In this document: piece by piece, positions 1-64,000 of the stretch | Numbering within the stretch: position 1 is the first letter of the stretch | How the letters are laid out: each line of letters begins with the position of its first letter | Source: Kaistia hirudinis | Lineage (GTDB): Bacteria; Pseudomonadota; Alphaproteobacteria; Rhizobiales; Kaistiaceae | DNA: 64,000 nt | Assembly (NCBI RefSeq): GCF_014196455.1 | Contig: NZ_JACIDS010000003.1 | Location: 186,001-250,000 of the forward strand | Direction of reading: 5' to 3' | Program-made: the position numbers and the translations under genes | The notes under the pieces: generated by a model | What the model saw: only the letters and a program-made list of their open reading frames with translations | Databases searched by the model: none | What the model was told of the DNA's origin: nothing

Positions 1-563
1 TCGCCGAGGCGTCGATCGCCGCGTTCGGCAAGGTCGACATCCTCGTGACGAATGCCGGCGTCTCGAAGAGCGTGCCCTTCGCCGAGCTGACGGCAGAGGA
101 GTGGGACCGGGTCAACGACGTCAACGCCAAGGGCGTCTTCCTGAGCTGCCGGGCCTTCGTGCCGCATATGATCGAGCGCAAATACGGCAAGATCGTCAAC
201 ATCTCGTCGATGGTCGGCAAGGAGGCGATCCCGTTCTTCGCGCATTACTGTGCGTCGAAATTTGCGGTCATCGGCCTGACGGAATCGATGGCCAAGGAGC
301 TCGCGCCGCACAACATCAATGTGAACGCGGTCTGCCCCGGCGTCGTTCGTACGCCGCTCTGGGATCCGCTGCTCGAGCAGCTTTCCGAGAACAAGAAGAT
401 CAGCCGGGAAGAAGCCTGGGAAGAGTTCGTCGGCGGCATCCCGTTCAAGCGGCCGCAGACGCCGGAGGACATCGGCGAGGCCGTCGCGTTCCTGGCGTCG
501 GACCGGGCGCGCAATATCACGGCCAGCGCGGCCAACGTCTCCGGCGGCCAGATGATCTGGTGA
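1..563 (+). CDS. Short-chain dehydrogenase/reductase, 5' end cut by window
   Basis: Classical SDR oxidoreductase missing its N-terminal NAD(P)-binding glycine motif, because the frame is open from the first bases of the window. Visible are the NAG motif (VTNAGV near base 45), the structural SSM segment of the active site (VNISSMVG) and the catalytic YCASK at about base 246-260, followed by the usual PGVVRTPL segment and the C-terminal SGGQMIW end. The GTG at 45 is internal to the NAG motif and is not a start. Likely an NAD(P)-dependent alcohol or sugar-acid dehydrogenase of the adjacent catabolic island; substrate not determinable. Confidence 0.9.
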   Translation, partial: AEASIAAFGKVDILVTNAGVSKSVPFAELTAEEWDRVNDVNAKGVFLSCRAFVPHMIERKYGKIVNISSMVGKEAIPFFAHYCASKFAVIGLTESMAKELAPHNINVNAVCPGVVRTPLWDPLLEQLSENKKISREEAWEEFVGGIPFKRPQTPEDIGEAVAFLASDRARNITASAANVSGGQMIW

Positions 564-673
564 ATCCGGCGGGCCGCGCGCAGGCGTGGCCCGCTTTTCC
601 AAGGCATATCCCGGCGCGGCGACGCGTCTGCCCGAGCCTTGCCCTCCCCAAGTGATCACGGCCGGTGCGAATT

Positions 674-684
674 CTCAGACTGAG
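674..684. promoter_or_regulatory. Candidate operator, CTCA-N3-TGAG (site 1)
   Basis: Perfect 11-nt palindrome CTCAGACTGAG about 100 bases before the SDR start at 783, preceded by TT. One of several similar intergenic sites in the island (also near 10558, 13801, 17672, 17771, 30728 and 32697). The binding protein is unknown. Confidence 0.4.
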
Positions 685-782
685 GATCTTTGGGCCGGCC
701 GAACCGCCTGACCGGGCTAGTCTTTCGAGCAAAGGAACGCGGCAGCCAAGCCGCGGCGGAGGCCACGGTCAGGGAGGGAAGA

Positions 783-1502
783 GTGGCGAGGCTTTCTGGA
801 AAAATCGTGTTGGTGAGCGGGGCGGCCCAGGGCATCGGCCGTGCGGTCGCGGAGCTGTTCGCCGAGGAAGGCGCCACCGTCTATGCCGGTGACGTCAGGC
901 CGGTTGCGTCGGCGGCCGGCATCGTACCGCTCAGCCTCGACGTGACCCGCGAGAGCGACTGGGCGGCAGCGGTCGACCGCGTCCTCGCCGAGCAGGGGCA
1001 TCTCGACGTGCTGGTCAACAATGCCGGCATCGTCAAGGCCTATGGACCGGTGCTCGATACGCCGCTCGATGCCTGGAACGAGGTCGTCGGCGTCAATTTG
1101 ACCGGCAGCTTCCTCGGCATGAAGGCCGTGATTCCGGCCATGCAGTCGGCCGGCAAGGGCTCGATCGTCAATTTCTGCTCGATCTGGGGCAATGTCGGCG
1201 TGGCCGGCGCCGCTGCCTACAACGCCGCCAAGGGTGGCGTGCGCAACATGACAAAGAATGCGGCCGTCACCCATGCGGCGGAAAATATCCGTGTGAATTC
1301 GGTGCATCCGGGGCTCATCCGCACGCCACTGGTCGAGGCGCAGTCGGACGCGATGAATGCCGGAATCATCGCCCAGACGCCAATGGGACGGATGGGCTCG
1401 CCACGCGAGGTGGCACAGGCCTGCCTCTTTCTCGCCAGCGACGAATCCTCGTTCGTCACCGGCTCCGAACTCGTCGTCGACGGCGGCTATCTGGCCCAGT
1501 GA
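783..1502 (+). CDS. SDR family oxidoreductase
   Basis: A 239-residue classical SDR. The Rossmann glycine motif GAAQGIGRA lies near residue 10, the NNAG motif near 77 and the catalytic Y-N-A-A-K near 141; the C-terminal VTGSELVVDGGYLAQ is typical of the family. I choose the GTG at 783 because it follows a strong Shine-Dalgarno sequence (AGGGAGGGAAGA) and gives a normal family N-terminus. An upstream start at 690 would add 31 atypical residues. The stop is 17 bases before the cupin gene, so the two are probably co-transcribed. The specific alcohol or sugar substrate is unknown. Confidence 0.93.
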   Translation: MARLSGKIVLVSGAAQGIGRAVAELFAEEGATVYAGDVRPVASAAGIVPLSLDVTRESDWAAAVDRVLAEQGHLDVLVNNAGIVKAYGPVLDTPLDAWNEVVGVNLTGSFLGMKAVIPAMQSAGKGSIVNFCSIWGNVGVAGAAAYNAAKGGVRNMTKNAAVTHAAENIRVNSVHPGLIRTPLVEAQSDAMNAGIIAQTPMGRMGSPREVAQACLFLASDESSFVTGSELVVDGGYLAQ

Positions 1503-1519
1503 GTGTGCAGGAGGATCGC

Positions 1520-1915
1520 ATGAACATCATGAACGCCCGCGTCGAGCCGACGATCGAGCATGGCGGAACCTGCCACACCTATTTCATGGTGCCCAAGGAG
1601 GCCATGCGGGCGGAGACGCAGGGCTCCTATCTCGAATACGTCGCCGAGTTCGAGATCGCTGTCGGCGCCCATCTGGAGCCGCACCGGCATGACACGCATG
1701 AGTTCTACTACGTCCTCAGGGGGCGCGGGCTGATGCAGATCGGAGCCGAGAAGCGCGAGGTGGCGCCCGGCGACCTGATCCACATTCCGCCCAATGTCGT
1801 TCATTCGATCCGTCCGATCGGCGAGGAGCCGATCCGCGCTCTTGCCTTCGCCGCCAGCTTCCTCCCGCCTGGCGGTGCGGGGAGCGAAGCCGAGGCCGCC
1901 GACCTCCCGGCGTGA
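1520..1915 (+). CDS. Small single-domain cupin protein
   Basis: A 131-residue protein with one cupin_2 barrel. Motif 1 is seen as G-x5-H-x-H-x3-E (EPHRHDTHEFYYVLRG) and motif 2 as PGDLIHIPPNVVHSI, giving the His/His/Glu/His metal site. AGGAGG seven bases upstream sets the ATG at 1520. Such cupins bind small acids or sugars, or act as isomerases or dioxygenases. Its position directly behind an SDR suggests a step in the same pathway, but no function can be assigned. Confidence 0.9.
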   Translation: MNIMNARVEPTIEHGGTCHTYFMVPKEAMRAETQGSYLEYVAEFEIAVGAHLEPHRHDTHEFYYVLRGRGLMQIGAEKREVAPGDLIHIPPNVVHSIRPIGEEPIRALAFAASFLPPGGAGSEAEAADLPA

Positions 1916-1944
1916 GGGGACTGCCGTCTCTCCGGCTTCTCCCC

Positions 1945-1984
1945 AGGCCGGCCTCGCTGCTAGAGCAGCGAGGCCGGCCTTTCG
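1945..1984 (+). terminator. Strong hairpin after cupin gene
   Basis: A perfect 16-bp stem (1945-1960 with 1965-1980) with a TAGA loop sits 30 bases after the cupin stop, followed only by TTCG. The stem is very stable but the T tract is poor, so it may work as a terminator or as an mRNA 3' stabiliser. It separates the SDR-cupin unit from the following FAD oxidoreductase gene. Confidence 0.6.
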
Positions 1985-2043
1985 AACGCGAGCGTCGTCC
2001 CCACCAGCGCCGGCGGGACGGCCGAACTGGAGCCATGTGAGCA

Positions 2044-3186
2044 ATGAGCGATTTCGACTGCGTCATCGCCGGCGCGGGTGTGGTGGGGCTTGCGATCGCC
2101 AAGGCGCTCGCCGAGCGCGGCCATGCGGTGCTGGTCGTCGAGAAGGAGGAGCATGTCGGGACCGGCATCAGCGCGCGCAATTCAGAAGTGATCCATGCCG
2201 GCCTCTATTATCCGCCGGGCAGTCTGAAGGCCCGCTTCTGCATCGAGGGCCGCGACCTGCTCTACGACTATTGCGTCGCGCGAGGCGTCCCGCATCGGCG
2301 GGTCGGCAAGCTGCTGGTGGCCGTCGAAGCGGCGCAGGCCGGCCGTCTCGACGCGATCCGGGACAATGCGCAGAGCAGCGGCGTCGATGACCTCGTGCCC
2401 CTGACGCAGGCGGAGGCGCTCGCGCTCGAGCCGGAACTGCACTGCGTCGCCGCGCTGCTGTCGCCATCGACGGGAATCGTCGATGTGCACAGCCTGATGC
2501 TGGCGCTGCAGGGCGACGCCGAGGCCGGGGGCGCGGTGATGGCGCTGCGCACGAGTGTCGAGCGCGTCGCCACGCGCCGCGACGGCGTCACGGTGACGAC
2601 GCGTGGGGCCGATGGCGAGGGCTTCGACCTCGAGGCGGGGTTCTTCATCAATGCGGCCGGGCTCGATGCACCGGCGCTCGCGCGGCGGATCGACGATCTG
2701 CCGGCGGAGCGCGTTCCGCCGGCCTATCTCGCGCGGGGCCACTATTTCACGCTTTCCGGCCGGTCGCCCTTCTCCCGGCTCGTCTATCCGATGCCGGTCG
2801 AGGGCGGGCTCGGCATCCATCTGACGCTCGATCTGGCCGGCAGCGCCCGTTTCGGTCCGGATGTCGAATGGATCGACACGATCGACTATTCCGTCGATCC
2901 GGCGCGCGGCGCGCTCTTCGCGGCCGAAATCCGCCGCTACTGGCCGGCCTTGGACGAGGCCTCGCTGCAGCCCGGCTATGCGGGCATCCGGCCGAAGATC
3001 TCCGGCCCCGGCGAAGTGGCGGCCGATTTCCGCATCGAGGGACCGGCCGACCATGGCGCCGGGCCGATCGTCAATCTCTTCGGAATCGAGAGTCCCGGCC
3101 TGACCGCGAGCCTCGCGATCGCGCGGCACGTGGCCGATCTCGTCGATGCGGCGGGGGGCGGCAGGGATGGTCCCCCCGGATCCTGA
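2044..3186 (+). CDS. FAD-dependent oxidoreductase, LhgO (L-2-hydroxyglutarate oxidase)-like
   Basis: A 380-residue DAO-family flavoprotein. The N-terminal dinucleotide motif is GAGVVGLAIAKAL; the stretch TGISARNSEVIHAGLYYPPG with S-L-K-A-R-F-C after it is characteristic of the L-2-hydroxyglutarate dehydrogenase/oxidase branch. The C-terminal FAD-binding GPAD...FGIESPGLTASLAIA is present. Members oxidise 2-hydroxy acids such as L-2-hydroxyglutarate at the membrane or in the cytoplasm. No strong ribosome site precedes the ATG at 2044. The OYE gene starts 21 bases downstream, probably in the same operon. Confidence 0.88.
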   Translation: MSDFDCVIAGAGVVGLAIAKALAERGHAVLVVEKEEHVGTGISARNSEVIHAGLYYPPGSLKARFCIEGRDLLYDYCVARGVPHRRVGKLLVAVEAAQAGRLDAIRDNAQSSGVDDLVPLTQAEALALEPELHCVAALLSPSTGIVDVHSLMLALQGDAEAGGAVMALRTSVERVATRRDGVTVTTRGADGEGFDLEAGFFINAAGLDAPALARRIDDLPAERVPPAYLARGHYFTLSGRSPFSRLVYPMPVEGGLGIHLTLDLAGSARFGPDVEWIDTIDYSVDPARGALFAAEIRRYWPALDEASLQPGYAGIRPKISGPGEVAADFRIEGPADHGAGPIVNLFGIESPGLTASLAIARHVADLVDAAGGGRDGPPGS

Positions 3187-3207
3187 ACCATCACGGAGTT
3201 GATATCG

Positions 3208-4326
3208 ATGTCGAGCGCCCTCTTCTCGCCGATCACGCTGCGCGGGCTGACCTTGCCCAACCGCATCGTCGTATCGCCGATGTGCCAGTACAATTCGACG
3301 GACGGCACAGCGAACGACTGGCATCTCATGCATCTCGGCCAGTTTTCGCTCGGCGGCTCCGGCGGTCTCGTCATGACCGAGGCGACGCATGTCACGCCGG
3401 AAGGGCGCATCACGCTCAAATGCGCGACGATGTGCAGCGACGCCAACGAGGCGGCGATGAAGCGCGTCATCGAGTTCTGCCGCCAGTATGGTGTCGCCCG
3501 TCATGGCATCCAGCTGAGCCATGCCGGCCGCAAGGGATCGACCTTGCCGCCGGCGCTCGGCGGGCGCCCGCTGAAGGCGGAGGAGGGCGCCTGGCAGACC
3601 GTCGCGCCGTCGGCACTGCCTTTCGGCGATGGCTGGCACGTGCCGCATGCGCTGGATCTCGACGAGATCGAGGCGCTAACGCGGTCCTATGTGGCTGCGG
3701 CCGAGCGGGCGGATCGGATCGGCTATGATCTCGTCGAGCTCCATGCGGGGCACGGCTATCTGCTGCACCAGTTCCTGTCCCCGTTGTCCAATGTGCGCAC
3801 GGACCGCTATGGCGGCAGTCTCGAGAACCGCATGCGCCTGCCGCTGGAGATCTTCTCGGCCGTGCGCGCCGTCTGGCCGGACGAGAAGCCGATGGGCGTC
3901 CGCATCTCCGCCACCGACTGGGTCGAGGGTGGCTGGACGCCCGAGGAGTCGGTTGTCTTCGCTCGCGAACTGAAGGCGCTCGGTTGCGACTATGTCGATG
4001 CGTCCAGCGCGGCGCTCGATCCGCGCCAGCAGATCCCGATCGCCGCCGGCTACCAGGTTCCTTTCGCCGAGAAGATCCGAAACGAGGCGGGCATCGCGAC
4101 GATGGCGGTGGGGCTCATCGGGACGGCACAGCAGGCCGAGGCGATCATCGCGGACGGACGGGCCGATCTCGTCTGCATGGCGCGCGGCGCCATGTGGGAC
4201 CCGCGCTTCGCCTGGCATGCCGCGGAGGAACTGGGCGCCGAGGCGCCTTATGCGCCGCGCACCATGCCCTGCCATCCCTCCACCCGCCCGTGGCTCTTCC
4301 CCGGCCGGCAGAAGCCCGCCGCCTGA
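3208..4326 (+). CDS. NADH:flavin oxidoreductase, old yellow enzyme family (YqjM-like)
   Basis: A 372-residue FMN TIM barrel. It has the YqjM-class N-terminus (LPNRIVVSPMCQYNS, including the redox-sensing Cys), the substrate-binding QLSHAGRKGS and HAGHGYLLHQFLSPLSN segments, and the RTDRYGGSLENR signature. The ATG at 3208 is preferred over the TTG at 3199 because a CGGAG lies nine bases upstream. Reduces activated C=C bonds of enones or enoates. Fits an island acting on unsaturated cyclic or aromatic-derived compounds; the natural substrate is unknown. Confidence 0.92.
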   Translation: MSSALFSPITLRGLTLPNRIVVSPMCQYNSTDGTANDWHLMHLGQFSLGGSGGLVMTEATHVTPEGRITLKCATMCSDANEAAMKRVIEFCRQYGVARHGIQLSHAGRKGSTLPPALGGRPLKAEEGAWQTVAPSALPFGDGWHVPHALDLDEIEALTRSYVAAAERADRIGYDLVELHAGHGYLLHQFLSPLSNVRTDRYGGSLENRMRLPLEIFSAVRAVWPDEKPMGVRISATDWVEGGWTPEESVVFARELKALGCDYVDASSAALDPRQQIPIAAGYQVPFAEKIRNEAGIATMAVGLIGTAQQAEAIIADGRADLVCMARGAMWDPRFAWHAAEELGAEAPYAPRTMPCHPSTRPWLFPGRQKPAA

Positions 4327-4356
4327 GCGGCCGGGCTGCCGACCCAGTCGCCGGCC

Positions 4357-5880
4357 CTATCCGGCGGGATTGGCGAACACGGACCGGTAACGGTCGCGCA
4401 GCACGTTCTTCTGCACCTTGCCCATGGTGTTGCGCGGCAGTTCGTCGACGAAGTCGATATGGCGCGGCAGCTTGAAGCGGGCGAGCCGCTCCGTCAGCGC
4501 CCCAAGGATCGCTTCGGCCGAGACATCGTTCCGGCCGTCGCGCACCACCACGGCGACCACGCCCTCGCCGAGATCGGGATGCGGCACGCCGATGACGGCA
4601 CTCTCGACGACGCCGGGCAGCGCGTCGATCTCGCTCTCGATCTCCTTGGGATAGATGTTGTAGCCGCCGGCGATGATGAGATCCTTGCCGCGGCCGACGA
4701 TCTGCACATAGCCGTCGGCATCGATCAGGCCGAGATCGCCGGTGATGAAGAAGCCGTCCGGCCGGAACTCCGCCGCCGTCTTCTCCGGCATGCGCCAATA
4801 GCCGCTGAACACGTTCGGCCCGCGCACCTCGATCATCCCGATCTTGCCCGGACCGAGTGGACGCCCGCCCTCTGGCTCAGTGATCCGGACCTCGGTCCCG
4901 GGCAGCGCGAAGCCGACCGTGCCGGCGCGCCGCTCGCCGTCATAGGGGTTGGAGGTATTCATGTTGGTCTCGGTCATGCCGTAGCGTTCGAGGATGGCGT
5001 GGCCCGTCCGCTCGCGCCAGACGGCGTGGGTCTCCGCGAGCAGCGGTGCCGACCCGGACACAAAGAGACGGATCGACCGCGCCCGCTCCCGATCGAGTTC
5101 GGGATGCTGCAGCAGGCGGACATAGAAGGTCGGCACGCCCATCAGCGCGGTCGCGCGCGGCAGCGCGGCGATGATGCGCTTCGGATCGAACTTGCGTTCG
5201 AACAGCATCGAGCCGCCAGAGAACAGCACGACATGCGTCGCGACGAAGAGGCCATGCGTGTGGAAAATCGGCAGCGCGTGAATTAGCACGTCGTCGGCGG
5301 TGAAGCGCCAGGCTTCGACGAGGGCCAGTGCGTTGGAGACGAGATTGCCATGCGTGAGCATGGCGCCTTTCGAGCGGCCCGTCGTGCCCGAGGTGTAGAG
5401 GATCGCTGCGAGATCATCGGCCCCGCGCGGGGCGACAGCCACCTCGCCCGTCTGCGTCCCCGCCTTGGCGAGCAGGCTTCCATCGCCGTCGGCGCCGAGC
5501 GTTTCGAGACGCGCGCCGACCTTGCGCGCAAGGGGCTCGATGGCTTCGGCGCGCGCGGGATCGACAATGACGAGGCGCGGCTCCGCATCGGTGAAGAAAT
5601 AGTCGAGCTCGGCCGTCGTATAGGCGGTGTTGAGCGGCAGGAACACCGCGCCGGTCCGGATGCAGGCGAGATAGAGCAGGATCGCCTCAGGGCCCTTCTC
5701 GACCTGAACCGCGACGCGATCGCCGAGCTCCACGCCGAGCGCGACCAGCGTCGCCGCGATGCGGGCGGCGCTATCGAATGCCGCGCCATAGCTGATGCGG
5801 CGGCCGTCGTCGGTCTCCATGAGCAGGCGTTCGGGCGCCGGACTGCGCGCGCGTATGGCGTCGAACAGGTGATTGCCCAT
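4357..5880 (-). CDS. matB: Malonyl-CoA synthetase (MatB-type acyl-CoA ligase)
   Basis: A 507-residue ANL-superfamily ligase. The adenylation P-loop YTSGTTGRSKGAMLTH is near residue 170, the A5 motif YGMTETNMNTSNPYDGERR near 300, the hinge GRGKDLIIAGGYNIYPKE near 405 and the catalytic Lys motif PRNTMGKVQKN near the C-terminus. The MTETNMNTSNPYDGERRAG pattern is typical of malonyl/methylmalonyl-CoA synthetases. It lies 17 bases downstream of the malonyl-CoA decarboxylase gene on the same strand with CGGAGGAA before its ATG. Together they convert malonate via malonyl-CoA to acetyl-CoA. No malonate transporter gene is seen beside them. Confidence 0.9.
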   Translation of the reverse strand: MGNHLFDAIRARSPAPERLLMETDDGRRISYGAAFDSAARIAATLVALGVELGDRVAVQVEKGPEAILLYLACIRTGAVFLPLNTAYTTAELDYFFTDAEPRLVIVDPARAEAIEPLARKVGARLETLGADGDGSLLAKAGTQTGEVAVAPRGADDLAAILYTSGTTGRSKGAMLTHGNLVSNALALVEAWRFTADDVLIHALPIFHTHGLFVATHVVLFSGGSMLFERKFDPKRIIAALPRATALMGVPTFYVRLLQHPELDRERARSIRLFVSGSAPLLAETHAVWRERTGHAILERYGMTETNMNTSNPYDGERRAGTVGFALPGTEVRITEPEGGRPLGPGKIGMIEVRGPNVFSGYWRMPEKTAAEFRPDGFFITGDLGLIDADGYVQIVGRGKDLIIAGGYNIYPKEIESEIDALPGVVESAVIGVPHPDLGEGVVAVVVRDGRNDVSAEAILGALTERLARFKLPRHIDFVDELPRNTMGKVQKNVLRDRYRSVFANPAG

Positions 5881-5897
5881 GACGATGTTCCTCCGCT

Positions 5898-7277
5898 TTA
5901 TTCTTTGTGCTCGGACTTTGCGCCGCGCCTTGCCGATGGCAGCCGTGGCCGCTTTGCGCCCGTCCGCGGCAGAAGGCTGCGGATCGATGGTACGGCGACC
6001 ACCTCATGACTGGCGAAATAGCGCTCGTGGTTCGTCTCGATATCTTCGGGCCGATAGCGGTAATTGACCATCAGGCCGAGCGCCGTGCCGATCCCCCGGG
6101 GCGAGCGGTCGCCGAGCGGATTGATGCGCTCGAGCTGCGCGCCATTGCCGAGGTGGAAGCGGGCGACGGGATCGATCACGCGCCCGCCATCGTCCCGCGC
6201 GAGAAGGAAATACCGTGCCGCGAGAGCGGGCATGAGCGCCTCCATGCGCGCACAGGCCGCCTCGTCGTCGATCCAGCCGGGCGTGGTGGCGATAGCCCGC
6301 GCCTCCTTCGCGCCCTCGACGTCCGCGCTATCGCCGCCGACCCACGCGGCGAAGCCGGGCACGGGCGAAAGGGTCATGAAATCGACGAGGCCTGGAAGAT
6401 CCCGGTGCAGATCCTCGACGACCTGCTTGATCAGGAAATTGCCGAAGGAGATCCCCCTGAGACCGCGCTGGCAGTTCGATATCGAATAGAAGACCGCGGT
6501 CGTCGCCTCCTCGGCCGGAAGCACCGGCCGCTCTTCGCGCAGGAGTTCCGCGATCGTGGAGGGAATGCCGCGCGTCAGCGCTACTTCGACGAAGATCAGC
6601 GGCTCTTCGGGCAGTTGCGGGTGGAAGAAGGCGTAGCAACAGCGGTCCTCCGGTTGCAGGCGCCGTCTCAGATCATCCCAGTTGTGGATCTCGTGCACCG
6701 CCTCGTCGCGGATGATCTTCTCGAGAATGCTGGCCGGCGTGCTCCAGTCGATGCGGCGCAGCGTCAGGAAGCCGCGATTGAACCAGGACGACAGCAGGTG
6801 GATGAAGTCGCGGTCGACCACGGCGAGATCGGGGCGCAGCGCCAGCCGTGGGAGCAGGTCCTCGCGCATCCGCACCAACGTCTCGACGCCGCCCGGCGCG
6901 AGATTGATCCGGCGAAAGAGGTCCTGGCGCGCCGGCTCGGTCGCCGCGTGCAGCAGGGAAGCCGACATGTCGCTCGGATCGCGCGCATAGGCATCGATCG
7001 CCGCCGCGACCTGTGCATGATCGCTGCCGAACCGCGCGAGCAGCATGTCCAGAAATGCGAGCCGCGCCGCCGCGTCGGACTGGCGCCAGCGCGTGATGAT
7101 CGCGCCGGCATAGGCAACGCCGGACACCTCGCCGCGGCTCGAGACCAGCCTTTCACACAGCTGCTGCATCGTCAGCCCGGCGGCGATCCCGTCGCCGCCA
7201 CGGACGCGGCCGATCATGCGGCGCCCGCGGTCCGCGACGCCCTGCAGAAGCTCGGCGAGGGAGAGGGCGCGATTCAT
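5898..7277 (-). CDS. matA: Malonyl-CoA decarboxylase
   Basis: A 459-residue MCD family protein: an N-terminal helical domain (to about 160) and a C-terminal acetyltransferase-like domain. The catalytic Ser/His regions typical of MCD are visible (TLSPVPGFAAW near 290 and VARFHLGNGAQLERINPLGD near 390), as is FFHPQLPEEPLIFVEVAL near 225. Decarboxylates malonyl-CoA to acetyl-CoA. First gene of the matA-matB pair, divergent from the SDR at 7415, with an AAATATCGAT site in the shared promoter region. The ribosome-binding site before the ATG is weak. Confidence 0.93.
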   Translation of the reverse strand: MNRALSLAELLQGVADRGRRMIGRVRGGDGIAAGLTMQQLCERLVSSRGEVSGVAYAGAIITRWRQSDAAARLAFLDMLLARFGSDHAQVAAAIDAYARDPSDMSASLLHAATEPARQDLFRRINLAPGGVETLVRMREDLLPRLALRPDLAVVDRDFIHLLSSWFNRGFLTLRRIDWSTPASILEKIIRDEAVHEIHNWDDLRRRLQPEDRCCYAFFHPQLPEEPLIFVEVALTRGIPSTIAELLREERPVLPAEEATTAVFYSISNCQRGLRGISFGNFLIKQVVEDLHRDLPGLVDFMTLSPVPGFAAWVGGDSADVEGAKEARAIATTPGWIDDEAACARMEALMPALAARYFLLARDDGGRVIDPVARFHLGNGAQLERINPLGDRSPRGIGTALGLMVNYRYRPEDIETNHERYFASHEVVAVPSIRSLLPRTGAKRPRLPSARRGAKSEHKE

Positions 7278-7342
7278 CCGGGATGGTCCGCTGCGCGAGG
7301 CCCGTCAGGCGCCTCGACCGGCGAAGAGCCAATATGAACATA

Positions 7343-7353
7343 AAATATCGATA
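7343..7353. promoter_or_regulatory. Candidate operator AAATATCGATA (site A)
   Basis: An A+T-rich island in otherwise GC-rich DNA between the divergent matA and SDR genes. The same core occurs at 9024-9034 upstream of the GntR gene and as a 14-bp perfect palindrome at 10599-10612 between yciI and the FAH operon. Plausible binding site for the GntR/FCD regulator encoded at 8203. Confidence 0.45.
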
Positions 7354-7414
7354 GAACGACCATGCCGCAATTATGATCGCTAAAAGCCAGGATGCCGGAT
7401 GGAGGATTACCGGA

Positions 7415-8185
7415 ATGAATATCGCGGCGCAGTTCGACTTGAGCGGCAAGACGGCCTTCATCACCGGTGGCGGCGGCGGGCTCGGTGCGGCGGTGGCCGA
7501 GGCCTATCTGGCCGCCGGCGCTGCGGTCGCCATTTCGGACATCGACGCCTGGCGGGTCGACGCCGCCGTTCAGCGCCTTGCCGGCAAGGGAACGGTCATC
7601 GGCGTCCCGGCGGACGTGACCGATGCGGGCAGCGTCGGCGAGGCGGTCGCCGCGGCGATCCGTTCCCTCGGCAAGATCGATATCCTCTTCACCGCCGCGG
7701 GTTTTGCACGCCGCACGGCGGCGGTCGATCTCGATCCGGAGGAGTTCGATCGCATCATGGCGATCAATGTGAAGGGTACCTTCCTGCCGGCCCAGGCGGT
7801 TGCGCGCGACATGATCGCCCGCGGTGGCGGTGGCAAGATCATCACGATCGGCTCGGTGCGCGGCCTGGTCGGTCACCCGCTCGGCTATGTGAGCTACGGC
7901 ACCAGCAAAGGCGCCGTGCACCTGCTGACCCGGCAACTCGCCACCGAATGGGCTCAGCACCGCATCAACGTCAATTGCATCGCGCCGTCGGTCATCCGTA
8001 CGCCGCTCGCCGATTTCATCCTCAAGAACCCGGAGGTGCGCGATCTCTTCATGTCGCGCATCCCGTTCAACCGGCCTGCGGAGCCCGAGGAATTGGTCGG
8101 CACCGCGATCTATCTCGCCGGCCGGGCTTCGGATTTCGTCACCGGGCAGATCCTGTTCGTCGACGGCGGCAGCACCGCCGGCTGA
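7415..8185 (+). CDS. SDR family oxidoreductase
   Basis: A 256-residue classical SDR with GGGGGLGAAVAEA near residue 14, TAAGFA in place of NNAG, the serine segment ITIGSVRG and the catalytic YGTSKGA near 159; it ends TGQILFVDGGSTAG. Start at 7415 is set by GGAGG at 7401-7405; the upstream ATG at 7373 lacks a ribosome site. Divergent from matA. The replacement of the NNAG motif by TAAG is mildly unusual for the family. Substrate unknown. Confidence 0.92.
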   Translation: MNIAAQFDLSGKTAFITGGGGGLGAAVAEAYLAAGAAVAISDIDAWRVDAAVQRLAGKGTVIGVPADVTDAGSVGEAVAAAIRSLGKIDILFTAAGFARRTAAVDLDPEEFDRIMAINVKGTFLPAQAVARDMIARGGGGKIITIGSVRGLVGHPLGYVSYGTSKGAVHLLTRQLATEWAQHRINVNCIAPSVIRTPLADFILKNPEVRDLFMSRIPFNRPAEPEELVGTAIYLAGRASDFVTGQILFVDGGSTAG

Positions 8186-8202
8186 GCGGCGCCAGGCGGC
8201 GT

Positions 8203-8943
8203 TCAGGCCGGACCGCGGTTGCGTCGCGGCCGTGCGTCCGGCATTTCCCGTGAGCGGAGCGCCTGCAGCGACAATTCGCTGGTCAGGCGATAGTGGCGGA
8301 GGAGCGCATCGACGGCACCGTCCGCGTCGCCCTCCAGTGCCTTGGTGGCGATGTCGCGGTGCTCGGCGAGTTCGTCCCGGTCGCTCCGCCCGCCCGCCCG
8401 CGCGATATGGCGATAGCGCCGTGCCTGGTCGGCGAGTTGCTCGCAGAAGCCGATCAGCCATCGCGACCGGCAGGCGGCGATCAGCGCGCCATGAAAAACG
8501 CGATGCAGCCGCTCCCATTCGGGATTGGCCTGTCCGGCCGCGAGATAGCGCTGCGTGCGCGACAGCCAGTGGAGCGCGACGACGATCTCCTCCTCCCAGC
8601 GACGCGTGCGATTGGCGATCGATTCGCGCAGCGCTTTCTCCTCGAGCCAGCACCGCGTGCGCGTCAGCTCCATCAGCTCGTCGGCCGAGACGGGCATGAC
8701 GAAAAAGCCGCGCTGGTCGTGGCGTTCGAGCAGTCCTTCCGAGGCGAGACGGTTCATCGCCTCGCGCACGGGCGAGGCACCGGCGCCGTAATGCGCCACG
8801 GCCCATTCGACCCGAACCTTGCTGTTGGGTTCGAGCGCACCGTGCAGCAGATCGTCGCGAAGCTGCCAGTAGACCGTGCTGGCCAGCGTGCTTCGGGCGG
8901 GCGGACTGGACGGGGCATCGGAGAGGGATGTGTCGGTCAACAC
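8203..8943 (-). CDS. GntR family regulator, FCD (FadR C-terminal) subfamily
   Basis: A 246-residue regulator. An N-terminal winged helix (about residues 22-90, with SPVREAMNRLASEGLLERHDQ as recognition region) is followed by an all-helical FCD ligand domain with the metal-ligand histidines of the family (FHGALIAAC, EHRDIATKAL, LLRHYRLTSE). FCD regulators usually sense carboxylates, and MatR of malonate operons belongs to this class. It lies next to the malonyl-CoA genes and carries an AAATATCGAT-like site 80 bases upstream, suggesting autoregulation. It could be a MatR or the regulator of the YciI/FAH genes; undecided. Confidence 0.9.
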   Translation of the reverse strand: MLTDTSLSDAPSSPPARSTLASTVYWQLRDDLLHGALEPNSKVRVEWAVAHYGAGASPVREAMNRLASEGLLERHDQRGFFVMPVSADELMELTRTRCWLEEKALRESIANRTRRWEEEIVVALHWLSRTQRYLAAGQANPEWERLHRVFHGALIAACRSRWLIGFCEQLADQARRYRHIARAGGRSDRDELAEHRDIATKALEGDADGAVDALLRHYRLTSELSLQALRSREMPDARPRRNRGPA

Positions 8944-9023
8944 AGTTCCGTCGGTGGCAACCCGGCCGGCATGCCGGGGCTGACCACGTTATATTTTCGT
9001 TGATCGGGAGTTCAAGCGAATAC

Positions 9024-9034
9024 AATCGATATTT
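9024..9034. promoter_or_regulatory. Candidate operator AATCGATATTT (site B)
   Basis: On the minus strand this reads AAATATCGATT, matching the sites at 7343 and 10599. It sits in the GntR gene's upstream region between the Gfo/Idh stop and the GntR start. Confidence 0.4.
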
Positions 9035-9129
9035 CGTCCCGATGCGACGCGGAGCGCCCCACGCCGCATGGCCGTCCGACCGAGTTCCGGACGGGTTGAT
9101 TCGTCGGAACCCAGCATCGGCTCCCCGGA

Positions 9130-10131
9130 TCACGCGAGGCCGATCGGCCGACCTCCCTCGGCCGCCGATGCGACGATCGCCTCGAAGATCTGGATGTTGC
9201 CGAGCAGTTCGTCCGGTGTGAAGCGATAGGGTCTCCTGCCGGTAACGGCGTCGGCCCAGGCCTCGAAATTGGCCGTGACCGTGTCGGTCGGCTCGAACAC
9301 CCCCACCTCGCGCGGCCGGCCCGTTCCCCGGCAGAGTGTGACGATGGTCGGCTTGCCTTGGTCTACATTGCCTTCGCTGACCACCTCGACCCAGGCCCGG
9401 TCGCCGAAGAGCGTTGTCCGGCCGTAATAGGGCACGCTGGACAGCAGGGTGATATTCGCCCGTGCACCGGAGCGGAAGGCGAGCGCCGCCGAGACGAAGT
9501 CCGTCGCCGGCGGCGCGAACACGAGGCTCGCTGTCTGCGCGCGGACCTCCACCGGCGAGCCGAGCAGCGCGACGCAGAGGTCCGTCTGGTGGATTCCGGT
9601 CGCCGTCATCATGCCGGCCGGCGCATGGCGGGGATCGAGCCGCCAGTTCGCCGGGTCGATCGAACGGAAGAGGTCGTGGCTGATGTTCGCCTCGAAGAGC
9701 AGCGGCGTCCCCAGCGCTCCGTCATCGAGGAGTTGCTTCATCATCTCGTAGGCCGGCTCGTAGCGCCGCTCATGACCGACGCCGAGCACCTTCCCGGCGC
9801 AGGCGCAGGCGTCCAGCACCCGCGTCGCGCCGGCTGCCGTCATGGTGAGCGGCTTCTCGCAGAACAGCTCCTTGCCGGCGGCGAGAACGGCGAGGCATTG
9901 CTCTTCATGCAGCCTGTGCGGCGTGGCGAGGATGACGCCGTCGACAGTCGGATCTGCGAGCACCACGCCGAGTTCGAAGGCGTGCGGAATGCCGAGCCCG
10001 GCCAGGAAGGCCATCGCGTCCGGCGCCGGGGCCGGATCGATACCCCAGACGACGTCGAAAGACCGGCTCTTCGCCAGTGCGCCGATGATCTGCTTGCCCC
10101 ACCAGCCGAGGCCCGCCACTGCAACGCGCAT
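9130..10131 (-). CDS. Gfo/Idh/MocA family oxidoreductase
   Basis: A 333-residue NAD(P)-dependent dehydrogenase. It has the N-terminal Rossmann motif VAVAGLGWWGKQ, the family's CEKPLT lysine motif near residue 95 and a C-terminal alpha/beta substrate domain. Start at 10131 follows AAGGAG with six bases spacing; the longer ORF would add seven residues with no ribosome site. It lies 28 bases after the YciI gene and probably forms one transcript with it. The family acts on inositols, sugars and other polyols, and some members on aromatic or biliverdin-like substrates. Confidence 0.9.
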   Translation of the reverse strand: MRVAVAGLGWWGKQIIGALAKSRSFDVVWGIDPAPAPDAMAFLAGLGIPHAFELGVVLADPTVDGVILATPHRLHEEQCLAVLAAGKELFCEKPLTMTAAGATRVLDACACAGKVLGVGHERRYEPAYEMMKQLLDDGALGTPLLFEANISHDLFRSIDPANWRLDPRHAPAGMMTATGIHQTDLCVALLGSPVEVRAQTASLVFAPPATDFVSAALAFRSGARANITLLSSVPYYGRTTLFGDRAWVEVVSEGNVDQGKPTIVTLCRGTGRPREVGVFEPTDTVTANFEAWADAVTGRRPYRFTPDELLGNIQIFEAIVASAAEGGRPIGLA

Positions 10132-10159
10132 CGCCGTTCTCCTTCGGATCACGCCGGAT

Positions 10160-10447
10160 TCAGCCCTGCCGCTTCTGGAACGCCGTGATCGTCACGACCT
10201 CCCAGACGCCGGCCGCGTGATAGGGATCATCACGGTTGAAGGCTTCGACGGCGCCGCGATCGTCGGCGTCGACGATCAGCAGGCTTCCCTTCATCGTCGT
10301 CCCGTCGTCCTCGACCAGTGGGCCGGCCATGACCATGCGAACCCCATAGTCTCCGGCCTTCTTCAGATGTTCCGAGTGAGGCTGCTGGGCGGTCTTGCGC
10401 CGCGCGAGGCCTTCGGTGCCGTCAAGGGCATGGATTGCGAACAGCAT
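10160..10447 (-). CDS. YciI family protein
   Basis: A 95-residue protein with the YciI/YCII fold signature: an N-terminal MLFAIHALDG strand, PHSEHLKKAGD, a MVMAGPLVEDDG segment and DDPYHAAGVWEVVTITAF near the end, including the conserved His/Asp pair. Family members include muconolactone-isomerase-like enzymes and 5-chlorohydroxyquinol dehydrochlorinase fragments. Next to an intradiol dioxygenase operon a role in ring-cleavage product handling is plausible but inferred. Confidence 0.88.
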   Translation of the reverse strand: MLFAIHALDGTEGLARRKTAQQPHSEHLKKAGDYGVRMVMAGPLVEDDGTTMKGSLLIVDADDRGAVEAFNRDDPYHAAGVWEVVTITAFQKRQG

Positions 10448-10553
10448 GGCGAAGTCCTCCCGATCCTGGCGGCGCCGTCCATGCGCCGGCCCGCCAATGA
10501 CGGGCTTGTTTCACGCGGAGAGTAGGGGACGGCACGGCGCTTCCCGGCTTGGA

Positions 10554-10612
10554 TTTTCCCAGACTGAGAAAAGATCGAGGATCGATTGTGAGGATATGAA
10601 ATATCGATATTT
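10554..10612. promoter_or_regulatory. Double candidate operator between yciI and FAH operon (sites 2 and C)
   Basis: Two elements lie side by side in the divergent promoter region. At 10554-10572 is a near-palindrome TTTTCCCAGACTGAGAAAA, matching the CTCA-N3-TGAG motif. At 10599-10612 is a perfect 14-bp palindrome AAATATCGATATTT, matching the sites near matA and the GntR gene. The FAH start is 52 bases further on. Confidence 0.5.
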
Positions 10613-10663
10613 TCGGTCTGCGGCGCTTGGGCGATCTCCGCCGACGCCATCGGGAGAAGGTGT

Positions 10664-11536
10664 ATGCGCTATTCGGTGGTGCTGGAGGAGGGCGAACGGC
10701 GCCTCGCGGTGGTGGATGGCGGCCGCTTCGCGATCCTCGGTCCCGACTTCGCCGATCTTCGTGCGGTCCTTGTGTCCCCCGGCGCCGAGGAGGCGATGCG
10801 TCGCCGCGTGAGCCTCGCCGAGGCGGACTGGCGGCCCCTTGAATCGGCGCGGTTCGCGCAGCCCTTCGCGCGGCCGGGCAAGATCGTCTGCCTCGGGCTC
10901 AATTATCGCGATCACGCCCTCGAAGGCGGCTATGCCGTGCCGGATTACCCGGCGCTGTTCCTGCGCACGGCGACGTCGCTGCTGGCCGCCGGCGCGCCGA
11001 TCGTGGCGCCCGCTGTGTCGGAGAAGCTCGACTTCGAGGCGGAGCTGCTGGTCATCGTCGGGCAGGGCGGCCGCCGCATCGCCGAAGCCGACGCGCTGCG
11101 CCATGTCTTCGGATATGCCTGCTTCAACGATGCTTCCATCCGCGACTTCCAGCGCAAGACGCATCAATGGACGCCCGGCAAGAATTTCGACGGCACCGGC
11201 GCGATCGGGCCAGTGGTGGTGACGGCGGATGAGCTTCCTGCGGGCGCCTCGGGTCTTGCCATACGCTGTCGGTTGAACGGCACCACCGTTCAGGACGCGA
11301 ATACCGCCGACATGCTGGTTTCCGTGCCGCGCGCGATCGCGATCATTTCCGAGTTCATGACGCTGGAGCCTGGCGACATGATCGCCATGGGCACGCCACA
11401 GGGCGTCGGCCATGCACGCAATCCGCCGCTCTGGATGCGGCCGGGCGACGACGTCGAGGTCGAGATCGAGCGGATCGGCATCCTGCGCAACCCGATCGTC
11501 GCCGAGGACTCGGCCGCCGTGCCGCGCGCATCCTGA
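10664..11536 (+). CDS. Fumarylacetoacetate hydrolase (FAH) family protein
   Basis: A 290-residue FAH-fold protein. The metal-binding acidic residues are in LDFEAELLVIVG (near residue 125) and YACFNDASIRDFQ (near 155), and the KNFDGTGAIGP and MGTPQGVGHARNPP segments are typical. Family reactions are C-C hydrolysis, decarboxylation or isomerisation of ring-cleavage products and acylpyruvates. First gene of an operon with an intradiol dioxygenase (18-base gap) and an amidohydrolase, so likely processing of the ring-opened product. Exact reaction unknown. Confidence 0.92.
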   Translation: MRYSVVLEEGERRLAVVDGGRFAILGPDFADLRAVLVSPGAEEAMRRRVSLAEADWRPLESARFAQPFARPGKIVCLGLNYRDHALEGGYAVPDYPALFLRTATSLLAAGAPIVAPAVSEKLDFEAELLVIVGQGGRRIAEADALRHVFGYACFNDASIRDFQRKTHQWTPGKNFDGTGAIGPVVVTADELPAGASGLAIRCRLNGTTVQDANTADMLVSVPRAIAIISEFMTLEPGDMIAMGTPQGVGHARNPPLWMRPGDDVEVEIERIGILRNPIVAEDSAAVPRAS

Positions 11537-11553
11537 GACCGTAGGGAGGAACC

Positions 11554-12423
11554 ATGCGCGACATCACCGCCGACACGATCACGCAGGCCGTCATGGCGTC
11601 CTGGGCGAATGCGCCCGACGCCCGTGCGCGCCAAGTCCTGCAACGCCTCACGCATCACCTGCACGCCTTCATCGACGACGTCCATCCCACCCATGCCGAG
11701 TGGCTCGCGGCGGTCGATTTTCTCTGGCGGTGCGGCCAGATCAGCGACAGCCAGCGCAACGAGTTCGCGCTGCTGTCGGATGTGTTCGGGGTGACTTCGC
11801 TGGTCGATCTGCGAAACGCCATCCCCGGCGCGACGGTCGGCTCCGTGCTCGGCCCCTTCTATTCGGACGACAGCCCCTATGTCCCGTTCGGCGCGGACCT
11901 CGTGAAGGACAATGCGGGCGACGTCGTGCTCGTCACCGGTGTGGTGCGCGACACGGCAGGGGGGCCGATCCCCGGCGCCGTCATCGACATGTGGCAGACC
12001 AATGCGACGGGCGCCTATGCGACGCAGGATCCCGACCAGGACGACGCCAATCTGCGCTGCAAGCAACTTTGCGACGCGGCAGGCCGCTATGCCTTCACGA
12101 CGGTCGAGCCGGCCGCCTATACGATCCCGATGGATGGACCGGTCGGAGCCGTCGTGCGGCTGGCGGAACGCACGCCGTGGCGCCCCGGCCATTTCCATTT
12201 CATCGTCAGGGCCGAAGGCTACCAGCCGATCGTGACGGAGATCTTCTTCGCGCACGATCCGCTGGTCGACAGCGACGCCGTCTTCGGCACCCGGCAATCG
12301 CTGGTCCGCGACATTGATCCGGTGCGTGATGACGAGGAGCTTCCGGCGCCCCTCGACCGTCGCCCCGATCGTCGCCTAGACTTCGATTTCACGCTGACGG
12401 CCGCCGGCGTCGACGCGCCATGA
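11554..12423 (+). CDS. Intradiol ring-cleavage dioxygenase (catechol/hydroxyquinol 1,2-dioxygenase family)
   Basis: A 289-residue non-heme Fe(III) dioxygenase with the N-terminal helical linker domain (about 1-100) and the catalytic beta-sandwich. The four iron ligands appear as Tyr in MWQTNATGAYATQD, Tyr in EPAAYTIPMDGP, and the two His in WRPGHFHFIVRAEGY. GGAGG precedes the ATG. Its stop overlaps the next gene's ATG by four bases (ATGA). The domain layout fits hydroxyquinol or catechol dioxygenases; the substrate cannot be fixed by eye. Produces muconate- or maleylacetate-type acids in the cytoplasm. Confidence 0.92.
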   Translation: MRDITADTITQAVMASWANAPDARARQVLQRLTHHLHAFIDDVHPTHAEWLAAVDFLWRCGQISDSQRNEFALLSDVFGVTSLVDLRNAIPGATVGSVLGPFYSDDSPYVPFGADLVKDNAGDVVLVTGVVRDTAGGPIPGAVIDMWQTNATGAYATQDPDQDDANLRCKQLCDAAGRYAFTTVEPAAYTIPMDGPVGAVVRLAERTPWRPGHFHFIVRAEGYQPIVTEIFFAHDPLVDSDAVFGTRQSLVRDIDPVRDDEELPAPLDRRPDRRLDFDFTLTAAGVDAP

Positions 12424-13793
12424 CCGCGACGCGGCGAATCCTGATCCGGAATGCGATCGTTCTCACAATGGACGACCGCATCGGCGCATTCCGCGATGCC
12501 GACGTCCTGATCGTCGGCGATCGGATCGCCGATGTCGGTCCGGGCCTCGTGGTCGACGACGCCGAGATCGTCGACGGCCGCGGCCGCATCGTCATTCCCG
12601 GCCTCGTCAACGTCCACATGCATACATGGCAGACGGGATTGCGCGGGCTGACGTCGAACATGACGCTGCTCGAATATTTTCGCTGGGTGCATCGCGGGCT
12701 CGCGACGGCGTTCACGCCGGAGGACATTCACATCGCGACACTCGCCGGAGCGCTCGGCCAGATCAATGCCGGCACGACCACGCTCGGCGACTGGTGTCAC
12801 AACAACCCGACGCCGGACCACACCGACGCCGCGGTTTCGGCCCTTTTCGAGAGCGGCATCCGTTCGGTGTTCCTGCATGGCTCGCCCAAGCCCGATCCCA
12901 AGCCTGGCCAGCCGCATTTTTCGGAAGTTCCGCATCCGCGCCACGAGATCGAGCGGCTCCTCGCGACCCGCTTCACAAGCCGCGGCCAACTCGTCACGCT
13001 CGGGCTCGCCATCCTCGGCCCGCACTATTCGACTCTCGACGTTGCGGACGCCGATTTCCGCCTGGCGCGGGAGTTCGGCTTGGTCGCCTCGATGCACCAG
13101 GGCGGCGGCGCCCCGAAGACGCCGGGCGGCTGGGAGATCCTCGAGGCGCGCGGCCTCGTGGGGCCTGGCCTCAACATCGTGCATGGCAATGATCTCTCCG
13201 ACGAGCAGATCGCGCGCTTCGTTGCGGCGGGGGTTTCGTTTACGGTCGCGCCCGAGAATGAGCTGACGCAGGGCCATGGCTGGCCGATCACCGGCCGCGT
13301 GATCGCGGCAGGCGGGCAGCCGACATTCGGCGTCGACATCGAATCCCTGGTGTCGGCCGACATGTTCACCGTCGGCCGGATGGCGATCGGCTGCCAGCGC
13401 GGATTGGACAATGCGGCGAGCCGTTTGGCGACCGGCTCGATACCGCAGTCCCCCAGCGTGACCACGCGCGACGCGCTGCGCTGGATCACGATCGAAGGCG
13501 CACGCATGCTCGGCCTCGACGACCGCATCGGCTCGTTGACCCCGCGCAAGCAGGCCGACATCACGATCCTCGATGCCACGGCCTGGAACATGTGGCCGGT
13601 GCATGATCCCTATTCGACGGTGATCATGCAGGCCGGGATCGGCAATGTGGAAAGCGTCCTCATCGGCGGCCGCTTCTTGAAACGGGATGGCAGGCTCCTC
13701 CGCGACGACGCCCCGTGCATTCGAGAGGATCTCGCGTCGTCTGGCCGGCGGATCGTCGAGGCGCTTGGCTTGCCGGACGCCTTCGCGACCTGA
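12420..13793 (+). CDS. Amidohydrolase family protein (AtzA/TrzN/cytosine-deaminase-like)
   Basis: A 457-residue metal-dependent hydrolase. It has an N-terminal composite beta domain, the H-x-H motif VNVHMHTWQTG near residue 64, His in SMHQGGG near 223, IVHGNDLSDEQI near 252 and Asp in GVDIESLVSADMF near 307; the C-terminal ADITILDATAWNM returns to the beta domain. The family hydrolyses or deaminates ring C-N or C-Cl bonds. Translationally coupled to the dioxygenase gene (ATGA overlap), so it probably deaminates or dehalogenates an intermediate of the same pathway. Confidence 0.9.
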   Translation: MTATRRILIRNAIVLTMDDRIGAFRDADVLIVGDRIADVGPGLVVDDAEIVDGRGRIVIPGLVNVHMHTWQTGLRGLTSNMTLLEYFRWVHRGLATAFTPEDIHIATLAGALGQINAGTTTLGDWCHNNPTPDHTDAAVSALFESGIRSVFLHGSPKPDPKPGQPHFSEVPHPRHEIERLLATRFTSRGQLVTLGLAILGPHYSTLDVADADFRLAREFGLVASMHQGGGAPKTPGGWEILEARGLVGPGLNIVHGNDLSDEQIARFVAAGVSFTVAPENELTQGHGWPITGRVIAAGGQPTFGVDIESLVSADMFTVGRMAIGCQRGLDNAASRLATGSIPQSPSVTTRDALRWITIEGARMLGLDDRIGSLTPRKQADITILDATAWNMWPVHDPYSTVIMQAGIGNVESVLIGGRFLKRDGRLLRDDAPCIREDLASSGRRIVEALGLPDAFAT

Positions 13794-13800
13794 TCGCACT

Positions 13801-13813
13801 GCCATTTTGAGAA
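13801..13813. promoter_or_regulatory. Possible degenerate operator before the semialdehyde dehydrogenase gene (site 7)
   Basis: GCCATTTTGAGAA: the right half TGAGAA matches the recurring CTCA-N3-TGAGAA pattern, while the left half has two mismatches. It lies in the 136-base gap before the aldehyde dehydrogenase start. Confidence 0.25.
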
Positions 13814-13929
13814 TGTTCGCGCCGCGCGCCCGCGCGGCGCTTTGCCATTGTCCCCGCATCGGGAGCGATCGCGGAGCCGGGCCGCCGGCCCCGCGCCACC
13901 CTCACCAGCCGACAAAGCGGGATCAGGAC

Positions 13930-15387
13930 ATGCTGCACGACATCAGCCATTTCATGCGCCAAGCCAACCTGATCGGTGGCGAATGGGTCGGCGCCGACCA
14001 CGGCGGCACCATCGACGTCACCAATCCGGCGACAGGCGCGGTGATCGGCACCGTGCCGCGATCGGGCATGGCCGAGACGCGGCGGGCGATCGAGGCAGCC
14101 CACGCCGCCTTCCCGGCCTGGCGCGCCACATCCGCCCTCGATCGCCATGCGCTGCTGCGCGCCCTGCACGACGCGATCATGGACAATCGGGAATCGCTGG
14201 CCGAACTGCTGACGATCGAGCAGGGCAAGTCGCTCGCCGAGGCACGCGGCGAGATCGGCATGTCCGCGAGCTATATCCTCTGGTTCGCGGAAGAGGGGCG
14301 GCGCGCCTATGGCGATATCGTTCCCTCGCCCTGGGCGTCGCGCCGTATCCTGGTGACGCGCGAGCCGGTCGGCGTCGTCGCGGCCATCACGCCGTGGAAT
14401 TTCCCCTCGTCCATGCTGGCGCGCAAGCTCGGTCCCGCGCTGGCCGCCGGCTGCACGACGGTGGTGAAGCCGGCCTCGCAGACGCCCTATTCCGGGCTCG
14501 CCTGGGGCGTGCTCTGCCAGGATGTCGGCCTGCCGCCGGGCGTCGTCAACATCGTGACGGGGTCGGCGGCGGAGATCGGCGACGAGATTTGCGCCAATCC
14601 GCTCGTCAGCAAGATCACCTTCACCGGCTCGACGGAAATCGGCCGGCTGCTCATCGCGAAGGCGGCGCCGAGCGTCAAGAAGGTGTCGATGGAGCTTGGT
14701 GGCAATGCGCCGTTCATCGTTTTTGACGATGCCGATCTCGACCGCGCAGTCGAAGGCGCGATCGCATCGAAGTTCCGCAATTCCGGACAGACCTGCGTCT
14801 GCACCAATCGCTTCCTCGTCCAGTCGGGCATCCACGATCGCTTCGTCGAGCGGCTTGCCGCGGCGGTCGCCGTCCTCCGCGTCGGATCGGGCCTCGAAGC
14901 TGGCACCCAGCAGGGTCCGTTGATCGACGAGGCGGCGGTCGTCAAGGTCGAGGCGCTGATCGCAGACGCCGTCGCCAAGGGCGCCGAGGTGGTCTCGGGC
15001 GGCCGGCGCCATGCGCTGGGCGGCTGCTTCTTCGAGCCGACGGTGATCAAAGGTGCTACGCCGGCTATGCGTTTCACCGATGAGGAGATCTTCGGGCCGT
15101 TGGCGCCCGTCTACCGGTTCGAGACGGAGGCCGAGGCGATCGCGCTTGCCAATGCGACCGAGTTCGGCCTGGCGAGCTATTTCTACACGAGTGACCTCGG
15201 TCGGGCCGTCCGCGTGATGGAGGGGCTGAAATGCGGCATCGTCGGAGTCAATGAAGGGCTCGTGACGACGGTCGAGGCGCCGTTCGGCGGGATGAAGCAA
15301 TCCGGCCTCGGCCGCGAAGGCGGTCGGCAGGGCATCGAGGACTACCTCGATACCAAATATGTCTGTATCGGCGGGATCGCCGGCTGA
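13930..15387 (+). CDS. gabD: NAD(P)-dependent succinate-semialdehyde dehydrogenase-like aldehyde dehydrogenase
   Basis: A 485-residue ALDH-superfamily enzyme. It shows ITPWNFPSSMLARKLGPALA near residue 154, the catalytic Glu in MELGGNAPFIVF near 256 and the catalytic Cys in NSGQTCVCTNRFLVQ near 290. The C-terminal GMKQSGLGREGGRQGIEDYLDTKYVCIG is the usual GabD end, so succinate semialdehyde is the best guess. The ATG at 13930 gives the family's length; the frame stays open upstream to 13687 without homologous residues. Confidence 0.92.
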   Translation: MLHDISHFMRQANLIGGEWVGADHGGTIDVTNPATGAVIGTVPRSGMAETRRAIEAAHAAFPAWRATSALDRHALLRALHDAIMDNRESLAELLTIEQGKSLAEARGEIGMSASYILWFAEEGRRAYGDIVPSPWASRRILVTREPVGVVAAITPWNFPSSMLARKLGPALAAGCTTVVKPASQTPYSGLAWGVLCQDVGLPPGVVNIVTGSAAEIGDEICANPLVSKITFTGSTEIGRLLIAKAAPSVKKVSMELGGNAPFIVFDDADLDRAVEGAIASKFRNSGQTCVCTNRFLVQSGIHDRFVERLAAAVAVLRVGSGLEAGTQQGPLIDEAAVVKVEALIADAVAKGAEVVSGGRRHALGGCFFEPTVIKGATPAMRFTDEEIFGPLAPVYRFETEAEAIALANATEFGLASYFYTSDLGRAVRVMEGLKCGIVGVNEGLVTTVEAPFGGMKQSGLGREGGRQGIEDYLDTKYVCIGGIAG

Positions 15388-15402
15388 GCGCCTGAAACAG
15401 AT

Positions 15403-15450
15403 CCGCGACGCCGACGTCTGCCGGCACCGCCATGGGATTGCGCGTCGCGG
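15403..15450. repeat. Inverted repeat in convergent intergenic region
   Basis: CCGCGACGC (15403-15411) and its exact complement GCGTCGCGG (15442-15450) flank a 30-base loop between the convergent aldehyde dehydrogenase gene and the HTH-SBP gene. No T tract. Possibly a bidirectional transcription attenuator. Confidence 0.4.
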
Positions 15451-15452
15451 GG

Positions 15453-17195
15453 TCAGTAGCGGCCGGCTGCACGCATCACCTTGTCGATCCGGTTCTGGCT
15501 GCGCTCCAGCGCTTCCCGGTCAGTGAGCTCTCCATTGAGCGCGGCGAATATCTCCTCGCCCAATATGTGCTCGACCAGCGCGTATTCCGGGATCGGTGGC
15601 CGATGCCAGCCATGCAGCCGGTTCTGCTTGGCGAGGCGATCGACGAAGCGGACGATCGGCGTGGTGGCCGCCGCCTCCGGGTCGGCCGTGACGCTGAAGC
15701 GCGGCGCGACCGGGATGCCGTTCTTCACGTGCTCCTTCATCGCTGCCGGCGAGGCCATCCACGAGATCGCCTCGAAGGCGAGTTTCGAGCGTTCCGGCGA
15801 AAGGCCTGCCGGTATGGCGAGCAGGAAGCCGCCGATCGGCCCGATCGAGGGACCGCCCGGGCCGTGCGGATGGGGCAGATACTCGACCTTGCGCTTCACG
15901 ACCGACTTGATGTCGTACTCGAAGCGCGACGCGCGCATGGTCCAGCAATAGATCATGGCGGAGCGGCCGAGCATGAAGCAGTCGAGGGCCCGGTTCCAGT
16001 CCATGACGAGGATGTCGGGCGGCGAAACCGTCAGCAGGCGGCGCATATAGTCGAGCGTCTGCAGGCCCTGCTCGCTCATCACCAGTGGCCGGTACATCTC
16101 GCCCGACATCTTGCTGTAGTCGAACGAGACGCGGAACATCGGGACGTTCAGCACCGGCGCGCCGCAACTGCCCATGAAGAACATGAAGGAATGGGCGATC
16201 GGCATGCCCTTGGCGGCGTTCCAGACGATGCCCTGCATGCCGCGGCGAGGGTTGTGCAGCTGCCGCGCGGCGTCGATCACCTTGTCGAAGGACGTCGGCG
16301 CGTGAAGATCGTGCGCCTGGAAGAGGTCCTTGCGGATCGCGAGCGTTTCGATCGTGCTGTAGATCGGCACGCCATACTGGCTGCAGCCCCAATGGCCGGT
16401 CGACCAGATATTGGGATGGAAGTCGAGCGGGTTGATCCCGCTGTCGGCCAGATAGCCGTCGAGCGGCTGGACGATGCCGCGTTCGACCATCTCGCCGAGC
16501 CAGGGGATGTTGACGCAGAGAACGTCGTATTCGCTCTCCTTGCGCTTGGCATTGCGGATCAGCTCCTCGTGCAGGTCCGGCAGCGAGAGGAGGTGGAAGT
16601 TCTTGCGCGAGGCCAGCTTGCTGCGGAAGTCGGACCACATGTTCCGCATGGATTCGAAATAATTGTCCTCATTGAGCAGGAACCGGAGATCCTGCGAGGG
16701 TGAAAGCCGCGTTTCCATGATCTTGAGCGGCGGGATGACCTGATCGGCCATATAGGCGCCGCCGAAATAATAGTCGTCGGCATTGGCGCTGCCCGAGCCT
16801 AGGCCGAAGGTCTCCGCGAGCAGGACCTTGACCTTCATCGCATAGGCAACGAAGTCGGACTTCAGCCGCCGGCTCGGCGCGAGATAGAACGCCTTGGCGC
16901 CGGCGCTGCGCTGGTACTGCTCGATGTCGCCATCGTCGATCAGACGATGGATCCGGCGCATGGCGCTGGCGAAGGGGATCTGCGAGATCGAGGCGAGCGA
17001 CGACATCGTGACGGGATCGCCGCGCAGGTGGCACTTCATCAGATAGAGAACGATGTTCCAGATCGGGTCCGGGTCGGCGCTCCCGAGGCGCTCGTCATAG
17101 GGTGTCCGAATGCGCTCCAGGAAATTGATGATCCGGAGCAACTCGTAGTCGGTCATGCGGTCCGTGGCATGATCCGCCGCTCGAAGGTCCAGCAC
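15453..17195 (-). CDS. Winged-helix protein fused to an ABC solute-binding-protein (SBP_bac_1-like) domain
   Basis: A 580-residue protein. Residues about 40-120 read as a MarR-like winged helix (WNIVLYLMKCHLRGDPVTMS, then SLASISQIPFASAMRRIHRL and a DIEQYQ wing). The rest, about 150-570, reads as a type 1 extracellular solute-binding protein (PLDGYLADSGINPLDFHP, STIETLAIRKDLFQ, IGGFLLAIPAG, FEAISWMASPAAMKEHV). There is no signal peptide, lipobox or membrane segment, so the binding domain should be cytoplasmic. The GTG at 17195 follows GGGAGGAAG. The likely role is a ligand-responsive transcription factor, comparable in logic to SgrR but with a different SBP family. The ligand is unknown; it lies between the semialdehyde dehydrogenase and the 2-oxo-acid dehydrogenase operon. 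Confidence 0.85.
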   Translation of the reverse strand: MLDLRAADHATDRMTDYELLRIINFLERIRTPYDERLGSADPDPIWNIVLYLMKCHLRGDPVTMSSLASISQIPFASAMRRIHRLIDDGDIEQYQRSAGAKAFYLAPSRRLKSDFVAYAMKVKVLLAETFGLGSGSANADDYYFGGAYMADQVIPPLKIMETRLSPSQDLRFLLNEDNYFESMRNMWSDFRSKLASRKNFHLLSLPDLHEELIRNAKRKESEYDVLCVNIPWLGEMVERGIVQPLDGYLADSGINPLDFHPNIWSTGHWGCSQYGVPIYSTIETLAIRKDLFQAHDLHAPTSFDKVIDAARQLHNPRRGMQGIVWNAAKGMPIAHSFMFFMGSCGAPVLNVPMFRVSFDYSKMSGEMYRPLVMSEQGLQTLDYMRRLLTVSPPDILVMDWNRALDCFMLGRSAMIYCWTMRASRFEYDIKSVVKRKVEYLPHPHGPGGPSIGPIGGFLLAIPAGLSPERSKLAFEAISWMASPAAMKEHVKNGIPVAPRFSVTADPEAAATTPIVRFVDRLAKQNRLHGWHRPPIPEYALVEHILGEEIFAALNGELTDREALERSQNRIDKVMRAAGRY

Positions 17196-17264
17196 GTTGT
17201 CTTCCTCCCAGGACTTGGCGGTCTGGGCCGGCGAGTGCCGCCGGTCATCCGATCGAACAGAGTC

Positions 17265-17378
17265 TCAGCGCTTGGCGTCCGCCTGCATGCGGCGGCGCAG
17301 ATCGCCGACCACCGGGTGAGATCGGAACGGCAGGGCCGACTGAAGCCGGGCTAGCGCTATCCTCATTCGGTCTTTCAT
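17265..17378 (-). CDS. Small basic protein, 37 residues
   Basis: ATG at 17378 is preceded by a near-ideal ribosome site (AGGGAGGAAGCC). The frame encodes 37 residues beginning MKDRMRIALARLQSAL, rich in Arg/Lys, probably an amphipathic helix, and stops 69 bases before the HTH-SBP start. It may be a co-transcribed small protein or a leader peptide. No family recognised. Confidence 0.5.
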   Translation of the reverse strand: MKDRMRIALARLQSALPFRSHPVVGDLRRRMQADAKR

Positions 17379-17848
17379 GGCTTCCTCCCTCTGGCCCTCT
17401 GAAACGGAGCCATTGAACGCGGTACCGATCGGGTTTCGAGCGCACGAAGATAGGCGGAGGCGCCGGAATCACTCCGTCGCTGTCAACAAGCCTGAAAATG
17501 ATGGGATGGCGCCGGGCGAACCGGACCACATTTCACGCGCACTTGCCACCCTGCTGCTCCTCCAACAGCACGACGACATCCACCGGCGCAACAGCCGGCG
17601 GGAGCGCGATGTTCCTCCCCATCGCGTGGCAAAACTAGCATCGCGGGCAAGGTGTCAGAATCCAGGAAATTATCAATATGAGAATGCCGTGAGGCACACA
17701 GGAAGGCCGATGGCCTCCCACTGCATCCGTTCCGGCCGTGCGCGAAGGCGGTTGCGTCCGGGCGAAGTTGATCATTCTGAGAAAATTGGCATGTGTGCGG
17801 CCAAAGCCCATTTGGCATGGTTCCGTCCTGAGGGATGGACACGCACAA
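17379..17848. promoter_or_regulatory. Divergent regulatory region with two motif sites
   Basis: About 470 bases without a convincing gene between the minus-strand small ORF and the E1-alpha gene. It is less GC-rich than its surroundings and carries two copies of the recurring motif: ATCAATATGAG at 17672-17682 and ATCATTCTGAG at 17771-17781, both followed by AA. These are the obvious candidates for control of the dehydrogenase operon and perhaps of the HTH-SBP gene. Confidence 0.45.
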
Positions 17849-18877
17849 ATGACCAGCAAGAAAGATAGAGACGGTGAGACCGCTCTAAAGAACGATGATA
17901 TCAGCCCCGATATCCGGCAGGAACTCTTCCGTCTTCAGGTAGAAATCCGTGATTGCGAGAAGAGAGCGAACGATCTGTTTTTTCAGAACATGATCAAGGG
18001 CACCAGCCATCTTTCGCTGGGCCAGGAGGCGATTGCGGCGGGCATGGCGATGGCTATGCAGCCGGGGGACAAATCCTTCTGCACCTATCGCGGTCATGCC
18101 CACACCCTGGCGCGCGGCGTGCCGATGGAGAAGGTTCTCGGCGAGCTGATGCTACGCGACAACGGTCTGATGCGCGGCAAGGGTGGCTCGATGCATCTGA
18201 CCTCCGTCGAGCACGGCGTGATGGGGTCCTATGCCATCATCGGCGCGCATCTGCCGATCGCCTGCGGTGCAGCCTGGCGGGCTCAGTACCTCGGCCAGGA
18301 TGATGTGTCGGTCTGCTTCTTCGGCGACGGCACCACCAATATCGGCGCGTTCCACGAGGCGCTGAATTTCGCCGCGATCTGGAAGCTGCCGGTCGTCTTC
18401 GTCTGCGAGAACAACCTCTACATGGAGTACACGCTGACGTCGGAGATCACCGCCGTCGAGCATCCCGCCGCTGACCGGGCCTCGGCCTATGGCCTGGAGC
18501 GGATCGTCATCGACGGCAACGACGCGGACGTCGTCTATCGAACGGCCCAGGCGGCCTTCGCCAAGGCGCGCAGCGGCGGCGGTCCGAGCATGATCGAATG
18601 CATGACCTACCGTCATTCCGGCCATTCGCGCGCCGACCCGGCGAAATACAGGCCGCCGGGCGAGCTCGAGCGCTGGCTGGAGAAGGATCCGATCAAGATC
18701 TATCGCACGCGGCTTGCCGAGTTCGGCGTGCCGGAGGCCCGGATCAGGGCGATCGAGGAGGAGAGCAAGCGCAAGGTCGATGAGGCAACCGAGGTCTGCA
18801 AGGCCTCCCCGCCCGCGCCGGCCGAACTGCTGACGACCGACGTATACGCCGATGGAGGATGGGCATGGCGGAACTGA
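17849..18877 (+). CDS. 2-oxo-acid/acetoin dehydrogenase E1 component, alpha subunit
   Basis: A 342-residue thiamine-diphosphate enzyme subunit. It has CTYRGHAHTLARGVP near residue 75, GKGGSMHLTSVEHGVMGS near 111 and the TPP motif GDGTTNIGAFHEALNFAAIW ending in CENN near 190, and TYRHSGHSRADPAKYR contains the phosphorylation-loop region. Start at 17849 gives the normal family length. The ribosome site is weak (GAGGGA, 12 bases away). Forms an alpha2beta2 E1 with the next gene, which overlaps it by 13 bases. Pyruvate or acetoin are the usual substrates; which one is not decided. Confidence 0.93.
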   Translation: MTSKKDRDGETALKNDDISPDIRQELFRLQVEIRDCEKRANDLFFQNMIKGTSHLSLGQEAIAAGMAMAMQPGDKSFCTYRGHAHTLARGVPMEKVLGELMLRDNGLMRGKGGSMHLTSVEHGVMGSYAIIGAHLPIACGAAWRAQYLGQDDVSVCFFGDGTTNIGAFHEALNFAAIWKLPVVFVCENNLYMEYTLTSEITAVEHPAADRASAYGLERIVIDGNDADVVYRTAQAAFAKARSGGGPSMIECMTYRHSGHSRADPAKYRPPGELERWLEKDPIKIYRTRLAEFGVPEARIRAIEEESKRKVDEATEVCKASPPAPAELLTTDVYADGGWAWRN

Positions 18878-19854
18878 CCTATCGCGACGCCGTTGCCCGA
18901 GGGATCGCGCAGGAGATGGAGCGCGACAGCAATGTCGTGTTCCTGGGCGAGGACGTCGCCCGCGCGGGCGGCGTGTTCAAGGCAACCGTCGGCCTCGTGG
19001 ATCGTTTCGGTCCGCTGCGCGTCCGCGACACGCCGATCTCGGAACAGGCCATCCTCGGCGCGGCCATGGGCGCCGCGATGACGGGGCTCCGGCCGATCGC
19101 CGAGATCATGTTCGCTGATTTCGCAGCGGTCTGCTTCGACTACATCGCCAATGAGTTCCCGAAGCTGCGCTACATGACGAACGGCCAGCTCGGCTGTCCC
19201 CTCGTGGTGCGGACCGGCAACGGCGGCGGGGCGCGCTTCGGTGCGCAGCATTCGCAGTCGATCGAGAACTGGACGATGATGATCCCCGGTCTCAAGGTCG
19301 TGGCGCCGTCGTCGCCCGTCGACGTGGTCGGCCTCATGGCCGCCGCCGTGCGCGACGACAACCCGGTGATCTTCCACGAGCACAAGTCGCTCTACGCGAC
19401 CAAGAGCGAGGTCCCGGACGGGGAGATCGTCGACACGCTGGGAACGGCGAAGATCCTCCGACCTGGACGGGACGCCACGATCCTAGCGCTAGCTCTGATG
19501 GTTCCACGCGCGCTTGCAGCGGCGGAGACGCTGGCCAGCGAGCACGGAATCGATTGCGAAGTGATCGACGTACGCTCGCTCGTGCCGCTCGACACCCAGA
19601 CAATCCTGAATTCGGTGGCGCGGACAGGCCGCCTGTTCACCGTCGAGGAGAATCCGCGGCTGTGCGGCTGGGGCGCCGAGATCGCCTCGATCGTGGCCGA
19701 CGAGGCTTTCTGGGATCTCGACGGGCCGATCGTGCGCATCACCACGCCGCACATTCCGCTCCCGGCCGCCGATCATCTCGAAGATCTGGCCCTGCCGAGC
19801 GCGCCGCGCATCGTCGAGCGGATCGCCCGGGTCATGAACGGGGCGCGGCGATGA
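18865..19854 (+). CDS. 2-oxo-acid/acetoin dehydrogenase E1 component, beta subunit
   Basis: A 329-residue transketolase-like subunit (AELTYRDAVARGIAQEMERD, FLGEDVARAGGVFKAT, DTPISEQAILGAAMGAAMTG, GARFGAQHSQSIENW). The second ATG at 18865 is chosen because TGGAGG lies six bases upstream; the ATG at 18859 is too close. Overlaps the alpha gene by 13 bases and the E2 gene by four (ATGA), indicating tight translational coupling and stoichiometric assembly. Confidence 0.94.
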   Translation: MAELTYRDAVARGIAQEMERDSNVVFLGEDVARAGGVFKATVGLVDRFGPLRVRDTPISEQAILGAAMGAAMTGLRPIAEIMFADFAAVCFDYIANEFPKLRYMTNGQLGCPLVVRTGNGGGARFGAQHSQSIENWTMMIPGLKVVAPSSPVDVVGLMAAAVRDDNPVIFHEHKSLYATKSEVPDGEIVDTLGTAKILRPGRDATILALALMVPRALAAAETLASEHGIDCEVIDVRSLVPLDTQTILNSVARTGRLFTVEENPRLCGWGAEIASIVADEAFWDLDGPIVRITTPHIPLPAADHLEDLALPSAPRIVERIARVMNGARR

Positions 19855-21143
19855 GCACTGACGTCCTGATGCCGCAACTCGGCGAGACGGTCGCCGAGGG
19901 CAAGATTCTGAGCTGGTTCAAGAACGAGGGCGACGAAGTCCGCGAGGGTGACAGCCTGTTCGAGGTCGAGACCGACAAGGTCACGATGGAGGTCCAGGCC
20001 ATCGCGGCGGGCCGACTCGGCGACGTCCGCGTCAAGGCCGGCGATGTCGCCAAGGTGGGCGCCGTGGTCGCAGTGATCGGCGGGGCCGCGAAGGTTGCCC
20101 CATCCGCGCCCGCTGTGCGCGCGGACAAGGCCTTGCCGAATGGCGCTGCGCCGCGGTCGCCCTTCGAGGAGGTCGCGACGCCGACCGAATCCTATGGCCG
20201 AGCCGAGGCACCGCTCGGCCTCCGGGCCACGCCGCTTGCGCGTCGCCTGATCGCGCAGAACGGCCTCGATGCCGAGGCGATCGCGCGGGTCGTCGCGGCA
20301 CGTGGCGGGGCGCGCATCTCGGAACGTGACGTGCGCGATGCGCTTGCCGCCCCGCGGCGCGCCGACAATCCTCCGCCCGCGGCGCCGGTCTCCGCGCCGC
20401 AGCGGCCCCCCGCGCCTCCCGCACCGACGCTCGTCGGCGAGATCTTCACGCTGAACACCATCCGCCGCCGCACCGGCGAGCGCCTCGCCCAGAACTGGCA
20501 GAGCATTCCGCATGTCTTCCAGGCGATCGACGTGGATTTCACGGCCGTCGAGGCGGTGAGGGCCGTGCGTAAGGCCGCGTTCAAGGCGGAGAGCGGCTTC
20601 GCGCTGACTTATCTGCCGTTCATTGCGCGGGCGAGCTGCATCGCGCTCAAGGAGTTTCCGCAGATCAACGCCCAGTTCGGCGGCGAGCACCTTGTATTGT
20701 CGGCCGAGGTCAATCTCGGCATCGCGGTCGATCTCGCACATAACGGGCTCGTGGTGCCCGTCGTGCGGGGCGCGGGGGATCTGACGCTGCCGGGTCTCGC
20801 GAGGGCGATCGGCCGCCAGATCGAAAAGGCGAGGGCCGGGAAGCTGACCGGCGAGGATTTCACCGGGGGCACCTATTCGATCACAAACAATGGTGCGTTC
20901 GGAACGAGCTTCACCGCGCCGATCATCAATGCGCCGCAGGTGGCGATCCTGTCGGCCGATGCGATCCGCCTGCGTCCGGCCGTCGTGGAGACGAAGGAAG
21001 GCCCGTTCATCGCGCCGCGCCTGATCGGCATGGTGGGACAGAGCTTCGATCACCGCGCCTTCGACGGCGGCTATTCGGCCGCTTTCCTTTCCCGCTTCAA
21101 GGCGATCATCGAGCAGCGTGACTGGGCTGCTGAATTCGCCTGA
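19851..21143 (+). CDS. Dihydrolipoamide acyltransferase (E2) of 2-oxo-acid dehydrogenase
   Basis: A 430-residue E2. The N-terminal lipoyl domain (about 1-80) has the lipoylated Lys in VETDKVTMEV; an Ala/Pro-rich linker follows. The peripheral-subunit-binding domain is near 122-160 (ATPLARRLIAQNGLDAEAIA), a second Pro-rich linker comes next, and the catalytic domain carries the active-site SFDHRAFDGGYSAAFLS near the C-terminus. Accepts the acyl group from E1 and passes it to CoA. Starts on the ATGA overlap with the E1-beta gene. Confidence 0.94.
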   Translation: MSTDVLMPQLGETVAEGKILSWFKNEGDEVREGDSLFEVETDKVTMEVQAIAAGRLGDVRVKAGDVAKVGAVVAVIGGAAKVAPSAPAVRADKALPNGAAPRSPFEEVATPTESYGRAEAPLGLRATPLARRLIAQNGLDAEAIARVVAARGGARISERDVRDALAAPRRADNPPPAAPVSAPQRPPAPPAPTLVGEIFTLNTIRRRTGERLAQNWQSIPHVFQAIDVDFTAVEAVRAVRKAAFKAESGFALTYLPFIARASCIALKEFPQINAQFGGEHLVLSAEVNLGIAVDLAHNGLVVPVVRGAGDLTLPGLARAIGRQIEKARAGKLTGEDFTGGTYSITNNGAFGTSFTAPIINAPQVAILSADAIRLRPAVVETKEGPFIAPRLIGMVGQSFDHRAFDGGYSAAFLSRFKAIIEQRDWAAEFA

Positions 21144-21197
21144 GGCGCAATAACGAACAAATCCCGAGACGAGGAAACGGTCGAGGAGCCGCAGTTC

Positions 21198-22451
21198 ATG
21201 AAGTACAATAGTCCCCATTCCACGGCCGCCTGGGGCCAGATGGCAAAAGACTGGGAACAGGGCGTCGATTACAGTCGTCTGTCGAAAGAGCGGCTCGCGC
21301 GGGCGCAGCAGGCGATCCGCCATGCCGGTCTCGGCGCCGTGCTGTGCTTCAACTTCGACAATATCCGCTATGTCACGGCGACGCATATCGGCGAGTGGGC
21401 GCGCGACAAGTTCATGCGCTATGCGCTTTGTCCGGTCGAAGGCTCGCCGTTCCTGTGGGATCCGGCACCGCCGGCAAAGCGCATTTCGTCGCCCTGGATC
21501 GCCGATAACGTCGCGGCGCCGATCACCACGATGCAGGGCGCCATTCCGCCGCATATGAACGTGCAGCGGGACTTCGCACGCCAGATCAAGAAGGCGCTGG
21601 TGCACTACGGCATCGAAAAAGAGCCGCTCGGCATCGACCTGATGGAGCTCGGCATGCTGCGCGCGCTCGAGGCCGAGGGCATCGAGGTGGTCGACGGTCA
21701 GCAGGCTCTGCTCGATGCGCGCGAGATCAAGACGCTGGACGAGATCGAGCTGCTCAAGATGGCGGCGGCGATGGTCGATGCCACCTATGTCGACATTGCG
21801 CGGGCGATCCGCCCGGGCACCAAGGAGAACGAGCTGGTCGCCATCGCCAATGACCGGCTGTTTCGCATGGGATCGGAGCGCGTCGAGTGCGTGAACTCGG
21901 TCTCGGGCCAGCGCGGCCGGCCCCATTCGCACACGTTTTCCGACCGGATGATCCAGCCGGGCGACATGATCTTCCTGGACATTATGCATTCCTACAATGG
22001 CTACCGGACCTGCTATTATCGGACCTTCATCTGCGGCGAACCGAACAAGCACCAGATCGACGCCTATGAGACGGCGTCGAAATGGATCAGCGCCTCGATC
22101 GACATGATCCGACCGGGCATTACGCCCGATGAAGTGGCCGCGGTCTGGCCCGATGCGCAGGAGTTCGGCTATCGCGACGAGGCCGAGGCGTTCCTGCTCC
22201 AGTACGGGCATGGCGTCGGCCTGTCGCTCTGGGAGCGCCCGATCTTCTCCAAGCGCTTCCGCGGCCAGAATACGCCGCTGCGCGAGGGCATGGTCTTCGC
22301 GCTCGAAACCTGGAAGGGCGCCGAGGACGGCACCGGCGCGGCGCGCATCGAGGAAGAGGTGGTCGTCACCAAGGACGGCTGCGAGATCATCACCAACTTC
22401 CCATCGGATCGCCTGATCTCCTGCGGCCTTCCCGGCTGCGAGGTCTTCTGA
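21198..22451 (+). CDS. M24 family metallopeptidase/creatinase-like protein
   Basis: A 417-residue pita-bread-fold protein: an N-terminal creatinase-type domain (about 30-190) and a C-terminal M24 domain. Expected metal ligands are Asp, Asp, His, Glu, Glu. I see Asp in FLDIMHSYNGYRT, His in QYGHGVGLSLWERP, Glu in FALETWKG and Glu in RIEEEVVVT. The second Asp position, normally followed by M-T-R-T-F, is Cys (RTCYYRTF), so it may be a non-peptidase hydrolase like creatinase or ectoine hydrolase. Lies between E2 and a CobW GTPase in the same operon. Confidence 0.88.
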   Translation: MKYNSPHSTAAWGQMAKDWEQGVDYSRLSKERLARAQQAIRHAGLGAVLCFNFDNIRYVTATHIGEWARDKFMRYALCPVEGSPFLWDPAPPAKRISSPWIADNVAAPITTMQGAIPPHMNVQRDFARQIKKALVHYGIEKEPLGIDLMELGMLRALEAEGIEVVDGQQALLDAREIKTLDEIELLKMAAAMVDATYVDIARAIRPGTKENELVAIANDRLFRMGSERVECVNSVSGQRGRPHSHTFSDRMIQPGDMIFLDIMHSYNGYRTCYYRTFICGEPNKHQIDAYETASKWISASIDMIRPGITPDEVAAVWPDAQEFGYRDEAEAFLLQYGHGVGLSLWERPIFSKRFRGQNTPLREGMVFALETWKGAEDGTGAARIEEEVVVTKDGCEIITNFPSDRLISCGLPGCEVF

Positions 22452-22499
22452 CGCCGGCCGGCGCATCCCGTGATGCGCCAGAACCAGACGGAGCGCCCC

Positions 22500-23726
22500 A
22501 TGGCGACAGCAGCGAGGCGGCCCGCCCGGCGCCGCGACGCCGGACGGATTCCGGTGACGTTCGTCACCGGATTCCTGGGCAGCGGCAAGACGACGTTGAT
22601 CAACGCGGCGCTGCGCGCCCCGGAGATGGCGCGAACGGTCGTGGTGGTGAACGAGTTCGGCGAGGTAGGCCTCGACCACCAGCTCGTGACGTCGAGCAGC
22701 GATCAGGTGCTGGTGCTCGAGAATGGCTGTCTGTGCTGCACGGTCCGCAGCGATCTCGTGGGAACCCTCAACGGGCTCTATCATGATCGGGCGGCTGGCC
22801 GGATACCCGACTTCGGCCATGTCGTGATCGAGAGCTCCGGGCTCGCGGAGCCGGGGCCGGTCCTGCAGGCCTTCCTGTCGGAGCCGACGCTCGACGGCCT
22901 CTACCGCGTCGCCTCGGTGGTGACGCTGGTCGACGCCGTCAATTGGCGTTCGACGGTCGAGAAGCATGATGAGGCGGTGCGCCAGGTGGCTTTCGCCGAC
23001 CATGTGCTCATCACCAAGCTCGACCTCTCGACGGAGCCCGATGCCGAGGCGGCGATTCGGCGCGACATCGCAAAGCTCAATCCGGCGACAGAGGTGGCCG
23101 TCGCTGACCCGATGCCGACGCCGAAACGAGTCGCGGAACTGCTGACGGCCAAAGGGTTCGATGCCGGTGACACGGCGGCAGACCCGCGGCCATGGCTGAA
23201 ACTCCCTGCCTATCAGCGTCTCGCGGCGGAGAGCCGCGAACACGGTGAGCATCATGATCATGATCACCACCACCACCACCACCACCACCACCACCACGAT
23301 CATGATCATGACGAGGATCACGATCATCCCCCGCATTTCCATCTGGAGCGGCGCGGCATCGAGAGCTTCGTGCTGATGCGCGAGAAGCCGCTGTCGCGGG
23401 ACGAACTCCAGTTCCTCCTCGACGGCATCAGCCAGAATCTCGGGCCGGGTCTGCTGCGGGTGAAGGGGCTGGTCAATATCGCCGAGGAGCCGGGCCAGCC
23501 GGCCGTCATCCAGGGCGCTCAGCATCTCCTGCACACCATGGTCTGGCTCGATCGCTGGCCCGACGAGGATCGCCGCACGAAGATCGTGTTCATCACGCAG
23601 GGCGTCACTGGCGACGAGCTCAAGGAGATGATCGAGCTGCTGGAGCGTGTCGGCTCCCGTACCTTCGCCGCACGGGAACGGGCCCGCCGCAACAAGCCGA
23701 TCGATCCGCAGGCACAGACCACCTAG
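22500..23726 (+). CDS. CobW/COG0523 family GTPase with a His-rich linker (metal chaperone)
   Basis: A 408-residue G3E GTPase. The P-loop [18 protein letters not shown] is near residue 25, the metal-binding [13 protein letters not shown] near 80 and the guanine-specificity ITKLD near 173. A long His/Asp tract (bases about 23245-23335) is followed by the CobW_C domain. These proteins deliver Zn, Co or Fe to client enzymes, and the His tract is a metal store. GGAG six bases upstream supports the ATG at 22500. Placed between a metallohydrolase-like gene and lpdA, so the M24 protein is a plausible client. Confidence 0.93.
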
Positions 23727-23744
23727 CGTCCGTCCGGAGCGTCC

Positions 23745-25199
23745 ATGTACGATATCGTCATCATCGGCAGCGGGCCGGGCGGCTATGTCGCGGCCATCCG
23801 CGCCGCGCAGCTCGGCCTCCGCACGGCCGTCGTCGAGCGGGAGCATCTTGCCGGCATCTGCTCCAACTGGGGCTGCATCCCGACCAAGGCCCTGCTGCGC
23901 TCAGCCGAGCTGATGGATTTCATCGGCCATGCCGAGACCTTCGGCGTCGCGCTGCCCGGACCGGCGGCGCCCGATCTCGCGGCCATGGTCGCGCGTTCGC
24001 GGCGGATCGCCGAGCGGATGAACAGCGGCGTTGGCTTTCTCCTGCGCAAGAACAAGGTCGATGTCATCTGGGGCGAGGGTAGTCTGGTGCGTGCGCCGAC
24101 CGCCGATCGGCCGGGCGAGATCGCCGTCGTTGCGTCCGCACGCCCCGCGCGGCAGCCGCAGGCGCCGCTGCCCCAGGGTGCACTTGGTCCCGGCCGCTAC
24201 CAGGCGAAGCACATCATCGTCGCGACGGGCGCCCGGCCGCGCAGCCTGCCGGGTATCGAGGTCGATGGTGATCGCGTCTGGAGCTATTTCGAGGCGATGG
24301 TTCCGCCGAGCCTGCCCAAGTCACTGCTCGTCATCGGCTCGGGCGCGATCGGAATCGAGTTCGCAAGTTTCTATCGCTCCCTGGGGACGGAGGTGACCGT
24401 CGTCGAGGTTCTGCCCCGGATCCTGCCGGTCGAGGACGCGGACGTCGCCGCATTCGCGCAAAAACAATTCGAGAAGCGCGGCATCCGCTTTCGTCTCGGC
24501 GCGAAGGTCGTGCGCATCGAACGCGGACCCGAGGGTGTCACCGCGGATGTCGAACGCGGCGATGGCACGATGGAGCGCATCACGGCCGAGCGGGTGATCT
24601 CGGCGGTCGGCGTCACCGGCAATGTCGAAGGGCTGGGGCTCGAGGCGCTTGGCGTCGCGGTCGAGCGCGGCACGATCACGGTGGATGGCTTCGGCCGCAC
24701 GAATGTCGCCGGGATCTATGCGATCGGCGACGTCGCCGGCGCGCCGATGCTCGCTCACAAGGCGGAGCACGAGGGTGTGCTCTGCGTCGAAGCCATCGCC
24801 GGTAAGGCGGCTATCGAGCCGCTGGACCGCACGCAGATCCCCGGCTGCACCTATGGCGCACCGCAGGTCGCATCGGTCGGTCTCACCGAGGCCAGGGCGC
24901 GCGAGGCCGGACATGCGGTGCGCGTCGGCCGCTTTCCGTTTGCCGGCAACGGCAAGGCGATTGCGCTCGGGGAGGACCAGGGTTTCGTCAAGACGGTGTT
25001 CGACGCCGGCACGGGCAAGCTGCTCGGGGCGCATCTGGTCGGTGCGGAAGTCACAGAGCTGATTAACGGCTTCGTCGTCGCCATGAACCTCGAGACGACG
25101 GAACAGGAACTGATGCACACGATCTTCCCGCATCCGACACTGTCGGAAATGATGAAGGAGAGCGTGCTCGACGCCTATGGCGAGGCAATCAACATCTGA
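23745..25199 (+). CDS. lpdA: Dihydrolipoyl dehydrogenase (E3)
   Basis: A 484-residue class I disulfide oxidoreductase. It has the N-terminal FAD motif IIGSGPGGYVAAIRAAQLG, redox cysteines in GICSNWGCIPTKALL near residue 45, an NAD motif IGSGAIGIEFASFY near 200, the second FAD segment GIYAIGDVAGAPMLAHKAEHEG and the C-terminal active-site His-Glu pair (TIFPHPTLSE). A short Ala/Pro/Gln-rich insertion near 130-145 is not typical. Reoxidises E2 dihydrolipoyl groups with NAD. Nineteen bases after the CobW gene, so the dehydrogenase set E1-E2-E3 is complete in one run. Confidence 0.95.
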   Translation: MYDIVIIGSGPGGYVAAIRAAQLGLRTAVVEREHLAGICSNWGCIPTKALLRSAELMDFIGHAETFGVALPGPAAPDLAAMVARSRRIAERMNSGVGFLLRKNKVDVIWGEGSLVRAPTADRPGEIAVVASARPARQPQAPLPQGALGPGRYQAKHIIVATGARPRSLPGIEVDGDRVWSYFEAMVPPSLPKSLLVIGSGAIGIEFASFYRSLGTEVTVVEVLPRILPVEDADVAAFAQKQFEKRGIRFRLGAKVVRIERGPEGVTADVERGDGTMERITAERVISAVGVTGNVEGLGLEALGVAVERGTITVDGFGRTNVAGIYAIGDVAGAPMLAHKAEHEGVLCVEAIAGKAAIEPLDRTQIPGCTYGAPQVASVGLTEARAREAGHAVRVGRFPFAGNGKAIALGEDQGFVKTVFDAGTGKLLGAHLVGAEVTELINGFVVAMNLETTEQELMHTIFPHPTLSEMMKESVLDAYGEAINI

Positions 25200-25229
25200 C
25201 GGCGGCCGCCTGTCGATGAAGGAGAGACC

Positions 25230-26108
25230 ATGAGAATCGGATGGATCGGGCTGGGCAAGATGGGCCTTCCGATGTCGAAGCGGATCGCGGAGGCAGGGAA
25301 CAGTGTGACCGTCCTTGCCAGGCACAGCGCTGGTGCCGCGCGCGCCGAGGCGGCCGGATACGCGCATGTCGGGGACATGGCGGCGTTGGCGGCGGCGAGC
25401 GACGTGATCATCTCCGCCATTCCAGACGACCCAGCGCTGCTTCAGACGGTGCTGGGGGAAGCCGGGCTCGCCCGCCACGTTCGGGCGGGGCAGGTCTATA
25501 TCGACACCAGCACCGTCTCCCCCGAGGCCTCCGCGCGTGTCGCCGAGCAGATGGCGGCGGGCGGCGTCTCCTATCTGCGCGCGCCGGTATCAGGTTCCAC
25601 GGCAACGGCGGCAGCGGGCGCGCTCACCGTCATGGTGTCGGGACCGCGGGATACGTACGATCGGCTGCTGCCCTTGTTCGAGGCCTTCACGCGGACGCGG
25701 TTCTATCTCGGGGCCGACGAGCAGGCCCGCTTCATGAAGCTGGCGCTCAACGCCATGGTCGGCGCCACGTCGGCGCTGCTCGCCGAGGCGCTCACCCTGT
25801 CGCGGCGAGGCGGTATCAGCCTTGCCGACGCCCTCGATGTGTTTGGCAAGAGCGCGGTGACGTCGCCGCTGATCGAGTACAAGCGCGCCATGATCCTTGA
25901 GGGCCGCTACGATCCCGCCTTCGAGCTGTCGCAGATGATGAAGGATTTCGACATCGCACTCGATGTCGGCCGGGCGCACCATGCGCCGCTGCCCCTGACC
26001 GCGCAGATCCGCCAGCAATTCGAAGCCGCCTATCTCCGCGGCCATGGCGAGCGCGACTTCTTCGTCCTGGTGAGGGAACTCGCCGAGCTGGCCGGCCTCG
26101 AGGACTGA
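25230..26108 (+). CDS. 3-hydroxyisobutyrate dehydrogenase-family NAD(P)-dependent oxidoreductase
   Basis: A 292-residue beta-hydroxyacid dehydrogenase: the Rossmann motif WIGLGKMGLPMSKRIAEAG at the N-terminus, the substrate-binding YLRAPVSGSTATAAAG near 115 and the catalytic Lys in ARFMKLALNAMVGA near 168. Acts on small 3-hydroxy or 2-hydroxy-3-oxo acids (hydroxyisobutyrate, tartronate semialdehyde and similar). Last gene of the dehydrogenase operon, ending 30 bases before a clear terminator. Confidence 0.92.
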   Translation: MRIGWIGLGKMGLPMSKRIAEAGNSVTVLARHSAGAARAEAAGYAHVGDMAALAAASDVIISAIPDDPALLQTVLGEAGLARHVRAGQVYIDTSTVSPEASARVAEQMAAGGVSYLRAPVSGSTATAAAGALTVMVSGPRDTYDRLLPLFEAFTRTRFYLGADEQARFMKLALNAMVGATSALLAEALTLSRRGGISLADALDVFGKSAVTSPLIEYKRAMILEGRYDPAFELSQMMKDFDIALDVGRAHHAPLPLTAQIRQQFEAAYLRGHGERDFFVLVRELAELAGLED

Positions 26109-26138
26109 CCGCCGGCGGCCATCCCTCCCGCCATCAAT

Positions 26139-26172
26139 GAAAAAAGGGCCCGACAGCGTCGGGCCCTTTTCT
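26139..26172. terminator. Bidirectional rho-independent terminator
   Basis: A run of A (26140-26145), a perfect 9-bp stem GGGCCCGAC/GTCGGGCCC (26146-26154 with 26158-26166) with loop AGC, then TTTTCTT. It works in both directions between the convergent 3-hydroxyisobutyrate dehydrogenase-like gene and the minus-strand SDR. Confidence 0.95.
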
Positions 26173-26194
26173 TATGTGCCTTCGGCCGGCCGGT

Positions 26195-26998
26195 TCAGCC
26201 GATGGAGGTGCCTTCGGCGCCGGTACGGAAGTCGAAGCTCGTGGAGAGCCCGCCATCCGCCATCAGATCGGCGCCGATGAACGCGCTCGACTGTCCCGAT
26301 AGCAGGAAGACCGCAGCCTGCGCGACCTCCGCCGGATCGAGGATATGGCCGGCCGGCTGGCGATTCGCTCGCGTCGCGAGGAACTTGGCGCTGTCGGCGG
26401 CGGATTCGAGATGCCGCTTGAAGAGGCCGGCCATCATGGGGCCGGGGCTCAGCACGTTGACGCGGATGCCCTGGCGCGCATGGTCCATCGCGATCGTCCG
26501 GGCGAGGCCCCGCACTGCCGCCTTGGACGACGAATAGGCCGCGAGCTGCTGTTCACCGAAAGAGCCGGAGACGGAGCCGATGGCGACGATCGGGCCGCCG
26601 CCATTGTCGATCATTCGCGGGAGCAGCGACTTGATCGCCAGGGCGGTGCCGACGACGTTCACCTCGAGCGTGCGCATGAGCATCTCGCTGCTCGTTTCGA
26701 GGATCGAGCCGACGTCGAGGATGGCGGCCGCCGTGACGAGGCCGATTGATTGCGAACCCGAGCGATCGATCAGCGCGTTGACCTCCTCCCAGGTTGCCGG
26801 GTCGGAGACGCTGCCGGTGACGTGGGCGTAGCGATTGTCCTGGCGCAGCTCTTCGAGCGCCGGGGCGCGGTCGACGCCGATGGTCTCGACGCCGCATGCG
26901 AGCAGGATCCGGCACAGCTCATGACCGAGGCCCGATGCGGCGCCCGTCACCACGACGGTGCGGGGCAGCGTGAGCGCGAAGGTCGGTGTCGTGGACAT
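26195..26998 (-). CDS. SDR family oxidoreductase
   Basis: A 267-residue SDR with VVTGAASGLGHELCRIL near residue 17, serine segment VAIGSVSGSFG and catalytic YSSSKAAV near 155; the C-terminus SAFIGADLMADGGLS is typical. The NNAG position reads TAAA instead. Fourth and last gene of the ABC-transporter operon (37 bases after the permease), so it probably oxidises the imported sugar or polyol. Confidence 0.92.
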   Translation of the reverse strand: MSTTPTFALTLPRTVVVTGAASGLGHELCRILLACGVETIGVDRAPALEELRQDNRYAHVTGSVSDPATWEEVNALIDRSGSQSIGLVTAAAILDVGSILETSSEMLMRTLEVNVVGTALAIKSLLPRMIDNGGGPIVAIGSVSGSFGEQQLAAYSSSKAAVRGLARTIAMDHARQGIRVNVLSPGPMMAGLFKRHLESAADSAKFLATRANRQPAGHILDPAEVAQAAVFLLSGQSSAFIGADLMADGGLSTSFDFRTGAEGTSIG

Positions 26999-27035
26999 GG
27001 AGGGTTCCTTCTCGATGGCTTGTCTGCGAGGCCGC

Positions 27036-28046
27036 TCAGTTCTGCGGCGCGTCGCCGGTGAGGCGCGTCACGATGAGGGCGAGCAGGATGATCGCGCCAT
27101 AGCAGGCGTCGATCCAGAACGCCGCGACCGAGGAGAGCGTCAGGACGTTCTGCAGCAGGCCGAGCAGCAGCACGCCGGTGAGCGCCCCGATCATGCGGCC
27201 CTGGCCGCCATTGAGGCTGATCCCGCCGATGACCGCCGCCGCGAAGACGTAGAAGATCATGTTCTGGCCCTGGCCGGCCATGACGGACGCGATCCGCCCC
27301 GTCAGGAGGAGTCCGGCCAGCGCGGCGAGCAGGCTGCCGACCACGAAGACGCCGATCGTGATCCGCTCGACTGGGATGCCGGCTACGCGCGCCGCCTCGG
27401 CATTGCCGCCGATCGCATAGATCGCGCGGCCGGTGCGGTGGTAGCGCATGAAGAGACCGAACAGCAGGAACAGGACGCCGGCGATCCAGATCGACGCCGG
27501 GACGCCCGCCCACTTGGCCGTGCCGAGATAGAGGAACGGCTCCGGCAGGTCGAACAGCGTCTGGCCATTGGTGATGCCCAGCGTCATGCCGCGCAGCAGG
27601 ATGAGCATCGCCAGCGTGGTGATGAAGGCGTTGAGGCGCAGCTTGACGACGAGGAGCCCGTTGATCAGGCCGACTACGAGGCCGGTCAGCAGCGCCACGC
27701 CGATGCCGGCATAGCCGTTGATGCCGATGCCCGAGCCGCCGATCGACGTGTCCGAGATCATCAGCCAGGCGGCGAGCATGGGCGCGAGGCCGACGGTCGA
27801 TTCGAGCGACAGGTCGAACTTGCCGCAGATGAGGATCAGCGACTGCGCGATGACCAGGATCGAGAGCTCGGACGATTGCTGGAGAACGTTGAGCAGGTTC
27901 TCCGGCAACAGGAAGGACGGGCTCACGAAGCTGCCGATGATCATCACCAGGCCGATGACCGGGATCAGAACGAGATCGCGCAGCTTCATCCGCGAAGCAA
28001 AGGACGAACGGCGCATGGGGGCGGTGTTCTGGGAGACGCTGGACAT
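27036..28046 (-). CDS. CUT2-type sugar ABC transporter permease (RbsC-like)
   Basis: A 336-residue integral membrane protein with about nine to ten hydrophobic segments. Family marks are ILVIAQSLILICGKFDLSLE near residue 50, GLINGLLVVKLRLNAFITTL near 125 and the C-terminal GGISLNGGQGRMIGALTGVL. Forms the membrane channel with the ATPase encoded immediately upstream (two-base gap). Ribose, xylose, erythritol or inositol-type substrates are usual; the particular one cannot be told. Confidence 0.94.
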   Translation of the reverse strand: MSSVSQNTAPMRRSSFASRMKLRDLVLIPVIGLVMIIGSFVSPSFLLPENLLNVLQQSSELSILVIAQSLILICGKFDLSLESTVGLAPMLAAWLMISDTSIGGSGIGINGYAGIGVALLTGLVVGLINGLLVVKLRLNAFITTLAMLILLRGMTLGITNGQTLFDLPEPFLYLGTAKWAGVPASIWIAGVLFLLFGLFMRYHRTGRAIYAIGGNAEAARVAGIPVERITIGVFVVGSLLAALAGLLLTGRIASVMAGQGQNMIFYVFAAAVIGGISLNGGQGRMIGALTGVLLLGLLQNVLTLSSVAAFWIDACYGAIILLALIVTRLTGDAPQN

Positions 28047-28048
28047 GT

Positions 28049-29551
28049 TCAGTACAATCCCTCAATGGCCGCGACCATGTCGTGTTCCTTCCAGTCTCTT
28101 GCGAAGCTTCGTGTGATGCGACCGCGGAAGATGACGGCGACGCGGTCGCAGATCGACAATTCGTCGAGATCGTCAGAGACGAGCAGGACCGCCATGCCGC
28201 GCGCCTTCGCAGCGTCTATGATGCCGTAGAGCGCTTCCTTGGAGGCGACGTCGACGCCTTGCGTCGGTGCGTCGAGCACCAGGACGCGCGGGCTCGAGGC
28301 GAGTGCCCGTCCGACCATCGCCTTCTGCTGGTTGCCGCCCGAAAGCTCGCTGATCCGCTGCTCTCCCGAGGTCGCGACGATGCCGAGGGTGCGTATCTGG
28401 TCGTTGACCGTAGCGGCCTGCTTCGCCGACGAGATCAGCCCGAGCCGGCCGAGCCGCTCCAGGATCGTCGTCACAAGGTTCTCGCCGACGGACATTTGCG
28501 GAAACAGGCCGCGGACATGGCGATCCCGCGCGACATAGCCGACGCCGGCCGCACGCATCGCGGCAACGCTGCCGAGCGGGGCCGGCTGGCCGAAGATCGA
28601 GATCGTTCCGGCTTTCGGGACCGCGAGGCCGGCAACCGCTTCGGCGATGCGGTCCTTGCCCGAACCGGCGAGGCCGGCAAGCCCGACACATTCGCCGGCC
28701 GCAACCGAGAGGTTGAACCCCTCGATGTCGTCGCCGAGGGCGAGGTCGCGGATCTCCAGGCCTGTCTTCACGGGCGCGTCGGATACGGGACGGGACTGGC
28801 GACGGCCGGTCGCGACGCCGGGCCCGACCATCGCGGCGACGAGCGCGTCACGCGGCAGCTCGTCCAGCGGCGCATCGGCGACCACATCGCCGTCGCGCAT
28901 CACCGTGACGGTGCGGCAGATCTCGTAGATCTCTTCGAGATGATGGGAGATGTAGAGGAAGGTGACGCCGGCATCCTGCAGGGCGCGGATGCGATCGAAC
29001 AGGCGGTTGACTTCCTTGCGCTCGAGCTCGGCGGTCGGTTCGTCAAGGATGATGAACCGGCTGCCCTGGAGCAGGGCACGCGCGATCTCGACGATCTGGC
29101 GCTGCTCGACGGTCAGCCGCCAGGCTTCGAGATCGGGTGAAACATCGAGCTCCCAATCCGCCAGCGCCGCCATGGCGCGGTCGCGAACGCTGCGCCAGCT
29201 GACCAGGCCGGCCCGTGCGGGCTGGTTGTTGAGCAGCAGGTTTTCCGCGACGGTCAGATGGGGGATCACCATCCAGCGCTGATACACGCAAGCGACGCGC
29301 TCGCGCCAGGCGCGGCGATCGCCCTGCGCCGGCGCAGGCTGGCCGGCGAGGCGAATCTCGCCCGCGTTCGGACTGTGAATTCCGGTCAGCAGACTGACCA
29401 GGGTCGACTTGCCGGCGCCGTTGCGGCCGACGATGGCGCGCGCATCCCCCACGGGGATGGCGATATCGACGCCGTGCAGCACCTCGATCGGTCCGAAGCG
29501 CTTCACGACGCCGTGGGCCTCGGCGGCAAAACCGGGGGCGATGGCTGTCAT
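28049..29551 (-). CDS. CUT2-type sugar ABC transporter ATP-binding protein (RbsA/MglA-like)
   Basis: A 500-residue tandem ATPase. The first nucleotide-binding domain has Walker A VGRNGAGKSTLVSLLTG near residue 42 and Walker B SRFIILDEPTAEL near 167. The second has a degenerate Walker A (GLAGSGKDRIAEA, near 295) and the signature LSGGNQQKAMVGRAL near 405 with VLVLDAPTQGVD. This asymmetry is normal for CUT2 systems. Sits between the binding-protein gene and the permease. Confidence 0.95.
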   Translation of the reverse strand: MTAIAPGFAAEAHGVVKRFGPIEVLHGVDIAIPVGDARAIVGRNGAGKSTLVSLLTGIHSPNAGEIRLAGQPAPAQGDRRAWRERVACVYQRWMVIPHLTVAENLLLNNQPARAGLVSWRSVRDRAMAALADWELDVSPDLEAWRLTVEQRQIVEIARALLQGSRFIILDEPTAELERKEVNRLFDRIRALQDAGVTFLYISHHLEEIYEICRTVTVMRDGDVVADAPLDELPRDALVAAMVGPGVATGRRQSRPVSDAPVKTGLEIRDLALGDDIEGFNLSVAAGECVGLAGLAGSGKDRIAEAVAGLAVPKAGTISIFGQPAPLGSVAAMRAAGVGYVARDRHVRGLFPQMSVGENLVTTILERLGRLGLISSAKQAATVNDQIRTLGIVATSGEQRISELSGGNQQKAMVGRALASSPRVLVLDAPTQGVDVASKEALYGIIDAAKARGMAVLLVSDDLDELSICDRVAVIFRGRITRSFARDWKEHDMVAAIEGLY

Positions 29552-29582
29552 GGCGATACCTGGCTATTCGGGTCGGTGGTTA

Positions 29583-29603
29583 GGAGGGGCCGTCGGCCCC
29601 TCC
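29583..29603 (-). other. Intercistronic stem-loop after the binding-protein gene
   Basis: A perfect stem GGAGGGGCC/GGCCCCTCC separates the binding-protein stop and the ATPase start, with no T tract. In ABC operons such hairpins protect the upstream mRNA segment, giving excess binding protein; that role is inferred. Confidence 0.6.
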
Positions 29604-29612
29604 GCGCCGGGC

Positions 29613-30641
29613 CTATTTCGCGGCCTGGTTGCCCCAGAGGTTCGGATCGCTGGCATTGTCCTTGGTCACGACCGTCGCCGGCAGATAGTCCATCAGGTTG
29701 TCGCCGACCGTCACGATCTCGCTACCATGGTCCGTCGGGCCGGCCGAGAAGGTCTTGCCCTCCAGCGCGGCCTTGGCATAGGCGGTGCCGTAACGGGCGT
29801 AGAGGTCGAGCGGCTGCGCGACGGCCACGTCGAGCAGGCCATCGCGAATCTGCTCGAGCGCGTAGGGCGTTCCATCGACCGTGGCGAGGAAGATGTGGTT
29901 CGGCTCGCCGACCTTGGTCAGCTTGCCGGATGACTTCAGGACATTGAGCACGCCGGCGAGCATCACAGAGTCGCTCTGCATGTAGATCGCGGCGAGGTCG
30001 GGGGTCGTCGTGACGACGGTCTGCGCGGCGGATGTGGCCCGGTCGGCCTTCCAGTTCGTCGGCTTCTCGATGATCTCGACCGCGGGGAATTTGGCCTTCA
30101 TGCATTCGTTGAAGCCGGTCGTGCGGTCGCGCCCATTGGTCGTCGCTTGGTCGCCCATCAGCGACAGCACCTTGCCCTTGCCGCCGATGGCCGCGCCGAC
30201 GGCCTCGCAGGCCTTCGCGCCGATGCCCTTGTTGTCGGCCCGGACGATCATCGCCGCCTTGCCCTTGGCGGGCGCGATGTCGATGAGCACGGCCGGTACC
30301 TTCTTCTCCTCGGCGAGCGCGAGGACGGGCGCGATGGCCTGGCTGTCGGTGGGGTTGATGATGAGGACGTTGGCGCCGGCGGAAATGAGGTTGCGCACGT
30401 CGGAGGCTTGCTTGGCGGCATCGCCATTGGCGTTGGTCGCCGGAAGCGTCTCCATACCGGCTGCCTTGGCCGCGGCCAGTGTCTGGTTGGCCATGATCGC
30501 CTGGAAGGGATCGGTCAGGAAGGGCGCGGAATAGCCGAGCTTCGGCGCATCGGCGGCGAGGGCGCCGCCCGAGGCGAGCATGGTAGCCGCGCAGGCAGCC
30601 ATGGCGATATGACGGGCCGAGATGCCCGAGAGCTTCTTCAT
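29613..30641 (-). CDS. Periplasmic sugar-binding protein of CUT2 ABC transporter (RbsB-like)
   Basis: A 342-residue protein with a signal peptide (MKKLSG... through ASGGALAADA, cleavage near residue 29) and a peripla_BP_4 fold: LGYSAPFLTDPFQAIMANQT, LISAGANVLIINPTDSQAI near 90, VPAVLIDIAPAKG and GQ-like C-terminal segments. First gene of the operon binding protein - ATPase - permease - SDR. A CTCA-N3-TGAG site lies 87 bases before the start. Ligand unknown. Confidence 0.94.
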   Translation of the reverse strand: MKKLSGISARHIAMAACAATMLASGGALAADAPKLGYSAPFLTDPFQAIMANQTLAAAKAAGMETLPATNANGDAAKQASDVRNLISAGANVLIINPTDSQAIAPVLALAEEKKVPAVLIDIAPAKGKAAMIVRADNKGIGAKACEAVGAAIGGKGKVLSLMGDQATTNGRDRTTGFNECMKAKFPAVEIIEKPTNWKADRATSAAQTVVTTTPDLAAIYMQSDSVMLAGVLNVLKSSGKLTKVGEPNHIFLATVDGTPYALEQIRDGLLDVAVAQPLDLYARYGTAYAKAALEGKTFSAGPTDHGSEIVTVGDNLMDYLPATVVTKDNASDPNLWGNQAAK

Positions 30642-30727
30642 GATGTTCCTCCCTTACCGGCGTCTTTCCTCATGCGCCGATGGGCAGAGTTTTTCGGTCC
30701 TGCGCCCCTCATTCAACGCGCATGATG

Positions 30728-30738
30728 CTCAATATGAG
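30728..30738. promoter_or_regulatory. Candidate operator CTCAATATGAG (site 5)
   Basis: Exact match to CTCA-N3-TGAG, in front of the ABC-transporter operon. The central ATA and following A are shared with the site at 17672. Confidence 0.45.
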
Positions 30739-30774
30739 ACTTTGCGCCTCGCCGGGCGCTCTGAATGGCTGTCC

Positions 30775-30808
30775 CGAAGAAAGGCCCGCCGCCTGACGAA
30801 GCGGCGGG
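30775..30808 (-). terminator. Rho-independent terminator of the epimerase-SDR unit
   Basis: On the minus strand an 8-bp stem CCCGCCGC/GCGGCGGG (30801-30808 with 30785-30792) is followed by CCTTTCTTC. It lies 26 bases after the SDR stop, separating that unit from the ABC operon. Confidence 0.8.
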
Positions 30809-30833
30809 TCCATCAGCGGTTGTGGCCGCTGGT

Positions 30834-31634
30834 TCAGATGATGCTGCGGATCGAGCCGCCGTCCACGCCCCAGACGGCTGCCGTGACGAAGGATGCCCGA
30901 TCGGAGGCGAGGAAGACGACGACATTCGCCACCTCCTCCGGCTCGCCGAGGCGTGCGAGCGGCAGTTGCCGAAGGCTCATCTCATGCTCCACCGCCTCCT
31001 TGGGCGGCATCTTGTGGAACTTGCCCATCGTCTCCGCGAAGCCGCCCGGCTTCGACCAGAAGGGCGTCCAGATCGGTCCTGGCGCGACCGCGTTGACGCG
31101 GATCTTGGGCGCCTCGGCCCGGGCCAGACCCTTGGTGAGTGCGAGAACCGCCGCCTTCGACGCGCTGTAGTCGACGGGAACCGGTTCGGGCTGGCGCGCG
31201 AGGTCGGACGCATTGTTGATGATCGCCCCGCCGCGCTCGCGCATCGCCGGCAGCAGCAGGCGGGTGGCGCGGACATAGCTCATGAAATTGAGCTGGAGCG
31301 TCTTGTCCCAGTCCTCGTCGGTCAGCTCGTCGAAGGTACGAACGGCGCCCGATCCGACATTGTTGACCAGTACGTCCGGCGCGCCGCCGAAGGGCTTGAG
31401 CGCGGCGGTGATCGCCGTCCTGACACCCGCATCGGTGCTGAGGTCGCCAAGCCCGATGCTCGCCTCGCTGCCGAGGCTCCGGATCTCTCCGGCGACACCC
31501 TCGCAGGCGTCGCCGTCGCGATCGACCAACGCCACGCGGGCGCCCTCACGCGCAAAGGCAAGCGCCGTCGCGCGCCCGATCCCCATCGCCGAGCCGGTGA
31601 TGACGACCGTCTTGCCGGCCAGTCCTGTTTCCAT
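30834..31634 (-). CDS. SDR family oxidoreductase
   Basis: A 266-residue classical SDR: VVITGSAMGIGRATALAFA near residue 9, a VNNVGSGA equivalent of NNAG, Asn-Asn-Ala serine segment IINNASDLA and catalytic YSASKAAV near 157. The C-terminal SFVTAAVWGVDGGSIRSII is usual. GAGGGAGGACAAG before the ATG at 31634 fixes the start; the ORF is open much further upstream into the epimerase gene in another frame. Second gene after the TIM-barrel protein (25-base gap). Confidence 0.92.
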   Translation of the reverse strand: METGLAGKTVVITGSAMGIGRATALAFAREGARVALVDRDGDACEGVAGEIRSLGSEASIGLGDLSTDAGVRTAITAALKPFGGAPDVLVNNVGSGAVRTFDELTDEDWDKTLQLNFMSYVRATRLLLPAMRERGGAIINNASDLARQPEPVPVDYSASKAAVLALTKGLARAEAPKIRVNAVAPGPIWTPFWSKPGGFAETMGKFHKMPPKEAVEHEMSLRQLPLARLGEPEEVANVVVFLASDRASFVTAAVWGVDGGSIRSII

Positions 31635-31659
31635 CTTGTCCTCCCTCGTTGAATTGTCT

Positions 31660-32520
31660 TTAGGCAGCCGGCTCGAACATCGCCATGGTCGTATCGAACG
31701 ACCGCTTGGCCTGCTCGCGCAGTGGCAGCAGGCGATGCTCGCGCCCGAGCAGCTCGACCGACCAGAAATCGTCGAAGCCGGTGGCCTGGATCGCCTTGAT
31801 GAAGCCGCGCACGTCGAAGGAACCCTCGCCGCACAGGACCCGTTCGTTGATCGTGTCCTCCCAGAGGCCGCCCGGCACGATCTCCGCCCTGGCATCGTTC
31901 AGCTCGACCGACTTCAGATAGCCCACCGGCAGAGCGGCGACTTCGCCGAAGTCGATGCCGCCGCGCTCCATATGCCAGATGTCGATGCACAAGCCGCCAT
32001 TGGCGCGTCCTGCGCCTTCCACGACGGCCCGCGCCGTCTTCAGGTCGCGTATATTGGTGAAGGGCAGGACCTCGATCGCCACATTGGTGCCGATCGCGGC
32101 GGCCGCGTCGCAGACATCCGCGAACGCCGCGGCATAGTGCGCAATGTCGATGGTCTCCGACCACATCTGTGGTGCGATCTTCACGTCGCGCGCGCCGAGG
32201 ACCGCGGCCGCCTCGAGCAGATCGCCGCGGACCTTGTCGGATGCGCGTTTCTTCTCGCCAGCCTCGAACCAGTCGCCCAGGAACTCGACTTCCACATGGG
32301 GCAGGCCGTTGTCGTCGAGGATCTGGCGGATGCCGTCGAGGCCCATCAGGGCCTTGTTGGCCTCAATGTCCTGATAGACGAGGCCCAGCCCCTTATATCC
32401 GGCCTCCGCCGCGGCCTCGGCGCGTTCGCGCAGCGAGAACGGACTGACTTCCGTGGGGCCCATGGGAATGCGGTCGCCGGCGATCGTCCAATAGGCCGCC
32501 AGCAATTCGATCTTGTTCAA
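31660..32520 (-). CDS. Sugar phosphate isomerase/epimerase family TIM-barrel protein
   Basis: A 286-residue AP_endonuc_2 (xylose-isomerase-like) barrel. Metal-ligand regions VEVEFLGDWFEAG near residue 85, NVAIEVLPFTNI near 145 and GLCIDIWHMERGGID near 175 are visible, and SVELLG near 255. I set the start at a TTG (32520), because GGGAGGAG lies seven bases upstream. The ATG at 32547 precedes that ribosome site and would add nine unrelated residues. Likely isomerises a sugar or polyol-derived keto compound imported by the neighbouring transporter. Confidence 0.88.
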   Translation of the reverse strand: MNKIELLAAYWTIAGDRIPMGPTEVSPFSLRERAEAAAEAGYKGLGLVYQDIEANKALMGLDGIRQILDDNGLPHVEVEFLGDWFEAGEKKRASDKVRGDLLEAAAVLGARDVKIAPQMWSETIDIAHYAAAFADVCDAAAAIGTNVAIEVLPFTNIRDLKTARAVVEGAGRANGGLCIDIWHMERGGIDFGEVAALPVGYLKSVELNDARAEIVPGGLWEDTINERVLCGEGSFDVRGFIKAIQATGFDDFWSVELLGREHRLLPLREQAKRSFDTTMAMFEPAA

Positions 32521-32696
32521 TGCCTGTCTCCTCCCGACGTCTGCCATCCGAAAGCACTGTGTCTGGATGGTGCGGCAGCCGGCACCCCTCGACGATGCGG
32601 CTCCGCCACCCGAGTGTCCGGGTGCGATGGCTCGCAGGCAATCGGTAGAATTTTCAGGATGGACATTTCTCCCGTCGCGATTGCCGGCGAAGAATT

Positions 32697-32707
32697 CTCA
32701 TTCTGGT
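32697..32707. promoter_or_regulatory. Possible degenerate operator (site 6)
   Basis: CTCATTCTGGT preceded by TT. The left half matches the recurring motif, the right half departs from TGAG at two bases. Lies between the divergent epimerase and PRISE genes. Confidence 0.25.
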
Positions 32708-32816
32708 CAAGCCGCGGCCTCGCCGGGCCGTCCGCCTCGCCTATGCTGCATTCGCAGCCGGGGCGTCGCAGTCGATAACCTGTGCTTCTCATGCGAACGG
32801 CGGGATGGAGGAAGAC

Positions 32817-33884
32817 ATGCAGGGACGAGCACTTGTCGTCGGTGCCAGCGGGATCACGGGCGGCCACACGGCGCGCGAGCTGATTCGCGGCGGCTGGCAG
32901 GTCTATGGCCTGTCCCGGAGCGCGGCGGACATGGGCGATGGCGTCATCCCCGTAGGGGCGAACCTTCTGGACGCCACCAGCGTCGAAGCTGCGCTGGAGA
33001 CGATCGCGCCGACCCATGTCTTCTTCACGACATGGACGCGCCGTGCCACGGAGGCGGAGAACATCGCCGCGAACAGCGCGATGGTGCGCCACGTGCTCGA
33101 TGCGCTGGCGCCCAAGCGCAGCGTTCGCCACGTCGATCTCGTAACCGGCCTGAAGCACTATCTCGGGCCGTTCGACGCCTATGTGAGTTCAGGTCTCAAG
33201 CCGGAGACGCCGCTGCGCGAGGAGCAGCCGCGCCTCGATCTCCCCAATTTCTACTATGCCCAGGAGGACGCCGTGTTCGCCGCAGCCGCGCGTGACGGCT
33301 TCACCTGGACGATCCAGCGCCCCCATACGGTCATCGGCAAGGCGGTCGGCAATGCGATGAACATGGGAACGACGCTCGCGGTCTATGCCTCGATCTGCAG
33401 GGAGACAGGCCGGCCGTTCCGCTGGCCCGGATCGCGGGCGCAATGGGAGGGGCTGAGCGACGTCACCGACGCCCGCGTCCTCGCCAAACATCTGGTCTGG
33501 GCCACCGGTTCGATCGCGGCGCAGAACGAGGCCTTCAACGTCGTCAATGGCGACTATTTCCGCTGGAGCTGGCTCTGGCCGCGCCTCGCCGCTTGGTTCG
33601 GCGTCGAGTGGGCGGGCTTCGACGGCGAAATCCATCCGCTCGAGGCGGAACTCGCCGACGGCGCGGAGATCTGGGAGCGAATCGCGGCGCGCCACAAGCT
33701 CAAGGAATTCCGCTTCGACCGTCTCGCCTCGCCCTGGCACACGGATCTCGACCTCTCCCGCCCGCTCGAGGTCATGACCGACATGAGCAAGAGCCGGCGC
33801 GCGGGGTTCACGGTCTTCCAGACGACCGAGCTCTCGTTCACCGACCTTTTCGCGCAACTGCGCAGCGACGGCCTGATCCCCTAG
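32817..33884 (+). CDS. PRISE-type (progesterone 5-beta-reductase/iridoid synthase-like) SDR
   Basis: A 355-residue atypical extended SDR. It shows LVVGASGITGGHTARELIRGG at the N-terminus, FFTTWTRRATEAENIAANSA near 75, a LVTGLKHYLGPFDAY segment containing the family Lys near 115 and the catalytic Tyr in NFYYAQEDAVF near 150, then WTIQRPHTVIGKAVGNAMN. Members reduce the C=C of enones with NADPH. GGAGGA places the start at ATG 32817, four codons inside the longest ORF. Its substrate here is probably an enone from the catabolic island. Confidence 0.9.
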   Translation: MQGRALVVGASGITGGHTARELIRGGWQVYGLSRSAADMGDGVIPVGANLLDATSVEAALETIAPTHVFFTTWTRRATEAENIAANSAMVRHVLDALAPKRSVRHVDLVTGLKHYLGPFDAYVSSGLKPETPLREEQPRLDLPNFYYAQEDAVFAAAARDGFTWTIQRPHTVIGKAVGNAMNMGTTLAVYASICRETGRPFRWPGSRAQWEGLSDVTDARVLAKHLVWATGSIAAQNEAFNVVNGDYFRWSWLWPRLAAWFGVEWAGFDGEIHPLEAELADGAEIWERIAARHKLKEFRFDRLASPWHTDLDLSRPLEVMTDMSKSRRAGFTVFQTTELSFTDLFAQLRSDGLIP

Positions 33885-33950
33885 GCGCCTCGTGCTACCG
33901 AAGCCGGGTGTGCGCAGACCGCCGCGGCCGTCGCGCATCCGGAAGATCCC

Positions 33951-33974
33951 GATCGCGGCCGGGTATCCGCGATC
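33951..33974. terminator. Hairpin between convergent PRISE and catalase genes
   Basis: A perfect 8-bp stem GATCGCGG/CCGCGATC with an 8-base loop, 11 bases before the catalase stop on the opposite strand. No T tract, so termination is likely but not certain. Confidence 0.45.
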
Positions 33975-33984
33975 AGGGAACGTC

Positions 33985-36093
33985 TCAGGCCAGACTGCGC
34001 ACCTGAGGTTCGCGGTCCCATTGCCGGGTCGCTGCTGCCGTGGCGAAGTCCTTGCCGGATTTCGTCACATCGAGGATCAGCTCGTCCGCAGTGACGCCGG
34101 CCTTGTCGAGCAGCGCGGCTGCCGCGGGAACATGGCCGATCGCCTTGAGATGCACGAAGGCGTCCTGCACGAAATCGACCGCCGCGCTGTCCTTTACGAG
34201 TTCGGCGCAGCCGCTCTCCGAGACGATCAGTGCGACCGCGTCGAAGAGGACCGAGGGCGAGCCCGCGAGCTGGCCATCGGCGGGCAGCAGCGCGCCATTT
34301 GCGAGCGTGACGCCGCCGATCCGGGGCGCGACGATCTTCACGGAACCGCCGGCCGATTCGACGGCGTGGCGGACCTCCTCGACAATGGCGCCGTCGGCAC
34401 CATCGGTCACCAGGATCGCCACAGTCCTCCCCTTCAGCGAGGGCGGGTATTTGCCGATGATGCGCAGCGCCGGCGAGGGCGCCATATCCTGCGGCGGAGC
34501 GGCAGGTTCCGACGCCTCAGGGAGCTCGACATTCAGCCCCTTGGCGACCCGTGTCGCCAGATCCTCGTCGACATTGCGCAGATTGGCGATCATCCGCAGC
34601 CGCACCGCAGCGAGCGTCACCTTCGACAGTTCAAAGACGATGGCGCTGGCGATATGCGCCTGTTCGATCGCGGTCTGCGACCGATAGAACATCCGCGCCT
34701 GCGAATAATGATCGGCGAAGCTCTCCGGCCGCAGCCGCGTCTTGGGGCCGTCCAGCGCCAGCCCGAAGGTGCGGAAGCCGCCAGCCGGATCCTCGCGCGG
34801 TCCGCCGATCTCGCCCTCGCTCGCCAGGCTGTTGGGCTCGTAATTGGCGCGGCCGGTCGGAACCGCAGTCTGCATGTGGCCGTCGCGCTGGAAGTTCTGG
34901 AATGGGCAGCCCTTGGCCCGGTTGATCGGAAGCTGATGGAAATTCACGGTGCCGAGCCGCGAGAGCTGCGTGTCCTGATAGGAGAACAGCCTGCCCTGCA
35001 GCAGGGGATCTTCGGACACGTCGATGCCCGGCGGCATGTTGGTCGGCAGGAAGGCGACCTGTTCTGTCTCGGCGAAGAAATTGTCCGGGTTGCGGTCGAG
35101 CACCAGGCGCCCGATGAAGCGGATCGGGACCAGCTCTTCCGGGATCAGCTTGGTCGCATCGAGAATATCGAACGGCAGCGCGTCGGCCTCTTCGGCCGTC
35201 ACGATCTGGACGCCGAATTCCCATTCGGGAAAATCGCCCGCCGCGATGGCCTCATACAGGTCGCGGCGATGATAGTCCGGATCGGCTCCGGCGATCTTCA
35301 CCGCCTCGTCCCAGCAGGTCGATTGGAGGCCGAGCTTCGGCCGCCAGTGGAACTTGACGAAGACGGCCTCGTCGCGGTCGTTCAGCAGGCGGAACGTATT
35401 GACGCCGAAGCCTTCGATCATGCGCAGGGAGCGCGGAATGCCGCGATCCGACATCGCCCACATAACCATGTGGGTCGATTCCGGCATCAGGCCGATGAGA
35501 TCCCAGAACGTGTCATGTGCGCTCGCCGCCTGCGGATAGCCGCGGTCGGCCTCCATCTTCACGGCGTGAATGAGATCGGGAAACTTGATCGCATCCTGGA
35601 TGAAGAACACCGGGATGTCGTTGCCGACGAGGTCCCAATTGCCCTCCTTCGTATAGAACTTGACCGCGAAGCCGCGCACGTCCCGCGGCGTATCGACGGA
35701 TCCGGCGCCGCCGGCGACGGTCGAAAAGCGGACGAAGACCTCCGTCTTTTCGCCGACCTCGGTGAGGATTTTGGCGCGTGTGAACCCGTCGAGCGACTGC
35801 GTCAGCTCGAAGAAGCCGTGCGCCGCCGATCCCCGCGCATGAACGATGCGCTCCGGGATCCGCTCGTGATCGAAATGCTGGATCTTCTCGCGGAGGATGA
35901 AATCCTCCAGGAGGCTCGGTCCGCGCGCGCCGCCCTTGAGCGAGTTCTGGTTGTCGCCGATGGGAACGCCGTGATTGGTCGTCAGCCGCCGCTCGGGCGC
36001 TGCCTCGGTCTGATGCAGTTCCCCGCCATTCCCGCGCAGCGCCGCTGCGTCCGGTCCCTCGCGCCCCGGTGCCTTGTCCTTGCGATCAGCCAT
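33985..36093 (-). CDS. katE: Large-subunit (clade 2) catalase, HPII type
   Basis: A 702-residue heme catalase. The distal His lies in RIVHARGSAAHGFF near 78, the distal Asn in VGNDIPVFFIQDAIKFPD near 150, and the proximal Tyr in QARMFYRSQT near 365. A C-terminal DJ-1/GATase-like domain (about 550-702; GRTVAILVTDGAD) marks the large-subunit clade. The start at the ATG 36093, after GGGAG, matches the clade's Lys/Asp-rich N-terminus. Converts hydrogen peroxide to water and oxygen in the cytoplasm. Follows the DUF892 gene with a 131-base gap and may share its stress promoter. Confidence 0.95.
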   Translation of the reverse strand: MADRKDKAPGREGPDAAALRGNGGELHQTEAAPERRLTTNHGVPIGDNQNSLKGGARGPSLLEDFILREKIQHFDHERIPERIVHARGSAAHGFFELTQSLDGFTRAKILTEVGEKTEVFVRFSTVAGGAGSVDTPRDVRGFAVKFYTKEGNWDLVGNDIPVFFIQDAIKFPDLIHAVKMEADRGYPQAASAHDTFWDLIGLMPESTHMVMWAMSDRGIPRSLRMIEGFGVNTFRLLNDRDEAVFVKFHWRPKLGLQSTCWDEAVKIAGADPDYHRRDLYEAIAAGDFPEWEFGVQIVTAEEADALPFDILDATKLIPEELVPIRFIGRLVLDRNPDNFFAETEQVAFLPTNMPPGIDVSEDPLLQGRLFSYQDTQLSRLGTVNFHQLPINRAKGCPFQNFQRDGHMQTAVPTGRANYEPNSLASEGEIGGPREDPAGGFRTFGLALDGPKTRLRPESFADHYSQARMFYRSQTAIEQAHIASAIVFELSKVTLAAVRLRMIANLRNVDEDLATRVAKGLNVELPEASEPAAPPQDMAPSPALRIIGKYPPSLKGRTVAILVTDGADGAIVEEVRHAVESAGGSVKIVAPRIGGVTLANGALLPADGQLAGSPSVLFDAVALIVSESGCAELVKDSAAVDFVQDAFVHLKAIGHVPAAAALLDKAGVTADELILDVTKSGKDFATAAATRQWDREPQVRSLA

Positions 36094-36224
36094 GGTGAAA
36101 CTCCCGGAGGTTCGATCTGGATCGCCGCATCCCGCGGCCAGGGAAGAGCCCGGCGAGGCAAGCCCGCGGGAAGCCGGCATGGAGCATCCGCCGTTCGCGT
36201 GGAACGACGGACGCACGCCCGATG

Positions 36225-36713
36225 TCAGGCAGCAGCTTCGTTCACGGAAGCCAGCGCGAGATCCGTCAGGAGACGATCGGTCTTCTCTTCCTCGTCGAGC
36301 GTCTCGCCGAGGAGCTTCGCGACGTCGTTGAGGCCGAGTTCGTTGGCCCAGGCCTGCAAGGCGCCATAGCGGGCGATCTCATAGTGCTCCACGGCCTGCG
36401 CCGCCGCCACGAGCCCGGCATCGAGGGCGCTGTTGCCCTTGAATTCCGCCGCGACCTCGTCGCCTTCCTTCAGAATGCCCTTGATCGCTTCGCACGGAAC
36501 CGATTCCGCCTTGACGCCCAGAGACTTGAACACGGCGTCGAGCCGCTTCACCTGGCCTTCGGTCTGGGTGAGATGGGTTTCGAACGCGGCCTTGAGCTTG
36601 GGCGAGGTCGCGGCGGCAGCCATCTTGGGCAATGCCTTCAGGATGGCGTGCTCGGCGAAATAGACATCCTTGATCGTGTGCACGAGCAAAGCCTTCAGGT
36701 CTTTGTCAGCCAT
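36225..36713 (-). CDS. DUF892 ferritin-like protein (YciE/YciF family)
   Basis: A 162-residue four-helix protein. Family marks include LLVHTIKDVYFAEHAILKAL near the N-terminus, ETHLTQTEGQVKRLDAVF near 50 and AAAQAVEHYEIARYGALQAW near 105; the Glu/His residues in these helices form the di-metal site. Members are general-stress proteins of unknown chemistry. An EcfG-like promoter lies about 75 bases upstream. Confidence 0.93.
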   Translation of the reverse strand: MADKDLKALLVHTIKDVYFAEHAILKALPKMAAAATSPKLKAAFETHLTQTEGQVKRLDAVFKSLGVKAESVPCEAIKGILKEGDEVAAEFKGNSALDAGLVAAAQAVEHYEIARYGALQAWANELGLNDVAKLLGETLDEEEKTDRLLTDLALASVNEAAA

Positions 36714-36786
36714 GGATTTCTTCCTTCAATGGGGGTCAGGGTCTATAGCGGCCGACATGTGTCGATGGCGCGCCCTCGTGCCAGTC

Positions 36787-36811
36787 AACCGGGTGGTCGG
36801 GGATTGGTTCC
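36787..36811 (-). promoter_or_regulatory. EcfG-type general stress promoter
   Basis: On the minus strand GGAAC, 16 bases, GGTT. This matches the alphaproteobacterial EcfG consensus (GGAAC-N16/17-CGTT) with one mismatch in the -10. It points at the DUF892 gene. Confidence 0.6.
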
Positions 36812-36838
36812 ACCCCCAAGTGCGCGCCGGCTCATGAG

Positions 36839-37984
36839 CTACTTCATCAGACCGGCCTGCCGCAGCGCTGTCTCGATCACGGACCGGATCGGATCGGTGC
36901 TGGCGCCGGACGGTGTCGCCGGGCGCTGCGGCCGCGGTTCGAACCGCTCGGCGGCCGGCGGCATTTCCGTCGAATGCACGAACTCGCTCGCTTCGAGCGG
37001 GCGATCGTCATTGGCGCGCGCAACGGCCGTATCGGAAGCGGCCACGATGGACCAGGACCGGGCGATGTGCCGCGTCGAGGAAATCCCCTGATCCAGCATG
37101 AAGGGTCCGGCATGACCGAGCCCGTCGCCGCCCCTCGTCTGCAGCGGCGTGCCATGGCCCATGCCGCTGATGAGGTAGAGCTCCAGCCGATCGCCCCAGC
37201 GTCGCCGCATATGGCCATCCACCAAGCTCGTCTCGCTCGAATGAGCCGGCAAACCGTGCACGCCGCGCCACTGCTCCAGGATCGCATCGGCATTGGCGAC
37301 GCTCACGGTCTGGTCGGCATTGCCATGCCAGACGGAGACCGTCGGCCACGGACCGGCATGATCTGAGGCGTCCAGCACCCGCTGCGCGAGCTCTGGGCCC
37401 GAAGGACCGCCATGACCGCGCATGCGGTCGAACGCCTCCGGCACGGTCGCCGCGACGTCATAGGGCAAACCGGCGATGATGGCGCCGCCGGCAAAGAGTT
37501 CGGGATAGGTCGCGAGCATCACCGATGTCATGGCGCCGCCAGCGGAGAGGCCGGTGATAAAGATCCGCTCCTCGTCGATGCCGTGATCTTCGACCATTCT
37601 CGCGATCATCTGCCGGATCGACAGCGCCTCGCCCGATCCGCGCCCCGTATCCGCCGGCTCGAACCAGTTGAAGCAGAGATTGGTGTTGTTGGACCGCGTC
37701 TGTTCGGGGAACAGCAGGGCGAAGCCCTGCGCGTCGGCCAGCGTCGACCAGCCGGAGCCATGGTCATAGGCGGCGGCGGACTGCGTGCAGCCATGCAGCA
37801 CGACGACCAGCGGCGCATGACGTGGCAGCTGAGGCGGCACATAGGTCCGGGCGCGCAGGGCGCCGGGATTGGTTCCGAAACCGGTCAGATCGGCGAGGCG
37901 ATCGACAATTCCCGGCGCTGCCGCCTGATGATGGACCGACCGCAAAGCGGAAAGCCGCGCGAGGGTGTCCGAGAGCTTCCGCAT
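36839..37984 (-). CDS. PHB-depolymerase/feruloyl-esterase-like alpha/beta hydrolase (LpqC family)
   Basis: A 381-residue serine hydrolase: oxyanion region VVVLHGCTQSAAAYDHGSGW near 68, nucleophile ITGLSAGGAMTSVM near 152, PTVSVWHGNADQTVSV near 218 carrying the acid, and the catalytic His in SGMGHGTPLQT near 280. The C-terminal 60 residues are low-complexity. No signal peptide is seen. Start at 37984 follows AAGGAG with five bases spacing. An EcfG-like promoter lies about 50 bases upstream, so it may be a stress-induced esterase or intracellular polyester hydrolase. Confidence 0.9.
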   Translation of the reverse strand: MRKLSDTLARLSALRSVHHQAAAPGIVDRLADLTGFGTNPGALRARTYVPPQLPRHAPLVVVLHGCTQSAAAYDHGSGWSTLADAQGFALLFPEQTRSNNTNLCFNWFEPADTGRGSGEALSIRQMIARMVEDHGIDEERIFITGLSAGGAMTSVMLATYPELFAGGAIIAGLPYDVAATVPEAFDRMRGHGGPSGPELAQRVLDASDHAGPWPTVSVWHGNADQTVSVANADAILEQWRGVHGLPAHSSETSLVDGHMRRRWGDRLELYLISGMGHGTPLQTRGGDGLGHAGPFMLDQGISSTRHIARSWSIVAASDTAVARANDDRPLEASEFVHSTEMPPAAERFEPRPQRPATPSGASTDPIRSVIETALRQAGLMK

Positions 37985-38029
37985 GACGTCTCCTTGTGCC
38001 AACGGCGGATGCGCCGATGCTGCCGGTTA

Positions 38030-38054
38030 AACGCATGGTCGCCCCTTTCGTTGC
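38030..38054 (-). promoter_or_regulatory. Candidate EcfG-type promoter
   Basis: On the minus strand GCAAC, 16 bases, CGTT: one mismatch to GGAAC-N16-CGTT. Directs transcription toward the esterase gene. Confidence 0.4.
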
Positions 38055-38203
38055 TGCAGTGCACAATGAGTCTTTCGCATCCGACGAGCGGTGTGGCGGA
38101 AACGAAGATTCTGCGATCATGCGGATCGAAATGCTGCGTTCGTCGTTGAGAAGCGTCGTCGTGCGCATGGCTCCCGCCGGACGCGCCTTGCCTGCAGGCT
38201 GAG

Positions 38204-39310
38204 ATGTCAGATCCGCTCATCAAGTTTGAAGTCCCTGCCGCCGAAACGGTCCCTCTGGAACCGCCTGATCTCGCCGGGGAAAGGGGGCCGCTGACGTCGG
38301 ATCTGAAGCTGCTCGTGCTGGTCTGCCTTCTCGTCATCGCAGTCCTGGTCGTCGCCTATCTGGCTGCCGACATCATTCTCCCGATCGTGCTGGCCCTCGT
38401 GCTGAAGCTCTTGCTGCAGCCGGGCATGCGGTTCCTCGAAAAGCTCCGCATCCCGCGCAGCCTCTCGGCGCTGCTGCTGATCATCTCGATCTTCGCCGTC
38501 ATCGTGGCGGTGGGCGCCGCCATGTCGGGGCCCGCGGCGGCCTGGGCAGCCAAGCTGCCGGGTGGCATCGCCAAGCTCGAGGAGCGGCTTCGCTTTCTCA
38601 GCCGCCCGATCCAGACGCTGCAGACATTCCTACATCAATTCGATGGCGACGGCGCCGCGGTCGCCGCCGCGGGGCCGACCACGTCGGAACTGCTGCTCAA
38701 GGGAACGCAGCATTTCGCGAGCGGCTTCTTCGAGATGCTGCTGATCCTCTTCTTTCTGCTGATCTCGGGCGACACGTTCCTGCGCCGGATGGTCGAGATC
38801 GTCCCGAGCTTCCGCGACAAGCGCCGCGTGGTGGAGCTGTCGCAGCAGGTCGAGGAGAATGTCTCCGCCTATCTGGTCACCATCACGCTGATGAATGCCG
38901 GGGTTGGCGTCGCGACCGGCCTAGCCATGTGGGCCTGCGGGCTTGGCGATCCGATCCTCTGGGGCGGTGTCGCATTTCTTCTGAACTACGTGCCCATCAT
39001 GGGCCCCTTCGCCGGCGTCGGTCTCTTCCTGCTGGCCGGGCTGTTGACGATGGATCAGCTCTGGCAGGCGCTCTTGCCCGCCGGACTCTATTTCCTGATC
39101 CACCTCATCGAAGGCGAAATGGTCACTCCGATCCTGCTGGCGCGGCGGTTCACCCTTAATCCCGTGCTGGTGATCATCTCCCTGATCTTCTGGTTCTGGA
39201 TGTGGGGCGTCCCGGGCGCCATTCTGGCGGTCCCGATGCTCGCCATCACCAAGATCGTCTGCGACGGCATCAAGCCCCTCAACCCGCTCGGCCACTTCCT
39301 TGAGGGGTAG
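38204..39310 (+). CDS. AI-2E family transporter (PerM/TqsA-like)
   Basis: A 368-residue membrane protein with a cytoplasmic N-terminal 40 residues, two TM segments near 35-95 (LLVLVCLLVIAVLVVAYLAA, then PRSLSALLLIISIFAVIVAV) and further TM clusters near 170-190 and 235-330. The family segment VAFLLNYVPIMGPFAGVGLFL is near 255. Exports small molecules or acts as a secondary transporter; the autoinducer-2 link holds only for some members. Divergent from the esterase gene. Confidence 0.9.
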   Translation: MSDPLIKFEVPAAETVPLEPPDLAGERGPLTSDLKLLVLVCLLVIAVLVVAYLAADIILPIVLALVLKLLLQPGMRFLEKLRIPRSLSALLLIISIFAVIVAVGAAMSGPAAAWAAKLPGGIAKLEERLRFLSRPIQTLQTFLHQFDGDGAAVAAAGPTTSELLLKGTQHFASGFFEMLLILFFLLISGDTFLRRMVEIVPSFRDKRRVVELSQQVEENVSAYLVTITLMNAGVGVATGLAMWACGLGDPILWGGVAFLLNYVPIMGPFAGVGLFLLAGLLTMDQLWQALLPAGLYFLIHLIEGEMVTPILLARRFTLNPVLVIISLIFWFWMWGVPGAILAVPMLAITKIVCDGIKPLNPLGHFLEG

Positions 39311-39441
39311 GCCCACGGACCAGCTACGACTAACCCCATTCGCGATCGATACTGGACGCGAGATCGGGTCGACGCCGGCGCTGTCCCCGCCGATAGCGGT
39401 GGCGCGACCGACTGAGCAGAGGGCGCTCGAACAGCGCTTCG

Positions 39442-40674
39442 TCAGCCCTGAAGCTTGTAGAGCCCGACGTCGATTGCGCCGGCGCGGAAGCCGCCTTCGC
39501 AATAGCTGAGATAATACGTCCAGAGCCGTCGGAAATTCGCGTCGAAGCCGAGCTTCTCCATCTGAGCTTCGGCGGCGACGAAGCGTTCGCGCCATGCGGC
39601 GAGGGTGTGGGCATAGCCCAGGCCGAAGCATTGGCGTTCGACCAGTTTGAGACCCGCGCGGCTGGCGTGATCGGTGATATGCGCCTTGGTCGGCAGCATG
39701 CCGCCGGGAAAGATGTGGCGCTGGATGAAGTCGGTGTGGCGCCGGTAGTGCTCGAAGCGGTCGTCGGCGATGGTGATCACCTGGAGCACGGCCGTGCCGC
39801 CTTCCCTGAGGCTGGCGCGGAGCCGCTCGAAATAGGTCGGCCAATAGGCTTCGCCCACGGCTTCCAGCATCTCGATCGAGACGACGCGATCGTAGCGCTC
39901 GTTGACGTCGCGATAATCCTGGAGGCGAAGATCGACGCGCTCCGCCAGTGCCGGCTCCGCGCCGATCATCGCCTGCGCATAGGCGAGCTGCTCTTTGGAG
40001 AGGGTGATCCCCGTCACGTCCAGACCGCGCCGGCCGAGCGAGGCGGCGAGCGCGCCCCAGCCGCAGCCGATCTCAAGCACGCGGTCCCCTTCCGTCGCAT
40101 CCAGCATTGCGGCGATGCGCGCGAGCTTCTCCTGCTGCGCCGCCTCCAGCGTCATGGCGGGACGGGAATAGATGGCGGATGAATAGGACATGCTCTCGTC
40201 GAGCCAGGCGCGGTAGAAATCATTGCCGAGATCATAGTGGAAGGCGATGTTGCGCCGGCTGCCCGCCTTGGAGTTGGTTCTGAGCGCATGGCGCAGCCGA
40301 TTCCACAGCCGGATCGGCGGCAGAGCAGCGATCCGCGCCGAGAGGGAAGGCAGGTTGCGCGCCGCGAGCTCGATGAAGGCGGGCAGGTCCGGACTCGACC
40401 AGTCGCCCGCGATATAGGCATCGGAGAACGCGACGCCGCCGCCCGTGGCGAGACGGCGCAGCGCGCGCCAGCGATGCAGGACCAGCGTCGCCTCGGGGCC
40501 CGGCGTCGTTCCGCGCGCCGTGATGCGCCGGCCCGTCGGCGTCACCACCGTCAGCGTGCCCGCCGTGATCCGCCTGGCGAGACCGGCGAGCATCCTCTCG
40601 CGCAGCCCGACGCGCGGTCCGCCCTTGTCGAGCGTGCCGGGGAAATCGTCGAGACCGTTGGCGTCGATATGCAT
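39442..40674 (-). CDS. cfa: Cyclopropane-fatty-acyl-phospholipid synthase family methyltransferase
   Basis: A 410-residue SAM-dependent enzyme. It has NIAFHYDLGNDFYRAWLDES with MSYSSAIY near 135, the SAM motif VLEIGCGWGALAASLGRRG near 190, GITLSKEQLAYAQ and the active-site region QRHIFPGGMLPTK near 320. Transfers a methylene or methyl group to unsaturated acyl chains of membrane phospholipids. Third gene of an operon with DUF1365 (12-base gap) and an FAD oxidoreductase, divergent from rpoE-chrR; such cfa genes belong to the singlet-oxygen regulon in related bacteria. Confidence 0.94.
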   Translation of the reverse strand: MHIDANGLDDFPGTLDKGGPRVGLRERMLAGLARRITAGTLTVVTPTGRRITARGTTPGPEATLVLHRWRALRRLATGGGVAFSDAYIAGDWSSPDLPAFIELAARNLPSLSARIAALPPIRLWNRLRHALRTNSKAGSRRNIAFHYDLGNDFYRAWLDESMSYSSAIYSRPAMTLEAAQQEKLARIAAMLDATEGDRVLEIGCGWGALAASLGRRGLDVTGITLSKEQLAYAQAMIGAEPALAERVDLRLQDYRDVNERYDRVVSIEMLEAVGEAYWPTYFERLRASLREGGTAVLQVITIADDRFEHYRRHTDFIQRHIFPGGMLPTKAHITDHASRAGLKLVERQCFGLGYAHTLAAWRERFVAAEAQMEKLGFDANFRRLWTYYLSYCEGGFRAGAIDVGLYKLQG

Positions 40675-40686
40675 GCGTTGGGGTCC

Positions 40687-41472
40687 TCAGGATCGGTGCG
40701 AGGGCGAGATGGTCACGGGCGTGGCCGGGGCGGCGGGGCGCGGTCGAAGGCCGATGCCCTTGATCCAGATCCGCAGCGCCTCCCAGTGAATGCCGGCCAT
40801 CACCTTCAGCGTCAGGAACGGATAGGCGGCGAAGGCGCGGGCGAGCTGAACATCGTCGAGCGGACGCCGGGCCGCATGGTGGACGGCGCTCAGCACCGGT
40901 CCTTCGGCATCGCTGGCCAGGATCGAGACATGGACCTCCTCGCCGGGCGGGCGGATGCGGAACGCATAGGTCAGGTCCATGTCCATGAAAGGCGAGACGT
41001 AGAACTGCTTCTCGGCCCGTTGGCGCAGCGGATATGCGGCGCCGTCCGTCACCGGGATCAGGTAGCTGTGACGCTGGCCGAAGGTGTTGTTGACCTCGTA
41101 GAGCAGGGCGAGCAGCGAGCCGTCGCGGCGGTGGCAGAAATAGATGCTGATGGGGTTGAACGCGTAGCCGAGGAGGCGCGGCATGGCGAGCAGCCTGACC
41201 GGCCCGCCATCTGGCTCCAGCCCGGCCGAGACGAGCAGCCCTTCGACCTGCGCCTTGAGCGACCCGGCGCCGTATCCGCCATGGTCGCCGTCATGGAAGC
41301 TGAAGATGTTGAAGCGGTTGCGCGAGAAGAGACGCAGCCGCCGATCGAGCGCCTCCAGTTCGTCGAGGTCCAGCAGCAGCGAGAAGATGCGGTAGGCGAG
41401 GCGGTGGCGGCGCGGCTTGAGCCGCACATGCATCACCGAGCCGGCATAGAGCGCGGAGGCGGTTTCGGTCAT
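40687..41472 (-). CDS. DUF1365 family protein
   Basis: A 261-residue DUF1365 protein: SALYAGSVMHVRLKPRRHRL near the N-terminus, MPRLLGYAFNPISIYFCHRR near 100, EVNNTFGQRHSYLIP near 130 and KQFYVSPFMDMDLTYAFRI near 165. No enzyme activity is established for the family. It nearly always lies beside the FAD oxidoreductase and CFA synthase, suggesting membrane-lipid modification. Its ATG overlaps the upstream stop by four bases. Confidence 0.92.
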   Translation of the reverse strand: MTETASALYAGSVMHVRLKPRRHRLAYRIFSLLLDLDELEALDRRLRLFSRNRFNIFSFHDGDHGGYGAGSLKAQVEGLLVSAGLEPDGGPVRLLAMPRLLGYAFNPISIYFCHRRDGSLLALLYEVNNTFGQRHSYLIPVTDGAAYPLRQRAEKQFYVSPFMDMDLTYAFRIRPPGEEVHVSILASDAEGPVLSAVHHAARRPLDDVQLARAFAAYPFLTLKVMAGIHWEALRIWIKGIGLRPRPAAPATPVTISPSHRS

Positions 41473-42818
41473 CGGACCGGTTCCAGCGCCGCAGGCGCGA
41501 TGCGGCCCTGCGGCAGGCCGATGCGACCGGATTCGTCGGCAACCCGCCAGGGCCGGCGCACGCCCCCCAGCGCTTCGGCGACGGCGAGCCCGGCCTGAAG
41601 ACCGTCCTCATGGAAGCCGGCGCCGAAATAGGAGCCGCAGAACCACACGCCGCCATCCCCCTGCAGCGACCAGAGCCGCGCCTGCGCCGCCATGGCGCCC
41701 ACATCGAACAGGGGGTGATCATAGCTGGTCAAATAGCTGATCGTGGCCGGATCGGGATCGATCGAGGGATTGAGCGTGACGAAGAGCTGCTGCTCGCCCG
41801 CGATATCCTGCAGCCGGTTCATCCAATAGGTCACGCAGAGCTGCGTGTCGGACCGACGGTCGGCCAGATAGTTCCACGCCGACCACGCCTTGCGCCGGCG
41901 CGGCATCAGGCGCGGATCCGAATGCAGAACCGCGTCGTTGCGGCTGTAGCGGAAGGCGCCGAGCACGTCGCGCTCCGCGCCGGTCGGCTGGTCCAGCATG
42001 GCGAGCGCCTGATCGGCATGCGTCGCGATCACGATCTGGTCGAAATAGCTTTCGCCGCCCGCCGCATCGACGATCGTCACGCCGACATGCTGGCGGCGCA
42101 CGCCGCGCACCGTCCGACCGGTCTTGATCCTGCCGCCGAAATCCTCGCGGAGCCGCGCGACATAGCTCCGGCTGCCGCCGACGACCGTGCGCCAGACCGG
42201 CCGGTCGGTGAGCTGCAGCAGGCCGTGATTCTCGCAGAACCGCACGAAGGCGGCCGCCGGATAGGCGCCGACATCGGCGGCCGGCGTCGACCAGATCGCG
42301 GCCGCCATCGGATAGAGATGATCGTCGCGAAAGGCTTGGCCGTATTTGTTGGCATCCAGATAGTGATCGAGGCTCTCCAGGCCCATCTTGGGCAGGTCCC
42401 GCCGGGCGTGGCGATAGAACCGCAGCAGATCGGCCAGCATCGACGCGAAGCGGGGGGACGCCAGGTTCCGCGGCTGCGCGAACAGGCCGGAGAGCCCGGA
42501 CCCCGAATATTCGAGCCGCCCGCCATCGAGCGACACGCCGAACGACATGTTGGATGCCTGCGTCGCGACGCCGAGATGCGCGAACAGGGCGGTGAGGTTG
42601 GGATAGGTCTTTTCGTTGTAGACGATGAAGCCGGTATCGACGGGCGTCTCGCCCACATCGACGGTGTTGGAGTGGCCGCCAAGTCGGTGTTCCGTCTCGA
42701 ACAGCGTGACGTCATGGCGCCGGGACAGCAGCCAGGCCGCCGAGAGACCCGAGATGCCCGCACCGACCACGCCGATGCGCATGGGACGCTCTGGTCCGAA
42801 GTCCTGACGCATGTTCAT
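41469..42818 (-). CDS. FAD-dependent oxidoreductase of the RpoE/ChrR regulon (COG2907, amine-oxidase fold)
   Basis: A 449-residue flavoprotein: GVVGAGISGLSAAWLLSRRH near residue 14, TLFETEHRLGGHSNTVDVG near 35, DTGFIVYNEKTYPNLTALFA and C-terminal GVWFCGSYFGAGFHEDGLQA. A homologue in Rhodobacter sphaeroides (RSP_1091/UfaD) lies in the RpoE regulon and has been tied to furan/unsaturated fatty-acid formation; I cite this from memory. Two starts are possible, 42818 and 42782; neither has a strong ribosome site, and the earlier one is given. The promoter TGATCC-N18-TACATT lies 44 bases upstream. Confidence 0.9.
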   Translation of the reverse strand: MNMRQDFGPERPMRIGVVGAGISGLSAAWLLSRRHDVTLFETEHRLGGHSNTVDVGETPVDTGFIVYNEKTYPNLTALFAHLGVATQASNMSFGVSLDGGRLEYSGSGLSGLFAQPRNLASPRFASMLADLLRFYRHARRDLPKMGLESLDHYLDANKYGQAFRDDHLYPMAAAIWSTPAADVGAYPAAAFVRFCENHGLLQLTDRPVWRTVVGGSRSYVARLREDFGGRIKTGRTVRGVRRQHVGVTIVDAAGGESYFDQIVIATHADQALAMLDQPTGAERDVLGAFRYSRNDAVLHSDPRLMPRRRKAWSAWNYLADRRSDTQLCVTYWMNRLQDIAGEQQLFVTLNPSIDPDPATISYLTSYDHPLFDVGAMAAQARLWSLQGDGGVWFCGSYFGAGFHEDGLQAGLAVAEALGGVRRPWRVADESGRIGLPQGRIAPAALEPVR

Positions 42819-42861
42819 CTGCGAGCGTTCCAGCCAATAGAGTGGAGAGGCGGTATCGGCT

Positions 42862-42891
42862 AATGTACGCAGCCGGCTCGGCCATGGATCA
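42862..42891 (-). promoter_or_regulatory. RpoE-type promoter for the FAD oxidoreductase-DUF1365-cfa operon
   Basis: On the minus strand TGATCC (42891-42886), 18 bases, TACATT (42867-42862). Same spacing and -35 as the rpoE and DUF2177 promoters. Confidence 0.65.
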
Positions 42892-42949
42892 CCCGACGGC
42901 GCGGTCTCGCCCGGTGCTTGATCGCCCCGCAATCGATCGCCCGGCTGAC

Positions 42950-42979
42950 TGATCCGCCGACGCGGTCGGTGCGTAGAAG
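42950..42979 (+). promoter_or_regulatory. RpoE-type autoregulatory promoter of rpoE-chrR
   Basis: TGATCC (42950-42955), 18 bases, TAGAAG (42974-42979). With the GTG start at 43056 this leaves a short 5' UTR containing GGAGG. A start at the ATG 42984 would make the transcript almost leaderless. Confidence 0.65.
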
Positions 42980-43055
42980 GGGCATGAATGCGCCGCTGGA
43001 CCACATATCCTCAGGAGAGCCCATCCGGCTTCCGTCGTTTCGGCGGAGGCGGACG

Positions 43056-43634
43056 GTGACGCATGTGATGCAGGAGGGTGGACCACCCGATGGCGCGCAG
43101 CTGGCGCGCATGATCGTCCGCATCGCCGTCGAGCGCGACCGGCAGGCCTTTGCCGCGCTCTACAGCCATTTTGCGCCGCGCGTGACGGCATTCCTGCGCA
43201 AATCCGGCCTGCCGCCGAACATGGCCGAGGAGATCGCGCAGGACGTGATGTTGACGGTCTGGCGCAAGGCCGAGCAGTTCGACCCGGCTCGTGCCGGCGC
43301 CTCGACATGGATCTTCACGATCGCCCGCAATCTGCGGATCGATCATCTGCGGCGGGTTCGCGTCGCGACATCGGCCGAGCAGGTCGAGCCGGAGGAGATC
43401 GAGACCGCGCCCTCCGGGGAAGCGCTGATGCTGGCGAGCGAGCGCGAGTCGACCGTGCGTGCGGCGCTGGCGGCCCTTTCCGATGAGCAGGCGATGGTGC
43501 TGCGCCTCTCCTTCTTCGGCGACAAGCCGCATTCGGAGATCGCCCGCGAGCTCGGCCTGCCCCTCGGCACCGTCAAATCGCGTGTGCGCCTGGCCCTCGG
43601 CCGGCTGCGCGCGCTGCTGGAAGGCGAGACATGA
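43056..43634 (+). CDS. rpoE: ECF RNA polymerase sigma factor, RpoE (ChrR-controlled, ECF11-like)
   Basis: A 192-residue ECF sigma factor. Region 2 runs through FAALYSHFAPRVTAFLRKSG, AEEIAQDVMLTVWRKAEQFD and STWIFTIARNLRIDHLRR; region 4 is EQAMVLRLSFFGDKPHSEIA with LPLGTVKSRVRLALGRLRAL. I choose the GTG at 43056, after GGAGG with six bases spacing, because this N-terminus matches the length of R. sphaeroides RpoE and leaves the promoter outside the gene. The longer frame would begin at 42918 or 42984. Released by the downstream anti-sigma factor on singlet oxygen stress in the model system. Stop overlaps chrR by four bases. Confidence 0.93.
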   Translation: MTHVMQEGGPPDGAQLARMIVRIAVERDRQAFAALYSHFAPRVTAFLRKSGLPPNMAEEIAQDVMLTVWRKAEQFDPARAGASTWIFTIARNLRIDHLRRVRVATSAEQVEPEEIETAPSGEALMLASERESTVRAALAALSDEQAMVLRLSFFGDKPHSEIARELGLPLGTVKSRVRLALGRLRALLEGET

Positions 43635-44314
43635 CCATTCGACACCACCCGACCGACGAATCGCTCATGCGCCTTGCTGCCGGCTCGCTGCCGGCGGGGC
43701 CTGCCATGGTCGTCGCGACGCATCTGGCCGGCTGCCCCCAGTGCCGCGAGCGGGTGGCCGAGTTCGAGGCGCTCGGCGGCATATTGCTGGAGGAGTCGGC
43801 GCCGGTCCCGATGGCGCCCGATGCCTTCGCCGCCGCCCTGCGCGCCATCGACGCCGAGGAAACCCGGGCTGCCGCGGGCAAGACCGCCCGCCCGGCGGCC
43901 AAGCCACGTGCCGGCCGCGCGCCCGCCACGCTGCCGGGCGGCATTCCGCTGCCCGAGCCGCTGCGCGATTGCGAAATCGGCCCGTGGCGCTGGATCGGCA
44001 TCGGCGTGCGCGCCAGCGCCGTCAAGATGCCCGACGATCCGGAAGCGCGGCTGACGCTGCTGCGGGTCGGGCCGGGGCGCAAGCTCCCCGAGCACGGCCA
44101 TTTCGGCACGGAATTCACGCAGATCCTCGTCGGTTCGTTCACGGACGAGTTCGGTCGCTACATGCCCGGCGACCTGACCGAGATGAACCACGATATCGAG
44201 CACCAGCCGATCGTCGACCCGGACGGCGAGTGCATCTGCCTCGCCGCGCTCGAAGGCGGCATGCGGATGACCGGTCCGTTCGGGCGCCTGATCCAGCCCT
44301 TCGTCCGTCTCTAG
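43631..44314 (+). CDS. chrR: ChrR-type anti-sigma factor with cupin domain
   Basis: A 227-residue zinc anti-sigma factor. The N-terminal anti-sigma domain carries the Zn motif H-x3-C-x2-C (THLAGCPQCRE near residue 33). An Ala/Arg-rich linker leads to a ChrR-like cupin with the His/Glu cluster LPEHGHFGTEFTQILVG near 155 and GDLTEMNHDIEHQP. Binds and inhibits RpoE; the cupin domain is needed for release on singlet oxygen in R. sphaeroides. ATGA overlap with rpoE. Confidence 0.95.
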   Translation: MTIRHHPTDESLMRLAAGSLPAGPAMVVATHLAGCPQCRERVAEFEALGGILLEESAPVPMAPDAFAAALRAIDAEETRAAAGKTARPAAKPRAGRAPATLPGGIPLPEPLRDCEIGPWRWIGIGVRASAVKMPDDPEARLTLLRVGPGRKLPEHGHFGTEFTQILVGSFTDEFGRYMPGDLTEMNHDIEHQPIVDPDGECICLAALEGGMRMTGPFGRLIQPFVRL

Positions 44315-44321
44315 GCGCGCC

Positions 44322-45200
44322 ATGCGCAAGGCTGGGCTCCTCGCGCTCGGCCTCCTGGCCGGCGCCGGCGTCGCGTTCTGGCTGGCGCCGGTCGCGACGC
44401 TGAACGCTCTGGCCCGGATCGAGAATGTCCGCGTCACCGCGGATCTCGCCTATGCGGATGGGCCGCGCCACGGCCTCGACGTCTATGCGCCGGCGGGCGG
44501 CGGCAAGGGCCGGCCGGTCGTCGTGTTCTTCTATGGCGGCGGCTGGGAGGATGGCGAACGTGCGCTCTATCGCTTCGTCGGTTCAGCCCTCGCAAGCCGG
44601 GGCTTCGTCACCATCATCCCCGACTATCGCGTCTATCCTGAGGTGCGCTTTCCCGATTTCCTTCAAGATGGCGCGCGCGCCGTCCGCTGGGCCCGCGATC
44701 ACGCGGGTGAATATGGCGGCGACGAATCCCGTCTGTTTCTCGCCGGACATTCGGCCGGCGCGCATATCGCCGCGATGCTGGCACTGGACGGGCAATGGCT
44801 GAATGGAGAGGGCATGGACAGCCGGCGCGACATTGCCGGCCTGATCGGTCTGGCCGGCCCCTATGATTTTCTCCCCCTGCACAGCCGGACGCTCGAGGCG
44901 ATCTTCGGGCCGGAGCAGACGCGAGCCCTCAGCCAGCCGATCAATTTCGTGGCGGGCGGCGAGCCTCCGGCCTTCCTCGCGACGGGTCTCAACGACACGA
45001 CGGTCGATCCCGGCAATACGAGCCGCCTCGCGGCGCGCCTTGGCCGGCAGGGCGACGCGGTTACGACGCGGTTCTATCCGCGCGTCGACCACCGCACCCT
45101 GATCGGCGCGCTGTCGCCGCCGCTCCGCCTGTTCGCGCCGGTCCTGGACGATGTCGCGGCCTTCATCGACGCCACGCCGCCACGAGGGAGCGGGACATGA
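44322..45200 (+). CDS. Alpha/beta hydrolase, carboxylesterase/BD-FAE-like
   Basis: A 292-residue serine hydrolase with a hydrophobic N-terminus (AGLLALGLLAGAGVAFWLAP, signal peptide or anchor). It has PVVVFFYGGGWEDGERALYR near residue 65, nucleophile LFLAGHSAGAHIAAMLALDG near 140, FLATGLNDTTVDPGNT near 225 and the His in YPRVDHRTLIGALSP near 250. Located seven bases after chrR and overlapping the DUF1295 gene by four, hence part of the RpoE operon. Probably an envelope lipid esterase; substrate unknown. Confidence 0.9.
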   Translation: MRKAGLLALGLLAGAGVAFWLAPVATLNALARIENVRVTADLAYADGPRHGLDVYAPAGGGKGRPVVVFFYGGGWEDGERALYRFVGSALASRGFVTIIPDYRVYPEVRFPDFLQDGARAVRWARDHAGEYGGDESRLFLAGHSAGAHIAAMLALDGQWLNGEGMDSRRDIAGLIGLAGPYDFLPLHSRTLEAIFGPEQTRALSQPINFVAGGEPPAFLATGLNDTTVDPGNTSRLAARLGRQGDAVTTRFYPRVDHRTLIGALSPPLRLFAPVLDDVAAFIDATPPRGSGT

Positions 45201-46012
45201 GCCTTCTCGTCCCGTTCGTCGGGCTTGCCGTCTTTCTCTCGCTCGCCATGACCGGAGCCTGGCTCGTCGCGGAGCGCAGCGGCAATCATGGCTGGGTCGA
45301 TACGATCTGGTCGCTTTCGACCGGGGTGGCCGCCGTCGCCGCCGCGCTCTGGCCCATCGGCGCCGAAAGCTGGATCCCGCGACAAGTCCTGGTCGCCGGC
45401 CTCGCGGCGGCGTGGTCGCTCCGCCTCGGCCTGCATATCCTCAGGCGCACGCTGAAGGGCGGGGACGATCCGCGCTATGCGGCGCTCCGCCGCGAATGGG
45501 GATCATCGGCCCGCCGGCGCCTGTTCCAGTTTCTTCAGATCCAGGCGCTCGCGGGGCTCGTTCTGGCGCTTGGCGTCGCGGCCGCCGCGCATAACCCGGT
45601 CGCCACGTGGCGCATTGCCGATGGCGTCGCGGTCGCGCTGGCGATCATCGCGGTTCTGGGGGAGGGCATCGCCGATCGACAGCTCGCCTGCTTCCGCGCT
45701 GTCCCGGCCAATCGCGGCCGCATCTGCGATCAGGGCCTCTGGGGGATGAGCCGCCATCCCAATTATTTCTTCGAATGGCTCGGCTGGCTCGCCTATCCGC
45801 TCTTCGCCATCGATCTCGCCGGCGCCCATCCCTGGGGTTTCACCGCGCTGCTGGCCCCGCTTCTGATGTATGCGCTGCTGGTGCATGCCTCCGGCATTCC
45901 GCCGACCGAGGCCCACATGCTGCGCTCGCGCGGCGATGCGTTCCGGAACTATCAGCGACGCGTGAACGCGTTCTGGCCTGGACCCGCGCGTCGCTCCAAT
46001 GGGCGAGCATAA
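45197..46012 (+). CDS. DUF1295 family membrane protein (steroid 5-alpha-reductase-like)
   Basis: A 271-residue polytopic protein with about six TM segments. Family marks are NHGWVDTIWSLSTGVAAVAA near residue 32, LRREWGSSARRRLFQFLQIQ near 98, the FRAVPANRGRICDQGLWGMS segment, RHPNYFFEWLGWLAYP near 192 and a YALLVHASGIPPTEAHML end. The RHPNYF motif resembles isoprenylcysteine methyltransferases and 5-alpha reductases. Last gene of the rpoE operon; a membrane-lipid role under oxidative stress is inferred. Confidence 0.92.
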   Translation: MSLLVPFVGLAVFLSLAMTGAWLVAERSGNHGWVDTIWSLSTGVAAVAAALWPIGAESWIPRQVLVAGLAAAWSLRLGLHILRRTLKGGDDPRYAALRREWGSSARRRLFQFLQIQALAGLVLALGVAAAAHNPVATWRIADGVAVALAIIAVLGEGIADRQLACFRAVPANRGRICDQGLWGMSRHPNYFFEWLGWLAYPLFAIDLAGAHPWGFTALLAPLLMYALLVHASGIPPTEAHMLRSRGDAFRNYQRRVNAFWPGPARRSNGRA

Positions 46013-46060
46013 GTCCGGCACACATCTTCGACACACAAACCTGCGCGTGCGGGGTCGGGA

Positions 46061-46474
46061 TCAGCCGCTGGTCCAGCCCGCCGCCATGCGTGTGATCAGG
46101 AAGCCGGCCGTCGCGGCCACCGCGGTGAGAGCCGTTCCCCAGGCGAGATCGACCACCGTGAGCAGAGCAGGCCAGTTGCGGAGCGTTGCCTGGTTGGTAA
46201 GGTCATAGGTGCCATAGGCGACCAGACCGAACAGCGCGCCCATCAGCAGGGCCGACGTCCATCGTCCCGATGCGAGCGCCGGCTGCACGACGAACAGGAC
46301 GACACCGGCGACATAGAGCAGGTAGAACAGCACGGCCGCCGGCCAGTTCGCCTGATCGGTCATCAGATCGCCGAGCTGCGGCTTGTAGAAGCGGCTCGCC
46401 ATCGTCGAGAGCCAGACGGCATCGATCGCGAGGAACACGATGCCCGTGGCGAGATAGGCGACTACCAGCTGCAT
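46061..46474 (-). CDS. DUF2177 family membrane protein
   Basis: A 137-residue protein with four hydrophobic segments (MQLVVAYLATGIVFLAIDAV, AVLFYLLYVAGVVLFVVQPA, LLMGALFGLVAYGTYDLTNQ, GTALTAVAATAGFLITRMAA). The family pattern includes D-x-x-W near the start and AYGTYDLTNQATL. The ATG at 46474 follows GGAAGG; the longer ORF extends upstream into the promoter. DUF2177 genes commonly belong to RpoE/ECF oxidative-stress regulons, and here a matching promoter lies 31 bases upstream. Confidence 0.9.
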   Translation of the reverse strand: MQLVVAYLATGIVFLAIDAVWLSTMASRFYKPQLGDLMTDQANWPAAVLFYLLYVAGVVLFVVQPALASGRWTSALLMGALFGLVAYGTYDLTNQATLRNWPALLTVVDLAWGTALTAVAATAGFLITRMAAGWTSG

Positions 46475-46504
46475 GACGGCCTTCCAGTTCGAAACCTGAC
46501 CCCC

Positions 46505-46534
46505 GCTATACGGCCTCCGCGCGCTCATGGATCA
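46505..46534 (-). promoter_or_regulatory. RpoE-type promoter of DUF2177
   Basis: On the minus strand TGATCC (46534-46529), 18 bases, TATAGC (46510-46505). Third copy of the same promoter architecture within 4 kb. Confidence 0.65.
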
Positions 46535-46542
46535 GCTGCCCC

Positions 46543-46561
46543 GGCGCCTTTGGCGCCGGAG
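46543..46561. repeat. Short perfect hairpin
   Basis: CCGGCGCC-TTT-GGCGCCGG immediately behind the DUF2177 promoter region; no T tract. Function not apparent. Confidence 0.3.
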
Positions 46562-46691
46562 GATGCACGCCTTCGTCAGTCGGCTCAGCCGTGACGCGGT
46601 CGGATGCGCGCCGATGTCTCTGCCCTGTCGTCGGGCGAGGCGGTAGGCCGACGCGAAGATGGTCGCCATCGCCGCGTAGCGCCCAAACGAA

Positions 46692-46714
46692 GAGCGGCCC
46701 GCAAGGGGCCGCTT
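46692..46714 (-). terminator. Terminator-like hairpin beyond the tRNA-Ala fragment
   Basis: On the minus strand a 7-bp stem GCGGCCC/GGGCCGC followed by TCTTCGTTT, about 40 bases past the CCA end of the tRNA fragment. Probably the native terminator of the former tRNA-Ala gene. Confidence 0.6.
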
Positions 46715-46753
46715 CGTCAGTTCAGATTGTTTTCAGAACCGAATCTGGAGGAC

Positions 46754-46805
46754 TGGTGGAGCCAATCGGAATCGAACCGACGACCTCTTGAATGCCATTC
46801 AAGCG
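46754..46805 (-). other. 3' fragment of tRNA-Ala(GGC); attachment-site scar
   Basis: On the minus strand 52 bases match the 3' half of a bacterial tRNA-Ala: anticodon stem and loop CTTGA-ATGGCAT-TCAAG with anticodon GGC, a variable loop, the T arm with TTCGATT, and an acceptor end GGCTCCACCA. The 5' half (acceptor 5' strand, D arm) is absent; homology stops right before the anticodon stem. This is what is left on the chromosome when an element inserts into a tRNA 3' end. The integrase gene begins 131 bases further in. Confidence 0.85.
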
Positions 46806-46936
46806 GCCTGCATCTCATTGGATACGATCGACATATATTGTGTGCGATTAATCAGCGTGTTACGTATCAACCCGTCCCGCCGGGTCTGCTTACGTTAGCC
46901 TCTCGGTGGTCACCATGTGGTCACCGGAGAGCCGAT

Positions 46937-48271
46937 ATGGCCGAACCAGCCCGCAAGATTACCAAGCGCGTCGTCGACGCGGCGGCGCCGGGGGAATCCC
47001 GTTTCGTCGTATGGGATAGCGAGCTGAAGGGCTTCGGCTTGCGTGTCGAGCCAAGCGGCACGAAGACCTATCTCGTTCGCTACCGACCGAGGGACGGCGG
47101 CAGGACGGCAGCCAAGCGCTTCGTCACGATCGGCAGACACGGGCCGCTCACACCCGACGAAGCGCGGGCGAGGGCGTTGGCGATCCTCGGCGCCGTCGCG
47201 CGTGGCGAAGATCCCGCCGCGAAGATCGGGGAAGCGAAGGCCCGGCCGACGCTGCAGGCGCTTTATGACGAGTACGACCGGCTGCACATTTCGACGAAGT
47301 TGAAGCCGTCAACGGCGTCGTCTTATCGTTCGACATTCAAGAAACACATTTTGCCAGCTTGGGGCGCGCGTCGAGCCGATTCGATCGGCCGCCCCGACAT
47401 CCTGCGCTTCCATGCGGGGCTGACAGATCATCGCGTCACTGCGAACCGCGCTCTTGCGATCCTAAGCGGCATGTTTGAATGGGCGGCTGGGAACGGATAC
47501 CTCCCCGAGGGATCAAACCCAATTTCGGGCGTGGCGCGATATCGCGAGCAATCGCGGGAGCGCTTCCTTGATCTTGATGAGTTGGAGCGCTTCGGCGCCG
47601 CACTTCGCGAAGCCGAGACGATCGGCATTCCGTGGCAGGTCGACGAAGCCAAGGCCAAGGCAAAGCATGCGCCGAAGCCCGAAAACCGCCGCACGCTCAT
47701 CTCGCCCTATGCCGCTGGCGCCCTCCGGCTCTTGCTCTTCACGGGAGCCCGCTTGCGGGAGGTGCTGCACATGCGCTGGGAGTGGATCGACTTCCAGCGC
47801 GGTATTGCCACGCTACCAGATTCCAAGACCGGTAAACGATCGATCTATCTCAACCCGCCTGCGCTCGCGGTCTTGGCGTCGCTCCCTCGACAAGGAAAGT
47901 TCATCTTCCCAGCTGAGAGGGAGGCTCGCGACATTGACGGCGGTCCGGAAGAAAAGCCCCGCCACGATCTCAAGCGCGCCTGGAATGCCGTAAGGCGCAT
48001 GGCGCAGCTGGACAACGTGAGAATTCACGATCTCAGACACACGCATGCGAGTTTCGGCGCTGCATCAAACCTTGGCCTTCAAACCATCGGGCAGCTGCTT
48101 GGGCATGCACAGCATAAGACGACGCTTCGCTATGCGCATTTGAGCGCGGACCCGCTTCGACGGGCTTCCGAAGCCATCGGAGCGCAACTCGCCGAGGCGC
48201 TTGGCGAGGGCGCGGCTGCGGCCCCGTCCGGGGAGGTTATCCCCTTCGGCCGATCGCGGGAGACCGGCTGA
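46937..48271 (+). CDS. int: Tyrosine recombinase/integrase with N-terminal DUF4102 arm-binding domain
   Basis: A 444-residue phage-type integrase. It has an N-terminal arm domain (KITKRVVDAAAPGESRFVVW, GFGLRVEPSGTKTYLVRYR), a core-binding domain near 110-200 (TASSYRSTFKKHILPAWGA) and a catalytic domain with Arg in LLLFTGARLREVLHMRW near 265, H-x-x-R in RIHDLRHTHASFGAA near 365 and H..Y in LLGHAQHKTTLRYAHL near 385. GGAG seven bases before ATG 46937 sets the start; the frame is open upstream through the tRNA fragment but is not coding there. Integrates at tRNA-Ala(GGC), judging by the adjacent scar. Confidence 0.95.
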   Translation: MAEPARKITKRVVDAAAPGESRFVVWDSELKGFGLRVEPSGTKTYLVRYRPRDGGRTAAKRFVTIGRHGPLTPDEARARALAILGAVARGEDPAAKIGEAKARPTLQALYDEYDRLHISTKLKPSTASSYRSTFKKHILPAWGARRADSIGRPDILRFHAGLTDHRVTANRALAILSGMFEWAAGNGYLPEGSNPISGVARYREQSRERFLDLDELERFGAALREAETIGIPWQVDEAKAKAKHAPKPENRRTLISPYAAGALRLLLFTGARLREVLHMRWEWIDFQRGIATLPDSKTGKRSIYLNPPALAVLASLPRQGKFIFPAEREARDIDGGPEEKPRHDLKRAWNAVRRMAQLDNVRIHDLRHTHASFGAASNLGLQTIGQLLGHAQHKTTLRYAHLSADPLRRASEAIGAQLAEALGEGAAAAPSGEVIPFGRSRETG

Positions 48272-48363
48272 CGAGAAGCGCGGGGATAGGCCGGCCAGCC
48301 GACAAGCCGAAATGCACCATTCGGCTTCCCCGCGCCCGCTTCGGTGCTTCGCGAGGTGCTGCG

Positions 48364-49092
48364 ATGGTTGTGATACCCCCAAGGTGTCCGGACGGTTGGC
48401 GCGATCAATCCGTTATCGAATTTTGGCGCAATCGGATTTGGCCGGAGGATGTGAAGGGCTATTCCTTCTTCGGCCGCGCCGTATTGAATTTCGGGGGCAC
48501 TTGGTTTGGAAATGACTGGCATTTGCTGCAAGGCGCCGGGTCCTTCGCAGAGGCTCGCGCCGAGATCGCAAGAGCACTACTAGGCAGGTTGCAGGCAGGG
48601 ATCGACCGCGCGGGCTATCTGGATGGCTCTATCGTGAAGGAAATTCCCTCGGATCGGTGGGGAGGCCTGACTGTCGACGCGCCCGCTTTCGGCAAGTGCC
48701 GCGCCAATCCCGACGATCTAGAAGGGAACTACACTTGGGCGCCCGTTGACGACGCGCAAATGCGCTGGGCGCCGGTCGGCGCATCGTCCAGCTCCAACTA
48801 TTATGACAGCCCGCGCCATCGATGGCTCTTCCTCCGCTTGCCAGCGGATATATCGCCCGCGCATCACGCCAGCCTACCGAAGCAGGTGGCGGAATCTGAT
48901 CTCCGATCCATCGTCGACGCGTACGCGAACGAAGAAAGCCAGCCTTCGATGCTCAAGGCATGGAAGGAAACAGACCGCCGCTTGAGTCCCGACCGTTCGG
49001 TGACGCGAGCGCGGTTCGAAGCGGCATGGAAAAACAGATTTCCGAATCTTAAGCCTGGACGAAGGCCGGGCAAGGACAAGCCGACCGATTAG
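48364..49092 (+). CDS. Hypothetical protein of integrative element
   Basis: A 242-residue protein, no family recognised. The N-terminal half is Trp/Phe-rich (PDGWRDQSVIEFWRNRIWPE, SFFGRAVLNFGGTWFGNDWH). A Ser/Asn/Tyr-rich middle follows, and the basic C-terminus (SVTRARFEAAWKNRFPNLKP) looks like a DNA-binding helix. GAGG lies about eight bases before the ATG. Between integrase and the AlpA-like gene, so perhaps an element-specific accessory or regulatory protein. Confidence 0.7.
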   Translation: MVVIPPRCPDGWRDQSVIEFWRNRIWPEDVKGYSFFGRAVLNFGGTWFGNDWHLLQGAGSFAEARAEIARALLGRLQAGIDRAGYLDGSIVKEIPSDRWGGLTVDAPAFGKCRANPDDLEGNYTWAPVDDAQMRWAPVGASSSSNYYDSPRHRWLFLRLPADISPAHHASLPKQVAESDLRSIVDAYANEESQPSMLKAWKETDRRLSPDRSVTRARFEAAWKNRFPNLKPGRRPGKDKPTD

Positions 49093-49220
49093 CCCATACC
49101 CGACCCGAAATGCCCCGAATTCGACCGGGATCGTCCCAAAATCGATCCGGGACTGTTCCGGGTATCGACCCAGTAAATTCGGTCGGGCATTTTGATTATA
49201 TTGCACGCCTAGTGCGTTAC

Positions 49221-49244
49221 ATTGACGATGATCCCGTCATCAAT
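49221..49244. promoter_or_regulatory. Candidate operator upstream of AlpA-like gene
   Basis: ATTGA at 49221 and TCAAT at 49240 enclose a nested ATGA-N5-TCAT dyad, 14 bases before the AlpA-like start. Just upstream (49100-49197) imperfect inverted repeats sharing AAATGCCC and GAATTCG segments occur. These may bind the excisionase-like protein. Confidence 0.35.
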
Positions 49245-49258
49245 CGGGATACTCGGCA

Positions 49259-49480
49259 ATGGAAACCATGAATTCTTCGCTTCGAACCGAGTCTTCGCTC
49301 TTCAACACGCGTGAAGCTGCGGACTATCTCAATTTGAGCAAGTCCACGCTGGACATGAAGCGGCTCAAGGGTGGCGGGCCCGTTTTTTGTGCCCTTGGAA
49401 GAAGGGTCGTTTACAAACGCTCGGATCTCGACGCGTGGGTTGACGCGAACCGCCGTCGTTCGACTTCCGAGGTCGCCTGA
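49259..49480 (+). CDS. AlpA/excisionase-like helix-turn-helix protein
   Basis: A 73-residue protein with the MerR-like HTH_17 signature: SSLFNTREAADYLNLSKSTL, then DMKRLKGGGPVFCALGRRVV and YKRSDLDAWVDANRR. These small proteins act as recombination directionality factors or activate integrase. First gene of a run of short overlapping ORFs leading to the RepA-like ATPase. The ATG at 49268 is an alternative start. Confidence 0.88.
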   Translation: METMNSSLRTESSLFNTREAADYLNLSKSTLDMKRLKGGGPVFCALGRRVVYKRSDLDAWVDANRRRSTSEVA

Positions 49481-49483
49481 TTG

Positions 49484-49684
49484 ATGCAGGCCTTAGAAGC
49501 GGCGAAGGGCGCCACTGCTGAGACAGTGAACGCCCTTCGGGAAGACCTCGCTTGGCGGCGGCTGGTCACGATCGAAAATAACGCGTCAGTGATGCAGGCG
49601 CAACGCCTTGCCGATCGGTTTGGCTTCCTGCCGGAGCGCGCCGCCGTCATCGCCCTGCATGCATTTGGCGAGGCGCGCGCATGA
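49484..49684 (+). CDS. Small hypothetical protein
   Basis: A 66-residue, predicted helical protein (MQALEAAKGATAETVNALRE at the start) with no recognised family. Begins three bases after the AlpA-like stop and overlaps the next gene by four bases (ATGA), which supports that it is translated. Confidence 0.6.
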   Translation: MQALEAAKGATAETVNALREDLAWRRLVTIENNASVMQAQRLADRFGFLPERAAVIALHAFGEARA

Positions 49685-49926
49685 ACAACGTCCTGACGTT
49701 CCCTTCCCGTCAACACCCGAAGTCCGGGCGCTTTTTCCCCGTTCGCCTCGCTGACGGCTTATGGTGGATCGATCATGAGTCGCGCGGCGGTGCCAGCTTC
49801 GGCATTCAATCCGACTTCGGTCCCTACAAGCTGGAAGGCGAGGCACAGCAAGTCGCGAACCAGCTTAACGCGATAGTTTGGCAGGCCCTGCAAGCCCAGA
49901 CCCCGCCGGAAGGGGATGGCGCATGA
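49681..49926 (+). CDS. Small hypothetical protein
   Basis: An 81-residue protein with a Trp-Trp-rich centre (RLADGLWWIDHESRGGASFG) and no recognised family. Overlaps both neighbours by four bases, as part of a translationally coupled run. Confidence 0.65.
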   Translation: MNNVLTFPSRQHPKSGRFFPVRLADGLWWIDHESRGGASFGIQSDFGPYKLEGEAQQVANQLNAIVWQALQAQTPPEGDGA

Positions 49927-50465
49927 TAAAGGACCTTTTCGAGGACCCCGCCGAGGGCACCGCCCCGACTATGCGGCAGCTTTCGTTTCTTCTGGATGCG
50001 GGCGTGCCACTGGATGCGATCGTGGCTCCATGGTGCTTGCGCGTCGCGCGCGTCGCCTTCCCTGAACGGTGGCGCTATGCGCCATCGCCAATGGGGGATC
50101 CGAGCTTTGTCTTTGCCGTCATCGCATCGGACGGGATCATTGACCTTGCCGCGTGGCATCCGCGAACGGGAAGAATTGGGACGCGCCTCGGAATCGGAGG
50201 GCTTCTCGGAGAAGGCCAGATAGGCCGCGATGGCCTCGGCACAACTGGCCTGCCCTTGCCAGTTCTGCGCACCCCTGCGGATTGGCTGATGGCGCACCGT
50301 AAGGGGCTTGTTGTCGTCGATCCGCAGGCCGCCGCCTATCGTCTTGCCGGCATGACGCTACATGCCGTCGACGTCGGGCACGGTCGCGATTTGCGGGACA
50401 TGCTCTCCCTGCCACGGCCGTTTATCGTTGTCCCAGCCCAGACACGGGAAAGGATCGCTGCGTGA
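49923..50465 (+). CDS. Hypothetical protein, 180 residues
   Basis: No family recognised with certainty. The middle reads as a small alpha/beta domain (FVFAVIASDGIIDLAAWHPR, LGIGGLLGEGQIGRDGLGTT) ending in PADWLMAHRKGLVVVDPQAA. It resembles the short proteins encoded just before RepA-like ATPases in alphaproteobacterial elements, which may be primase-like, but I see no catalytic motif. ATGA overlap upstream and GTGA overlap with the ATPase gene. Confidence 0.65.
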   Translation: MIKDLFEDPAEGTAPTMRQLSFLLDAGVPLDAIVAPWCLRVARVAFPERWRYAPSPMGDPSFVFAVIASDGIIDLAAWHPRTGRIGTRLGIGGLLGEGQIGRDGLGTTGLPLPVLRTPADWLMAHRKGLVVVDPQAAAYRLAGMTLHAVDVGHGRDLRDMLSLPRPFIVVPAQTRERIAA

Positions 50466-51550
50466 CGCACAATGCCTTCCTTAGCCTGGACGAAGCGGAA
50501 GAGCGCGCCCGGTTCGGTGATTGGCGCCCTCAAGCATCCCAGGCGGCTCGCTCGCCCGCATCGGCGCCCGTTATCGTGTCGGCGCCGGATCTCATGGCAC
50601 GAACTTTCGCGCCCATTTCTTACGTGGTTCCGGAGATCATTGCCGAGGGTCTCACCATTCTTGCCGGAAGACCCAAAATCGGCAAGTCGTGGCTGGCCTA
50701 TGATATCGCGCTCTCAGTCGCCCAAGGTGAAACCTGCCTCGGACGACTGCGGTGCGCCCAAGGTGCCGTCCTGTATCTCGCACTAGAGGACAATGAGCGG
50801 CGACTGCAAAGCCGCCTCCGCAAGCTTCTTATCGCTAGCGACCCCCCGCCGATAAGTTTGCACATGGCGACGGCATGGCCTCGCGCCAATGAAGGCGGCA
50901 TCGAAGCGATAAGGAGTTGGATAAGAAACACGCCCGATGCGCGGCTCGTTATCGTAGATGTTCTCCAGATGTTCCGCCCTGCCGCATCCGCGAGAGACAT
51001 GCCCTATGAGGCGGACTATCAGGCGATCAAGGGACTCCAGAGCGTCGCATCGGAAGAGCGTGTCGCAATCCTCGTCGTGCACCACACCAGAAAAGCAGGC
51101 TCTGACGTCGACCCCTTCGAGAAGGTAAGCGGCACGCTTGGACTTTCTGGAGCCGCCGATACCGTCGCCATCTTGGATCGCGATAGCCAGGGCGCCACGC
51201 TCTATGCCCGCGGCCGTGACATTCAAGAGGTTGAAAAGGCAGTGTTTTTTGACAAGATCCTTTGCAAGTGGACTATTCAGGGCGACGCTATCGACGTGCG
51301 CCGAACCGATGAGCGCTCGTCGATCCTGGATGTTCTCCTATCTGCAACCGAGCCTATGGCTCCGCGCGAGATCGCAATTGGCGCCGATATGCCGCGAAAC
51401 AATGTGGATCAGCTGCTCTTCAAAATGGCGAGGGCTGGCGAGGTAATCAGGGCCGGCCGCGGGCACTACGTTCACGCCGAGCGCACTGACCTTATGCCCC
51501 TCCACAAGAACGATAAGAAGATAAGAAGCGGACGTGATGACGAGTCGTGA
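50462..51550 (+). CDS. AAA family ATPase, RepA (RSF1010-type helicase)-like
   Basis: A 362-residue RecA-fold ATPase (AAA_25). Walker A is GLTILAGRPKIGKSWLAYDI near residue 67, Walker B LVIVDVLQMF near 165, and a sensor ILVVHHTRKAG near 205. A C-terminal winged helix follows (APREIAIGADMPRNNVDQLL, about 300-345). Probable hexameric helicase for element replication. GTG start on a 4-base overlap with the preceding gene. Confidence 0.88.
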   Translation: MTHNAFLSLDEAEERARFGDWRPQASQAARSPASAPVIVSAPDLMARTFAPISYVVPEIIAEGLTILAGRPKIGKSWLAYDIALSVAQGETCLGRLRCAQGAVLYLALEDNERRLQSRLRKLLIASDPPPISLHMATAWPRANEGGIEAIRSWIRNTPDARLVIVDVLQMFRPAASARDMPYEADYQAIKGLQSVASEERVAILVVHHTRKAGSDVDPFEKVSGTLGLSGAADTVAILDRDSQGATLYARGRDIQEVEKAVFFDKILCKWTIQGDAIDVRRTDERSSILDVLLSATEPMAPREIAIGADMPRNNVDQLLFKMARAGEVIRAGRGHYVHAERTDLMPLHKNDKKIRSGRDDES

Positions 51551-51742
51551 GAACACCCTTCTTACCGTTCTTATCGATCTTATCGGGGGGAGCCCCCCGG
51601 TAAAAAAGCTTCGCCAAGAGAGCTGCAATGAAATCCAACACATACCTCTCGAAAGGCAATGTGAGGGAGTGCTGTTCCCTCGAAAGCGCTCTAATCAGGA
51701 AGTTCGCCAGTCTTGAGACTGCATATCCGCTTTCGGCTAATC

Positions 51743-51919
51743 ATGGCTCTTGTTCACCTAAGCGACTGGCTGTCCGAGCCGGACGATTTTCGCATGCGCT
51801 TGAGGCGCCATATGCGCGCGTCGTGGCGAGAGCTTATCGCGTGGGTGGCGATAGCCGGTGCTCTGTTCGTCGCACTTCTCGCCATCGCATCTGCGATCGG
51901 GCCGCTGTGGCACCGATAA
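51743..51919 (+). CDS. Possible small single-pass membrane protein
   Basis: A 58-residue ORF: a charged N-terminus (SEPDDFRMRLRRHMRASWRE) followed by one hydrophobic segment (LIAWVAIAGALFVALLAIAS). No ribosome site before the ATG. Could be spurious. Confidence 0.3.
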   Translation: MALVHLSDWLSEPDDFRMRLRRHMRASWRELIAWVAIAGALFVALLAIASAIGPLWHR

Positions 51920-51927
51920 CCGGCGCC

Positions 51928-51987
51928 CTCGCGTGATGACTTCAGATAAATCGGTGAGCCATCCCTTTTACGGCGTCCGAAAACTCC
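51928..51987. repeat. Imperfect direct repeat, copy 1
   Basis: CTCGCGTGATGAC, three variable bases, AGATAAATCGGTGA, a short spacer, then TTTTACGG and AAACTCC. Second copy at 52049-52114. On the minus strand both copies can be read as related peptides ending SPIYL(K/R)SSRE. Confidence 0.6.
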
Positions 51988-52048
51988 GCACCGCGTCGGC
52001 TTCGGCTTGCGTCTCGCGCGCGTACTGCTGACGAAATTGCGGCCTCAG

Positions 52049-52114
52049 CTCGCGTGATGACCGTAGATAAATCGGTGATATTCGCGCGCGCATTTTACGG
52101 TATACGGAAACTCC
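52049..52114. repeat. Imperfect direct repeat, copy 2
   Basis: Shares the two conserved blocks of copy 1; the spacer is six bases longer and the TTTTACGG-AAACTCC block follows. Purpose unknown. Confidence 0.6.
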
Positions 52115-52290
52115 TGCGCAGCATTGCCATCGCTCTGCAATCGTCCGAACAGTCTCGCGTTTTCCAGCGTCGGAAAATTCACAGTGGGCAATTTGACGTT
52201 CACCCTCGCGCGCCCGCGAGTAGCGCATCTGAGGATGCGTCGCCGTATGCCACGATACCGACGCGCGAGATCCTGCCCCCAAAAAGAGAA

Positions 52291-52314
52291 AGGGCGCCTC
52301 GAACAAGGCGCCCT
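52291..52314 (-). terminator. Rho-independent terminator
   Basis: A perfect 9-bp stem AGGGCGCCT/AGGCGCCCT with a 6-base loop; on the minus strand it is followed by TTCTCTTTTTGGG. It lies 30 bases after the minus-strand gene ending at 52345. Confidence 0.9.
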
Positions 52315-52344
52315 ATTGACCGTGTTTGTTTATTGACCGACCCA

Positions 52345-52794
52345 CTAAGCCGCCGCGGCAGCGATCATAGCGTCGGCCGGCTCAAGCTGCGTTGTCGCAT
52401 CGGCGCGAGCGAGCCGCGCCAGCGTATCTGCGGCACGGGCGAGAAAAGACAGGTCGTCTTCGCCGGGGACACAGTCCCTGGTCCTATCCGCGAAAATGGC
52501 GACTGCCGCGGCGCAGTCCCTCGCCGTTACGATTGGCGCTGCCATCGCTTGCTCCTCGATTGCCAAGGTCTCTGCGAAGAGGCGGTCGATCGTGGCTTGA
52601 GGCGTCCCTGATACCAACGAGTTCAGGCGCTGGATCGCAATGCCATGGGCCGAACGCAGCGTGCTCATGATGGTGTCGGCCGGCGCTGCTGATGCCTCCG
52701 CGAGCGGCGATGCCGCGGACGCAAAAGCTGCCCTCATCGAGGGACCAGGTTGAGCAAGATATCCAGCAGCCACAGCCGCAATGGTGTTTGACAT
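52345..52794 (-). CDS. Hypothetical Ala-rich protein
   Basis: A 149-residue protein, Ala-rich and predicted mostly helical (AAVAAGYLAQPGPSMRAAFA, TIDRLFAETLAIEEQAMAAP). No family recognised. GGAGG five bases before ATG 52794 fixes the start; it has its own terminator, which supports expression. Divergent from the XRE gene, with a dyad between them, so it may form a regulator-target pair. Confidence 0.65.
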   Translation of the reverse strand: MSNTIAAVAAGYLAQPGPSMRAAFASAASPLAEASAAPADTIMSTLRSAHGIAIQRLNSLVSGTPQATIDRLFAETLAIEEQAMAAPIVTARDCAAAVAIFADRTRDCVPGEDDLSFLARAADTLARLARADATTQLEPADAMIAAAAA

Positions 52795-52820
52795 TTCATC
52801 CTCCATAACCAAAATCATTA

Positions 52821-52843
52821 TGTACAACCTATATCGTTGTATG
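52821..52843. promoter_or_regulatory. Candidate XRE operator
   Basis: TACAAC-N7-GTTGTA dyad in A+T-rich DNA, 27 bases before the minus-strand gene and about 60 before the XRE gene; the position expected for an autorepressor site. Confidence 0.45.
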
Positions 52844-52904
52844 TAGCCATCGTCAATGAAATTCGTTATAGATGGCTATTACTGCCATAGCGAAATACCC
52901 AAGG

Positions 52905-53174
52905 ATGTCATTGACCCCCGCGCAATGCCGGGCCGCTCGCGGTCTTATCGAATGGTCTCAAACCGATCTGGCCAAGGCGGCGACGGTCGGCCTGAGCACC
53001 GTGCGAAATTTCGAGACGGCCCGCTCAGTGCCCATCACCAATAATCTCGCAGCGATCCGCGCTGCCCTAGAGGCCGCTGGCGTCGAGTTCATTCCAGAGA
53101 ATGGCGGCGGCGCGGGTGTTAGGTTGGCAAAGCGCACAAAAGCGCCAACCGACAGTCCCGCCCGTGAGGGATGA
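52905..53174 (+). CDS. XRE-family helix-turn-helix regulator
   Basis: An 89-residue protein with [40 protein letters not shown] and [20 protein letters not shown], the compact XRE form common in Rhizobiales. I start at 52905, because the family begins at M-(S/T)-L-T-P-A-Q-C-R; the ATG at 52872 adds 11 residues. Neither has a clear ribosome site, so it may be leaderless. Probably controls the divergent 52345-52794 gene. Confidence 0.85.
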
Positions 53175-53232
53175 TCTTTTCACTCCCGAGATGGTCGCTG
53201 AAGTATGGGGATGCAGCTCGATACAAGGGTAA
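53164..53232 (+). pseudogene. Truncated excisionase-like HTH fragment
   Basis: A GTG-initiated 22-codon frame overlapping the XRE stop encodes [18 protein letters not shown] followed by four residues and a stop. The F-T-P-E-x-V-A-E-x-W-G-C-S pattern is the first helix pair of excisionase-like HTH_17 proteins. The remainder is missing, so it looks like a gene remnant. Confidence 0.35.
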
Positions 53233-53368
53233 GTAGCCGGAACGGGCGGCCGAAAAGATCCGAATCCATACCAATGGGTTGCGTCGGAACGCGGGATCCG
53301 GAGCAAATTTTCGGACGCTCCCGTTATTGCCTTCTTAGAAAAGATGGGCCATATCTCGAATTAATAAG

Positions 53369-53431
53369 ACCCGCCACGCCTCGGACGAAGCCTCGGCTTC
53401 GCACTGCGCACCCCGGCGGGTTTCTTCTTTT
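53369..53431 (+). ncRNA. Structured element before the Abi gene; candidate abiF-type RNA or terminator
   Basis: Outer stem ACCCGCC (53369-53375) with GGCGGGT (53415-53421), an inner hairpin GAAGCC/GGCTTC (53387-53400), then TTCTTCTTTTC. It ends 33 bases before the Abi_2 start codon. An abiF RNA motif next to Abi_2 genes has been described by comparative genomics. The branched shape is more than a simple terminator, but assignment to that family is inference. Confidence 0.45.
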
Positions 53432-53463
53432 CAGGGGCGATTTCTCGTCATATTTATGACGGC

Positions 53464-54375
53464 ATGAAGTTTGCCAAACCTTCTTTACCCATTGCTGACC
53501 AGATCGCGCTTCTCAAACGAAGAGGGATGACGATCCCCGATCGGGCAAGGGCAGAACACTACCTTCAGCACGTCAGTTATTACAGGCTTAGAGCATATTG
53601 GCTCCCATTTGAGCAGCTTGCGCCCGTCAACGGCGACCATATGTTTCGCAACGGCACTTCGATCGATGATGCCGTTGCGCTCTACGTGTTCGACCGCCAA
53701 CTTCGCTTGCTCGTCATGGATGCGATTGAGCGGATCGAGGTCTCATTGCGGGGTGCTTGGGCATACCACCTTGCCGTGAAATATGGCTCCCACGGCTATC
53801 TTGATCCGAACCTATATGATCGAGCGGATCGATTTGCGAATGCACTCACCGGCCTTTTGGATGAAATTGAGCGGTCGACTGACACCTTTATCGTCCACTA
53901 CAAGTCCAAGTATGACGATCCAGAGCAACCACCAATATGGATGACTGCCGAAGTCATGTCGCTAGGGCAGCTCTCAAAGTGGTATAGCAACTTGAAGCGT
54001 CGTCCAGATCGACAGGCGATCGCGAAGATTTATGGACTGGATGAGAAGGTTCTTACCTCGGTCGCTCATCATCTGACCTATGTGCGGAATATCTGTGCTC
54101 ATCACGGAAGGCTCTGGAACAAGCAATTTACCGTCACAATGACCATTCCAAACTCTCCGGGTTCCCTAAAGCTGGCGATGAACACGGCGGCCACGCGAAA
54201 GCTCTACAACACGTTGGCAGTTCTTGGTTATCTGATCGGGATAGTCGCGCCTGGCACAGAGTGGCGGAAACACCTGGCTGACTTGGTCGCGTCCTGCCCG
54301 CTTGCAGGCACCGCTGCGATGGGGTTCCCGACCAACTGGAAAGAAATGCCTGCCTGGAAGTCGGCCTGCGCTTGA
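53464..54375 (+). CDS. Abi_2 (AbiD/AbiF-like) abortive-infection protein
   Basis: A 303-residue Abi_2 family protein: KPSLPIADQIALLKRRGMTI at the start, AEHYLQHVSYYRLRAYWLPF near 30, IERIEVSLRGAWAYHLAVKY near 88 and the HEPN-type R-x4-H motif in YVRNICAHHGRLWN near 207. Members stop phage growth at host cost; the HEPN motif implies RNase activity. Lower G+C than the surrounding chromosome. Immediately upstream lies a structured RNA candidate. Confidence 0.92.
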   Translation: MKFAKPSLPIADQIALLKRRGMTIPDRARAEHYLQHVSYYRLRAYWLPFEQLAPVNGDHMFRNGTSIDDAVALYVFDRQLRLLVMDAIERIEVSLRGAWAYHLAVKYGSHGYLDPNLYDRADRFANALTGLLDEIERSTDTFIVHYKSKYDDPEQPPIWMTAEVMSLGQLSKWYSNLKRRPDRQAIAKIYGLDEKVLTSVAHHLTYVRNICAHHGRLWNKQFTVTMTIPNSPGSLKLAMNTAATRKLYNTLAVLGYLIGIVAPGTEWRKHLADLVASCPLAGTAAMGFPTNWKEMPAWKSACA

Positions 54376-54406
54376 TGGTAGCGCCTGTAGCACCTGCAGA
54401 TTCTGA

Positions 54407-54736
54407 GGCCAAGGCGCACGGGCGCGGCGTAAGGCGATCTATGAGGAGCTGCATCCGGAGACTAAGGCCGGAACGGCAGGCGCGACGGCACGATGGGATG
54501 CAAGCGCCAACTTGGCGACTGCATTTTCGGCAGAAACCGCTGCTGTTTCTGGCCGCGCCGAACGTTCGATCCAGCGAGACGCCGAGCGCGGCGAGAAGGT
54601 GACGGAAGAGGCTATGGGCCTCATTCGCGGCACGCATCTCGATACTGGCGCCTATCTCGACAAACTGAAGCGCATGACGCAGCCCATCCGCTTTGAACCT
54701 ATCAACATGAAAAGCGTTAGCGGTTGGGGCGATTGA
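54407..54736 (+). pseudogene. ParB-like partition protein fragment
   Basis: After an in-frame stop at 54404-54406 the frame reads ARRKAIYEELHPETKAG, then AFSAETAAVSGRAERSIQRD and GLIRGTHLDTGAYLDKLKRM. This is the characteristic C-terminal half of plasmid/phage ParB-domain proteins. The ParB/Sulfiredoxin-like N-terminal domain is absent and no upstream start exists, and the last 20 residues look replaced. A decayed remnant directly behind the Abi gene. Confidence 0.6.
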
Positions 54737-54763
54737 GGAAGTTAGGCCCCGAGGGAGGTCAAA

Positions 54764-54919
54764 ATGCGATTCGTGATGGTACTTGTGGCGCTTTCAGTCG
54801 CCGCTCCTTCTCTCACGGCCTGCACCATGGCCAATACGAAGTCGCGCACATATCAGACCATGACCAATACCCCGAACCAATGCGGGACGGGCTTCAAGCG
54901 CGATAGGGAGGCATGCTGA
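54764..54919 (+). CDS. Small lipoprotein, 51 residues
   Basis: ATG follows GGGAGG with five bases spacing. The N-terminus MRFVMVLVALSVAAPSLTAC is a signal peptide with lipobox L-T-A-C, lipid-modified Cys at residue 20. The 31-residue mature part is Thr/Asn-rich with two further Cys. No family recognised. Confidence 0.7.
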   Translation: MRFVMVLVALSVAAPSLTACTMANTKSRTYQTMTNTPNQCGTGFKRDREAC

Positions 54920-54967
54920 CGCCGCGCGCAGCGAGCAGCGGCGGGCCGTTCGAGCGCTCGGGCCGCT

Positions 54968-55594
54968 CTAGTCGTAGCAGATCGGGGAGCGCCCGCCCGG
55001 CCGGCTGTAGGCGCTTCGGCCACCGCACAGGCGCCCGTTGCGCATGAGGTCGTACGGGCAATCGCAGCGGCCGACATAGGGCTCACGCACCGGGTTGGCG
55101 CCGCGTTGCATTGGCGCGGGATCGGCCGGCGGCCGGGGAGCTGAAACGAGAGGTCGCGGCGCGGCTGGAGTGGCTTCTGCCAAAAGGTCGACGTGAACCC
55201 AACCTGCCGCGCCGGTCGCCTTCACCCTTCGCCATTCTCCGGTGACTTCAAAGCCGTCCAGAGATTGCCCAGCCGGCAGGACCGTGACGACCGGAAACGT
55301 CGTCCCCGGCCCGGCGCGGACCCTCGCCGTTGTGCTCGTGAACAGGCGCACGGCACGGGGAGCTGCGGCCGGAGGATCAAGGCGCGGGGCGGGTGCGGCC
55401 GGACGTGGCGCGGGCGCCGCGGGAGGTGGCTGCACAGGTGCCGCCTGCGGTTGGCCGCGTGAATCCTGGTTGATGCTCGTTGCGGAGTTCGTGTCCGGCG
55501 GTGGTGGCGCGCGTTCGGGCGCTTTCGACGAAAGCCACCACAGCCCGGCGCCGACAATGACGATCGCCCACGGCAGTCGCCCCGAACTCCCCAT
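54968..55594 (-). CDS. SH3b-domain envelope protein with CxCPYD tail
   Basis: A 208-residue protein: an N-terminal TM segment (RLPWAIVIVGAGLWWLSS), a Pro/Ala-rich linker, a bacterial SH3 domain near 95-150 (TARVRAGPGTTFPVVTVLPA, GEWRRVKATGAAGWVHVDLL) and a Cys-rich C-terminus (YVGRCDCPYDLMRNGRLCGG). That tail is a recurrent ending of alphaproteobacterial and cyanobacterial surface proteins. ATG 55594 follows GGGGAGGG; the longer frame is rejected. Probably anchored with the SH3 domain in the periplasm. Confidence 0.85.
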   Translation of the reverse strand: MGSSGRLPWAIVIVGAGLWWLSSKAPERAPPPPDTNSATSINQDSRGQPQAAPVQPPPAAPAPRPAAPAPRLDPPAAAPRAVRLFTSTTARVRAGPGTTFPVVTVLPAGQSLDGFEVTGEWRRVKATGAAGWVHVDLLAEATPAAPRPLVSAPRPPADPAPMQRGANPVREPYVGRCDCPYDLMRNGRLCGGRSAYSRPGGRSPICYD

Positions 55595-55773
55595 GCCGCC
55601 CTCCCCAAAGCGCGCGAGCAGTCTGCCGGCCAGACAATTGGAAGTCGAGCGCGTCGCCGGTCGCACTTGGTGGCGCGGCACCTCGGCATTTCGACCCGGC
55701 GCTAGACTGTGGAAAGGGACTCGACTCCCGATTGTGTTGGGATGATCTTCTCCCCTTCGGGGGAGGGGCTACC

Positions 55774-56535
55774 ATGAGGGCAAGAATTGTTGCGCTGGCG
55801 TCTGCGGCTGCGCTGGCGTCATGCACCAGTGTCGAGACACCGTCGTTTGTGCCGAACGCGCAGCAAGAGGCGATCGTGCGCGACGGCCAGCCGGCGCTGA
55901 TTTCCAAGAAGCCGAAATCGGTGGTGATGGTCCGGCCGGCGACCCGGTCGTTTCAAGGCGGCGAGCGGCCGGCCTTCGTCGTCGCCGTGCTCAACACCGG
56001 GCCGGCGCCCGCGACGCTCTATGTCCGCGACGTGCGCGTTTCGCAGTCGATCCCTGGCGACAAGCCCTATGAGCTCAAGGTCTACAGCTATGACGACCTT
56101 GTCGCAGAGGAGAAGCAAGTGCAGCTCAACCGGGCGATCCTCGTTGGCCTGGCTGCCAGCGCCAACGCGGCCGCCGCGGCGAATGCGGGCTACTACAACG
56201 CCAGCGGCACGGTCTATTCGCCCTATGGCGTCTCACGCGTGACGGTGTCGGGCTACGACGCGTCGGCCGCAGCAATCGCCAATGCGAATGCCGCCGCGAC
56301 GAACTCGGCGATGATTGCCGACGCGGTCGAGACCGGCCAGCGCAATTTGGCGGTGCTCGAGCAATCCGTGATGAAGGACAACACCGTGCTGCCAGGCGAG
56401 TGGTACGGCGGCCGGGTGGTCATCGCGCCGCCGAAGCTGGTGGCGACCGACAAGCCGAAGGTCTACCGCATCACGGTCTCGTTCGCCGGCGAGGTGCATG
56501 AGATCGACGTGACGCAGAGCCGGGCGAGCGGGTAG
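55774..56535 (+). CDS. Lipoprotein, hypothetical
   Basis: A 253-residue protein with signal peptide and lipobox (ALASAAALASC, Cys at 17). The mature part shows a beta-rich N-terminal domain (PAFVVAVLNTGPAPATLYVR), an Ala/Asn-rich central stretch (GLAASANAAAAANAGYYNAS) and a C-terminal beta domain (GEWYGGRVVIAPPKLVATDK). Known only as an uncharacterised outer-membrane type lipoprotein. GGGGAGGGG precedes the ATG at 55774. Confidence 0.82.
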   Translation: MRARIVALASAAALASCTSVETPSFVPNAQQEAIVRDGQPALISKKPKSVVMVRPATRSFQGGERPAFVVAVLNTGPAPATLYVRDVRVSQSIPGDKPYELKVYSYDDLVAEEKQVQLNRAILVGLAASANAAAAANAGYYNASGTVYSPYGVSRVTVSGYDASAAAIANANAAATNSAMIADAVETGQRNLAVLEQSVMKDNTVLPGEWYGGRVVIAPPKLVATDKPKVYRITVSFAGEVHEIDVTQSRASG

Positions 56536-56537
56536 GG

Positions 56538-56681
56538 GTGCTGCGGGGACCCACGGGGCCAGGAACTGCCCTTGCCGAACTCACGAAGCGCGTCAGCAAG
56601 GCGCTACGAGCGATGAGGGACGCAGGGGATGTTCGGTCGCGGGCTGACGCCAAAGGCAATCTGGTCTGGGAGCGTCGGTAG
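56538..56681 (+). pseudogene. Possible C-terminal fragment of a winged-helix protein
   Basis: A 47-codon GTG frame starting three bases after the lipoprotein stop. It contains AELTKRVSKALRAMRDAGDV and ends LVWERR, resembling the recognition helix and wing of a HTH protein. Without an N-terminal part it is probably a remnant; it might be a small protein. Confidence 0.3.
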
Positions 56682-56733
56682 TTAGTGAACTGATACCGGC
56701 AATGAGTATCGAAACTTCGTGATGCACTTACTT

Positions 56734-57582
56734 TCAACCATCCTGTTGGGATGAATCCCGGGGGATGCGTGTGGCGGTTACATTAACTTGAGATCTGATG
56801 TTGCTAGCTTGAATGTCTTTTACTAGTCGTTGCAACTCATCATTCAATCTATTGATCGACTCGGAGACATTGACAATTGATGTATTCGTCTTATCAAATA
56901 GTACATTAGAGATATTTGCCCCGTTTATTAAAAAATAGTTCCATTCGTTATTATTATTATAGTCATGATTTGGAAATAATTGTGTTTTTAGACCTGTAGA
57001 TGGCGTATCACCATCCATGATCATGAAATATTTCGAACAATTTCTCAGTACGATATAGGAAAAAGAGCCATTTCCATCAAGAAAATACTCTTCTAGAATA
57101 CCTTTGTACATTAAACATCGATTATTTTCGACCACATTTGTGGCAATGTATGCTGTTATTATAGAATAATCTTCTGATGATAGATTTTTTACCCATTTGA
57201 AAGCTGAAAAATACCGAAATACTCCACAATATGCTAAAAGAATCCCGATCGAAAATGACGCCGTTGATATGACAAAGGCATATATTACTGAAATTTCTAT
57301 CCCACGCTCGATCTGTTGAAGAACATAAAAACTAGGATATACTCTATAATATACTAATGGATATATGTATGACTTGATGTTGAACCCAAAGAACGTCGCG
57401 GAAATATACCAGGACAGGCTATGTGCGGCCAACGAGACAAAGAACGCTCCCGCGACATCCCCAACCACGCTTGTTCGGATGAGGTCGCGCGCGAAGCGCT
57501 CCTTAAGGGCGGCGCCGAAAAAGAAAGAGACACCAGGGAGAAGCGCAAACACAATAGCGATGGTTGTCCACGCTATCGCCAT
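56734..57582 (-). CDS. A+T-rich membrane protein of unknown function
   Basis: A 282-residue protein with three hydrophobic segments near residues 3-25, 42-70 and 95-120 (IEISVIYAFVISTASFSIGI), then a soluble domain of about 150 residues (NNRCLMYKGILEEYFLDGNG, SYIVLRNCSKYFMIMDGDTP) and an Asn/Ser-rich coiled tail. It loosely resembles membrane proteins beginning with a LPG motif (FALLPGVSFF), such as DUF6338; I cannot confirm that. The first 70 codons have host-like composition, the rest is strikingly A+T-rich. Second gene of a pair, 12 bases after the previous stop. Confidence 0.7.
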   Translation of the reverse strand: MAIAWTTIAIVFALLPGVSFFFGAALKERFARDLIRTSVVGDVAGAFFVSLAAHSLSWYISATFFGFNIKSYIYPLVYYRVYPSFYVLQQIERGIEISVIYAFVISTASFSIGILLAYCGVFRYFSAFKWVKNLSSEDYSIITAYIATNVVENNRCLMYKGILEEYFLDGNGSFSYIVLRNCSKYFMIMDGDTPSTGLKTQLFPNHDYNNNNEWNYFLINGANISNVLFDKTNTSIVNVSESINRLNDELQRLVKDIQASNIRSQVNVTATRIPRDSSQQDG

Positions 57583-57594
57583 AGCGAAGCGCCG

Positions 57595-57780
57595 TCAGGC
57601 TGCGGCAGTCTGCCGATCCCGATTCTGGACGATGTAGTCAATAATGTCGCCCAGGTCGGCTTCCTTGCCGCCCTTCTTGGCGGTCGCGCGGATAGCTTCC
57701 TGCACGAGCTCGATATTGCCATTCGCGAGCCGTACGAGCTTATCGATAAGAGCGCTGTTATGCGTGCTAGTGACGACCAT
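57595..57780 (-). CDS. Small hypothetical protein paired with the membrane protein
   Basis: A 61-residue protein, helical, with STHNSALIDKLVRLANGNIE, AIRATAKKGGKEADLGDIID and YIVQNRDRQ. ATG 57780 follows AGAGGAGGG, so the longer upstream frame is not used. No family recognised. Co-transcribed with the downstream membrane protein, perhaps as its regulator or partner. Confidence 0.6.
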   Translation of the reverse strand: MVVTSTHNSALIDKLVRLANGNIELVQEAIRATAKKGGKEADLGDIIDYIVQNRDRQTAAA

Positions 57781-58211
57781 GCGACCCTCCTCTTTAGCTA
57801 TCAATGCGGCACGTTCACCGTGGTTCATTGTTTGAACCATCGCACGGCATGAATCACGTCGCAAGCGTACGATGCTTTCATTGACAATTCGTGCTTATGT
57901 CCCGTTTGCACACGAACGCATTCCGGCTCATTTTCCGGGGCTCGGCACAAACGCGGCTTCATGCGCTGATTTATGCTCTGTGCAATTAGTTGCAATTGGC
58001 GATGCCGATAGCCCTTCCACGTACGGCTCACCGGATGCGCCATCGCCAGCCCAAGAGCGCGGCGCGCCATGCGCCGTTGTCCAGCTTGCGATGATCCTCT
58101 AGCCACGCTGCGTGCGCCGCGTACTGATGCAGGTAGCAAGAGCAGACACGTGATGGTGCTGGCCTTCGACCATGCGCCAGCGACCCACCCTGTGGCCCGC
58201 TGGCCTCTCGT
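57781..58211. other. 430-base region without a clear gene
   Basis: Upstream of the small ORF and downstream of the nuclease gene. On the minus strand (58028 to about 58200) an open stretch reads HAAWLEDHRKLDNGAWRAAL, which looks like the end of a real protein but has no credible start. Possibly a gene remnant; otherwise nothing recognisable. Confidence 0.4.
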
Positions 58212-58670
58212 TTACAGGTTCTCACCGCACCAGTGTGCAGTTCGCGCCGCCTTGGCCTCGGCGCCAGGCCGATAGGGCAACGCCAGCCCTCCACGCACCA
58301 GCACATCGCCCACGTCGCCGTCAGCCGTCGTGAGGTTGGCCAGCGTCCGCCCATAGCGATCCTTGCGGCCCGACCGCTCGACATAGACGGTCGCGCCGCG
58401 GAGAAGCTTCGCGACCCGAGCCTTGGCCTCCAGCCCGACCCGTCGCTCGTTCTCGCAACGCGGCCGGAATGTCTCCGGCGCGTCGATATCGATGAAGCGG
58501 ATCTTCTCGGCGCACCCCTTCGACGGCGCGACACAGGGCAGCGCAACGGTGTCGCCGTCGATGATCACGATCCGGTCGCCGTCGATCGCTTCGGCGTGTG
58601 CGGCCAGAGGCAGCGCCGCTGCGACAAGGGCCGCGGCGAGACGAATTCGGAAAGGACGACGAAGCAGCAT
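58212..58670 (-). CDS. Secreted thermonuclease (staphylococcal nuclease fold)
   Basis: A 152-residue SNase-like protein. Signal peptide (IRLAAALVAAALPLAAHA, cleavage near residue 26); catalytic segments IIDGDTVALPC near 38, IRFIDIDAPETF near 58 and SGRKDRYGRTLANL near 100 supply the Asp/Glu/Arg residues. Cuts DNA or RNA with Ca2+, outside the cytoplasm. The last gene of a compact operon, eight bases after the small membrane protein. Confidence 0.88.
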   Translation of the reverse strand: MLLRRPFRIRLAAALVAAALPLAAHAEAIDGDRIVIIDGDTVALPCVAPSKGCAEKIRFIDIDAPETFRPRCENERRVGLEAKARVAKLLRGATVYVERSGRKDRYGRTLANLTTADGDVGDVLVRGGLALPYRPGAEAKAARTAHWCGENL

Positions 58671-58677
58671 CGCGTCG

Positions 58678-58821
58678 CTATCTGTCCGCTTCCGGCCGGC
58701 AGGTGACCGCAGCCCGATGCCCCGCCGTCTTCCTGAACCACCGCATGAACAGCCAATGCGCGCCGAAAACGACGACGAGCAAGACACCCAGCCAGACGAT
58801 CATCCACTGGCCTAGCGTCAT
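58678..58821 (-). CDS. Small single-pass membrane protein, 47 residues
   Basis: Starts on an ATGA overlap with the preceding stop and ends eight bases before the thermonuclease start. One TM segment (MIVWLGVLLVVVFGAHWLFM) and a basic C-terminal tail. The tight coupling to both neighbours is the main evidence that it is a gene. Confidence 0.65.
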   Translation of the reverse strand: MTLGQWMIVWLGVLLVVVFGAHWLFMRWFRKTAGHRAAVTCRPEADR

Positions 58822-59006
58822 AGATCGGGCACCATTGGCGGGTCGGAAGGCGGACGAAGCCGTCGGGCCTCATCGGATGCGGCGATGAGCCGGCGCCGGA
58901 GGTCCGGCATGTCGGCGACGTCAGTGAGATTGATCAGCTCAGCCAGCTTGTGCTCGATCTTCGAAAGCGCTTGCTCGCTGCCGAGGGGTCTCGTTTGGGC
59001 CATCAT
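58818..59006 (-). CDS. Small hypothetical protein
   Basis: A 62-residue helical protein (GSEQALSKIEHKLAELINLT, ADMPDLRRRLIAASDEARRL, ending PPSDPPMVPDL). Overlaps the end of the upstream small gene by about 70 bases in another frame and the next gene's start by four. ATG at 59006 or 59003, or TTG at 59012; undecided. Confidence 0.55.
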   Translation of the reverse strand: MMAQTRPLGSEQALSKIEHKLAELINLTDVADMPDLRRRLIAASDEARRLRPPSDPPMVPDL

Positions 59007-59136
59007 CTCCAACCGTTGCTTGGGCTTCAGTCTCCGCCATCTTCAGCAGATAGGCCAGAAACGGCAGCCCCGCGACATTAGCCAATTTGGCCAGTTCCCC
59101 CGACATTCTTCCGACATATTCAGCCGTGGTGTGCAT
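58939..59136 (-). CDS. Small hypothetical protein
   Basis: A 65-residue protein beginning MHTTAEYVGRMSGELAKLAN and continuing AGLPFLAYLLKMAETEAQAT, a pattern I associate with small conserved Rhizobiales proteins. GGGAG eight bases upstream sets ATG 59136. First gene of the small-protein/thermonuclease operon. Function unknown. Confidence 0.65.
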   Translation of the reverse strand: MHTTAEYVGRMSGELAKLANVAGLPFLAYLLKMAETEAQATVGDDGPNETPRQRASAFEDRAQAG

Positions 59137-59218
59137 ATAGCGCTCCCCAGTGCGCGTGCATTCACCTGAAGATAGTATCATATGAAGAATGCAACTTCGT
59201 GCCAAAATGCGACAGGAG

Positions 59219-59932
59219 TTAGCCGTCTTTCTTCACCCCGCGCGCCACGATCTGCAGCGCTCCATCCGGCAGCGGCCTTTGCAGAGCGAGCGCGTCGGCC
59301 GCCGGCGCCGTGAGCCAGGTCTCGATATCTTCCGGCTTGGTCAGGATCGCCGGCATAGCCTTGGGATGGATCGCGCCGACCTCAGCGTTCGGTTCCGTCG
59401 TCAGGAAGCCGAAAAGGTCGATCGTCTCTTCGCCCGTCCTGATCTTGCGGACGGATGTCCACTGCGGGACCCAGATACCGGCGAAGACCGCGAGCGGCCG
59501 CTCGGCCGAGAGGGCGAACCAGATATCGCCGCCCGCGTCCCTGTTGAACTCGCTGAACGACGTGAACGGCACGACGCAGCGATGCTCGACGCCCAGCCAG
59601 CGCGTCCAGTGCTTGCTCGCCGTGTTGCGGATATTGGTCGTGCCGCTGTCGGGCTCGGCCTTCAGCAGCGCGGGAAAGTTGATATCCTTGCCCTTGGCCC
59701 GCAGCTTGTCGGCGCGTGTCGTCGCCGCCTTGAACAGGGCCTGGGATGACGACGGCATACCCCAACGGACCATGGCCAGTTCGCGGCCGGCGGGCGAGTT
59801 GCGCACGACCGGTGCGGCATAGTCCGGATAGATGCCCGGAAGCGGCGGCAAGTTACCCGTCGTGTCGAGCATCGCCCCGGTCATCGCCCTGATCGCTTCT
59901 GCGTTCGAGGTCATGCTGTAGAGGTTGCACAT
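59219..59932 (-). CDS. SRAP family protein (YedK/HMCES), abasic-site DNA-protein crosslinker
   Basis: A 237-residue SOS response-associated peptidase-fold protein. The catalytic Cys2 is exposed after Met removal (MCNLYSMTSNAEAIR), Asn is in GTTNIRNTASKHW near 100, Glu in VPFTSFSEFNRD near 128 and His in AIHPKAMPAILT near 195. Shields abasic sites in single-stranded DNA by a covalent thiazolidine link. The ATG at 59932 is required because the Cys must be residue 2; the longer frame is not coding. Confidence 0.93.
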   Translation of the reverse strand: MCNLYSMTSNAEAIRAMTGAMLDTTGNLPPLPGIYPDYAAPVVRNSPAGRELAMVRWGMPSSSQALFKAATTRADKLRAKGKDINFPALLKAEPDSGTTNIRNTASKHWTRWLGVEHRCVVPFTSFSEFNRDAGGDIWFALSAERPLAVFAGIWVPQWTSVRKIRTGEETIDLFGFLTTEPNAEVGAIHPKAMPAILTKPEDIETWLTAPAADALALQRPLPDGALQIVARGVKKDG

Positions 59933-60011
59933 GCCAGCCAGCCTGCCATAGGCGCCGGAGCCGCACAATTCGTGGTCGATGGACACTGCAGTCCTTAACT
60001 GGTCGGTCCCA

Positions 60012-60320
60012 TCAATCCCGTTCCCGCAAATAGAGGTACAGCGGCAGTGCCAGCGACAGACCCACAAAGAAACTTCCAGGAAGAACCAGCCACCAGCGCT
60101 CGACCTTGTGCTTCACGGCGTCGCGCCATGACCAAACCCAGAAAATCGGTATCGAAATGAGTATATCGGCCGAAAATCCAGCGGATGGATCATTTGCAAA
60201 CAGCGACTTAAGAAATAGCGGAAGCGCGAGGCCATGCTGCGCAAAGAAAGACGAAAAGAACAACCAGGGAGCGGCCGTCCCGATAATTGCCATGGCGATA
60301 TAAAAATGTCGGATCGTCAA
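60012..60320 (-). CDS. DUF2834 family membrane protein
   Basis: A 102-residue protein with three TM segments (FYIAMAIIGTAAPWLFFSSF, SADILISIPIFWVWSWRDAV, WWLVLPGSFFVGLSLALPLY). The GLALPLFLKSLFANDPSAGF loop and LPLYLYLRERD end are the DUF2834 signature. Function unknown. G+C is lower than the neighbours. Confidence 0.85.
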   Translation of the reverse strand: MTIRHFYIAMAIIGTAAPWLFFSSFFAQHGLALPLFLKSLFANDPSAGFSADILISIPIFWVWSWRDAVKHKVERWWLVLPGSFFVGLSLALPLYLYLRERD

Positions 60321-60409
60321 TGCTCTATTCCTCGCAGAGAAGCCGCTAAAGGTCGAGGTGGGCTTGTTGAAAGCGCCCTATAAGGGTGGACACCGGCCTG
60401 CGGCACGAA

Positions 60410-60454
60410 GAGCCCGGCCGCGCAAAGTATGTGGGGCAATCCGCGGTCGGGCTC
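60410..60454. repeat. Long inverted repeat
   Basis: GAGCCCG-CGCG half (60410-60422) and its complement (60442-60454) enclose a 19-base loop, in the 280-base gap between the DUF2834 gene and the next small plus-strand gene. No T tract; possibly a regulatory structure. Confidence 0.35.
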
Positions 60455-60602
60455 TCGCGAACCGCATCGGGGGATGCAGCTCACACACGCGAGGATAGCA
60501 GCAAGCGCGCGTCTCGGGCAGCCGCCCATATCAATCGGCGGTCGATTGACTCCACCACGAACGAGAACATTATAAGAACGAATTGTGGCAAAGGAGATGG
60601 CA

Positions 60603-60779
60603 GTGACCGAGCAGGATCAGGATCTGACCGATCAGGAAAGGGCGCTGATGGCACGGATCGATCAACTGATCGTGGTCCACGGCGGCGACCTGCGCGGGGT
60701 GATCGAGACGCTCTTGCTCGCTTACGACGATCGCCGCGAGCAGATCTCCACCGGCTATGTCCGTCGGCGAGCGCGATGA
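60603..60779 (+). CDS. Small hypothetical protein
   Basis: A 58-residue acidic-to-basic helical protein (DLTDQERALMARIDQLIVVH, GVIETLLLAYDDRREQIST). I choose the GTG at 60603, six bases after AAGGAG; the ATG at 60597 abuts that ribosome site. ATGA overlap with the next gene. No family recognised. Confidence 0.55.
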   Translation: MTEQDQDLTDQERALMARIDQLIVVHGGDLRGVIETLLLAYDDRREQISTGYVRRRAR

Positions 60780-61105
60780 CGAGTGATGGGCCTAACCCCG
60801 TCCCGCCCGAGATGACGCCCTGGCGCTTGAAGGACCTGATCGAGCGCCGCGTCACCGCCGGGAAAGGCGTCCGCCTGACACTGGACACCACAGTAATCGT
60901 GCTGCGCGCGCTCCGCGCCTATATCGCCGTCCCGAAACAGCGTCGTATCGCCGCCATCGTGTGTTGCCGGGCGCATGTCCACAAAGTGCCGTGCAGGCCG
61001 CTCTGCCGCCGGTGTCTCGAAACCGCTTACGAGATCAAGCTGGAGCTGCTCGCCGAACCGGACTGGTTTGGGGATCGTGGGAGATATGACGGCGGTGGGC
61101 GATGA
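60776..61105 (+). CDS. Hypothetical protein, Cys/His-containing
   Basis: A 109-residue protein: PWRLKDLIERRVTAGKGVRL, LDTTVIVLRALRAYIAVPKQ and a C-terminal cluster of Cys and His (CCRAHVHKVPCRPLCRRCLE) that could bind zinc. Overlaps its upstream neighbour by four bases. No family recognised. Confidence 0.55.
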   Translation: MTSDGPNPVPPEMTPWRLKDLIERRVTAGKGVRLTLDTTVIVLRALRAYIAVPKQRRIAAIVCCRAHVHKVPCRPLCRRCLETAYEIKLELLAEPDWFGDRGRYDGGGR

Positions 61106-61296
61106 ACGCGAACCGTCACCTTCCTCACCTGTGCGAAAGTTTGACCCTTCCTCGAAAAATTGCGGGAAAGGGTGCTCGATGGCCGGCTAAGAGGCCTGGT
61201 GCAAACGGTCGGCCAAAATCTCAACATGGACGAGTGAGCAGACGGCTTCGCAAGATCAAATTACAAAACTTCGCAATGTTCTGTTCAAATCGGTGA
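61102..61296 (+). CDS. Doubtful small ORF
   Basis: A 64-residue Arg/Lys-rich frame starting on an ATGA overlap with the previous gene. The only support is that overlap. Its last 40 bases overlap the response-regulator gene on the other strand. Confidence 0.25.
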   Translation: MNANRHLPHLCESLTLPRKIAGKGARWPAKRPGANGRPKSQHGRVSRRLRKIKLQNFAMFCSNR

Positions 61297-61624
61297 AGCG
61301 GCAAGGCTTCGCGAAAAATACAGCCTTCTCCGGCAAGTCACTTGCCTGCGGTGCACGTCGGCCGGAGATAACTACGATATGCACTGGCGGCCAGCGATGT
61401 CGGACGGTGTGGGCCAGTCTCACGCCGTCCATGTCTCCAGGCATGTCGATGTCTGTGACGATGACCCTTATGGACGGCTCCCGATCAAGCATGGCGATTG
61501 CTTCAGCCGCATCGGACGCCTGCAGCACCTGAAAGCCAGCGCCCTCCAGCTCCACAGCTGTGGCCATTCGGATTAGCGGCTCGTCCTCCACAAGGAGGAT
61601 CGTAGCGAAAGGCTCGGGCAACAT
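61256..61624 (-). CDS. Stand-alone response-regulator receiver protein
   Basis: A 122-residue CheY-like receiver: ILLVEDEPLIRMATAVELEG near residue 10 with the acidic pair, phospho-acceptor Asp in VIVTDIDMPGDMDGVRLA near 56, Ser in VVISGRRAP near 86 and Lys in FFAKPCRFTDL near 107. No output domain. Of the type acting in alphaproteobacterial phosphorelays, for instance with HWE/HisKA_2 kinases. No kinase is encoded nearby. Confidence 0.9.
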   Translation of the reverse strand: MLPEPFATILLVEDEPLIRMATAVELEGAGFQVLQASDAAEAIAMLDREPSIRVIVTDIDMPGDMDGVRLAHTVRHRWPPVHIVVISGRRAPQASDLPEKAVFFAKPCRFTDLNRTLRSFVI

Positions 61625-61707
61625 GAGAATGAATCCTAAGGCCAGGCCGAACAGGCCGGCTATTGAATGACGACGTCATGACTTGGTTCCAGCGAGAATC
61701 GGCAGTC

Positions 61708-63981
61708 TCAACGGATTGCGCTCGGATCTACGACGCGTTCGGCGGACTCGTCATCCGATCGCATCGCGGCTTCTGGCTCGGTTAGGCCGAGACAGCTTTC
61801 CCACTTTGAATTGCCGACATATCGCCAGGTCATACGGCCGGTGTCGCTGAGGCCGAAGAGGTGCAGCCAGCGATTGTCGAAAAGCGCGCGGATCTGAGGG
61901 TGGCGCGCCAGAACAGAGAGGATCGCCTCGCGGGGCGCTTCAACCAGCACGGAAAGTCGGAGTGGGTCATGGATCAGCCGCTCACCGTTATGGACGGACT
62001 GCCAAGGCAGTCCGGCCCGCATTAAGCCGCCATTGCCTTCGATGACACCGAGACCGCCGGTGACGTTGTGGAGCAGCTTGTTGCCGGCCCCGAAGACTCC
62101 CGAAGCAACGACCGAACCGTAATATTGCAGGCTGATCCAGCTCGCGACGACGACCGGCGCGGTCAGGATCAGTTCGAGCACGGCGAAACCTTCATCGCGC
62201 CGCCAGTCATAGTCATGCAGAAAGGCCCGGCCGGCCAGATCCCGACCGGCGGTGCGCGAGCGGGGCGCGGCGATGAAGGCCTGGCAGCCGGCGAGCCCCC
62301 ATTCGGGACGCAGCTCCGCCCAGTCGCGGGCACGACGCGGGATGCCCCGGCCATGTCCGGCCCGCGGCAGGCGCTGCGCCCGCTCTGTCCGTGCCAGAGC
62401 ACCAGCCGAAGTGAGCCAGACCCTCGCCTGCGCGAGATCCCCGGCATGAGCCGCAGAGGGATGGTCGTTCGAATAGATGACTACATCATCCGTGGTCGTG
62501 TCGTGCAAAGCGGCCAGAAAGAGCGTGTCCTGCGGAATGGAAATCCCGCGTGCGACCAGACCATCGCGCACCGGGCGATCGTTGAGCAGCGAAGCCAGCA
62601 GCCGCGCGTTAACGTCACCCGAATACCCGCCGCAAGCGCCGCAGTTCAGCGCGCTCGCATGGGGATTGTTGACCACGCTGGCGCCATGCCCGGCTAGCAG
62701 GACCAGCCTTGCGAATCCGTCGGTGAGCGACATCGCCCTGAGCACCTTCTCCGCCATTGTCAGCCGCGTCGCGAGGTCGAGCTGATCGGTCACGCGCGGG
62801 GCGGGATCGTTGGCCGCAGCGGCATGGGGGAGGCCCAGTCCGTCACGCAAAAGCTTGGCGGCATAGACCGGGCCCGTCGCCTCGACGAAGGCGAACGAGG
62901 AAATGGCCGCCAGCTTGAAGCGGCCCCAGGCCCGCTTCGCGCGCGCCGCAATGCGCGTGGCCCGTTCCGCTCTCGCCGATTGCGGTGTCGCCTCTCCCGA
63001 GCAAGTGAAGACGCTAGGCGTCAACAGTACGGGCAGGCGCGCCTCAACGACATCCGATGCGAAGCGGCGATGGCCAATGCCCAGTCCGAAGAAGCCGGCG
63101 AAGCCGAGCGTCCGGATCCCTGGATCGAGGCTCTCCAGCGCCCGGCGACACACCTCCGAGCGTACATCGATGCAGAAGGCCATCTGCAAGGAAGGGCGAG
63201 CCGACGCCACTGGCGTTGATGGCGATTCCGACAGGAGAATTTGGAGCCGCCGTTGTGCGGCGCGTTCCGCCGACTCCTGGAGGATCGAATCGATCCCATC
63301 ATCCGGGGTGGGCGAGACGGGCTCGGCATAGGCCGCGACGACTGGCCGCCAAAGCGGTTCAACAGAGGATTCGTCGTGGCGCAGCAATGCAGCTTCCCAG
63401 AGGAGGCGGATCGCCAGCATCTCGGTTAAGCACGCATCCGTCGCCCCCCGCAAATCAGCCTGCCAGAGTCGATAGCGGGCGAACTGGCTCCAGCCGCCAA
63501 GCGTCATCAACAGCCGGTGGAAATAGCTCTCCAGCGCCGGCTCCGGGAGCCCGAGTTGCGCAACGCATTCGGCAATGGCACCTTCAGCCGTGGCCGGAGC
63601 ATCTGCCACGAAGCGCGCGAATCCGCTGAGGCCAGCGATCTCCGGCGTGAGGTCGTGAACCGCATGATTCCGCCACGAAGCGTAGGCGCCGTGCGCGTCT
63701 CCGGCGGCCCAGAGCGCTTGCCCCTGATCGAAAAAGCCGGCTGCCCAATGGCTGATCCGCTCCTGGACGACGCCAGGCCAGTCCACGAACGCGACATCGC
63801 GGGCGAGCTCGGCGACGGTCGGAAGCGGCAAAGGCGCCGCCCGCTCCACGTGTGCGGCTGCCTTGAATGCGGCGAATGTCCCTAGCCGGAACGCCGGCGG
63901 CGCCGCCTCGAAAGCGTCCAACATATCCTCTTCCAGGATTTCTCTGGTTTGCCGCTTCTCGGCATACCAGGCGCGGGGCAT
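61708..63981 (-). CDS. dabA: DabA (UPF0753/DUF2309), inorganic carbon uptake subunit
   Basis: A 757-residue DUF2309 protein. The carbonic-anhydrase-like zinc site is visible: Cys and Asp in [19 protein letters not shown] near residue 270, and His and Cys in [20 protein letters not shown] near 435. Forms a membrane-bound CO2-hydrating, bicarbonate-accumulating complex with the NuoL/MrpA-like DabB. DabB usually lies directly upstream, here beyond the window edge. Start given at the ATG 63981; the ATG at 63924 after GGAAGAGGAT is an alternative. Confidence 0.92.
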
Positions 63982-64000
63982 CGTTATCGCGATCCCCGCC

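Follow-up and report, generated by a model that had tools for sequence, protein, structure and literature searches.

A predicted family of cytoplasmic regulators joining a winged helix to a complete sugar-type solute-binding domain

What does a solute-binding protein (SBP) do when it carries a DNA-binding fold at its N-terminus? This question is raised by the gene at 15453-17195 of the window, that is, the whole stretch of 64,000 nucleotides of Kaistia hirudinis DNA that was analysed. With a high degree of confidence, we read its product as a cytoplasmic one-component regulator, made of an operator-binding winged helix-turn-helix (wHTH) and an SBP domain that senses a sugar or polyol, a reading that has strong comparative support and for which no binding data are available. 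The one-component feature, a DNA-binding fold fused to a ligand-binding fold in a cytoplasmic protein, rests on prediction only. The architecture, the family, the gene context and the operator conservation on which this reading is built were established by computation.

The open reading frame list of the window assigns to the locus a 580-codon frame on the minus strand. Its GTG start appears credible from the sequence, being preceded at a distance of 7 nucleotides by TCCTCCC on the forward strand, which reads as the Shine-Dalgarno motif GGGAGGA on the coding strand. An alternative ATG start gives a product of 567 amino acids, corresponding to the portion that aligns with relatives, and the residue numbers used below refer to this form (Table 1). 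An AlphaFold2 (AF2) model computed with 50 family sequences (alignment A4) has a mean pLDDT of 85.3 and places a winged helix at residues 1-117, approximately, a disordered segment at 118-138 and an SBP fold from about residue 155 to the end. The SBP part matches Pfam SBP_bac_1 (PF01547) with an E value of 1.9e-22 and 81.1 bits, against a curated cut-off of 26, and SBP_bac_8 with an E value of 3.6e-15. The top match in a sequence search of the PDB is 5iai (E 1.1e-31), and the same chain is retrieved by Foldseek (E 1.2e-29, target TM-score 0.91) together with the trehalose/maltose-binding protein 1eu8, MalE3 and 4rya. The family 1 SBP domain of about 420 residues that the sequence-only reading had proposed is thus present, with a length of 413 residues.

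The N-terminal domain is less easily named. Modelled alone, residues 1-118 fold as a winged helix with a pLDDT of 90.6, comprising helices 31-45, 51-57 and 62-74, strands 78-82 and 90-94 and a final helix 96-117. Its best Foldseek matches are AspA (4rs8 and 5k5q) and MarR-family chains, with E values from 5e-4 to 7e-3 among the 50 matches listed. The domain of the window protein passes no Pfam cut-off, MarR being the case in point (E 0.14, 12.5 bits versus 24.6), and no Pfam family matches it at E<=0.01. MarR_2 does match 17 of 47 family N-termini at E<=0.01, though only weakly, and a profile of these N-termini retrieves TubR (E 0.0033) and SlyA/MarR chains from the PDB at E<=1. According to the models, then, the domain is a winged helix that is only loosely MarR-like: of the MarR-like helix-turn-helix first suggested, the winged helix stands and the MarR attribution does not go beyond a distant likeness. 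Structure prediction, proposed as a check for the two parts, has returned the expected folds, a winged helix for residues 1-118 modelled alone and an SBP for residues 155-567 in the full-length model. At E<=1 the whole protein matches in Pfam only SBP_bac_1, SBP_bac_8 and, by chance, BTK (E 0.13). An NCBIfam search found no family for the window protein, and a sigma-70 scan found no promoter.

A chance fusion would be expected to stand alone, and this is not the case. When the N-terminal 177 residues were used as query, 21 of 385 class-level genomes matched, and these matches include, besides the window's own protein, eight full-length relatives in seven genomes. Full-length members, judged from the extent of the match or the length of the open frame, also occur in 9 of 28 genomes at the family level, 14 of 121 at the order level and 6 of 398 at the phylum level, one receiver-type match (G028) having been discounted. 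A scan of 84,980 species genomes produced 445 pattern stretches, and tblastn found 396 of them to encode a relative. The best 80 of these 396 were kept for analysis; the 316 loci left out may include plain SBPs, because one of the two scan patterns sits in the SBP part. All kept relatives except L114, interrupted by a contig end, span both domains, with alignments that begin somewhere in the first five residues and run to the end (79/80). Judging from record titles, 76 of the 80 are alphaproteobacterial, the other four being Grimontia hollisae, Paraburkholderia aspalathi, a Salinisphaera MAG and a MAG titled Bacteroidetes. Among plasmid records, 274 match at E<=1e-5, of which 35 over at least 80% of the query, and 11 of the 15 plasmid matches listed are annotated 'extracellular solute-binding protein'. 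SBP_bac_1 and SBP_bac_8 match every member of alignment A4 (50/50) over a full-length SBP domain, and the 40 invariant columns are distributed over the SBP part (34), the linker (2) and the wHTH (4). Since co-linear two-domain relatives are present in many genomes, more than a chance fusion is involved and, on the strength of these alignments, the wHTH-SBP protein belongs to a conserved two-domain family. In public records, such two-domain proteins carry the name of extracellular binding proteins.

Two side observations concern the N-terminal part of the family. The remaining 14 class-level loci (L017-L029 and L031) encode response-regulator-like proteins, in frames of 279-386 amino acids, with the same wHTH placed behind a receiver domain; the receiver, read from the translations, is clear in 12 and degenerate in L019 and L020. 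With a receiver ahead of, or an SBP behind, a common wHTH, it looks, as far as translations can tell, as if input modules had been exchanged around a single DNA-binding domain. In addition, a short PEGP(Y/F)(E/D) motif of unknown function precedes the wHTH in one clade (L110, L112, L115, L118-L122, L125, L131, L136, L138, L139, L145 and L146, and also L033 and L035-L040).

Cellular location was approached through the most hydrophobic 11-residue segment within the first 60 amino acids, with 2.0 as threshold. The window protein scores 1.42. The 89 RbsB-type proteins from neighbouring genes have a median of 2.09, and 59 of them reach the threshold, so that the test misses 30. No relative out of 78 reaches 2.0 when read from the aligned core, and only one (L147) does so when read from the most upstream start codon; these 78 are the 80 kept relatives without L076 and L127, which have a stop inside the matched stretch. 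Moreover, in L070, L072, L077, L084, L086, L093 and L106 an in-frame stop lies a few codons ahead of the wHTH. By hydrophobicity and by reading, without the use of a signal-peptide predictor, no export signal or lipobox was seen in the regulator family, and the regulator is predicted from its sequence to be cytoplasmic. The original statement that signal peptide and lipobox are missing is therefore borne out, and homologues that are secreted transporter components, which would have refuted it, were not met among the regulator homologues.

A secreted protein of the same subfamily does exist, as a separate gene. In the genome G397 the regulator is followed by a 448-residue SBP (L052:10830-12176), to which a signal peptide was assigned by reading, and then by permease genes of the malF/malG type. 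Against the regulator profile this SBP reaches 416 bits, the next SBP among the matches listed 180, and in a search of 385 genomes its best matches are the regulators, ahead of other SBPs. In a tree it groups with the sensor domains of the regulators, with a support of 98/99 for the joint set. Only membership of the same subfamily is claimed, because its place in the tree is open, with two SBP rows on a branch of length 8. These relationships, drawn from sequence comparison, fit a transporter SBP that was captured as a sensor, the direction of the change not being shown. The idea of a captured binding protein working inside the cell gains from this neighbour, as well as from the retention of both domains without a visible signal peptide.

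Gene neighbourhoods give an indication of what the regulator may govern. Genes called by script were clustered for the surroundings of 97 anchors, among which L061 and L054 are duplicate loci, and the counts that follow refer to the 79 genome-scan loci with a called anchor (L076 has none) and to a distance of 7 genes. Within these limits rbsA is found in 72 loci, rbsC in 74, rbsB in 73 and the complete trio in 70, together with SDR (43), GMC (37), Gfo/Idh (36), M24 (29), E1-alpha (21), ALDH (20) and E1-beta (18) enzymes. The counts are not independent, because the loci are related to one another. In one large clade a [ThuA HIBDH rbsA rbsC rbsC SDR rbsB] unit diverges from a [regulator SDR M24 E1a E1b E2 ALDH E2] unit, an order found also in the public annotation of Phaeobacter inhibens. 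In Shinella the regulator directly adjoins, and diverges from, an rbsB-rbsA-rbsC-SDR-TIM-YciI-dioxygenase set close in content to that of the window, where the similar set lies further away, at 26195-32520. The nearest relatives of the window protein, L182 and L183, also adjoin M24 and CobW genes, and the M24 proteins encoded there share 93% identity with their best match in the clustered loci. Since the genome of the window contains as many as 82 PF13407 matches, proximity to RbsABC genes is weak evidence here taken alone; G117, G154 and G337 contain only 9, 10 and 5, and with so few RbsB-type proteins the association goes beyond background there. The context at most loci of the family is the uptake and catabolism of small molecules.

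A separate observation concerns the substrate of one locus. At L059:17175-18338 a Gfo/Idh protein encoded near a relative matches the NCBIfam levoglucosan dehydrogenase with 712 bits, against a cut-off of 650, and some family members may consequently control levoglucosan use. This reading is limited to L059 and excludes the window.

These neighbourhoods bear directly on the possibility that the protein is a transporter component, namely an SBP with an odd N-terminal domain that is exported by some other route and serves a nearby ABC transporter. The annotation of most of the plasmid records listed and the full-length SBP match in all 50 aligned members would agree with such a role. The family lacks a signal peptide, its N-terminus is a DNA-binding fold and conserved palindromes lie at the gene; furthermore, an RbsB-type SBP of its own is already encoded in 73 of 79 loci, where the permeases are of another transporter class. 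As RbsABC systems use a type I binding protein, the sensor is no copy of the binding protein of the adjacent transporter. On account of the absent signal peptide and the separate RbsB-type SBP, we reject a function in transport, which retains hardly any credibility.

In the window, the regulator gene lies between operons with a catabolic content (Table 1).

Table 1. Coordinates of the regulator gene, its domains, its candidate operators and the surrounding genes in the window
Feature	Position	Strand	Remarks
wHTH-SBP one-component regulator (predicted)	15453..17195	-	580 codons from GTG; 567 aa from ATG at 17156
Shine-Dalgarno GGGAGGA	17203..17209	-	7 nt ahead of GTG; seen in sequence
Winged-helix DNA-binding domain, residues 1-117 of 567-aa form (predicted)	16806..17156	-	AF2, Foldseek, family alignment
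Linker, residues 118-154	16695..16805	-	118-138 with pLDDT <50; no hydrophobic signal segment
SBP_bac_1-type sensor domain (maltose/trehalose/polyol-binding fold), residues 155-567 (predicted)	15456..16694	-	Pfam, PDB matches, AF2, Foldseek
Terminator-like hairpin 3' of regulator gene	15405..15430	-	weak: 2 in region vs 1.7 expected in shuffles
Candidate operator 1, TTATCAATATGAGAA (TTATCA-ATA-TGAGAA)	17670..17684		before E1-alpha start
Candidate operator 2, TGATCATTCTGAGAA (TGATCA-TTC-TGAGAA)	17769..17783		before E1-alpha start
Candidate operator 3, AATTTTCA-GGA-TGGACATT	32649..32667		before TIM-SDR-rbsBAC-SDR operon
Candidate operator 4, TGACCA-GAA-TGAGAA	32695..32709	-	one mismatch; same promoter region as operator 3
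E1-alpha, E1-beta and E2 of 2-oxoacid dehydrogenase	17849..21143	+	likely target operon; like genes beside relatives
M24 creatinase/DddP-like, CobW GTPase, dihydrolipoyl dehydrogenase (by reading), 3-hydroxyisobutyrate-dehydrogenase-like	21198..26108	+	operon continuation
TIM-barrel isomerase, SDR, RbsB-type SBP, RbsA-type ATPase, RbsC-type permease, SDR	26195..32520	-	likely target operon
FAH-like (by reading), intradiol dioxygenase, amidohydrolase, aldehyde dehydrogenase	10664..15387	+	catabolic, converging on regulator

Some features of the surroundings deserve mention in their own right. A role of the M24 neighbour in DMSP metabolism was considered and is not claimed, its match to the DMSP lyase DddP being far under the cut-off (116 bits versus 600). 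Not far from the regulator, intradiol dioxygenase and YciI-type genes stand beside sugar-type transporters at 9130-12423 of the window and in L202, L203, L206 and L208. The window, L202, L203 and L206 have Gfo/Idh in addition, and the last three also have maleylacetate reductase. Such a set could possibly convert a sugar or cyclitol to a hydroxyquinol-like intermediate. The sequence AATATCGATA is common to 7337-7355 and 10593-10611, flanking a gene at 8203-8943 that reads as GntR-like, and is perhaps the operator of that regulator. The gene at 46937-48271 resembles, on reading, that of a tyrosine recombinase; close to it the GC content becomes lower and uneven (0.52-0.67) and stays so as far as the end, and 46937-64000 is probably an integrated element.

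If the protein binds DNA, a shared operator may be expected ahead of its genes. Expectation-maximisation on the upstream regions produced palindromic motifs in clades A and C, and in clade B a best motif located mostly 219-336 bp upstream. Among the 256 possible palindromes of the 4-3-4 form, TCCA-N3-TGGA ranks first upstream of the regulator, occurring in 27 of 80 loci, with 6 for the runner-up. A symmetric matrix, aATATCCA-N3-TGGATATt, was then derived from 59 intergenic seeds, 29 of which lie upstream of a regulator gene, so that the matrix was partly built from sites later scored with it. At a score of at least 8 bits, the AATATCCA-N3-TGGATATT palindrome is found ahead of the regulator in 70 of 78 loci (two of the 80 have less than 60 bp upstream), against a mean of 1.0 and a maximum of 3 loci in shuffled controls. 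These loci too are related, and the counts are not independent. The upstream regions of other genes in the family loci reach the same score in 146 of 1007 cases, the top 60 being mainly those of rbsB, rbsC, SDR, M24, Gfo/Idh and second regulator copies. When sites of 4 bits or more are paired, two spacings recur, 21 bp with 19 pairs and 49 bp with 14. As 21 bp correspond to two helical turns, the former spacing suggests, by inference, dimers lying side by side on one face of the DNA.

Of the 29 loci that were not used for the matrix, the window included, 10 have a site of 8 bits or more in the first 400 bp, versus 0.7 expected. Their sites include TATATTCA-N3-TGAATATA in three low-GC genomes of 1.4 Mb, where shuffles reach 8 bits in 10-12.5%. 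In the other 19, no such site lies in these 400 bp. They are the window subclade (six), L068, the malF/malG-type L052, L053 and L056-L060 (seven) and, lastly, L202, L203, L205, L206 and L207; where these last five are annotated, which holds for four of them, the regulator is the second gene. At the divergently oriented head of the operon, the rhizobial L202, L203 and L206 have sites of 14.3, 14.4 and 19.5 bits and the unannotated L207 one of 31.0 bits; Loktanella L205 has 3.9 bits only.

Within the window, the top match of the matrix, built from other genomes, is candidate operator 3, with 11.3 bits, a score reached somewhere in 23.7% of shuffled windows. As a side remark, the second-best site (7324-7342, 11.1 bits) lies between malonyl-CoA decarboxylase and SDR genes. 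The matrix misses both sites at 17670-17783. These two, both lying between the regulator and E1-alpha, follow the pattern TKATCA-N3-TGAGAA, which has no other exact match in 5.26 Mb; the reversed control pattern has no exact match at all. The former pattern remains descriptive, because it was read from the window's own two sites. Of the 13 places with one mismatch in this genome, two are ahead of RbsABC operons within 30 kb of the regulator, namely candidate operator 4 and a place some 10.6 kb ahead of the window, at 175397 of the contig. An observation from the same side of the contig is a second rbsB-rbsA-rbsC-rbsC-SDR-ADH-SDR-Gfo/Idh-like run, identified by reading just before the window (L149:7397-17596), with TTCTCAGAATGACAA upstream of it; it is likely a further target of the regulator.

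The relative in G524 offers an independent check, with TTATCAGAATGAGAA ahead of its own regulator. In this genome of 4.8 Mb the sole two exact places of TTMTCA-N3-TGAKAA fall on the 38.7-kb contig of the regulator, one of them directly before it, and the genome of the window has one further exact place (C2:67339). The other subclade genomes (G388, G491, G453 and G493) show no exact drifted site. Their recognition helices read PVATALRR, PYATAMRR, PYSTALRR and PYATALRR, respectively, and those of the window and G524 read PFASAMRR and PFASALRR. In this sample of six, recognition helix and operator would seem to change together, and the window sites are candidates for a drifted version of the family palindrome, in the absence of binding data. 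The region 17379-17848, put forward earlier for DNA-binding assays, does hold the first two candidate operators, and the suggestion that the gene sits between operons it could control is strengthened by the palindromes that these operons carry.

Could the palindromes belong to another regulator, with the wHTH-SBP protein acting elsewhere? The link between family and motif is statistical only, and the strict form of the motif fails to separate genomes with the regulator from those without: it lies beside the regulator in 2 of 8 carriers, and 4 of 8 genomes chosen for lacking the gene contain 1-2 copies. Nevertheless, the sites stand directly ahead of the gene in 70 of 78 loci; the commonest other regulator among the 45 commonest clusters, of the LacI type (c34), is present in only 4 of 97 loci; and the window and G524, which have a changed recognition helix, share a changed operator. 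We regard an unrelated owner of the palindromes as very unlikely.

Assigning the sites to the wHTH-SBP protein leads to a proposed mechanism, in which dimerisation, DNA binding and ligand class are inferred. The N-terminal winged helix would bind, as a dimer, palindromes of the family type, drifted in this genome to TTATCA-N3-TGAGAA. The C-terminal 413 residues, a complete sugar-type SBP that would have lost its signal peptide, would close on an imported, unphosphorylated sugar or polyol, and closure would change the spacing or the orientation of the two wings and thereby operator occupancy. The operators affected would be those between the regulator gene and the divergent 2-oxoacid dehydrogenase/M24 operon, as well as those ahead of RbsABC-type transporter operons. 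The weakest step is the sign of regulation, where we lean only slightly towards an autoregulated repressor released by its ligand rather than an activator. Ligand binding itself rests on inference only, which leaves room for a regulator whose SBP domain no longer binds small molecules and has become a module for dimerisation or protein docking. Such a loss appears unlikely: both SBP families are matched by all 50 aligned members, 34 of the 40 invariant columns lie in this part and most loci have a context of small-molecule uptake and catabolism.

The proposed sensor-regulator can finally be set beside known systems. It shares a one-component design, an HTH joined to a full SBP, with SgrR and its Vibrio homologue DsvR, which are described as having an HTH at the N-terminus, a solute-binding domain at the C-terminus, a site at their own promoter and a sugar-related role (PMC13060122, PMC7786190). 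The sensor of SgrR and DsvR is, however, SBP_bac_5 and that of the window protein SBP_bac_1/8, and the catabolic operons with RbsABC transporters around the latter family are unlike the context of SgrR. No SBP_bac_5 or SgrR N-domain Pfam match was found at E<=1, so that SgrR is, as had been supposed, a precedent with another SBP family. A further hallmark of SgrR is the activation of an sRNA in glucose-phosphate stress. LacI sensors are type I binding proteins, whereas the window protein joins a winged helix to a domain of the SBP_bac_1 type, which is larger. LacI/GalR regulators are described as uniting a DNA-binding domain with a sensor for sugars that has its relatives among periplasmic binding proteins (PMC6079105). 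No LacI or Peripla_BP match was obtained at E<=1. LysR-type regulators resemble the window protein in combining a winged helix with a binding-protein-like effector domain, which in their case has about 200 residues; no LysR HTH or substrate-domain match was found in Pfam. The MarR family and AspA have the nearest folds to the N-terminal domain, and neither MarR-family proteins nor the centromere-binding protein AspA are known to carry an SBP domain. The sugar- and polyol-binding SBP_bac_1 proteins 5iai, 1eu8, 6dtq and 4rya correspond in fold and sequence to residues 155-567; they are transporter binding proteins of 375-468 residues, with no room for a wHTH. Membership of the SgrR, MarR, LacI and LysR groups was rejected, the defining Pfam matches being absent or below cut-off. 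Among the papers listed on HTH-SBP regulators, from a literature without most subscription papers, no description of the wHTH-SBP_bac_1 family was recognised. It is probable that we are dealing with an apparently undescribed and widespread class, with a captured maltose-type sensor, RbsABC catabolic regulons and a 6-3-6 operator that has diverged together with the recognition helix. In that reading the class numbers hundreds of loci in Proteobacteria, and its carriers range from rhizobia and roseobacters to streamlined genomes of 1.4 Mb.

If this is true, many entries named 'extracellular solute-binding protein' would be transcription factors, which would alter how regulons and transport are reconstructed for rhizobia and roseobacters as well as for small genomes of the marine type. 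The conserved operator would make the regulons and substrates of uncharacterised sugar and polyol clusters directly testable. Periplasmic binding proteins have been fused to DNA-binding domains by engineering (PMC6079105), and the wHTH-SBP family would be the natural counterpart of these constructs. Evolution, in other words, appears to have already turned a full-size SBP into a cytoplasmic switch, and the secreted relative at one locus offers a way into the study of the capture step. Without an experiment at hand, such regulators very probably control genes for sugar uptake and breakdown in many bacteria of soil and sea.
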